Source: a virus
IMG/VR virus record: IMGVR_UViG_3300036945_000147
Coordinates: 1 to 27,371 of that record
Length of the DNA: 27,371 bases
Direction: 5' to 3' (one strand)
The notes beneath the pieces were generated by a model. It was not told the DNA's origin, ran no database searches, and saw only the letters and a program-made list of their open reading frames with translations. This document shows positions 1 through 27,371 of this stretch, piece after piece (the first letter of the stretch is position 1; each line of letters opens with the position of its first letter). The position numbers were made by a program, and so were the translations under genes.

Positions 1-1428
1 TGCCTGCTCAAAAGCCTCTGCATCAGTTTCAATCCCCGTAGCTGCTACGGATATGTCTTCTAGCTTAACGGTAGGCGCAGCAGTAAACAAATCCGGCGTA
101 TCGGAGTAAGCCTCTGGAGGCAATGACTCTGGCTGGTCAGCATATGGATCAGCGGCCTTAGCCATATTAGCGCGAAATTCCGACAGTCTCTGCTTCGCAT
201 CTTCCGGCAGCGTGTCAATATAATCTAGGGTAGACGAAGCTGCTATACGCTCGGCTTCATCTGGGTTGGCGCCCTTCGCCTTTGCGTTGGCAATAAACTC
301 ATCGTATACGCCGACGACGTCATCTAGGTCTTCCTGCGTGTACGTCCCAGCTCCGGCCTTCGCATCCTCTGCATGGGCTTCGTCGGGGATAATTTCCGCA
401 TCGGGGATGTCTTCGACGTTAGGTGAAGCCGCGCCAGTGGGCATAGAAGGCGGCGTGCCCGGAGGCGGTGTGATGAGCGCTGGAGGGGGCAAAAGCAGTG
501 TGGGCGGTGGCGGTGGTGGGGTCTCTTTCTCCACGCCAATACCGAGGCCAGCGGTAGTTCCGCGGATACCGCCACCCATAATACCACCGAGAACACCAGC
601 GTTAACGTACTCGTTGATTGCCTCATCGTCGTCCAGCGGCAGGCCAGCCTGTTTACGCTCAATAATCTGCTGCGTAATTTCTGTTGGGATTTCAGCTGCG
701 GCGCCTTCGCCAGCACCTACAGCGGTGCGTGTCAACCATTTCTGGCCGGGCTTCAGGAAGCCGCCAAGAAGCAGCTTATCCCCGATAGCGTTTAGCGCCG
801 ACTGCCCGACTGCACTGATGACGGCATCGGTTACATCGACCTTATCCTTGCGCCCAGCCGCTACTTCTTCCTCTTGCCGTTGGATGTTACCACCAAAGAA
901 GGATGGGAATGCTGTGACTGCACCAGCGCCTACGCCCGCTACTGGCCCGCCAACAAGTGTACCGATACCCGTAGCAGCTAGCGGTGCGAGCATCTCTGGC
1001 CCGCTCTGACCGATGCCTTCACCGGCGTAGGTGAGGAAGCTGCCAAGTCCTTTTACGTCTTCGAGCTGTGTGGGTGCAGGCTGCCGTAGCGTTTCAAGAA
1101 ACGTTTCCTGATCGCCAGATTCTCGCATACCCCGACCGAAATCGGCTATGGACTCAATGCCAAGCCCAGAACCAAGATACTCGGTAGCCGTACCGAGGCG
1201 AGAATATGCACCGGCTTTACCGAGCTCAAAGCCGCGACCCAGCGCAGTGCCGTCGTCTACAGCGAGCGGAGCACCATACCGAGCCTCGTAGTCCGCAGCA
1301 AACGCGTTTTCCTTTTCCTCGATAAAGGCACGGATTCGCGCCTGTTCGGTATCAGAGGGGGTATCACCCTTGATCTTTAGGTTGTACGTTTTTCCGCTGA
1401 CGCGGCCCGGAACCTGAAAGGTACCCAT
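1..1428 (-). CDS. Large internal virion (ejection) protein, 3' part cut by window edge
   Basis: An open frame runs leftward from an ATG at 1428 without a stop to the window edge, giving the first 476 residues of a longer protein. The start is fixed by an AGGAG seven bases upstream. It opens MGTFQVPGRVSGKTYNLKIK, continues with a charged segment, then a long glycine/alanine-rich stretch (about residues 130-180) containing GPEMLAPLAATGIGTLVGG, which could be membrane-active. A second Gly-rich hydrophobic segment lies near residue 285. A proline-rich linker (ETPPPPPPT onward, about 305-340) precedes an acidic, helical tail. Very long proteins of this kind at the end of the structural block in short-tailed phages are normally internal proteins injected with the DNA. 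No enzyme motif is visible in this part; a lytic or polyvalent domain could lie beyond the edge. The role is inferred from layout, size and composition. Confidence 0.7.
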   Translation of the reverse strand, partial: MGTFQVPGRVSGKTYNLKIKGDTPSDTEQARIRAFIEEKENAFAADYEARYGAPLAVDDGTALGRGFELGKAGAYSRLGTATEYLGSGLGIESIADFGRGMRESGDQETFLETLRQPAPTQLEDVKGLGSFLTYAGEGIGQSGPEMLAPLAATGIGTLVGGPVAGVGAGAVTAFPSFFGGNIQRQEEEVAAGRKDKVDVTDAVISAVGQSALNAIGDKLLLGGFLKPGQKWLTRTAVGAGEGAAAEIPTEITQQIIERKQAGLPLDDDEAINEYVNAGVLGGIMGGGIRGTTAGLGIGVEKETPPPPPPTLLLPPPALITPPPGTPPSMPTGAASPNVEDIPDAEIIPDEAHAEDAKAGAGTYTQEDLDDVVGVYDEFIANAKAKGANPDEAERIAASSTLDYIDTLPEDAKQRLSEFRANMAKAADPYADQPESLPPEAYSDTPDLFTAAPTVKLEDISVAATGIETDAEAFEQA

Positions 1429-1452
1429 ATGATAACTCCTCTTATTGGAGGC

Positions 1453-1458
1453 AGTATA
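1453..1458 (-). promoter_or_regulatory. Promoter-like -10 hexamer before ejection protein gene
   Basis: The minus strand of the 50-base spacer before the large ejection gene carries TATACT 25 bases ahead of the ATG, with the AGGAG ribosome-binding site in between. No good -35 is seen 17 bases upstream. The hexamer matches those in three other spacers of this window. Low confidence as a stand-alone promoter. Confidence 0.3.
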
Positions 1459-1478
1459 CGCAAAAGAATCTCTTTGGG

Positions 1479-2666
1479 CTAGTCAGATAGATCGGCGTCT
1501 ATATCTTCCCCAGCACCGATATACGGCATGCCCTGTGTAGCGTACGCATACCCTATGGCATCTTCAAGTTGGCGAGCTTCATCTTCTAGTCGTGTGCGTT
1601 CTACGGCCGCTGGGTCGTCAATAGTCCCGCTCCACCAACCAGCATCAGGCACCGGGCCCAGATTACTCAATGCCGTATTTGTTGCGTCGAGTCGATCTAT
1701 ATATTGGCTGATGATTGTGGCGCTTACGGGTTTAACTTCTCGGGGCGCATTAGCTGCACTTGCGCCAGCGGCAGCCTTAGCCGAAGCGGCGGCACGCGCC
1801 ATGCGAGACTGTTCGAGTGCGCCCTGAAGGTCTAGCTTATCTTTGTCATACTGGTCACGCGCTGTGCGTGCAGCCTCAACTCCTTTAAGGCCGGCTTCGC
1901 CTACGGCACCGAGGAGTGTGGGCTGCGTGGAAGACATCATGTTCAAGCCGACTTGGGCCAAGGACAACCACTTGTCTTGCTTTGCGGCTTTTTCACGCGA
2001 TGCGAGGGCGTCCATGAGCTGCTGCTCATAAGGAGACATACCGCCACCGCCGCCACCGCCTTGTGGAGCAACTGGAGCCTCTGGTACAGCTGGAGTGGAA
2101 TCAGTAGCAGCTCTGACCTCAGCGGCGTTAGCGAGGGCTTCTTCCTGCGTCCTGAATGACTCAGTGATCCCTGCCTCTTCACGCAGAGCGGCGGCTTCGT
2201 TTGCGGATTCTTCGGCGGCTTGTAGCATGGGATCGGGTGGGGCCTCTGGGCGTACGCCTGAAAATCGCTGACCGGGAGTCTCGGGGAGAAGCGAGCCGTC
2301 TGCCTGCTCGATAAAAATACCGCCGCCAATTGTAACACGCTCACCGGCAGCCATCTTCTTCACGGGGCCGCCGCTGGCCATAGCCTGAATACCCGTGTTC
2401 TGAGCCATGTCAGTCTTCGGTGCTAGTGCGCGGGCCATATCGGCGATGCCGCCTTGGGGAACTCCGGCAGCTGCAACGGCATCCTCTGCAACAGTGCTCT
2501 CTGGAGCGGGCTGCCCAGCGGCCGAGGACTCCATCTGTTTGCGACGCATGATTTCCCCGAGCACTAGGTACTGGGGTGTACTACCATCTGGCATCTGCAT
2601 GGCACTGATGAGCTGCTCTTGCGAGAAGTTCTTAAGCTGGTCTTGAAGCTTGACGATGTTCATCAT
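1479..2666 (-). CDS. Internal virion / structural protein, 395 aa
   Basis: The N-terminus has a conserved-looking segment (MQMPDGSTPQYLVLGEIMRR, about residues 23-42) followed by low-complexity Ala/Pro/Gly-rich sequence, a MASGGPVKKM motif near residue 96 and a helical, charged domain after residue 210. The C-terminal third is rich in Asp and Glu. The start overlaps the stop of the upstream 344-aa gene as ATGA, so the two are translationally coupled. Proteins with this opening are common beside ejection proteins in environmental podovirus-like genomes (from memory). No enzymatic motif is visible. The GGPVKK motif is shared in style with the small basic proteins at 12.6-15.4 kb. Ejection or internal virion protein is the best guess; the exact role is unknown. 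Confidence 0.7.
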   Translation of the reverse strand: MMNIVKLQDQLKNFSQEQLISAMQMPDGSTPQYLVLGEIMRRKQMESSAAGQPAPESTVAEDAVAAAGVPQGGIADMARALAPKTDMAQNTGIQAMASGGPVKKMAAGERVTIGGGIFIEQADGSLLPETPGQRFSGVRPEAPPDPMLQAAEESANEAAALREEAGITESFRTQEEALANAAEVRAATDSTPAVPEAPVAPQGGGGGGGMSPYEQQLMDALASREKAAKQDKWLSLAQVGLNMMSSTQPTLLGAVGEAGLKGVEAARTARDQYDKDKLDLQGALEQSRMARAAASAKAAAGASAANAPREVKPVSATIISQYIDRLDATNTALSNLGPVPDAGWWSGTIDDPAAVERTRLEDEARQLEDAIGYAYATQGMPYIGAGEDIDADLSD

Positions 2667-3697
2667 GAGTATGCCTGATATAGCGATAGGCCCGTGAGCC
2701 CCGCCCCTAGAGCCTGCTGCATTGGGTTACTGTACTGATAGTCAGTACTCGTCTGCGTACTCGTAGGAGCAACGGGTAGGCCACGTAGAATGTCCGAATA
2801 GAACGCGAGCTGCTCCTGCGGATAACCCTGCTGACGTAGATAGTCTTGGTAGCCGATATCCAGCCCAGCTTGTTCTTCACGCTGCCGCCCGCGACCGAGT
2901 GCGTCTAGCATCTGCACATTCTGGATGTCTGCTGTGCGCTCACTTTGACCAAACCCAGCGAGCTGCTGCGCCGCTGCGCCTCGTGCCTGCAATGCGGCAA
3001 GTCCCTGCCCTGCGCCAAACTGACGCGAAGCCTCTATACCCGTCTGCACACGGCCACGCTCACCAGCCTGTGCCCCACCATAAGCAAGCCGTGCTGCGCG
3101 GTCGTCTCCAAACTGACGCGCTGCTTGCTCAAAAGCGGCTTGGCGCCCGGTAACGTCAATACCCTGCATCTGCTTTGCTAGGTTTTCTTCGGCCAGACCC
3201 TCTTGCACAGCCTGACGGCTGCCACCAAATGCCCCCGCCTGCGCTGCACGCGAGTTTCTATCGCCGCGCATCCGGTCAAAGTCTTCGACGGCACGGTCTT
3301 TCTGGAAGTCCAAGACACCCGTCATGTAGGGCGACATGTACTTTTCGGCTTGTGCGCCTGTGAACTCACCCGCCTTGCCAAAATCAAATTCGCTAAACTT
3401 GCCGGTATCGTAGTCGCCAAGCCGGCCGGCTTCTTGGATGTTAGACCGCGCAGCGTTTTGGGCTGTCCCCAAGCCCGCAATGCCCTGACCAGCGATGTTG
3501 CGCGTCATGTTTTCAGCTCTGCGGATGTCGGCAAAGTCACCTGATTGTGCGATTCGCTGACCACCGTAAGCCTGATATGGCTCTAGAGATTGCCCCTCGA
3601 CACGACCCATCAGCCGCTTAAAGTACGGCATGAACTCCTTGGGGATGTTCGACTGCGTGATATTTTGGTTAACCGGTTTACTGCTACTCGACCCCAT
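2663..3697 (-). CDS. Internal virion protein, Ala/Gln-rich helical, 344 aa
   Basis: Begins MGSSSSKPVNQNITQSNIPK and continues into a long Ala/Gln/Gly/Arg-rich helical protein. The segment around residues 120-165 (EKYMSPYMTGVLDFQKDRAV, then AGAFGGSRQAVQEGLAEENL) is the recognisable core: phage proteins with 'MSPY...V...Q' followed by 'GAFGGSRQ' recur as internal or ejection-type structural proteins. Residues 175-290 look coiled-coil-like with repeated AxxxARQFG-type units. There is no signal peptide or clear membrane span apart from a Gly/Leu-rich end. It overlaps the 150-aa gene upstream (start 3697, that stop at 3684) and couples by ATGA to the 395-aa gene. Role inferred from family resemblance and position. 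Confidence 0.72.
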   Translation of the reverse strand: MGSSSSKPVNQNITQSNIPKEFMPYFKRLMGRVEGQSLEPYQAYGGQRIAQSGDFADIRRAENMTRNIAGQGIAGLGTAQNAARSNIQEAGRLGDYDTGKFSEFDFGKAGEFTGAQAEKYMSPYMTGVLDFQKDRAVEDFDRMRGDRNSRAAQAGAFGGSRQAVQEGLAEENLAKQMQGIDVTGRQAAFEQAARQFGDDRAARLAYGGAQAGERGRVQTGIEASRQFGAGQGLAALQARGAAAQQLAGFGQSERTADIQNVQMLDALGRGRQREEQAGLDIGYQDYLRQQGYPQEQLAFYSDILRGLPVAPTSTQTSTDYQYSNPMQQALGAGLTGLSLYQAYS

Positions 3698-4136
3698 CGT
3701 TCAGCTCCATTTTGTAGGCAATATGATCGGGTTCCCAACCATACTTAGCCATATACTTTCCCCAAGCCTTGCGACCATAGCCCTCTAGGGAGGCGCATCC
3801 ACTAGCACGGGCGTAGTCTGCCATAACACTGTGCACCATAGGCATCCACTCTGACATACGAGAGCCGCCAATCCAGTCAAGTGACATGGCCTTACGCCCA
3901 GCTGGATATTGAACCAACCTACTAGTTCCAGCAGCTACAATACTATCATCTTGGTCTACAACAATCCACAGCACGTATGTGCCATCTAGTATACCGGTGT
4001 AGATATCGGATACAGAGTATTTCCCATTCGACGCATCAGTGACGGGCTTGAACATAGGCTCCACACTAGCCCACACGTGCCCCACAAAATCTAGCGGGAC
4101 ATGGGTAAAAACTAGGCCAGAACCAACGTCCTTCAT
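3684..4136 (-). CDS. GNAT-fold-like small virion-block protein, 150 aa
   Basis: The size and pattern resemble a GNAT fold: an N-terminal helix (PLDFVGHVWASVEPM), a strand pair WIVVDQDDSIVAAGTSRLVQ (about residues 57-76), a central strand SLDWIGGS, a helix MVHSVMADYARASGC, and an end SLEGYGRKAWGKYMAKYGWE followed by a strand (AYKMEL). The final 'xGR.aW.k.l.k.GWe' is typical of the acceptor side of GNAT proteins. A clean acetyl-CoA-binding Q/RxxGxG/A loop is not seen, so catalysis is doubtful. The T7 internal protein gp13 is, to my knowledge, also GNAT-like, which fits its place beside ejection proteins. It starts exactly where the 368-aa gene ends (one-base overlap). Confidence 0.6.
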   Translation of the reverse strand: MKDVGSGLVFTHVPLDFVGHVWASVEPMFKPVTDASNGKYSVSDIYTGILDGTYVLWIVVDQDDSIVAAGTSRLVQYPAGRKAMSLDWIGGSRMSEWMPMVHSVMADYARASGCASLEGYGRKAWGKYMAKYGWEPDHIAYKMELNDGVE

Positions 4137-5242
4137 TACATGGCCCTCCGCTGCAGCACCTCTGGAGCCTTCTTACCGGCAGAGTTTACGGCCGACAGGA
4201 ATCCACCACCAAACTTCTTCTCGAGCGCGTCGGTAGCATCCTTACGGAGCACGAACTCGCCATCGCTCAGCAGTACATCTTGCTCGCCGTCGATTGTAGC
4301 TGGAACCTTGTCGTCTACGCCAGAACCGTCACCGGGCCCGCGAACAACACCGTTCTCACCATTTGCAAACCGCTCACGTGTATCGTCTAGCTCACCGGAC
4401 TCTACGGACTCTACCAGATCGCGCAGAGCCTCTTCACCGTACTTGGCCAAGAACTTACCAAGCGCTACTTCGGGCTGCGGATGCTGACCCTTGATAGCTG
4501 CAACGGCTTCAACGATTTCGGTCTTCTCGTTGGGTTTCTCTACCTCGCCGCCCTCGGCGTATGCCATAGTGCCGCGATTGTTGTACGCATTTAGCTGACC
4601 ATAGGAGTACGGTGTAGAAATGCCATAATCAAACTCAGGGTCAACCCCCGGCCTATATGTCCCATCCGGCATACGCATCATGCGTGGGATAGGCCGCATC
4701 TCCTTGGCCCCTTTGTTTTTGTTCTTATCCTCATCGTCTTCCTTATTGGATGTAAGGGCCGGCGCAATGTATGCGCCCAACGCGCCACCCGCCATAGAGC
4801 CAATACCTTGGCCGGACTTTGCGAAGTCCATGCCGCTACGCATGGCGGTACCGAACTTACCAGAACCGAACAGACCCGCTAGACCCGTAGGAGGCGTAGC
4901 CGGTGGCACAGCTGGTGGCACAGCTGGGGGTATAACAGGGCTAATCGGTGGGGCTGTTGCAGCAAGGGGGCCCATACCAGCTGCCTGCGCCTGCGCTAGA
5001 TTCGCAGCGGTAGGTGCACCAGCCGTAGTACCGCCCATAAGACCACCGACAAGCTTTCCACCCGCGAATGAACCTAACCCCGCCAAAAGCCCTGCCTTGA
5101 GGTCTTTTTCCTGAATGGCGGTGCCAACACCTTGGCCAAGAGCGCTCATGATAAGTGGGCTGGAAAGCGCGCCGATGCCCGTAGCGGCACCAATTGCCGG
5201 GGCAAACGCCGATCCCAGAAAACTCAAAATCATTGGTAGCAT
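4136..5242 (-). CDS. Virion structural protein with GDGSGVDDKVPA / LSDGEFV motif, 368 aa
   Basis: Start chosen at 5242 with an AGGAG six bases upstream. The N-terminal 100 residues are hydrophobic and Gly/Ala-rich (SFLGSAFAPAIGAATGIG), suggesting membrane-interacting or amphipathic helices. A proline-rich linker of repeated PPAVPPA units follows (about 100-118). A KEDDEDKNKNKGAK stretch separates it from a C-terminal domain. That domain carries VRGPGDGSGVDDKVPATIDG and DVLLSDGEFVLRKDATDALE (about 300-340), a signature often seen in structural proteins of marine and freshwater podovirus-like phages. A MAYAEGGEVEKPNE segment lies in the middle. Likely an internal virion or head-vertex protein; function unproven. 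Confidence 0.7.
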   Translation of the reverse strand: MLPMILSFLGSAFAPAIGAATGIGALSSPLIMSALGQGVGTAIQEKDLKAGLLAGLGSFAGGKLVGGLMGGTTAGAPTAANLAQAQAAGMGPLAATAPPISPVIPPAVPPAVPPATPPTGLAGLFGSGKFGTAMRSGMDFAKSGQGIGSMAGGALGAYIAPALTSNKEDDEDKNKNKGAKEMRPIPRMMRMPDGTYRPGVDPEFDYGISTPYSYGQLNAYNNRGTMAYAEGGEVEKPNEKTEIVEAVAAIKGQHPQPEVALGKFLAKYGEEALRDLVESVESGELDDTRERFANGENGVVRGPGDGSGVDDKVPATIDGEQDVLLSDGEFVLRKDATDALEKKFGGGFLSAVNSAGKKAPEVLQRRAM

Positions 5243-5285
5243 GTCGTGCTCCTAGGGTGTTTGCAGCAGGATAACAGGAAACGAC

Positions 5286-5537
5286 TCAAACAACAATCCG
5301 CAGCTCGCCTGTAGACGTTTTATACACAGCCCCTACGGGTAAGCCCCCTGCCACTGCGGCAGCGTTGTTAGCGTAGATAGACAGGTTCGTAAGCGTTAGC
5401 GTTGACGCCTGCACTGGGCCCGGGTTATTGACCTGTTGCGCAAACACGGAGAATGCCCTGATAACCTGAGCCATATAGCTTTGGGTATACTGCGCTGGCG
5501 GCGTAGGAAAAAACGGGATTGGTAGGTTTGACGCCAT
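5286..5537 (-). CDS. Small conserved virion-block protein, 83 aa
   Basis: A short protein with a proline-rich N-terminus (MASNLPIPFFPTPPAQYTQS), a predicted helix (YMAQVIRAFSVFAQQVNN) and a C-terminal beta part ending GGLPVGAVYKTSTGELRIVV. Endings of the form 'LPxGxxY(K/R)T.tGE.r.v' recur in small phage proteins encoded next to nozzle or stabilisation proteins. It begins two bases after the stop of the 620-aa gene, with GGAGAAAG upstream, so it is in the same operon. It has no membrane span or catalytic motif. Possible roles are minor virion protein or assembly factor. Confidence 0.65.
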   Translation of the reverse strand: MASNLPIPFFPTPPAQYTQSYMAQVIRAFSVFAQQVNNPGPVQASTLTLTNLSIYANNAAAVAGGLPVGAVYKTSTGELRIVV

Positions 5538-5539
5538 AG

Positions 5540-7402
5540 TTACTTTCTCCCATCAGTTCTGATGTCAATGCGCGGGTCGCCCAAGCGCCAAGCTGTGTTT
5601 GTTTGGTTAGACTCAATACGCATAGACATCGACCGCCCACGGATTCGGACAAAAAGCTGATTTGTAAACTGCTCTACGGGTAGTGTGGCAGTCTTCACAA
5701 TAGGGTCAGCGTCGGTGCCAAAATATGCGCCGCCGGGGAAGTTACGCGCTTTCAATGTCAGTGTTGCGGTTGCATCGGTACCGGTAGAGTTTCGGAACGT
5801 GATGTCTGGTATAACCCGCGTGGCAAACATAAACTGATCGCCGTCACCGAAGCCAAGAGTGCTCGACTCAATGTACGGGGCCAACGCAATAGGTGGGTTT
5901 ACACTGCCGTCGTTAAGACCATTCTCGTGGTAGTACACATACCCATCCGGCGCCGCCGCGAGGGGGAAACCTATCAAGCCACGATCTGTCCATGCTGTGC
6001 GGTTTAGCTCACCGTAATACCATACCTGCTGCTCATAGTTATATATAACATACCGGTCGTTCTCAGTTGAATCCGCGGACGGGTAGAACCACCAAACTTC
6101 GGCAAAGGCGGTGTTATTGCCACCATATATTTTTTGCATCTGGGATATGTTTATATCGCTAAACACGTACTCTTTCACAGTGCAAGGGAGCTGTTGTACC
6201 GCGCCATCATACACATAGAATTGGCCGACACCCATCCAGAATACCATATCTCCTACAGCTACCGCCGCGTTCTGGCTCGCGATAGTGATAGCTGTCGACA
6301 CTTCCTGAATACCAAAGGTGAATGGTGCGCCGATGTACTGCATCGCATGGACTGAAATATCCGTGAAGACGATGATCTGCTGCTTGGTTTGCACCGCGGC
6401 GATGATCCCGGAACCCGTACCAATCTGTAGCTCTCCAGCTGTAGTATCTGGTCGCGAACGCCACTCCGCCGCGTTTTCCTGATCGGAGAACCGGATTGTC
6501 AGTGGGTCTTGTACGCCGGGGTTTCCTTCTGGATCACAACCAAACGCAAGAACATGCCGGTCGAGCTCCGATACAATCACGATCCGAGCCACAGTAGGCG
6601 TAGCCTGCGCGCCAGCGAGAGCTGACAGCGGTATGGCTCGAGTGCCTACACCAACAGAAGCGTCCCAGTAATACACTCCACCGTCGCGCACGCACATGAC
6701 GAGGTCTTCACCAAAGTTGTCGTGCGACCATAGCCGAAGTGTTGTTTTTGCTGTCGAAGAGGGGTAGCTCGACCCCCACGTACCCCGCGACCATGGGCCT
6801 GTACCCCACCCAGTACCTGAAACTGCGCCGTCTAGGCCGACGTTAATCTGGTATGCGCCTACAACAGCAGAGCCACCGTTTCCGACGTCAGAGGCATTAG
6901 CCGTTACGGCCAGCGTGATCTGGTAGGAGTTGGAATTAACGATGCGCGTAATCTCATACTCTTTGTTCAGCACCGCTGCTGTAACAACGCCACCAAGACT
7001 GACTGCGCCAGAATATGTAACATAGTCGCCAAGTACAGCGCCGTGAACGTTGTCGGACACCGTCAAAATAGCGGAACCGTTAGTTGCAGCGAATGTCACA
7101 TCTCCAGCAGCTGTAGTGGCGCGGATCGGAGTAATATCAGTTGGTACGGAGCCACGAGATACGTAGTATTTCTCGCTTGTGCCAAGTCCTACGTACACAG
7201 TTCCGTCCAAGAGTCGCCATGGAAATATGGCTCGGCATGTACCAAGCATAGCGGCACGTGTGTACCGCGTCCAACCGCCAACAGTCTCAGGTTTACCCGC
7301 GCGGAAGCGCACAAGGTTGCAGTCCCACCAACCGCCCTCATTGGCGTAGTCGGTGGCCTCACGGTTGATACCCGGACGGAACAAAAGTTTTGTTAGTGCC
7401 AT
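5540..7402 (-). CDS. Tail nozzle/hub protein, P22 gp10-like, 620 aa
   Basis: A mostly beta-strand protein starting MALTKLLFRPGINREATDYA and then WWDCNLVRFRAGKPETVGGW. This opening is typical of the 'stabilisation' or tail-hub protein of P22-like and environmental podoviruses (P22 gp10). Repeated units such as GTVYVGLGTSEKYYV, DLVMCVRDGGVYYWD, IIVFTDISVHAMQYI and NDRYVIYNYEQQVWYYGELN suggest a beta-propeller like that of podovirus nozzles. The C-terminus (VRIRGRSMSMRIESNQ, WRLGDPRIDIRTDGRK) forms a final beta-sandwich-like part. Known role in the family: closes the portal-adaptor channel and holds DNA in the capsid. It lies downstream of the lysis cassette after a 27-base spacer with a TATAGT hexamer. 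Length agrees with the family (about 470-650). Confidence 0.8.
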   Translation of the reverse strand: MALTKLLFRPGINREATDYANEGGWWDCNLVRFRAGKPETVGGWTRYTRAAMLGTCRAIFPWRLLDGTVYVGLGTSEKYYVSRGSVPTDITPIRATTAAGDVTFAATNGSAILTVSDNVHGAVLGDYVTYSGAVSLGGVVTAAVLNKEYEITRIVNSNSYQITLAVTANASDVGNGGSAVVGAYQINVGLDGAVSGTGWGTGPWSRGTWGSSYPSSTAKTTLRLWSHDNFGEDLVMCVRDGGVYYWDASVGVGTRAIPLSALAGAQATPTVARIVIVSELDRHVLAFGCDPEGNPGVQDPLTIRFSDQENAAEWRSRPDTTAGELQIGTGSGIIAAVQTKQQIIVFTDISVHAMQYIGAPFTFGIQEVSTAITIASQNAAVAVGDMVFWMGVGQFYVYDGAVQQLPCTVKEYVFSDINISQMQKIYGGNNTAFAEVWWFYPSADSTENDRYVIYNYEQQVWYYGELNRTAWTDRGLIGFPLAAAPDGYVYYHENGLNDGSVNPPIALAPYIESSTLGFGDGDQFMFATRVIPDITFRNSTGTDATATLTLKARNFPGGAYFGTDADPIVKTATLPVEQFTNQLFVRIRGRSMSMRIESNQTNTAWRLGDPRIDIRTDGRK

Positions 7403-7421
7403 GACTACCTCATTCCGTCAG

Positions 7422-7427
7422 ACTATA
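7422..7427 (-). promoter_or_regulatory. TATAGT promoter-like hexamer before nozzle gene
   Basis: In the spacer between Rz1 and the nozzle gene the minus strand reads AATAGTGTATAGTCTGACGG, with TATAGT 20 bases before the ATG and a GAGG ribosome site after it. TG directly precedes the hexamer. The same TAGTGTAT string occurs in the spacer at 16649-16662. No convincing -35 is present. Confidence 0.35.
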
Positions 7428-7429
7428 CA

Positions 7430-7633
7430 CTATTTACCCAGCTGTTCCACCTTCTCATTGTGGGACACAATCTGGCGAAGAAGGGACTCGTCGTTGTCGG
7501 CAAGCCAGTCAACAGTGTTCATGCTACCCATAAGAATCGGCTTTGCAAGATCACCGTAGTTACTGACCGTTGTTACGCACCCACTTAGCAGAACGACGCT
7601 TGAGATCATCAACACTAAGAGCTTCGACTTCAT
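7430..7633 (-). CDS. Outer-membrane spanin subunit (Rz1-like lipoprotein)
   Basis: A 67-residue lipoprotein. From the ATG at 7633 the signal peptide reads MKSKLLVLMISSVVLLSGC, with a lipobox LSGC and Cys19 as the predicted lipidated residue. I prefer this start to the upstream TTG at 7639 because GAGGAG lies seven bases ahead of it. The mature part is short and helical (SHNEKVEQLGK at the end). Its 5' end overlaps the end of the Rz gene by 74 bases in another frame, the classic overlapped Rz/Rz1 layout. In the family the lipoprotein sits in the outer membrane, binds the Rz ectodomain across the periplasm and fuses inner and outer membranes at the last step of Gram-negative lysis. Confidence 0.82.
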   Translation of the reverse strand: MKSKLLVLMISSVVLLSGCVTTVSNYGDLAKPILMGSMNTVDWLADNDESLLRQIVSHNEKVEQLGK

Positions 7634-7793
7634 TCTCAATCTCCTCGGCTTGTTTCATGGCCTCGATACGACCCGTGGCCACTTTGGCTTTCTCGTTTGC
7701 ATCAGATGCGCGCTTCAAGCTGAGCCAAGTCGTCAGCGCCATCAAAAGAAAGGCGCCCGCTGCAGCAAGGAATAGTTTGATGCGCATAAACAT
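7560..7793 (-). CDS. Inner-membrane spanin subunit (Rz-like)
   Basis: A 77-residue protein with one N-terminal membrane segment (about residues 5-25, LFLAAAGAFLLMALTTWLSL after a basic start). A charged periplasmic coiled coil follows (RASDANEKAKVATGRIEAMK, EEIENEVEAL), with a short basic end. This is the topology of i-spanins. Its start overlaps the endolysin stop as TGATG, and its 3' end overlaps the Rz1-like lipoprotein gene. It is slightly short for an Rz but within the range of environmental phages. It should anchor in the inner membrane and pair with the lipoprotein encoded next. Confidence 0.8.
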   Translation of the reverse strand: MFMRIKLFLAAAGAFLLMALTTWLSLKRASDANEKAKVATGRIEAMKQAEEIENEVEALSVDDLKRRSAKWVRNNGQ

Positions 7794-8416
7794 CAGCGAT
7801 CCCCGTCAGCCCAGCTGATTAAGCGCTGCCGCATGATCCAAAGCGCCGACAACACGATAATCCCTGCGAACACCAGCGCCACGATCTGCGCGTGTCCATC
7901 TAGCGCGCCAACTGCCGCTACGCCCGCGCCCGCGCCCGATACAATCTGAACTGCCGATGCCTGCACTGTGGTAGATTGTGCGGCGCTGACGCGTTCTTCG
8001 GGGGCTGTGTGTTTTGTTTCCCATTCACCTACTGGATATGTCTTGCGGTCAAGCTCGAAGTGCGGGCCGTCTTTGAATGACTTCCAGTCGCCGCCCCAGT
8101 CTAGCTCGATACCCAAATCAACCGCGGCCTTTTTCACGGCGGGGCCAAGCTGGTTGTACAGCGGCCAATCAAACGCAGGCTTGCCGTCAACCCCGATAGG
8201 GAGCAAATCGACCGCGTGGCCTGTAATGTGGCGGCTATCCAGAGTTTTTGACGCGCCACTAGCAACCAGCTGCGCTTGGCGCTCTTTCGTGCGCAGACCT
8301 TCGATCACAACGAAGTCTAACGGGCTATCCTGCAGGGCCTTGTCCAGAACAAGACGTAGGTCAGGATGAATACCCTGCATGCTCTTTAGGCTGCGCGATC
8401 CAAATTTACGTGTCAT
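7793..8416 (-). CDS. Endolysin, M15-type L-Ala-D-Glu peptidase with C-terminal membrane segment
   Basis: Residues 1-130 form a VanY/M15 peptidase domain like phage T5 endolysin. SRHITGHAVDL (61-71) gives zinc ligands His63 and Asp70, and DGPHFEL (116-122) gives His119; WGGDW precedes it. The enzyme should cut the peptide stems of peptidoglycan. After a polar linker (about 130-155) comes a Gly/Ala-rich segment (VSGAGAGVAAVGAL) and a clear hydrophobic span AQIVALVFAGIIVLSALWIM (about 176-195), ending in basic residues. Plain T5-type endolysins lack this tail. The protein may be membrane-tethered, or may combine endolysin with a holin-like hairpin. It starts as ATGA on the stop of the 76-aa membrane protein and ends as TGATG on Rz. 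Confidence 0.85.
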   Translation of the reverse strand: MTRKFGSRSLKSMQGIHPDLRLVLDKALQDSPLDFVVIEGLRTKERQAQLVASGASKTLDSRHITGHAVDLLPIGVDGKPAFDWPLYNQLGPAVKKAAVDLGIELDWGGDWKSFKDGPHFELDRKTYPVGEWETKHTAPEERVSAAQSTTVQASAVQIVSGAGAGVAAVGALDGHAQIVALVFAGIIVLSALWIMRQRLISWADGDR

Positions 8417-8643
8417 TTTCCCACCTTTGCGATTAGGGCTTTGATGTCATCTCGTATCTCGGCAAGCATGGAGTTGGTTTCATTACGTGAGCGTTGTGTG
8501 GCCTCCATGTCTTCTTTGCGCTGATTCCACAACCGTTTGATCTCTTTACTGCTCTCGGCGTTGCCCGCTTCAAGCCGGACGAGCCAGACAACCACGGCGA
8601 CTAAGCTAACGGCTATCGGCCAGTACGCAAAAATGCCTTCCAT
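8413..8643 (-). CDS. Small membrane protein of lysis cassette, holin candidate, 76 aa
   Basis: One N-terminal membrane span, YWPIAVSLVAVVVWLVRLEA (about residues 7-26), is followed by a highly charged helical tail (EIKRLWNQRKEDMEATQRSR) that could form a coiled coil. It sits at the head of the lysis cassette, directly before the endolysin (ATGA overlap), where holins usually lie. The single span and coiled coil also fit DUF2746- or hemolysin XhlA-like small phage proteins, so holin is a candidate rather than a firm call. Positive charges follow the span, so the orientation is probably N-out/C-in. Confidence 0.65.
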   Translation of the reverse strand: MEGIFAYWPIAVSLVAVVVWLVRLEAGNAESSKEIKRLWNQRKEDMEATQRSRNETNSMLAEIRDDIKALIAKVGK

Positions 8644-8653
8644 CGTCAGCTCC

Positions 8654-8971
8654 TTAGTCTGCGGGGTACGGGAAGCGGGCCTTGATCTCGTTGATCTTGG
8701 CTAGCCATTCATCTTTGGTTGCCTCGTCCCGCAGCATCTGCATGGCGATTGGGTCAGCCTCGGCGGCGTAGGCCGCTTGGCGATTTGCCTCTTGATCGGC
8801 GCGCGTGGGCGGCGGTTCTGGCGCTTTGGATGGAGGCGCAAAGTCCACCCCATCAAAAACCCACCCGACCTGCGCGGTGTCATGCGCTTGCCATCCATCT
8901 GGCGCAACGTTTCGGTTATCATCAATCGACGCGCCGACAACGACGTTTCCCTGAAGCTGAATAAATCTCAT
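8654..8971 (-). CDS. Tail-fibre-associated protein, possible fibre chaperone, 105 aa
   Basis: Starts as ATGA on the stop of the tail-fibre gene, a usual place for fibre assembly proteins. The N-terminal half is beta (MRFIQLQGNVVVGASI, then QVGWVFDGVDFAPP near residue 40). The 'vGW.fdG..F.PP' pattern is seen in Tfa- or XkdW-like tail proteins. A proline-rich linker (PSKAPEPPPTRADQE) precedes a helical C-terminus (MQMLRDEATKDEWLAKINEI). The family cannot be fixed by eye. It may assist fibre folding or be a minor tail protein. Confidence 0.6.
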   Translation of the reverse strand: MRFIQLQGNVVVGASIDDNRNVAPDGWQAHDTAQVGWVFDGVDFAPPSKAPEPPPTRADQEANRQAAYAAEADPIAMQMLRDEATKDEWLAKINEIKARFPYPAD

Positions 8972-10893
8972 GCTAGTTCCTCCACGATAAGTAGCCCACC
9001 ACCGCCATCGCCACCTGCAAAATTTGTATTTACTGCAGCGACTGAAGCGCCCCCGCCACCGCCGCCAAAACCAAGTGGGGCATTGCCCCCAATACCACCG
9101 CCGCTGCTACCAGAAACAAGGTCACCCTGACCCCCTGCGCCGTAAGCGCTCGATCCTCCAGTGCCTTGAGAGGTGGTGAGTCCACCAGCAGTTTGTCCAG
9201 CAAATCCGTACCCACCTCTAGTATTTAACGAACCCCCAGTCGCGCTACCACCCAATCCGCCATTGGCAGCCACAGCGGATGAGCTAGCTAGTCTACCCGA
9301 ACCGCCAGCACCGCCGCCTCCAGATAGGGAAACTCCCGTCCCTGAGAACGTGGTTGCGGTGCCTGCCGCCCCGTCATTAGCGCCCCCTGCGCCGCCACCG
9401 CCGCCAGCGCCGACAGTGTAAGTGTACGATGCGGCAACAGAGGTTATAAGGATTTCTGTCCTGCCCCCGCCACCGCCACCGCCACCGACACCTGCTGTTC
9501 CAGCGCCTTGACCGTCAACACCGCCGCCACCGCCGCCACCGCCCACGCAAGTTACACGTATGGCTTTTGTGCCCGTCGTCGGAGTGTACGTGGCTACAGT
9601 ACCTGTGGTTATATAAGTCACAGTCCTAGGCGAGTACAATTGGCCGATACTGTTACTGACACCACCCGTGCCTGTAATTACGCCCGTGGCCGTAACAGCG
9701 CCTACTACGTTCAGCGGTACAGTCGGGCTTTTTGTACCAATACCGACGTTGCCCGAGGAGTCAATACGCATGCGTTCTACCGCGAGAGTGCTGGCAGTGT
9801 CATTGCTCGTACCAAAGATCATAGCACTATCGGGGGTCGCGCTCTCAGCAATAACAGCCACGTAGCCTTTAACACCTGCACCGGGTGTGCTGGCGTCGGA
9901 ACTATAGAACTCAACGGCCCCAGTTGTTTGTCCCGCCGCCTCAGTGGTGTCGGTGTTGGTCAAACGTAGTACGCTCCTACCCGCTGGGGCGGAGGACATG
10001 GAGATGCCGGTAGGCGCAGTGCTTACAGTCTGGCTATTGCTTACCGTATAACTTCCGGCGCCCCCGCCAGCGCTAGTCGTAATAACCGTGTTCCACTCAA
10101 CCCCAGCACCAAATACCCGATCACCTACAGCAAGCGTACCGGACGTTATGCCCGTGACGGTCATTGTGGTTCCAGAGATGTACGCGATAAAAACCGCGGT
10201 TGGGTTTGTGTCCGAAGATACTTCTAGCAGTGCAGCTGCGTCGGAAGTAGTGCCAACCCCAACATTGCCATTAGAAGCGATTCGGATATTAGAGCGTACT
10301 TGCGCACCTGCGTCAGTAACAGTTTCAAAGATCAGCGTTCCAGCATTTAGGCGAATCTTCGCGTCCGTGTCCGTAGTGTCTGTTTCTAGAAAAGTAATGC
10401 TTGGGTTGGCCGCAGAAAGGCCCAAGTCGGCAAGGCCCGTGATCGAGCCGCCGGTGATGTTTACTGAGCTCATTGCAAAGTGGTCAGTCAAGTTTGCGAT
10501 TGCCGCGCCAGCGCCAGCCCCGTTTGCGTAAATGATTCCGCTATCGCCAGTGGCGATGGTCACGTTGCCGCCAGACCCCTGAGTGAAGACCACACTTTGC
10601 GCTGTCGTGTTACGCACGAAGTAAATCTTCTGGGCATCGTTGGGAGCAAGTGTAATCGTGTGAGTTCCGCTCGGACTGCCTGTAAGTAGTAAGAGTTTGT
10701 ATTGCCCGTCCGACAAGGCGCCGTCGGATGTGGTGAGTGTGGATGACGTACCGCTTAGAGACAGGCTCAAGACGCCATTGATGCCGCGGTCGAGAATGTT
10801 CATGTTGTCGTTGGTTACATCCCCCCATACACCATCAAGCTCGCCGTCTGCCGGAAGTTCGATACCAAGGTTCGAAGTATATGTGCTGGGCAT
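8968..10893 (-). CDS. Tail fibre / receptor-binding protein with glycine-rich tip, 641 aa
   Basis: The N-terminus, MPSTYTSNLGIELPADGELD followed by WGDVTNDNMNILDRGINGV, is a common virion-attachment region in aquatic phages. The middle is beta-repeat fibre shaft: two copies of a NVG(V/I)GT motif (NVGVGTTSDAAALLEVSSD and NVGIGTKSPTVPLNVVGAV) are typical of phage fibres. From about residue 436 (TKAIRVTCVGGGGGGGG) to the end the protein is glycine-rich with runs of G5-G8, for example YTYTVGAGGGGGAGG and GFGGGGGGASVAAV, ending GGDGGGGLLIVEELA. This matches the glycine-rich tip domains of phage adhesins. It begins ten bases after the repeat protein and is followed by a coupled possible chaperone. 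Host range probably resides in the Gly-rich tip. Confidence 0.82.
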   Translation of the reverse strand: MPSTYTSNLGIELPADGELDGVWGDVTNDNMNILDRGINGVLSLSLSGTSSTLTTSDGALSDGQYKLLLLTGSPSGTHTITLAPNDAQKIYFVRNTTAQSVVFTQGSGGNVTIATGDSGIIYANGAGAGAAIANLTDHFAMSSVNITGGSITGLADLGLSAANPSITFLETDTTDTDAKIRLNAGTLIFETVTDAGAQVRSNIRIASNGNVGVGTTSDAAALLEVSSDTNPTAVFIAYISGTTMTVTGITSGTLAVGDRVFGAGVEWNTVITTSAGGGAGSYTVSNSQTVSTAPTGISMSSAPAGRSVLRLTNTDTTEAAGQTTGAVEFYSSDASTPGAGVKGYVAVIAESATPDSAMIFGTSNDTASTLAVERMRIDSSGNVGIGTKSPTVPLNVVGAVTATGVITGTGGVSNSIGQLYSPRTVTYITTGTVATYTPTTGTKAIRVTCVGGGGGGGGVDGQGAGTAGVGGGGGGGGRTEILITSVAASYTYTVGAGGGGGAGGANDGAAGTATTFSGTGVSLSGGGGAGGSGRLASSSAVAANGGLGGSATGGSLNTRGGYGFAGQTAGGLTTSQGTGGSSAYGAGGQGDLVSGSSGGGIGGNAPLGFGGGGGGASVAAVNTNFAGGDGGGGLLIVEELA

Positions 10894-10902
10894 AGGTAAT
10901 CC

Positions 10903-11469
10903 TCACGTAGTGATGTCTTGCCATGTGGGCGTAGTGGCTGGAGCCACGGGTGTCCATGTATTTGTAGCATCTGGGTCAACTTGTGTCCACAGTGAAGCCG
11001 TAGGTGGAAGTATCCACCCCCACACAAGCGCATTTCCAACACGCCCCGTAGCTGAAACTCCAGTCGGTGTAACAACTGCGCCTGCAGCGGCCTGTACCTG
11101 CCCTACTTGGCCGGTAGCTGAAACTCCAGTCGGCTCAGCGATAGTAGGTATGATTACGTCTACGGTACCAACTGCGCCTGTAGCGGATACACCTGTCGGC
11201 TCGGCGATAGTAGGTACAACTACGTCGCCTACAAATCCGGTAGCGGAAACTCCAGTTGGGCTTACAAGCGCGCCGCCAGTAACAGTTACGTTACCAACTA
11301 CACCAGAGGCGGACACACCCGTAGGGGTAACAAGGGCTGTTCCAGTAACGGTAACGCTACCAACAGCGCCAGAGGCAGACACACCCGTCACTACAACAGG
11401 TAGTGCCTGACCCCAAGCACCAGAAGACCAAGTGCCACGGCCCCAGCCCGTTAGGGTCGTGTTAGCCAT
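10903..11469 (-). CDS. Repeat-containing structural protein, 188 aa
   Basis: Starts MANTTLTGWGRGTWSSGAWG, a Trp/Gly-rich head, then six tandem units of 20-22 residues of the form PTGVSA(T/S)GxVGxVxV (the TGVSA starts lie at residues 28, 50, 72, 92, 114 and 136). It ends with a Trp-rich tail (WTQVDPDATNTWTPV). Each unit should form beta strands, so the protein is probably an elongated fibre-like or decoration element. Beta repeats with this wording recur next to fibre genes in aquatic phages. It lies between a small virion protein and the main fibre gene. There is no signal peptide or catalytic motif. Confidence 0.68.
   Translation of the reverse strand: MANTTLTGWGRGTWSSGAWGQALPVVVTGVSASGAVGSVTVTGTALVTPTGVSASGVVGNVTVTGGALVSPTGVSATGFVGDVVVPTIAEPTGVSATGAVGTVDVIIPTIAEPTGVSATGQVGQVQAAAGAVVTPTGVSATGRVGNALVWGWILPPTASLWTQVDPDATNTWTPVAPATTPTWQDITT
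11023..11388 (-). repeat. Six tandem 60-66 bp coding repeats
   Basis: The units encode TGVSA(T/S)GxVGxVxV, spaced 22, 22, 20, 22 and 22 codons. At DNA level the copies near 11050 and 11110 share GTAGCTGAAACTCCAGTCGG. The copies at 11140-11210 also share a long stretch around GCGATAGTAGGTA. The shared DNA would permit copy-number change by recombination. Confidence 0.8.
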
Positions 11470-11484
11470 GACAACCTCCTAGAT

Positions 11485-11916
11485 TTAGGCGATGCGGACG
11501 ATAGCGTTGCTCGCGTCGGCCACTGGGAACTGGACGGTGAATGTACCCGTCGTAGAAATTTTGTCCGAACCAAAGTCAAGCACGGCAACTGCGCGGTTAG
11601 ACTTGGACGAGTTGTAGATCAGTGCGCCGCGCGCGGTGATGGTTGCAGAGGTGAACGAGATGTCTGCAAAGTCCAAGAAGGCCGTCGTGCCCGACGACGT
11701 CGGTGTGACGTTTGTCAGTGATCCGCCACCAGCAGTGTAGGTACCCGAGTTGCCCACTTCGTTTGTCGCCGTATACGCCGTTGTCGTTGCGTCTAGGTTG
11801 GCCGAGCTCGTGTAAAGAGCCAGCTTGAACACATCGCCAGTGGATGCGGTAAAATCGTGTATCGCTCGCAGAATCTCTACCTTGAAAGACGTGCATAGCG
11901 CCTGAGTAATTGCCAT
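11485..11916 (-). CDS. Small virion structural protein, 143 aa
   Basis: Opens MAITQALCTSFKVEILRAIH and then FTASTGDVFKLALYTSSANL. This opening is a recognisable one for a small structural protein found in many environmental phages (from memory). The body is beta-rich, with YTAGGGSLTNVTPTSSGTTA in the middle and FTVQFPVADASNAIVRIA at the end. The gene is separated from the adaptor gene by 27 bases holding a good GGAGG-like site (TAGGAGGCC). Possibly a minor tail or decoration protein; the role is not demonstrated. Confidence 0.68.
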   Translation of the reverse strand: MAITQALCTSFKVEILRAIHDFTASTGDVFKLALYTSSANLDATTTAYTATNEVGNSGTYTAGGGSLTNVTPTSSGTTAFLDFADISFTSATITARGALIYNSSKSNRAVAVLDFGSDKISTTGTFTVQFPVADASNAIVRIA

Positions 11917-11943
11917 TGTGGCCTCCTAAGTTTGAGTGCGGCC

Positions 11944-12603
11944 TTAGCCTGCCCCTCCGGTTCTAGACATCGTTCCGTCACGGTAATCATCCCGCTTTGA
12001 CCGTAGGTCAATACCGAACAGCTGCATCATAGCTTCATTATACCTGCCGGTATATAGCTGCAACATATCCCCGTCACCCTTCAGGTAGCTGTACGCCTCA
12101 ACCAGCGAGCCATACAACAGCGCAGATTCGGCATTCTCGCCAAGCCACGAGGTCGATGTGGTGCTGATAGATGGGGGGTCGTAATAGTAATGCAGCTCCA
12201 CACTGTAATTCGCGTTCGGGGTTGGCCCCAGAATGAAGTTGCCCTCGCTTACCCCTGTCTGGTCGCCGTCGAACTGGGCGTAGTACTTGGGCACACCCGT
12301 CGTGGAAGCGCGCGGATAAGCCTCACGGATGAAGTTAACGTCCTTGTCGTAGAGATAGACGTAGTCCCCATCAGCCTCGATCACAGCAAGAGAGAACACA
12401 GAAAGGAAGTCCGACGGACGCGCCAAATACGGAACGCCCGAAGTCAGCGTGCCCGTCGCATTCTTTCTGAGTTCGGGGATTTGCACCGAGCGATAGATGC
12501 GCTCCTCGGCCTGCTTAACGAACATAGGGATATTAGCGACGAACGATGTCTCGGTCGTCTCTAGGTAATCCTGCAGTGCCTGAGTGAGTTCCGCGTAGTT
12601 CAT
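11944..12603 (-). CDS. Head-tail adaptor protein (SU10-like / gp11-type), 219 aa
   Basis: The first 60 residues read MNYAELTQALQDYLETTETS then FVKQAEERIYRSVQIPELRK. This alpha-helical opening is typical of podovirus adaptor proteins that bind below the portal (SU10 adaptor and T7 gp11-like families, from memory). The centre is beta (YLARPSDFLSVFSLAVIEAD, YYAQFDGDQTGVSEGNFILG), followed by VELHYYYDPPSI and helices AESALLYGSLVEAYSYLKGD. It starts three bases after the stop of the 58-aa gene (TAATAGATG). It would form a dodecameric ring joining portal and nozzle. The 226-aa protein upstream looks like a second connector of similar architecture. Confidence 0.75.
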   Translation of the reverse strand: MNYAELTQALQDYLETTETSFVANIPMFVKQAEERIYRSVQIPELRKNATGTLTSGVPYLARPSDFLSVFSLAVIEADGDYVYLYDKDVNFIREAYPRASTTGVPKYYAQFDGDQTGVSEGNFILGPTPNANYSVELHYYYDPPSISTTSTSWLGENAESALLYGSLVEAYSYLKGDGDMLQLYTGRYNEAMMQLFGIDLRSKRDDYRDGTMSRTGGAG

Positions 12604-12606
12604 CTA

Positions 12607-12783
12607 TTAGCCGTTCTTGCTAAAGTTACCGCCCTTGGTAGCTGCGCCCATACCGCGAACCTTACCACCCGAGGCCATCTTGCATGCTTTACCACCCATG
12701 GCCATCTTACCGACGCCGTCAGCGGCGAAAGCGGGAACTTTCTTGCCCCCCTTTTCGACCATCTTCAGCTTTGGGGTTTTCAT
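12607..12783 (-). CDS. Tiny basic GGKV protein, 58 aa
   Basis: A short open frame from ATG at 12783, coupled as ATGA to the stop of the gene before it, ending three bases before the adaptor gene. It reads MKTPKLKMVEKGGKKVPAFA, then KMAMGGKACKMASGGKVRGM and a Gly/Lys end. It is rich in Lys, Gly and Met and has no predicted fold. The GGK(V/A) motif recurs in neighbouring small proteins. Tight spacing on both sides and the shared motif support a real gene. Function unknown; DNA- or capsid-binding peptide is a guess. Confidence 0.72.
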   Translation of the reverse strand: MKTPKLKMVEKGGKKVPAFAADGVGKMAMGGKACKMASGGKVRGMGAATKGGNFSKNG

Positions 12784-13085
12784 TTCTTACCCACCTTACC
12801 GCCGGACTTGTATGCACGTGCACTTCCACGTGCGCCACCGCCGCCCGGAGCCCGAGCCGCAGGGGTTTTACCGCCGACGTTGCTAACACCAGCCTGCTTC
12901 ATCGTGCTTGCCATCTGGCCATACGCTGCCTTTTGGGCGGCTGGGGTAACGGGCTTTTTCTTTGGGCCCTTTTCGCCGGCATAATCGGTAGTGTACGATT
13001 TGCCATTGAACGTAAACTTGCCCCCAGCGCCCTGTGCTTTGCGCGCTGCTGCAAATGCTGACTCAAAATCACTCATCTTCGCCAT
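12780..13085 (-). CDS. Small basic protein with FTFNGKSYTTD motif, about 101 aa
   Basis: I start it at 13085 (MAKMSDFESAFAAARKAQGA) because GGAG sits seven bases upstream. The alternative ATG at 13091 overlaps the previous stop as ATGA and would add two residues. After a helix comes GGKFTFNGKSYTTDYAGEKG (about residues 22-41), a small beta motif found in many tiny phage proteins, then a Pro/Lys-rich segment. A glycine-rich tail ends in SGGKVGKK. It is strongly basic. The longer upstream frame to 13169 overlaps a better-supported gene and is rejected. Function unknown. Confidence 0.7.
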   Translation of the reverse strand: MAKMSDFESAFAAARKAQGAGGKFTFNGKSYTTDYAGEKGPKKKPVTPAAQKAAYGQMASTMKQAGVSNVGGKTPAARAPGGGGARGSARAYKSGGKVGKK

Positions 13086-13087
13086 TT

Positions 13088-13408
13088 TCATGCTCCATCT
13101 GTTGTGACAACTGTCACGGTTCCAACTGATCCTACCATATCCTGTATGGGGTTCCAAACAGGATTCCATCCAAACAACCCGTTGCCCGGCGCGTAGTCTG
13201 GACGCGGGTCTCGTAGCGACTGCGGGTCGTTAATTTTTACACGGCCAAGGAAGTTCTGTGGCTGATCCGGATCGACAATATCTTTACCGATACGAAACCC
13301 AGTCTTCTTACCGTTTTGGATTTCCCATACGAGATCGCCCAGCTTGTAGCGGAAACCGCTCCTGTCGCAGATACCAAAGGCGTGTTTACCGCGTGCATAT
13401 GCCGGCAT
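13088..13408 (-). CDS. Conserved small phage protein with CDRSGFRY motif, 106 aa
   Basis: Opens MPAYARGKHAFGICDRSGFR with a Cys-Asp-Arg-Ser-Gly motif, followed by KLGDLVWEIQNGKKTGFRIG and DPDQPQNFLGRVKINDPQSL, then RDPRPD. Small proteins with 'CDRSGxxY...L....G..V......D...PQ' are common among connector genes of T7-like and environmental podoviruses (from memory). It lies three bases after the 226-aa connector gene and before the small basic proteins. A structural or tail-completion role is likely. It has one Cys, so no zinc site of its own. Confidence 0.68.
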   Translation of the reverse strand: MPAYARGKHAFGICDRSGFRYKLGDLVWEIQNGKKTGFRIGKDIVDPDQPQNFLGRVKINDPQSLRDPRPDYAPGNGLFGWNPVWNPIQDMVGSVGTVTVVTTDGA

Positions 13409-13411
13409 GAT

Positions 13412-14092
13412 TCACCCAAACATCATAGTGTCAAAGGGTACGAAATTCACAGAAGAGCGGTCGCGGTCTTCGCCCGCAGCCAGCTCAAACTGCTCATCGT
13501 ATATCTGTTTTAGCGGGAGGACACGCGGTAGCGCTTCGGGCTTCTTCATGGCGATGTAGTAGGCCAGACCTGAAACGAGTGCGGGTACAAAGCGCGGTGG
13601 GACAGAGACTGTTTCCCCACCAATACCAGACGCCAGACCATCAATGCCCTTCAGCCGATAGTAAAACAGCGTGTAGCTCTGTGAGTTGTCCGGTGTGGGC
13701 CACAATGTGACCGTCGTGCTAGTCGGGAGCCGCTGCACGAATATCTGCGTAGGTCGGCCAGTGATCTGCTTGTTCGTCTGCTGCGCATAAGTTGATACAG
13801 ATATGCGCTCTAGCTTGGTATCTACCTGTGATGTACCTGTTCCGGTACGCAGCTGGTGTTCGATGATGTCAATCGTATCGGCCGGAAGCGTATACACCGT
13901 GGTTCCCGCAGTCAGTGCAAGCGTACCAGCTTCGATAGTGAACAAGTTCAAACCTTTGTTGGCCCACTCCAGCGTGAGCAGGTTCAAACTGCGGCGTGCA
14001 GTCTTTAGGTCGTACCCAGAGCGCATTTCCAAACCAGCCCGCTCGAAGGCTTCCTCGAAGAGTTCCGGTAGGTCTGGCACAACGACGGACAT
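13412..14092 (-). CDS. Head-tail connector / tail accessory protein, 226 aa
   Basis: Starts MSVVVPDLPELFEEAFERAG, then DLKTARRSLNLLTLEWANKG and LNLFTIEAGTLALTAGTTVY, TLPADTIDII. This helix-then-beta opening ('R.sLN.L...W...G.nL...') is typical of phage adaptor or tail accessory proteins such as the P22 gp4 group. The second half is beta (TVTLWPTPDNSQSYTLFYYR) with a helical end (FVPALVSGLAYYIAMKKPEA). It was started at 14092 with AGGA eight bases upstream. With the 219-aa adaptor 0.8 kb downstream, the phage seems to encode two stacked connector rings. Family assignment is by pattern only. Confidence 0.72.
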   Translation of the reverse strand: MSVVVPDLPELFEEAFERAGLEMRSGYDLKTARRSLNLLTLEWANKGLNLFTIEAGTLALTAGTTVYTLPADTIDIIEHQLRTGTGTSQVDTKLERISVSTYAQQTNKQITGRPTQIFVQRLPTSTTVTLWPTPDNSQSYTLFYYRLKGIDGLASGIGGETVSVPPRFVPALVSGLAYYIAMKKPEALPRVLPLKQIYDEQFELAAGEDRDRSSVNFVPFDTMMFG

Positions 14093-14094
14093 GG

Positions 14095-14469
14095 CTATTT
14101 CCTAAATTTGGCGGTCTTAGCCGCTATCTTCTTCGGTTGTGCCACAAATTGCTTGCCTTTGCGAGTACCTTCGCGTTTGGCACGTGTGGTGGCGGCATAC
14201 TCGGCAGGGCTCAAAGATTCGCGGGCCTTCTTGGGTAGGTAGCGCTCGCCGGTCTCACCGGAAGGTTTACCGCTTTTGGTGCCCCAAGATTCCTTCGTCC
14301 ACTTTGACATGGACTTTTGCGCAGCAGTCTTTTCGCCAGAGTATCCGCCACCCTTTTCTTTGTAGATTTTACCAGCGAGCTGCATGGCACGGGCGGAATG
14401 CTTTCCGCCCATCTTAGCCTTGGCTTGCGCCTTGGACTGTTCCCATAACTTCTCGTTAGTACGTCCCAT
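14095..14469 (-). CDS. Basic conserved viral protein (DUF5872-like), 124 aa
   Basis: A lysine-rich protein: MGRTNEKLWEQSKAQAKAKM, then GGKHSARAMQLAGKIYKEKG, KSMSKWTKESWGTKSGKPSG, GERYLPKKARESLSPAEYAA and TTRAKREGTRKGKQFVAQPK. The 'SKWTKE.WgTKSGKPS...GERYLP..A...L...EYAATTRAKR' series is a conserved family known from phages and, I believe, also from large eukaryotic DNA viruses; I recall it as DUF5872 but cannot check. Highly basic, no membrane span. A nucleic-acid-binding virion protein is plausible. It sits between the small zinc-ribbon-like protein and the 226-aa connector. Confidence 0.75.
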   Translation of the reverse strand: MGRTNEKLWEQSKAQAKAKMGGKHSARAMQLAGKIYKEKGGGYSGEKTAAQKSMSKWTKESWGTKSGKPSGETGERYLPKKARESLSPAEYAATTRAKREGTRKGKQFVAQPKKIAAKTAKFRK

Positions 14470-14472
14470 GGC

Positions 14473-14634
14473 TCACTTAAACCCCTTGGAGCATTTGCCT
14501 GCGGCCGAGCAGCTGCCCGGATTCCCGCACTGACGGCACGGTACAAACTGCGTTGTCGCAACAACGCCGGTCACGTACACTTCGGTGTTCTCCACCGCTG
14601 GCGCAGGCGCCTTGGTTGTTGGTTTTCTGCTCAT
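14473..14634 (-). CDS. Tiny cysteine-motif protein, 53 aa
   Basis: A short frame from ATG at 14634 (ATGA overlap with the previous gene) to a stop at 14473, three bases before the next gene. It reads MSRKPTTKAPAPAVENTEVY, a linker, then QFVPCRQCGNPGSCSAAGKC. The four cysteines in CxxC-x5-C-x5-C look like a minimal zinc-binding knuckle, followed by a basic end SKGFK. Such 'CRQCGxPxxCxxAGxC' mini-proteins occur in other phages (from memory). Coupling on both sides supports it being real. Function unknown. Confidence 0.75.
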   Translation of the reverse strand: MSRKPTTKAPAPAVENTEVYVTGVVATTQFVPCRQCGNPGSCSAAGKCSKGFK

Positions 14635-15020
14635 TTCATCGTACCCTTGGTCTTGCCCTTCATGCAGCAGCCATCGCCGCGGCTGGCCATACCACCTTTG
14701 GCGTAACCTTTTACAGCGCCGCCCTTTTTCATGCCCGCTGCTCGGCGATTAAGCATCGCTTCCATCATACCTGCTTGGGGCGTACCGGGGGCCGCTCGCA
14801 TCATTCCACCCAGACCCATACCGGGGCCACCCGCAGGTGGACGAGGCATTCCACCCGGGCCCATGCTAGGGGGCATACCGGGGCGACCCATACCGGGGCG
14901 AGGGGGCATAACCGCCGGGCGCCGAGCGCCATCAGCCATACCGCCCATCATCATCTTTTTGACCTTCTTAGACTTCGGGGCAGTAGAAATCTCTTTGCCC
15001 ATATTTCCACGGTTCATCAT
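14631..15020 (-). CDS. Pro/Gly/Met-rich basic protein, 129 aa
   Basis: A low-complexity protein: MMNRGNMGKEISTAPKSKKV, then a central Pro-Gly-Met-Arg-rich tract (about residues 35-80, with units such as RPGMGRPGMPPSMGPGGMPR). The C-terminus carries the KKGGAVKGYAKGGMASRGDG motif ending CCMKGKTKGTMK. The 'GGxVKGYAKGGMAxRGDGC..KGxTKG' ending is a recurrent signature of small phage proteins in this gene neighbourhood. Start choice is uncertain by one codon (two consecutive Met). It overlaps the 46-aa gene upstream by four bases and the cysteine-motif gene downstream by four. No enzyme motif. The collagen-like tract may vary in length. Confidence 0.7.
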   Translation of the reverse strand: MMNRGNMGKEISTAPKSKKVKKMMMGGMADGARRPAVMPPRPGMGRPGMPPSMGPGGMPRPPAGGPGMGLGGMMRAAPGTPQAGMMEAMLNRRAAGMKKGGAVKGYAKGGMASRGDGCCMKGKTKGTMK

Positions 15021-15157
15021 TTCTTCGTACCTTTCTTGGCTACGCCCTTGATAGAGCCTTTGTTTTCTGCGGCATAGAAGACTCTATCTCCGCGATCCTT
15101 GCCATAGGTCTTTTCCATGGCTTTCTTGATCTTCTTACCCTTAGCTGTCAGTGGCAT
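15017..15157 (-). CDS. Tiny basic protein, 46 aa
   Basis: A short frame from ATG at 15157 to TGA at 15017, filling the gap between the 83-aa and 129-aa genes. It reads MPLTAKGKKIKKAMEKTYGK, then DRGDRVFYAAENKGSIKGVA and KKGTKK. The pattern 'MPLT.KGKKI...M...YG...Ge.VFYA..NkG.I.Gv' is a familiar small phage protein in my memory. It overlaps the next start as ATGATGA. Basic, helical; function unknown. Confidence 0.75.
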   Translation of the reverse strand: MPLTAKGKKIKKAMEKTYGKDRGDRVFYAAENKGSIKGVAKKGTKK

Positions 15158-15165
15158 AGTTTACC

Positions 15166-15417
15166 TCAGCAGTTCCATGCGCGCAGTGAGAGCGCCTTAC
15201 GTGTCGGTTTACCCTTTTCGTCTTTCATGGGGCCGGGCATGCCACTCATGCGGGCGCAGAACGACTTGCGCCGTGCTGCGTCTTTCTTGTTCTTCGGGTT
15301 GGGGGCTGGCGGCTTAAGGTTCATACCCTGAGCCTTGGCGGACGCCCGCCCTTTTGCATTTAGGCCCCCTTTCGGGTCTTTGCCGGCCTTGCGAGTCCAC
15401 GCGGGCGTCTTTGCCAT
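15166..15417 (-). CDS. Small basic phage protein (DUF6321-like), 83 aa
   Basis: Reads MAKTPAWTRKAGKDPKGGLN, then AKGRASAKAQGMNLKPPAPN, KKDAARRKSFCARMSGMPGP and KPTRKALSLRAWNC. The 'aWtRkeGKnPkGGLNakGraSa...G.nLKpP...p......RrkSFCARM.Gm.G' series is a conserved small family of phages and related mobile elements; I recall it as DUF6321, unchecked. Two cysteines lie in SFCARM and at the C-terminus. It is very basic and probably binds nucleic acid or the capsid interior. It ends eight bases before the 46-aa gene starts. Confidence 0.75.
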   Translation of the reverse strand: MAKTPAWTRKAGKDPKGGLNAKGRASAKAQGMNLKPPAPNPKNKKDAARRKSFCARMSGMPGPMKDEKGKPTRKALSLRAWNC

Positions 15418-15421
15418 GCTA

Positions 15422-15952
15422 TCACCCGTAATATACGTTTACGGAATCCAAGTTACTCGCATAGACGTAGATTCCGATATTGGCTAACATCCCATTGCCC
15501 GGGATAGAAAACCCGTTAAAAAACACGTCGCTGACAGCCGTATGGTAGGTCGACAGCCACTGCGCAGTATAGCCCCTTTGCGTGCCGCTAACGTATCTGC
15601 ACACGGTAGAGGTAGCAATCGTACCGCTATTGATGTCAGTCAGGGTGAACGTGTCTGTACCCGTGACTGTGATCTCATAGCTTCCCGGCGTAGCGATTAC
15701 CCCACTAGCCTCTTCAAAAGAGATACCAACGGTGTTGCCGGTCTTTAGGCCATGAGCAGACTTGGTAACGGTAACTACATCCCCACTACGGCCATAAGTG
15801 GCAGCCGTTGGAGCCACAGCAGTGTCCCAAAGTTCAAGTAAACCACCTGCAGTGCCGTCGCCTACAACATCAAACGCTTTTACGCGTGCTCGAGACTTGA
15901 CGATGAAACCACTACTATGTAGATGGCCACTCCGTACATCAGTATCATCCAT
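15422..15952 (-). CDS. Virion structural protein, beta-rich, 176 aa
   Basis: Opens MDDTDVRSGHLHSSGFIVKS, then RARVKAFDVVGDGTAGGLLE. The middle has an Ig-like or bacterial-surface-like motif (VTVTKSAHGLKTGNTVGISF, followed by YEITVTGTDTFTLTDI), often seen in phage structural proteins where 'HGL..Gd.V.is....f.v.vt.tdtF.l' repeats. The C-terminus reads GFSIPGNGMLANIGIYVYAS. No signal peptide or catalytic residues. It lies twelve bases after the 208-aa structural gene. Probably a minor capsid or tail protein. Confidence 0.65.
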   Translation of the reverse strand: MDDTDVRSGHLHSSGFIVKSRARVKAFDVVGDGTAGGLLELWDTAVAPTAATYGRSGDVVTVTKSAHGLKTGNTVGISFEEASGVIATPGSYEITVTGTDTFTLTDINSGTIATSTVCRYVSGTQRGYTAQWLSTYHTAVSDVFFNGFSIPGNGMLANIGIYVYASNLDSVNVYYG

Positions 15953-15964
15953 CTAAGCCTCCTA

Positions 15965-16561
15965 TTAGGCGTCGTAGCCAAAGATTTCGATCAGCAGGCG
16001 ACCAGCGGTGTAAGCTGCGTTTGCGGTGCCATTACCAACGAGGTACAGATACTGATTCGCGGCGATCTCGGTACCAAATGCGGTCGTACCTAGGGCCAAA
16101 GTACCCGAGTTTACGATCTGCGTTTCGGTCAGTGTAGAGATTGCGACATCTTCTACGCCCGTGCCCTCGGTGGCGGAGTACAGGTCAATGTCCGTGTCGC
16201 CACCGGCTGGGAGCTCGTAGCAGGTCAGCTTAACGCCAAAGACCGTCCCATTGTCGGCTGTAGTGATCTGGGCGATGAATGCTGGGTTAGCCGTTGCTGT
16301 ACCAATGATGTCGCCCGCAGTACCGCCGGAGCTCAGTCCGGTAAGGTCGATCATAATCGAGGTGGTCACGATGCCATTGTTGCGAGCTACAGAGGTCTTG
16401 TAGACCGTACCCGTACCTGCGGTGATGCCAACACCTGCCGGGTTTGCGATGCTAAAACCAAACGAACCAGTGATGGTCTCGGTGCCGGTTGTAGCGTTAA
16501 CTGAGAGGGTCTGGAAGCCGTTCTGCGAACGTACTGGGCCAGAGAAAGTCGTATTTGCCAT
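15965..16561 (-). CDS. Virion structural protein 'MANTTFSGPVRS' type, 198 aa
   Basis: I start at 16561 (MANTTFSGPVRSQNGFQTLS) because AAGGGG lies seven bases upstream and this opening is typical of a structural protein family in aquatic phages. An upstream ATG at 16591 would add ten unlikely residues. The protein is beta-rich: VYKTSVARNNGIVTTSIMID, GTVFGVKLTCYELPAGGDTD and AAYTAGRLLIEIFGYDA at the end. A role as a decoration or head-associated protein is plausible. A perfect 7-bp inverted repeat ends just before the ribosome site, and a TATAGT hexamer lies 90 bases upstream, so it may be expressed separately from the HNH gene before it. Confidence 0.72.
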   Translation of the reverse strand: MANTTFSGPVRSQNGFQTLSVNATTGTETITGSFGFSIANPAGVGITAGTGTVYKTSVARNNGIVTTSIMIDLTGLSSGGTAGDIIGTATANPAFIAQITTADNGTVFGVKLTCYELPAGGDTDIDLYSATEGTGVEDVAISTLTETQIVNSGTLALGTTAFGTEIAANQYLYLVGNGTANAAYTAGRLLIEIFGYDA

Positions 16562-16572
16562 GGTATTACCCC

Positions 16573-16604
16573 TTGCACAAGGTTTAGCCACGCCGTCTGT
16601 GCAA
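16573..16604 (-). other. Inverted repeat beside ribosome site of the 198-aa structural gene
   Basis: On the minus strand TTGCACA is followed after 18 bases by TGTGCAA, a perfect 7-bp stem. The right arm abuts the GGGG ribosome site of the gene starting at 16561. It is not followed by a T-run, so it is not a terminator. It may influence translation or mRNA stability. Confidence 0.4.
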
Positions 16605-16648
16605 CGTCAGGTTGGGCTTCCTGTCTGCGTGGCCGATGATGCCCTGAT

Positions 16649-16654
16649 ACTATA
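16649..16654 (-). promoter_or_regulatory. TATAGT promoter-like hexamer before 198-aa structural gene
   Basis: The minus strand reads ATAGTGTATTATAGTATCAG in the spacer after the HNH gene. TATAGT lies about 88 bases before the start codon. TAGTGTAT also occurs before the nozzle gene. No -35 is obvious. A promoter here would restart structural transcription downstream of the HNH insertion. Confidence 0.35.
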
Positions 16655-16672
16655 ATACACTATCTTTTGGCG

Positions 16673-17236
16673 CTAGTCGAGCCTGTTACTTTTGGAGCTG
16701 TTTTCTATGTGCGTAAGAATCTGCAGGTTCCACGGAACGTGGAGACCACACACGACTTCGGAGCGGAGTGGTATAATGTGGTCGACGACGTGTTTAACGC
16801 CGGTGCGCTTCGTAAGCGCGCGTGCCTGCAGGTAGATCGCGGCTATGTGTTTTTTCTGCTCGGGGCTCAGCCACTTAGGTGCCGCTTCTCTAGCCCTACG
16901 CTTCCATGCGTTTGCGGATGCCTGCACAAGTTCTGGATTTTTAGTTTTCCACGCATCTCTGTGCTTTTGTATGTGTTCTCTCGGACGAGAAACTGAGCGG
17001 GCTTTTACCAGCTCACGGTTCTGCTCATAGTACTTACGCCCTGCGGCCTTGGCAGCGTCGGATTTAGGCTTCGATTTCCGACGCTCATTATCTGCGGCCC
17101 AGTCCTCTTTCATGCACTCTACACAAACGCCTTTAGTTTTCCGCGGAGCCACATGTCCACGCGCGCATGGCTCTCCGGTAAAATAGTGAGTTGCGCCAAG
17201 CAGCTTAGCTTCTTTTCTGGTTTTTGGGTAGTCCAT
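16673..17236 (-). CDS. Free-standing HNH endonuclease, 187 aa
   Basis: The N-terminus has a zinc-finger-like part: HYFTGEPCARGHVAPRKTKG (Cys24, His28) then VCVECM (Cys38, Cys41). A long basic helical linker (about 45-130) follows, then the HNH motif KHVVDHIIPLRSEVVCGLHV and PWNLQILTHIENSSKSNRLD at the C-terminus. DH, the Asn in WNLQ and the later His are the expected nuclease residues. Such proteins in phages are usually homing endonucleases that nick alleles lacking them. It has its own promoter, sits just after the capsid terminator and breaks an otherwise compact capsid-to-connector operon, so it looks like an insertion. AGAGGT four bases upstream supports the start. Confidence 0.88.
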   Translation of the reverse strand: MDYPKTRKEAKLLGATHYFTGEPCARGHVAPRKTKGVCVECMKEDWAADNERRKSKPKSDAAKAAGRKYYEQNRELVKARSVSRPREHIQKHRDAWKTKNPELVQASANAWKRRAREAAPKWLSPEQKKHIAAIYLQARALTKRTGVKHVVDHIIPLRSEVVCGLHVPWNLQILTHIENSSKSNRLD

Positions 17237-17262
17237 TTTTACCTCTTATTTTCGACACAGGT

Positions 17263-17291
17263 AACATAAGAGATGGGTATTTTTTAGTCAA
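17263..17291 (-). promoter_or_regulatory. Sigma70-like promoter for HNH gene
   Basis: On the minus strand a -35 TTGACT (17291-17286) is followed by a 17-base spacer and a -10 TATGTT (17268-17263), five of six and four of six matches to consensus. It starts just after the T-rich tail of the capsid terminator and lies about 27 bases ahead of the HNH start. This is the best complete promoter in the window. Confidence 0.65.
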
Positions 17292-17301
17292 GTCAAAAGA
17301 A

Positions 17302-17323
17302 AAGGCCCGCCGAAGCGGGCCTT
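17302..17323 (-). terminator. Intrinsic terminator after major capsid gene
   Basis: On the minus strand AAGGCCCGC-TTCG-GCGGGCCTT forms a perfect 9-bp stem with a UUCG tetraloop, followed by TTCTTTTGACTT. It begins 20 bases after the capsid stop codon. UUCG loops and a U-rich tail are textbook for Rho-independent termination. It separates head genes from the HNH insert. Confidence 0.9.
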
Positions 17324-17343
17324 AACTCATTGATTTTGTTAGC

Positions 17344-18249
17344 TTATGCGCCCGGCGATCCATAAATAGCGAGCGGGTCTGACACGCCAAAGCTGTAACG
17401 CTCGCGGGCTTTATACCTCACGTTGCCTGTATCAAAGTCGCCATCCATTGACTGGCTCAGGGCAATACGCACAAAGTGCTTCATGCCGTTGGGCACGTCG
17501 GTGGTCAGGAACCACGCGTCGTTGTCGGTCAGGTAGTGATTGACGCCATAGCCGCCGGGGATCGAACCATTGCTATTGATAGCGTTGATATCGTTATCAG
17601 CGGTGCCGACACGCAGTTCAGTTTGCAGCAAACGAGTTGCCACGAACATCAGGCTTGGCGGGATGATCAACTTGCGAGGACGGGCTGCAATCAGCAGGCC
17701 GCGTTCGTCTTTGTAAGCTGCAATGTCGATAACAGCTTGTTCCAACGAGGTCTCGTTCAAGTCGGCAGCAGTGGTTGGGCGGTTTGCGTTCGTGCCACCA
17801 GCAACGGTCGGGTGCGATGCGTTCAGCAAGCTTACGCCGTCGCCCGACAGGAACGTGGTGAAGCCTGCGTTCAGCAGCGAAGCTGCCTTAACTTGCTTCG
17901 TATAGGCCATGGCGCGAGCCAGTGCCTTGGTGTAACGAGCCGACAGCGAGTCGTACAGGTTATCTTCCATAGCTTCTTCGGTAATCGAGAAGCCCATGGC
18001 CACTGTCTCGTGGTTATAACGAGCAGTGAACGATTCCTGTGCGTTGTCAAACGTGATGGCCGAGCCTTCAGGTTTAACTGGAGCTGCGCCGAAGCCGCTC
18101 AACTTGACTTCTTCTTCGAACGAACGTTCGGAGGTTTCGGTCTCGTAGATGTCGACGTGCTCGTTTTCGTATTTGGCGTACTCAAGACCAAACAGGGCGT
18201 TCAAGCCCGGCAGAAGTTCTTTGAGTGCCTGTGCGCGTGAAATAGCCAT
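17344..18249 (-). CDS. Major capsid protein, Mu gpT-like, 301 aa
   Basis: Starts MAISRAQALKELLPGLNALF with a strong AGGAGGG seven bases upstream, as expected for the most abundant virion protein. The segments FEEEVKLSGFGAAPVKPEGS, TARYNHETVAMGFSITEEAM and EDNLYDSLSARYTKALARAM match the Mu-like head protein (gpT) family with the HK97 fold. KASRKLI-like strands follow (ARPRKLIIPPSLMFVATRLL), then SIPGGYGVNHYLTDNDAWFL and a C-terminal YKARERYSFGVSDPLAIYGS. It is preceded by scaffold and head proteins and closed by an intrinsic terminator, which isolates the head operon. Length is normal for the family. Confidence 0.88.
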   Translation of the reverse strand: MAISRAQALKELLPGLNALFGLEYAKYENEHVDIYETETSERSFEEEVKLSGFGAAPVKPEGSAITFDNAQESFTARYNHETVAMGFSITEEAMEDNLYDSLSARYTKALARAMAYTKQVKAASLLNAGFTTFLSGDGVSLLNASHPTVAGGTNANRPTTAADLNETSLEQAVIDIAAYKDERGLLIAARPRKLIIPPSLMFVATRLLQTELRVGTADNDINAINSNGSIPGGYGVNHYLTDNDAWFLTTDVPNGMKHFVRIALSQSMDGDFDTGNVRYKARERYSFGVSDPLAIYGSPGA

Positions 18250-18262
18250 GTGCTAGCCCTCC

Positions 18263-18862
18263 TTATACGCCTACAGCAGCGGTAAGCTGCGTGTAGTTGA
18301 GTTTCACGACCAACAGCGGGAATGCGGTGCCGGGCTCGTCACCACGTGGGCCACCGACGTAGTCGATAATGCGCAGTGGTAGGTTTGCGTCGGTGCCGAT
18401 GGTGGACGCATCGAGCGCAACGCGCGAAGCCTTGAACGTGGTGTTCACCGCACCCTGAACAATTGCGGCGTTCTTACCGTAAATGTCGTAGGAGTTGGTG
18501 ATGGCCTCATCAGCCATTACAACGTACAGAGCCTGTGGGTCATCAACGACGTACGCCAGAGCGTCAGAAGCCACAGTGCCCGTGGGCCACATGTTGCTGA
18601 ACGTGATCTGGTTGGTCGATGGGTCGGTGTAGGTGCAACCTACGAACACGCCCAGCATTGCGATATCGGTCGAAGTGTCGCCCGTACCAGTTTGCTTGGT
18701 AATCGTGGTCGAAGTGCCGTTGTCAACTAGGTTGACGATGTCTCCAGCAGCGATATTGACGGCCAAGCCCGACGCGATGGGGTACTGGCGGAAAACCTCC
18801 AGAGAACCATTGTCGAGACGGCCAGTCAGACGCAGACCGAAGGGGGCGTTTACGGTACCCAT
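18263..18862 (-). CDS. Head-associated structural protein, possible decoration protein, 199 aa
   Basis: Starts MGTVNAPFGLRLTGRLDNGS with a strong AGGAG site, and lies 13 bases before the capsid gene. The protein is beta-rich: FRQYPIASGLAVNIAAGDIV, MLGVFVGCTYTDPSTNQITF, SDALAYVVDDPQALYVVMAD, and a C-terminal PLRIIDYVGGPRGDEPGTAF followed by LLVVKLNYTQL. Proteins with this 'NAPFGLR' opening and 'C.Y.dp...Q.tfs..wp' core precede gpT-like capsid genes in aquatic phages. A decoration or minor head protein is likely from position and strong translation signals. Confidence 0.72.
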   Translation of the reverse strand: MGTVNAPFGLRLTGRLDNGSLEVFRQYPIASGLAVNIAAGDIVNLVDNGTSTTITKQTGTGDTSTDIAMLGVFVGCTYTDPSTNQITFSNMWPTGTVASDALAYVVDDPQALYVVMADEAITNSYDIYGKNAAIVQGAVNTTFKASRVALDASTIGTDANLPLRIIDYVGGPRGDEPGTAFPLLVVKLNYTQLTAAVGV

Positions 18863-18901
18863 TGGGTATCTCCTTCATCTACAGTTTTGTTACCGGTAAG
18901 A

Positions 18902-19348
18902 TCACTTACCGAATGAGGTCTTACTAGTACGCTCCGGCCGAAGCAGGGGCATACGTGAATCAGATTCTCGCATAAGGTTACGGTCAACAGAGTCGATCTG
19001 GTTTTGAGCGATCTCAAGTTGTCCTTCAACCCGCGCATCTACGTCTTCTGACGCTGAGGCGCACAGCAAAAGTCCACCCACTTCGACGTTGCCCACGAAT
19101 CGTGAGTCAACATCAGACATAATTTGCAGCTCAGGATAGTCAGCGGCCTTAACCGGCGTATAGCCCTCGCGGAACCTTGCAGAGACATTGGTCATGTCTG
19201 CGTTACCCAGTGTAGAGGTGCGAATCCAACGGAAGCTAAGTCCGTTTTTCGGTTCGGGGGTAGGCAGCATAGACTGTCGCTTCCACGTTTTTTTGCGGGA
19301 GCCCGTCGCTTCGCGGGTCTCGAGGGTTCGTGGTGTCCGGTCAGCCAT
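18902..19348 (-). CDS. Head-region protein, 148 aa
   Basis: Opens MADRTPRTLETREATGSRKK, then WKRQSMLPTPEPKNGLSFRW and IRTSTLGNADMTNVSARFRE. The 'R.tWkppS.LP.P.p..G..fRWiR....G..D..Nvs.r..EGw.pv...dyPel' pattern is a conserved head-region protein of aquatic phages (from memory). The middle reads VEVGGLLLCASASEDVDARV; the tail is helical and charged (QLEIAQNQIDSVDRNLMRES). It overlaps the scaffold stop by eight bases. Function unknown, probably capsid assembly. Confidence 0.68.
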   Translation of the reverse strand: MADRTPRTLETREATGSRKKTWKRQSMLPTPEPKNGLSFRWIRTSTLGNADMTNVSARFREGYTPVKAADYPELQIMSDVDSRFVGNVEVGGLLLCASASEDVDARVEGQLEIAQNQIDSVDRNLMRESDSRMPLLRPERTSKTSFGK

Positions 19349-20255
19349 TTTGCATATCCTTCAGTTTTTGCGCCGCATATTTCTCAATCGGTACACCTAG
19401 GCGCTTGGCGAGAGCGACTTCGGTTGAGGTTAGCACGACCTTGCGTGGTGCTTTTGTGCTGCGAGCAGCGGGGGCGACCACGGGGCCAGCCTGACGTCGG
19501 GGTGCTTTTTCCTCAGTAATCCCATCGTCAAACTTATCCGGAAACGTGCGGCGAACCGCTTCGTTAATCTTAGAGTAATACAAATCGCTCTTAGGATCAA
19601 CTCCTTCTGCGACCAGATTCTCGTGCACACCCATGGCGTAGCCAGTCATGGCCTTATCTTTCATAAACCACGTGTTTTCCTCGGCCCATTTCATGGCGCG
19701 ATCATCGGGTTTAGGAATATTTGGGGCTGCCTTCGGCGCCTCAGTCGGAGCCGTAGGGCGTGGCTTGTAGTTGGAGATACGCTCGGACTGATTTTGCAGC
19801 TCAATCAGCTTTTCCTGTGCTGCAAGTACGGCATCGGCGTCGCCACTCTCGTATGCGGCTTTGTAGGCGGTACGTGTGGCGGCAAGTTCACTATCTACGC
19901 GGGCCTTTGACTGAGAAACAAATGCTGTTTCCCCTTCGGCATATGCCTTACGAAGCTCCTCGTTCTCCTTACGGATTTTTTCCGCATAAGAGATAGCTTC
20001 CTCACGCAGTCGTACAGCGTCTTCTTTGGCCCGGCGCTCATTGTGCTGGTCAAACTTCAGCTTACTGATGCGCTTTTTGACGCTCTCGGAATAACCCTCG
20101 AGGTCTTCGTCATCGGCGCCATCTTGGGTTTCCGTCTTGTCGGGTGCCTTGGGCTTACCCCGGTCTCGTTCCGGAGTATCGTCTTGGATTTCAATCTGTA
20201 GCTCGTTGTTGTCGTCCAAGTCGACTTCGATGTCGTCGTTGCTATTATTACTCAT
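19341..20255 (-). CDS. Capsid scaffolding protein, 304 aa
   Basis: I start at 20255 (MSNNSNDDIEVDLDDNNELQ), which overlaps the previous stop; an upstream ATG at 20297 would add an unlikely 14 residues lying inside the 63-aa gene. The N-terminus is acidic (IEIQDDTPERDRGKPKAPDK). A long charged coiled-coil region follows (about 70-150: REEAISYAEKIRKENEELRK, ARVDSELAATRTAYKAAYES). A Pro/Ala linker comes next, then a C-terminal domain (MKWAEENTWFMKDKAMTGYA, LYYSKINEAVRRTFPDKFDD) and a basic tail. That acidic/coil/basic order is usual for scaffold proteins, and the position two genes before the capsid gene agrees. Confidence 0.78.
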   Translation of the reverse strand: MSNNSNDDIEVDLDDNNELQIEIQDDTPERDRGKPKAPDKTETQDGADDEDLEGYSESVKKRISKLKFDQHNERRAKEDAVRLREEAISYAEKIRKENEELRKAYAEGETAFVSQSKARVDSELAATRTAYKAAYESGDADAVLAAQEKLIELQNQSERISNYKPRPTAPTEAPKAAPNIPKPDDRAMKWAEENTWFMKDKAMTGYAMGVHENLVAEGVDPKSDLYYSKINEAVRRTFPDKFDDGITEEKAPRRQAGPVVAPAARSTKAPRKVVLTSTEVALAKRLGVPIEKYAAQKLKDMQNG

Positions 20256-20439
20256 TTTCTGTCCAATCTGCGGGGAAGGCCCGTTTCTTGATTTCATCTG
20301 AGGAGTTGAACGAGAATTGTTTCTCGCTAACTTCCCTTACAACCAAGCCACCAACACGGGTACCAGTTAAGTCCCCGGTTATGTCCAACACGATCTCTTC
20401 ATCGTCGAAATCGGCAAATTTATCGTACACGTCACTCAT
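20248..20439 (-). CDS. Small acidic protein, 63 aa
   Basis: Reads MSDVYDKFADFDDEEIVLDI, then TGDLTGTRVGGLVVREVSEK and ends RAFPADWTENE. Acidic, no membrane span or known motif. Its start overlaps the GroES-like stop as ATGA and its stop overlaps the scaffold start by eight bases, so it is tightly coupled in the head operon. Function unknown. Confidence 0.6.
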   Translation of the reverse strand: MSDVYDKFADFDDEEIVLDITGDLTGTRVGGLVVREVSEKQFSFNSSDEIKKRAFPADWTENE

Positions 20440-20804
20440 GCTCGGCTGTACCCCCGTGGGTCTTCGACAACAGCTTCAACCGTGTCGTCATTGATAAGGC
20501 GGAACTCCTTACCCAGCACTTTGAAGCGTGTGCCAGAGTAGGAACGGAAAATCACGAAGTCACCCTCTTTACACCAAGGGCCGTTCGGGAATTTGTTGAC
20601 ATCGCCGTAGGCTTCTGGGCCCGCTTTGACAACAAAACCAACGATGGATGCTGTCTCTTCGGCCTTCTTGAGCTGCTCGGGCATAAAAACGCCACCCTCG
20701 GTCTTCTCGTTGACTTCTGGGATGGCAATAAGGAGGCGATATCCTGACGGCAATGGTAGCCGCGCTTTTAGGTCTTCGTCCTCAATTTTGTTTGCTGCGT
20801 ACAT
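20436..20804 (-). CDS. GroES/Cpn10-like co-chaperonin, 122 aa
   Basis: Cpn10 features are visible: LPLPSGYRLLIAIPEVNEKT (first strand, about 17-36), GGVFMPEQLKKAEETASIVG (the position of the mobile loop and following strand), FVVKAGPEAYG, then WCKEGDFVIFRSYSGTRFKV (about 75-94) and a C-terminal LINDDTVEAVVED. This mirrors GroES 'P..DRvlvk..e.e..t.GGi.lP......p..g.VvavG.G.........v..GD.Vlf..y.gt.v...g.ey.......d..a'. Phage co-chaperonins such as T4 gp31 cap host GroEL to fold the capsid protein. Its place just before the scaffold and capsid genes supports that role. Confidence 0.85.
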   Translation of the reverse strand: MYAANKIEDEDLKARLPLPSGYRLLIAIPEVNEKTEGGVFMPEQLKKAEETASIVGFVVKAGPEAYGDVNKFPNGPWCKEGDFVIFRSYSGTRFKVLGKEFRLINDDTVEAVVEDPRGYSRA

Positions 20805-20841
20805 ATTATCTCCTGCAGTGATTCAGGCTCACAGTGCCTTG

Positions 20842-20856
20842 CACGGACTATCCGTG
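20842..20856 (-). promoter_or_regulatory. Palindrome in spacer before GroES-like gene
   Basis: CACGGA-CTA-TCCGTG is a perfect 6-bp inverted repeat in the 79-base spacer between the 62-aa gene and the GroES-like gene. It is not followed by a T-run. About 20 bases further upstream on the minus strand lies ACTATATAAGG, an AT-rich -10-like site. An operator or mRNA hairpin is possible. Confidence 0.35.
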
Positions 20857-20883
20857 TTAGTGGGACTACTACCTTATATAGTG

Positions 20884-21072
20884 TCAGTTCGCAATAAATC
20901 TTTCCTCTAGGTACTTTATGTCACCTTCTACGCGGTCGTATGCGGAATACTCACCTACAAGCTTACAGTATTCCTCGAAAGATGCCGCCCCGCCCGCGGC
21001 GAGGGTGTCCCGAATTACGTCCTTTTTCGAGCGGATATCCCGTAGGAGCAGAGCAAATATTGTATCTTCCAT
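20884..21072 (-). CDS. Small conserved protein after portal, 62 aa
   Basis: Reads MEDTIFALLLRDIRSKKDVI, then RDTLAAGGAASFEEYCKLVG and EYSAYDRVEGDIKYLEERFI. Helical, with a conserved look: small proteins of this type regularly follow the portal gene in environmental podovirus-like genomes. Start and portal stop overlap as TGATG, so it is translated after the portal. No catalytic motif; role unknown, possibly portal-associated. Confidence 0.68.
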   Translation of the reverse strand: MEDTIFALLLRDIRSKKDVIRDTLAAGGAASFEEYCKLVGEYSAYDRVEGDIKYLEERFIAN

Positions 21073-23537
21073 CAGTTACCACCCGGAGTAATGTTGCGCT
21101 GTTGTAGGATTTGCGCCGCTTGGATTGCCAGACGCCCGCCGTCTACCTGAGCCTTTGTATTGGCAGACACTGCATCTGTGGCCAGCTTAGCCATTGTGTT
21201 TGCGGCCGCGCGGTCGTTCTCGCTCTCGACGCGCTCCTGCTGGATGTACAAGTTACCGGCGCTCGTAGCTGCGCTGATCTCCAGCTTCTTAGTGTCGAGT
21301 CCGATCTTGTGATCCAGCTCACGCTCTTTCAGCTCGAGCTCCTTCATCTGGATGATCGTCAGCGGGTCTTGCGCCTGCTGCTCTGCCTGCTGCTGTGCGG
21401 CTTCGGCTTGGTTCTTGTTGAACAGCTTTGCTGCGGCCTGCGCGACGACACGAGACAACTGAATCTCGACGTCCTCTGGGAGTTGCTCACCCTCTGCCGG
21501 CAGCGGTACGCCCAACTGCATCTCGATCTCTTTGCGGTACTGATACGCAATGTGCTCGGTGATGTGAGCCATGGAGGCTGCCTGAATTGCTTCCGCAAAC
21601 GGAGACTGTCCAACCATCTGAGCAATCTTGGGGTCTTGCATCGCGGCCATGTGCGTAGCGATGTGCGCCTCGTGGTCTTGGTACAAGAACGCCTTGACTG
21701 GAGTTTGCTGCAGCAGCGCCATATTTTCGGCGACCGGGTCGGAAGGTTTGATATCCCCGGGCAGTTTGATGATCTCGGACGCGTCTTGGATACCAAGAAC
21801 ACCCAGCATCTGCTGGTGCAGTCTGCCCATGTCGTAGAGTTGTGGGGCCTGTTGTGCCAACTGCAGGGCGGCTTGATACTGCATAATCCGCTGAGCCATG
21901 GTCGCTGCATTAGGATCGGAGACAGGAATCACGTCCACGCGGCCATCAAAGTCGTCGATACGGCTGAAGTCGCCCTCTACCTCGTAGGCATATTCCGCGG
22001 GCATGTAGTCATGGATAATCCGCGACAGGATGCGCAGCTCCTGCTTCATCGCCGCATGCAGGCGTGCCTGCACACCGGACATAACTTTAAGGCTGCGCTC
22101 GAGCAGAGCCAGCGTAGTTCCAACTGGGGCGTTTGCGCTCATGTCGCCAACTTGGATGTCAGCCACGGAACCGATACGACGACCTTCCTCAACCACGTTG
22201 CCAAGCAGCTGGTACAGTACACCCGAGGGTTCCTTGTACGGCATCGGGAACAAGCTGTCTCGTAGCGTACCACCCGTAACGTCAGCATCGCGCCACTCGC
22301 CGGGCATAATCGGAGTGTTGTCGCCCTTGATACGCAGGCTGCGAGACTTCAGACCAGCAGGCAAGTTAGACAGCGTGCCCGCGTCGATCAGCTGGCGCAT
22401 GATTGACGTAGCAGACTTAGCCAGTCCACCGATCAGGTGGATCAATCCCGTGCCGTAGAAGCCCATACCCGGCAGGTATGGATAGTGAGTGAAGTGCATA
22501 AGCTTGCGCTTCTTAGCGTCTTCTTCCTTCCAGTTCCGGCGGATCGACAGGATGGTCTTGGACGTCTTATCAATCGTAATCACGTATGGGCGTGCTACCC
22601 CATTTTCATCATCAAATGGTTCCGGTAGGTCGATGTCGACGTGCATCTCAAGCAGCGTGCGCCGCGAGTCGTCATCGTATGGTACATCTTCGCCAGCCAG
22701 CTCGTTGTACTTTTCCTCGATGTCCGTCAGGTCTTTCTCAGGGTCGGGCAGATCGACGTCCCGGTAGAACTCGACCACCTGTAGCTCACGAACCTCGTTC
22801 TCCGTCTTCTTCATCACGTGCGTATAGCGTGGGCAGATTCGCAGGTTTGACGCGCCGTAGGACACGACGAAGTCTTCGGCCGGAACAAAAATGGACGTGG
22901 GGCGCTCGTAGATCGGATCGTAGTATGTCTTCTTGAACGCAGAGCCGGCCAGCGGAAGGCGGAACAACATCTGCTCCAGCTCGTCGCGGTACTCGGACAT
23001 CTCTTCTGTGATCAGGTAGTTCATCTCGTCTTGGACGCGCTGGGCTTGCGCCGCCTTCTCTGGCGTCAGCTTACCCATGATCTTTGTGCGGACGGGCCCC
23101 GATGCGGGCATCAGTTCACCCATGGCCTGCGCTTGGAATCGCACAACGGCCTCGGTCAGCATTGGGTGGTATACGCCAGACGCGCCGGGCCAAGGCTGGG
23201 TGCGATCCTCAATCTTCAGTCCGAGGAGGTCTAGACCCTTAGTATATGCGGACGCCCAGTCTTTGCGGCTCTCACGGTCAGACAAGAATGAATCTATGAG
23301 ATCACTAGCAATGCTCTCCAGCTCATCTTCTTCGATATGCTCAGCAAGGTTTGAGTCGTGCTCGACGGGAGTTTCTCCCTCACCGTCATCTTCACCATCA
23401 CCAAAGTCTACGGTGACTTCACCACTCTCGATGTCTACTTCGATTGTTGGGTCTTCATCTGTGGCGATAATCATCTCCACATCAGGCTCATCCTGTGGGC
23501 CCATATCAAACGGAGTCATTACTTTTTCAATGGCCAT
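21072..23537 (-). CDS. Portal protein, 821 aa
   Basis: A large portal of podovirus type. An acidic N-terminal tail (about 1-85) precedes the core: LIDSFLSDRESRKDWASAYT, KGLDLLGLKIEDRTQPWPGA, SGVYHPMLTEAVVRFQAQAM and GELMPASGPVRTKIMGKLTP. It continues with MLFRLPLAGSAFKKTYYDPI, KRKLMHFTHYPYLPGMGFYG, TGLIHLIGGLAKSATSIMRQ and IGSVADIQVGDMSANAPVGT. The C-terminal part is a long helical, Gln/Glu-rich coil (AEAAQQQAEQQAQDPLTIIQ onward), which in tall podovirus portals builds the barrel inside the capsid. It follows TerL after a 127-base spacer with a hairpin and an extended -10 site. It forms the dodecameric DNA entry channel and docks TerL. Confidence 0.85.
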   Translation of the reverse strand: MAIEKVMTPFDMGPQDEPDVEMIIATDEDPTIEVDIESGEVTVDFGDGEDDGEGETPVEHDSNLAEHIEEDELESIASDLIDSFLSDRESRKDWASAYTKGLDLLGLKIEDRTQPWPGASGVYHPMLTEAVVRFQAQAMGELMPASGPVRTKIMGKLTPEKAAQAQRVQDEMNYLITEEMSEYRDELEQMLFRLPLAGSAFKKTYYDPIYERPTSIFVPAEDFVVSYGASNLRICPRYTHVMKKTENEVRELQVVEFYRDVDLPDPEKDLTDIEEKYNELAGEDVPYDDDSRRTLLEMHVDIDLPEPFDDENGVARPYVITIDKTSKTILSIRRNWKEEDAKKRKLMHFTHYPYLPGMGFYGTGLIHLIGGLAKSATSIMRQLIDAGTLSNLPAGLKSRSLRIKGDNTPIMPGEWRDADVTGGTLRDSLFPMPYKEPSGVLYQLLGNVVEEGRRIGSVADIQVGDMSANAPVGTTLALLERSLKVMSGVQARLHAAMKQELRILSRIIHDYMPAEYAYEVEGDFSRIDDFDGRVDVIPVSDPNAATMAQRIMQYQAALQLAQQAPQLYDMGRLHQQMLGVLGIQDASEIIKLPGDIKPSDPVAENMALLQQTPVKAFLYQDHEAHIATHMAAMQDPKIAQMVGQSPFAEAIQAASMAHITEHIAYQYRKEIEMQLGVPLPAEGEQLPEDVEIQLSRVVAQAAAKLFNKNQAEAAQQQAEQQAQDPLTIIQMKELELKERELDHKIGLDTKKLEISAATSAGNLYIQQERVESENDRAAANTMAKLATDAVSANTKAQVDGGRLAIQAAQILQQRNITPGGN

Positions 23538-23563
23538 GGCCTATCCCCTACGAGGTTTGGCTT

Positions 23564-23572
23564 AGTATAGCA
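23564..23572 (-). promoter_or_regulatory. Extended -10 promoter candidate for portal operon
   Basis: The minus strand reads TTTAGTGCTATACTAAGCC: TGC followed by TATACT, an extended -10 (TGnTATAAT) with one mismatch. It lies 27 bases before the portal start and downstream of a strong hairpin. The -35 is weak, which extended -10 promoters tolerate. Confidence 0.45.
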
Positions 23573-23600
23573 CTAAATCACGGCAATAATAGGGGGGAGT

Positions 23601-23632
23601 TGCAGGCGACACAGGGAGGGATGCCGCCTGCA
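23601..23632 (-). terminator. Strong RNA hairpin between TerL and portal genes
   Basis: In minus-strand RNA, TGCAGGCGGCA pairs with TGTCGCCTGCA (11 bp with one G-U), loop of ten bases. The G-U would be an A-C mismatch in plus-strand RNA, so the fold favours the sense transcript. No U-run follows (ACTCCCCCC), so it is either a Rho-dependent or processing site or an mRNA stability hairpin rather than a classic terminator. Confidence 0.45.
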
Positions 23633-23664
23633 GAGGAGAGACGTATCTCAAATATACCCCGAAC

Positions 23665-26127
23665 TCAATAATAGTCAACCTTCCGTCTGTAAGGTATCTC
23701 TTCGTCGCGCTCATCCGTCGGCAGCCGTATGAATCCCCCTTGGCGGAACCGCATCAGTGCCATGATTGTGGTATCGACTTGGTCGTCGTTTGATGCAAAC
23801 GGGAATCCCGCGACTTCCTCGACCAGCTCCTCGGCCCAGCGCTTTGCCGGAATCCACACGAGCCCTGACGAAATTATGTCTGACACAGAGTTGAGACGCG
23901 CCATCTTACTGTTCGGGTTGTTTATCGAACCACGGACAGGCGTGTACTCTTGCACCATAACCCCAGCGCGCCGCATTTCCTGATAGAGTGCCGTACCGGA
24001 GCTTTTCTTCTCGACGATGAACGCGTCAGGCTCCCACTCCTTGTACTCTTCCATTGACATGGCCTTGAGCTCGGGGAACTCCATGCGCTGCTTGATGGCG
24101 TTGAGCAGGATGATCTGGTGCATGTCCTCCTCATTGTTGAAGAACACACCCCACGTCGTCAGCGATGTAAAGTCGGCTCGGTTGTTTGCTTCGGCTGCGG
24201 CGTCCAGCGCCATGATGATGTACTCTACGGCTGGCGGGTCGTCGTCCGGCCACAGTCTCCACCAGTCACGCTTGATTATCGCCGCCTCTTCACCTGTGGG
24301 ATTCTGCTGATACTGTGCGTTCCACTGGAACACGGGCATACTAGCCTTTGTACGCAGTAGAGCAGTTAAATCGAAGAACTCCGGCCAGAGTGCGCGCTGG
24401 ACGATCTCGCCCGTGTCCTTGTCCTCTACCTCGAGGATGGCCGGGAACTCAATCACCTCGTACTGATCAGAGTCCTCGTTGTTGGCCATGTCCTTGATGA
24501 GACGTCCTGTCAGGTCGTCAGAATGCCATCGGGTGTTAGAAACCACAGTGAAGTTAGCAATAAAGTTCTCAGTGTCTTCGACTTGGATGTCGAAGACATC
24601 CTCCACTCCGTCAGGGGTTATGCTTATGATTTCTGAGGTACTGAATGGCCCGGAGTAGTATTCGTTCGTCAACTCCATCTCTGAGTACGAGATTGCAGCT
24701 GTTACATAGGAGGGCTCTGACCTTACCGCTAGTGTGGCAATGATCGACCGCAAGGGGGTTCTCATCCCCCCAAGAACTCGGTTTATCAACTTCTCCGGCG
24801 TGTTTCTCGCAGCATGCGCATCGCCCGCCTTGTGCTTGAAGCATCCGGTCGTAGTCGACGGCGGTGATGCCGTATTTGAGTTTGAGGTGGCTATTTCTCC
24901 TACGGCTAGGGCAATAGTGTTCGCCAACCTCCTTCCGTTGGTTATAATACGCCCGAGAGGCATGCTTAGTGCACAGCCCGTAAATTTTTGCCTCTTCGGT
25001 ACAGCCCGGCTCGCCGCACTGAACACCCCTCCACCTTCCCTTGTGCCCAAGCGGGCGTCGGTCTGCGCCGGGATGTTTTTTATGGTAGTGCTCCCGGCTA
25101 CGGCAGGCTTGGCACATTGAGGGTACGGTTTTTGCCCTACCGTAACCTGAGCATCCCTCAGTGACACAACTAAATCGCCCGTCCTCAAGTCTCTCACCTT
25201 TACCCATGTCTCCACCCCATCACGTACAACTAGAAACGGATGCCTAGCGTTTGCTCGGAGTAGATTACCATTAGACAATACGGTTGTATACACCTTATCT
25301 GCCCCTTGGTTCGCCCAATTTAACACTTTTCGGCTTACCAGCTCTCCGTCCTTATAAGACCCAATCATGTCTCCCGGGCGTACGTCTCGGAGAGGCTTTT
25401 CAGTGTTATCCGCCATTAAAACTGGAGTTTCCCCCGTCATACAGTGTACAATAGCTACTCTACCGCCGGGCATCAGGCGTGTCCGGGCGCCGTACGCGAA
25501 CCACTGGTAAGCTTTCTCGAATGCCGTGAAGTTACCGTTCAGGATGTCCTGTTCGGAGTGTGGGTCGTCGACGAGGAGCAAGTCAGCACCACGGCCCGCG
25601 AGTGCCGAACCCACGCCAGCTGCATAGAACTCGCACCCCGTTGTGGTGTTCCACCGACCCGCGGATTTAGAATCAGCGGCGAGCGCCGTACCCGGAAATA
25701 CGTCCCCATATGCCGCAGAATCTATCGAATTTCGTACTTTTCGGCCAAAATCCACAGCCAAATCGGTGGTGTGGGACACCAACATGACCTTCTTTCCGGG
25801 GTTCCGGCCAATAAACCAAGCCGGAAAATAGGTCGAAACAAGCTGAGATTTGCCGTGTCTAGGCGGAATATTGACTGCAATACGGTCTTTGTCGCCCGCT
25901 TCAATGGCCATAAGCTGGTCTGCGAGGATGCGGTGGTGCTTACCAACCTTGTAGTTGGAGTCCATATACTGACAGAAGGCAATCAGGTCGTCCCGTGCCG
26001 CTTGGAGAGTCGCGCGCCTATCCAACTCCTCGAGCATCTTCTCAACTTCAAGCAGCTCTATCTCGCTGAGAGTATCCACGCTCTGCAGCAGAAGCTCCAG
26101 CTCTTCGCGCGTGAAGTCTTCACTCAT
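23665..26127 (-). CDS. terL: Terminase large subunit with intein, 820-aa precursor (517 aa spliced)
   Basis: ATPase and RNase H-like nuclease that pumps and cuts DNA at the portal. N-extein (1-228): IAVNIPPRHGKSQLVSTYFP is the Walker A region (G92-K93-S94), LLLVDDPHSEQ is Walker B (D187, D188), and GGRVAIVH ends the extein. C-extein (532-820): TRWHSDDLTGRL is the coupling motif, IIMALDAAAEANNRADFTSL holds nuclease acids D642 and D652, AFIVEKKSSG gives E706, and SNDDQVDTTIMAL the last Asp group. The 303-residue insert between His228 and Thr532 is an intein; removing it restores the continuous VIVHTRWH-type motif (here AIVHTRWHSDDLTGRL). The spliced length is normal. The start overlaps the 82-aa gene by eight bases. 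Splicing is required for a working motor. Confidence 0.92.
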   Translation of the reverse strand: MSEDFTREELELLLQSVDTLSEIELLEVEKMLEELDRRATLQAARDDLIAFCQYMDSNYKVGKHHRILADQLMAIEAGDKDRIAVNIPPRHGKSQLVSTYFPAWFIGRNPGKKVMLVSHTTDLAVDFGRKVRNSIDSAAYGDVFPGTALAADSKSAGRWNTTTGCEFYAAGVGSALAGRGADLLLVDDPHSEQDILNGNFTAFEKAYQWFAYGARTRLMPGGRVAIVHCMTGETPVLMADNTEKPLRDVRPGDMIGSYKDGELVSRKVLNWANQGADKVYTTVLSNGNLLRANARHPFLVVRDGVETWVKVRDLRTGDLVVSLRDAQVTVGQKPYPQCAKPAVAGSTTIKNIPAQTDARLGTREGGGVFSAASRAVPKRQKFTGCALSMPLGRIITNGRRLANTIALAVGEIATSNSNTASPPSTTTGCFKHKAGDAHAARNTPEKLINRVLGGMRTPLRSIIATLAVRSEPSYVTAAISYSEMELTNEYYSGPFSTSEIISITPDGVEDVFDIQVEDTENFIANFTVVSNTRWHSDDLTGRLIKDMANNEDSDQYEVIEFPAILEVEDKDTGEIVQRALWPEFFDLTALLRTKASMPVFQWNAQYQQNPTGEEAAIIKRDWWRLWPDDDPPAVEYIIMALDAAAEANNRADFTSLTTWGVFFNNEEDMHQIILLNAIKQRMEFPELKAMSMEEYKEWEPDAFIVEKKSSGTALYQEMRRAGVMVQEYTPVRGSINNPNSKMARLNSVSDIISSGLVWIPAKRWAEELVEEVAGFPFASNDDQVDTTIMALMRFRQGGFIRLPTDERDEEIPYRRKVDYY
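24535..25443 (-). mobile_element. Intein in TerL coupling motif, 303 codons
   Basis: Block A: CMTGETPVLMADNTEKPLRD with Cys1 as nucleophile, then VRPGDMIGSYKDGE. Block B: GNLLRANARHPFLVVRDGVE with His at RHPF; an Asn replaces the usual Thr of TxxH. DLRTGDLVVS ends the N-terminal splicing part near residue 94. The C-terminal part starts near EIISITPDGVEDVFDIQVED, with block F TENFIANFT and block G VVSN before Thr+1. The terminal residue is Asn, but the penultimate one is Ser instead of His, and block F has Glu where His is common. Between blocks B and F, about 165 codons in this frame show no similarity I recognise; the same DNA in the -1 frame encodes an Endonuclease VII-type protein. Confidence 0.9.
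24611..25207 (-). CDS. Endonuclease VII-type (HNH) homing endonuclease nested out of frame in the TerL intein, 198 aa
   Basis: Reads in the -1 frame relative to TerL, from its own ATG (25207) to its own TGA (24611). The frame is closed by TGA at 25222-25220, five codons upstream, so it is a separate reading frame; GGGGTGGAG lies just ahead of the ATG. Two N-terminal zinc-like modules appear: C14-C19-C32-C35 (CVTEGC, MCQAC) and C64-C69-C79-H82 (CGEPGC, GLCTKH). The catalytic domain is typical Endo VII: LKYGITAVDYDRMLQAQGGR, C130xxC133, LAVDHCHTSGKVRALLCNSC with D155, H156, C168, C171 and N172. It probably cuts intein-less terL alleles to drive homing. The whole gene is also translated in the TerL frame as intein middle. 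Confidence 0.88.
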   Translation of the reverse strand: MGKGERLEDGRFSCVTEGCSGYGRAKTVPSMCQACRSREHYHKKHPGADRRPLGHKGRWRGVQCGEPGCTEEAKIYGLCTKHASRAYYNQRKEVGEHYCPSRRRNSHLKLKYGITAVDYDRMLQAQGGRCACCEKHAGEVDKPSSWGDENPLAVDHCHTSGKVRALLCNSCNLVLRDGVDERILLRAIQYLRNHKHNP

Positions 26128-26368
26128 CTATGCCGTCTTCCAACATAAACGCCCCACTCATAAGCTTGTGCTTGAAGACCTCTATCAGCCACAGGCACTC
26201 TGCACCGTCCTTCAGACCTAGCGTGGCCCGAGCATCAAAATCGCCATCTTTGTTCCAGCCAATAACCAACACTTGGTCGTACTGCCCCATGGCCTGCTCG
26301 AGAACGTTATCGGCGCTCTTGGCTGCATCCTTCGGGTAGAACTTTACTACTTCGCCATTCTTGCTCAT
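26120..26368 (-). CDS. Conserved small protein between terminase genes, 82 aa
   Basis: Reads MSKNGEVVKFYPKDAAKSAD, then NVLEQAMGQYDQVLVIGWNK, DGDFDARATLGLKDGAECLW and LIEVFKHKLMSGAF. An alpha/beta pattern with a strand YDQVLVIGWNKDGDFDAR followed by a helix; such proteins are often found beside terL in aquatic phages. It couples to the upstream gene as ATGA and overlaps the TerL start by eight bases. No catalytic motif visible. Role unknown, possibly packaging-related by position. Confidence 0.65.
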   Translation of the reverse strand: MSKNGEVVKFYPKDAAKSADNVLEQAMGQYDQVLVIGWNKDGDFDARATLGLKDGAECLWLIEVFKHKLMSGAFMLEDGIDE

Positions 26369-26928
26369 TCCTCGCTCCCTTCTTGGTTTACTTCGTAGAA
26401 GTCTGCATCCTCAGCCGGCGTCACGTCAATCATCTTCTCGAGCTTGCGGCGCAGTCGGGCACGTAGGTCATCGCTTGTCTGGTGCGTGATTGTGATCTCC
26501 TGCTTTTCGCTGAACAGGCCCACGTCGGATACTTTACCCAGCAGCTCCAGCGCCTTCACGCGGATGCGTGCATCTGGATTCTCGGTCTCCTGAATGAGTT
26601 TGTTGACCACCATATGCCGCACCTGTGCAGCTTCCTGTACAATCTTGTGGCCGTAGTCGTTGAGAATCCGCTCTGTAAGGATGAGAGATGCAGGGGTCTT
26701 CTTGGGGATGGTGTTGATAGCCTGCCGTGTCTGCAGCGACGTGGGGTTCCGTGCTGCCTGCCGTGCGGTTGCGGCTGCATCGTCTAGGTCTTCATCGCCG
26801 AAGGTGATGTCCAGCCCTGCCTCCTCGAGGAGTCGTGCGGTGCTTGCGGCAGCCTTGAGCGTAGACATGTAGTTGTCGGTGCTGTTCCCCTCTGGGACGG
26901 GCATATCCGCGTCGATTTTGAGTTCCAT
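26365..26928 (-). CDS. Terminase small subunit candidate, 187 aa
   Basis: I start at 26928 (MELKIDADMPVPEGNSTDNY) because AGGA sits six bases upstream; an in-frame TTG at 26976 is a weaker choice. The protein is helical throughout: LKAAASTARLLEEAGLDITF, LILTERILNDYGHKIVQEAA, MVVNKLIQETENPDARIRVK and ALELLGKVSDVGLFSEKQEI, TITHQTSDDLRARLRRKLEK. The 'RikALElLGK.sdVGlFseK.ei.i.hqt.ddLr..LR.KL' end recurs in proteins encoded just before terL in aquatic phages, the usual terS position. A helix-turn-helix is not obvious by eye, so DNA recognition is inferred. First gene of the operon in this window. Confidence 0.68.
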   Translation of the reverse strand: MELKIDADMPVPEGNSTDNYMSTLKAAASTARLLEEAGLDITFGDEDLDDAAATARQAARNPTSLQTRQAINTIPKKTPASLILTERILNDYGHKIVQEAAQVRHMVVNKLIQETENPDARIRVKALELLGKVSDVGLFSEKQEITITHQTSDDLRARLRRKLEKMIDVTPAEDADFYEVNQEGSEE

Positions 26929-27152
26929 GGTGCATCCTGTTCGGAAGGTTTTGTAGAGCTTAGCAGGTATTTGCAATTTATGCTATATGGCCGCTTTTTG
27001 CGCGGGGAGTCCCAAATAGAAAAGGGGGGCCTCGTCTTTTGAACCCACGTAGCCGCGCCGAAAACGAAGGGGAGGGGGTATCAAGTGATGGTAGGGGGTG
27101 TTATCTGGTGTAATATAATGTAATGTACTGAAATAGAGCTGTGGTTGTGTGG

Positions 27153-27167
27153 TATAGTAATACTATA
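27153..27167. promoter_or_regulatory. TATAGTA-A-TACTATA palindrome
   Basis: A perfect 7-bp inverted repeat with a one-base centre. The plus strand continues as GGGG, giving ACTATAGGGG, which resembles the initiation end of T7-class promoters. The minus strand contains TATAGT as in other spacers of this window. It could be a repressor site or a promoter core in either direction. Confidence 0.35.
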
Positions 27168-27186
27168 GGGGATATGGTGCCGAGCT

Positions 27187-27230
27187 GTCGCGCGGGGGGT
27201 GGGGGGCGGTGGGGGGCGGCGGTGCGCGAC
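27187..27230. other. G-quadruplex-capable tract enclosed by a 7-bp inverted repeat
   Basis: GTCGCGC (27187-27193) and GCGCGAC (27224-27230) form a perfect inverted repeat. Between them the plus strand has three runs of six G (27194-27199, 27201-27206, 27211-27216) and GG pairs at 27208, 27218 and 27221. This can fold as a four-stranded G structure held at the base of a stem. Confidence 0.6.
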
Positions 27231-27290
27231 GTTTCGGGCTGCGGTAGGGTCTTTCCTAACCATTGTTACGGGTCACATCCGTTGCAATCT

Positions 27291-27316
27291 AATGCCATTC
27301 GCTGCATAATGGCGTT
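27291..27316. other. Imperfect hairpin near right edge
   Basis: AATGCCATT and AATGGCGTT, separated by eight bases, pair over nine positions with one G-U (in RNA). An ATTGG/CCAAT inverted pair (27317-27340) directly follows, enclosing two GGTTCG direct repeats. It has no T-run and no gene in reach; role unknown. Confidence 0.35.
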
Positions 27317-27371
27317 ATTGGTTCGAATGGTTCGGCCAATGTGCAATCCAATTGAAAGGGATTTTCCAATG

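Follow-up and report, generated by a model that had tools for sequence, protein, structure and literature searches.

A row of seven tiny basic genes (46–129 aa, pI 9.4–11.5), all on the minus strand, occupies the part of the window that runs from the gene for the major capsid protein to the second of two SU10-type adaptors; the window is the whole stretch of 27,371 nucleotides analysed here from IMG/VR virus record IMGVR_UViG_3300036945_000147. With a probability of roughly 0.5, these genes encode hypervariable head-internal proteins, for which a C-terminal tag found on one of them and on many relatives acts as a loading or docking signal. A putative docking partner common to the proteins that carry the motif is its simplest reading, and DNA binding is a putative property suggested solely by their charge.

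The island can be divided into two slots. The first is bounded by a major capsid-like gene (17344–18249, minus strand; Phage_capsid_4, E = 2.1e-14, Mu gpT-like) and by the acidic adaptor A (13412–14092, minus strand; SU10_adaptor PF24175, E = 5.8e-14); a 106-aa gene (13088–13408, minus strand; pI 8.9, not lysine-rich) stands between the two slots, and the second is bounded by adaptor B (11944–12603, minus strand; SU10_adaptor, E = 5.5e-29; PDB 7z47 adaptor, E = 3.9e-8). The likeness to SU10-type head-tail adaptors concerns the slot bounds, not the small basic genes. The island of tiny basic proteins described in the first-pass annotation is real, with seven genes instead of the six it counted and two further genes interleaved; the coupling it described is seen, from the coordinates, as four-base overlaps at 15017/14631, 14631/14473 and 12780/12607, and the strings it quoted occur where it had placed them. 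Its expectation of few small proteins in this position does not hold for this lineage, in which the capsid-to-adaptor slot often carries such genes.

Within the first slot, gene 15166–15417 encodes a stand-alone DUF6321 domain (PF19846; 83 aa, pI 11.2; E = 1.8e-26, with 93 bits where the Pfam gathering cut-off is 28.5; dN/dS 0.03 and 0.07), followed by gene 15017–15157, which carries the MPLTAKGKKIKKAMEK... module (46 aa, pI 10.3) and has homologues at 19 loci with dN/dS of 0.06–0.15. Gene 14631–15020 (129 aa, pI 11.5) combines GGAV and YAKGG motifs with the C-terminal tag, and gene 14473–14634 (53 aa, pI 9.4) encodes a protein with four cysteines that has homologues at 14 loci (dN/dS 0.20 and 0.22). 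The two-module protein of gene 14095–14469 (124 aa, pI 10.5; dN/dS 0.03–0.04) matches phrog_14910 in its C-terminal half (E = 1.7e-35), and its likeness to DUF5872 (PF19197) is one of similarity only, at 20.9 bits below the Pfam gathering cut-off of 27.5. In the second slot, the gene running from 12780 to about 13085 or 13091 (101–103 aa; pI 10.5 as computed on 12780–13097) ends in KSGGKVGKK, and its FxxAFxxAR...GKxYTT module recurs elsewhere, fused to the tag in three ORFs. Gene 12607–12783 (58 aa, pI 10.5) contains MAMGGKA and MASGGKV and has a tag-B-like end, RGMGAATKGGN; at two other loci (L145 and L003), the same end is found on proteins of 249 or 259 aa whose N-terminus is different. The five island genes of the first slot gave dN/dS values of 0.03–0.23 in 11 comparisons, and these low values indicate that the five behave as genes.

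The tag, GGx...R.DG.A..GKTKG-xxx, closes gene 14631–15020, where it lies 3 aa from the end; within the island this is the only gene with the full tag, which is absent from the other six. For the search across relatives, an ORF was counted as tagged if it had DG.[AC]..GKT[KR]G near its C-terminal end and GGx ahead of that. ORFs were read in six frames from the first start codon, which makes some of them too long at the N-terminus, and any tagged ORF that was under 60 aa, open at its 3' end or identical to another was removed. In a scan of DNA, at least 120 viral stretches carried the tag, on at least 238 distinct ORFs, the bodies of which fall into about 90 clusters (93 masked and 86 unmasked, from the 217 of 238 ORFs kept after bodies under 40 aa were dropped). 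Among the matches listed, all 238 ORFs have a pI of at least 9, and GGx occurs within 25 aa upstream of the tag in 224 of the 238, versus 219 of 1145 random body stretches. The position is uniform: among the matches listed, all 95 distinct tagged ORFs on the 66 distinct contigs with both flanks lie between capsid and adaptor A, a recount in which seven of 73 slot loci proved to repeat another locus and none of the tagged ORFs fell outside the 66 slots. The body of gene 14631–15020 is variable, at 95, 63, 48 and 32% identity in four relatives. The claim that a motif is common to unrelated proteins is confirmed in a form stronger than the GG(K/A)V first proposed, namely a constrained C-terminal tag found in one slot. 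The tag also resembles a P-loop (GxxxxGKT), a curiosity, since the pattern used to find it dictates some of the residues that seem invariant.

Beyond these viral stretches, a bacterial and archaeal scan gave 25 matches, spread over 23 stretches; seven of the matches were judged tag-like (L372, L374 three times, L384, L388 and L394) and 18 were not. Searches of a phage collection with tblastn gave no hit for a tag peptide, gene 12607–12783 or a 291-aa tagged protein, for which the low-complexity filter is perhaps responsible; the named phages were therefore examined by reading their slots. The strict pattern found no match in four named records, MEP402 and Pag-Yong1 included, and it undercounts, because Planktothrix phage Pag-Yong1, which also has DUF6321, carries the tag in a GRT variant on a 308-aa slot protein. 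As in the window, very small basic genes that include DUF6321 and 14095-type modules stand in rows in Pelagibacter phage HTVC033P, Methylophilales phage MEP402 and phage DSL-LC04, where their database annotation is hypothetical throughout; in DSL-LC04 the DUF6321 and 14095-type genes lie in the slot, and a Pam1 adaptor is annotated after it.

The location of the DUF6321 domain in virions is supported through relatives, and the virion evidence covers DUF6321 and its modules, never the tag. The window gene is a clear member of the family found in cyanophages, where S-SCSM1_29, with DUF6321 at its end, is labelled a virion protein, and S-CREM2 gp137, likewise ending in DUF6321, appears in the virion mass spectrometry table with 4 peptides only and 4.1% coverage. 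The same table lists S-CREM2 gp160, which carries modules that elsewhere accompany DUF6321; its authors caution that some proteins were possibly co-purified. For S-CREM1, which has a DUF6321 protein, 14 virion proteins are reported. S-SZBM1_192, which has a CTS-like start and DUF6321, is not among the 30 virion proteins detected in the published S-SZBM1 proteome. In the literature searched, DUF6321 was not found mentioned by name. Comparisons with structures were uninformative: the DUF6321 model gave two matches in the PDB at E = 6 or worse; the 14095 model gave two matches to unnamed viral entries at E < 0.001 and a DUF5872 protein at E = 0.27; and a PDB sequence search gave one match for 14095 at E = 0.21 and none for DUF6321.

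In some T4-like cyanophages, DUF6321 is preceded by MKTYNDFITE or MKTFNQFIAE, which are close to the T4 capsid-targeting start MKTYQEFIAE; one reading of such starts kept 65 ORFs after 5'-open ones were dropped. Relatives of DUF6321, the portal and 14095 were limited to the best 80 each, and among those of DUF6321 a CTS-like start within 16 aa upstream occurs in 7 of 79. As a general rule that T4-like DUF6321 proteins start with the CTS, the idea was rejected, the strict form being present in 1 of 78 of these best 80. A glutamate precedes the domain in 63 of 76 T4-like forms (44 of 56 distinct) from the same 80, a feature that may bear on trimming by the head protease; the 76 are those left after removal of ORFs in which no AW start was recognised or fewer than 12 residues preceded it. 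At most of the T4-like loci read, the domain forms the C-terminal end of a longer ORF that frequently holds further modules, whereas in the window it stands alone; elsewhere the 14095 N-module is fused with DUF6321 (L294), and in the window's lineage DUF6321 can bear the tag instead of the CTS, in 7 ORFs, one of them cut, among the matches listed. The T4-like loci, short stretches chosen for DUF6321, contained no tags.

The most serious alternative, albeit an unlikely one, is a structural role: the products would be small proteins of the cement, vertex or connector-associated kind, each using the GG motif and tag to attach to a single partner, whether capsid, scaffold or portal protein, without being injected. 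This role is consistent with the slot between capsid and adaptor and with DUF6321 genes near terminase, neck and sheath genes in S-SCSM1 and S-CREM2, but the roughly 90 bodies behind one tag, among the matches listed, exceed the expected need of a defined structural position, and the CTS-like starts point to the lumen. Rather less probable again are late intracellular proteins that bind nucleic acid or take over the host, with the tag binding an intracellular partner from either host or phage; the strong basic charge and the undetected S-SZBM1_192 would suit such a role, which is opposed by the two virion lists with DUF6321 proteins, by the T4 CTS-like starts and by the placement of the genes among capsid and adaptor genes.

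The head-internal reading, by comparison, would have small lysine-rich proteins sit in the phage head interior with the packaged DNA, encoded among the capsid and connector genes. The set would be hypervariable, with bodies differing or being swapped between relatives and a short end motif staying: GGxV, lengthened in gene 14631–15020 and many relatives to a C-terminal R.DG.A..GKTKG-xxx. Like the N-terminal CTS on the internal proteins of T4, this motif would direct every body to the prohead, and some bodies may enter the host along with the DNA. The first-pass suggestion of the capsid lumen gains support from cyanophage virion proteomics and from T4-type targeting starts on DUF6321 relatives; for this phage we infer the lumen location, together with DNA contact, loading by the tag and injection.

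T4-type internal head proteins are small and basic (95–193 aa, pI 8.9–9.5) with differing bodies, and the island and tagged relatives are likewise small, basic and diverse in body; a short end sequence is common to T4 IPII and IPIII, and the window lineage also has a short end motif. The T-even set is described, in passages of two reviews, as highly diverse with the CTS alone conserved (PMC3012670, PMC9958956). However, the T4 CTS is N-terminal and the motif here is C-terminal with a different sequence; an N-terminal CTS of the MKTYQEFIAE type starts none of the window island proteins and was seen only on T4-like DUF6321 relatives. It is for the T4 proteins that packaging, cleavage and injection have been demonstrated.

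A broader proposal, offered tentatively and with less than an even chance, is that the tag serves a lineage of aquatic podoviruses as its address for capsid loading and ejection. It would be the C-terminal equivalent of the T4 CTS, with unrelated sequence, and would load scores of unrelated small basic proteins into heads as swappable injected effectors; DUF6321 cargo would then have travelled under either address, with the CTS in T4-like phages and with the tag here. Should the tag prove to be a loading signal, it would provide a sequence handle to predict packaged, perhaps injected, unnamed phage proteins, it could act as a portable encapsidation tag, and the function of DUF6321 and of the modules that accompany it would become directly testable. 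Tryptic proteomics easily overlooks small lysine-rich proteins, which makes such a packaged class difficult to detect.

Tagged ORFs stand in tandem, up to five consecutively among the matches listed, which would suit a repeat that recombination had copied from gene to adjacent gene at the DNA level and that had no protein role, yet that origin is improbable: among the matches listed, tag copies within contigs have diverged at synonymous sites with the protein kept (pS 0.62 versus pN 0.17; 64 pairs, 59 distinct), so that the constraint acts at the protein level, and the bodies of the same pairs are about 16% identical. Chance strings in Gly/Lys-rich proteins are scarcely credible, despite GG[KA]V not being significant over the 39 window proteins, given the island counts (reached by just 1 of 500 and 0 of 1000 shuffles), no tag in 20 shuffled ORF sets, GG sites conserved in relatives and the fixed C-terminal place of the tag.

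The proposed motif enrichment stood in the island and not, for GG[KA]V, over the whole window: the seven island proteins hold 3 occurrences versus 0.18 in shuffles (1/500 reach it), and all 39 window proteins hold 3 versus 1.12 (45/500). The wider GG[KAPE]V gave 6 versus 1.76 across the 39 proteins (3/500) and a non-significant 3 versus 1.52 outside the island (95/500). With [FYM][AK]xGGx[VAT], the island holds 5 versus 0.12 expected (0/1000) and the other 31 proteins 2 versus 0.28 (29/1000). Two larger minus-strand genes carry conserved sites of this kind: the YAEGGEV site of the 368-aa protein (4136–5242), where [YF][AS][EKD]GG is kept in 12 of 13 relatives, and the MASGGPV site of the 395-aa protein (1479–2666), where MA.GG is kept in all six.

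The 27,371 bases belong to a viral record in which the genes studied are all carried on the minus strand, with the capsid gene at 17344-18249 (minus strand; Phage_capsid_4 and Mu gpT-like), adaptor A at 13412-14092 and adaptor B at 11944-12603 (both minus strand, SU10-type by family match), and a DNA-ejection-like gene farther along from the island at 2663-3697. The window's portal has relatives in 18 named phage records at 29-45% identity, among them HTVC023P, Pag-Yong1, DSL-LC04, CRP-901 and Caulobacter phage RW. The small basic genes described in the first-pass annotation are borne out, with their number corrected from six to seven. Five fill a first slot, from capsid to adaptor A (15166-15417, which encodes DUF6321; 15017-15157; 14631-15020; 14473-14634; 14095-14469), and two a second slot ahead of adaptor B (12780-~13091 and 12607-12783). 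Purifying selection acts on the five island genes tested (dN/dS 0.03-0.23, 11 comparisons). The genes between both slots are 97-100% identical in relatives L003 and L145, in which a single gene of 259 or 249 aa, with a different N-terminus and a similar end, replaces 12780 and 12607; the most variable first-slot gene is 14631-15020, at 95, 63, 48 and 32% identity in four relatives.

The GG motif noticed in the first pass is part of a longer motif, a C-terminal tag seen in gene 14631-15020, whose C-terminal sequence is AVKGYAKGGMASRGDGCCMKGKTKGTMK. The pattern DG.[AC]..GKT[KR]G occurs in 40 of 16,026 ORFs, exactly three residues before the C-terminus in 36 of them, and in none of 20 shuffled ORF sets. 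Scanning the viral collection for the pattern at the DNA level yielded at least 120 stretches with the tag; among the matches listed, 118 new viral loci hold 150 tag matches, all inside ORFs (150/150), of which 68 lie exactly three residues from the end, 72 more within 30, and nine farther away, with one ORF open. Among the matches listed, 238 tagged ORFs are distinct and reach at least 60 aa; all of them have a pI of at least 9 (238/238), and GGx stands no more than 25 residues upstream of the tag in 224, versus 219 of 1145 random body stretches. Their 217 bodies of at least 40 aa fall into 93 clusters, 70 of them singletons and the largest containing 87. In L172 as many as five tagged ORFs follow one another. 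In the bacterial and archaeal collection, the identical pattern gave 25 matches, seven of them tag-like by reading, these seven all on metagenome-assembled or uncultured-bin contigs. A slot protein of DSL-LC04 (22697-22924) bears RGMGCATRGG, similar to the end of 12607-12783, at its N-terminus, not its C-terminus. Similar strings had also been pointed out in larger window proteins, and these sites are indeed kept, in 12 of 13 relatives for 4136-5242 and 6/6 for 1479-2666.

Among the matches listed, 116 of the 118 tagged viral loci have homologues of window genes besides DUF6321 and 14095, usually in the order capsid, DUF6321 with tagged ORFs, 14095-like, adaptor A, 13088-like, adaptor B. The capsid-adaptor A slot contains all 106 tagged ORFs (106/106) of the 73 listed loci having both flanks, or 95/95 in 66 slots once repeat loci are merged; seven of 16 distinct slots found through the portal alone have the tag, and no tag turned up in the T4-like loci examined, which are short stretches chosen for DUF6321. 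Within contigs, tag copies differ far more at synonymous than at non-synonymous sites (pS 0.62 vs pN 0.17; 64 pairs, 59 distinct), and in the same pairs the 50 preceding residues agree at only ~16%; the tag is conserved at the protein level.

The favoured reading, given about an even chance (roughly 0.5), is that the island's proteins reside inside the head and bear at the C-terminus a tag for loading or docking; virion data of relatives, CTS-like (T4 capsid-targeting) starts and module fusions speak for it. There are DUF6321 matches in 489 phage records, the majority from cyanophages. The domain forms the C-terminal part of a 517-aa protein of Synechococcus phage S-SCSM1 that is labelled 'virion protein', and PMC9602691 reports 45 virion proteins detected by MS for this phage. 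A divergent copy forms the end of S-CREM2 gp137; PMC10665884 lists gp137 (4 peptides) and gp160 (7 peptides) in its virion Table 3, and gp160 has two modules that elsewhere accompany DUF6321. Fourteen virion proteins are reported for S-CREM1 (PMC9964418), a phage that also encodes a DUF6321 protein. As counter-evidence, the DUF6321 protein S-SZBM1_192 is missing from the 30 proteins detected in S-SZBM1 (Table 1, PMC9146016). These virion data bear on DUF6321 and its modules, not on the tag, which by analogy may serve a loading step.

The internal proteins of T4 have a short CTS at the N-terminus and undergo trimming by the head protease (PMC3012670, PMC7697877, PMC9958956). T4 IPII and IPIII start with MKTYQEFIAE. 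DUF6321 proteins start with MKTYNDFITE (S-CREM1), MKTFNQFIAE (L296) and MKTFKQYITE (S-SZBM1), and five of 11 short T4-like DUF6321 ORFs have a CTS-like start, against a background of 28/637 ORFs in T4-like loci (counting four of those five) and 7/4006 and 3/2901 in two ORF sets of the window's own lineage. Glu stands ahead of DUF6321 in 63 of 76 longer forms (44/56 distinct). Two S-CREM2 virion-table proteins also have CTS-like starts, gp136 (MQTFSMFFSEDA) and gp154 (MKNFSSFLTEA). The latter is a cytidylyltransferase (29609-30469), whose packaging such a start would explain.

Module fusions connect the island with DUF6321-type cargo: DUF6321 is fused to the tag in seven ORFs (one of them cut) and to the 14095 N-module in one T4-like ORF (L294), while the tag is joined to the 12780 module in three ORFs and to an MPSTSKKQ module in 15, the last module also opening two PHROG families named virion structural proteins. 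A similar set exists in HTVC033P as separate tiny genes, seven consecutive (pI 10.8-12.0); comparable groups, again of separate tiny genes, occur in MEP402 and DSL-LC04. In HMO-2011, parts that are separate genes in the window come together in one 119-aa protein (6258-6617): the 15017 module, a GGAV site and a segment resembling the N-module of 14095. DUF6321 was not found by name in the literature searched; GKTKG with 'phage' returned only papers unrelated by title, and the papers listed on internal proteins of cyanophages and on the proteomics of pelagiphages, judged by title or abstract, described none of these genes.

Between the capsid gene and the island, 16673-17236 (minus strand) encodes a basic, Cys-containing protein of 187 aa that resembles an HNH homing endonuclease, with no Pfam match at E 0.1. 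The large terminase (23665-26127, minus strand) is interrupted in frame by an intein-like insert about 303 aa long (Intein_splicing, E 2.7e-12). Nested within this insert, on the same strand but in a different frame, is a complete 198-aa ORF (24611-25207; Endonuclease_7, E 2.8e-18); the insert is present in two of the 53 terminase-match ORFs listed for relatives (L002 and L003), some of the others being partial. Two small minus-strand ORFs overlapping in different frames, 7430-7639 and 7560-7793, may be an Rz/Rz1-like spanin pair, one having a membrane-like start and the other a lipobox-like LLSGC.
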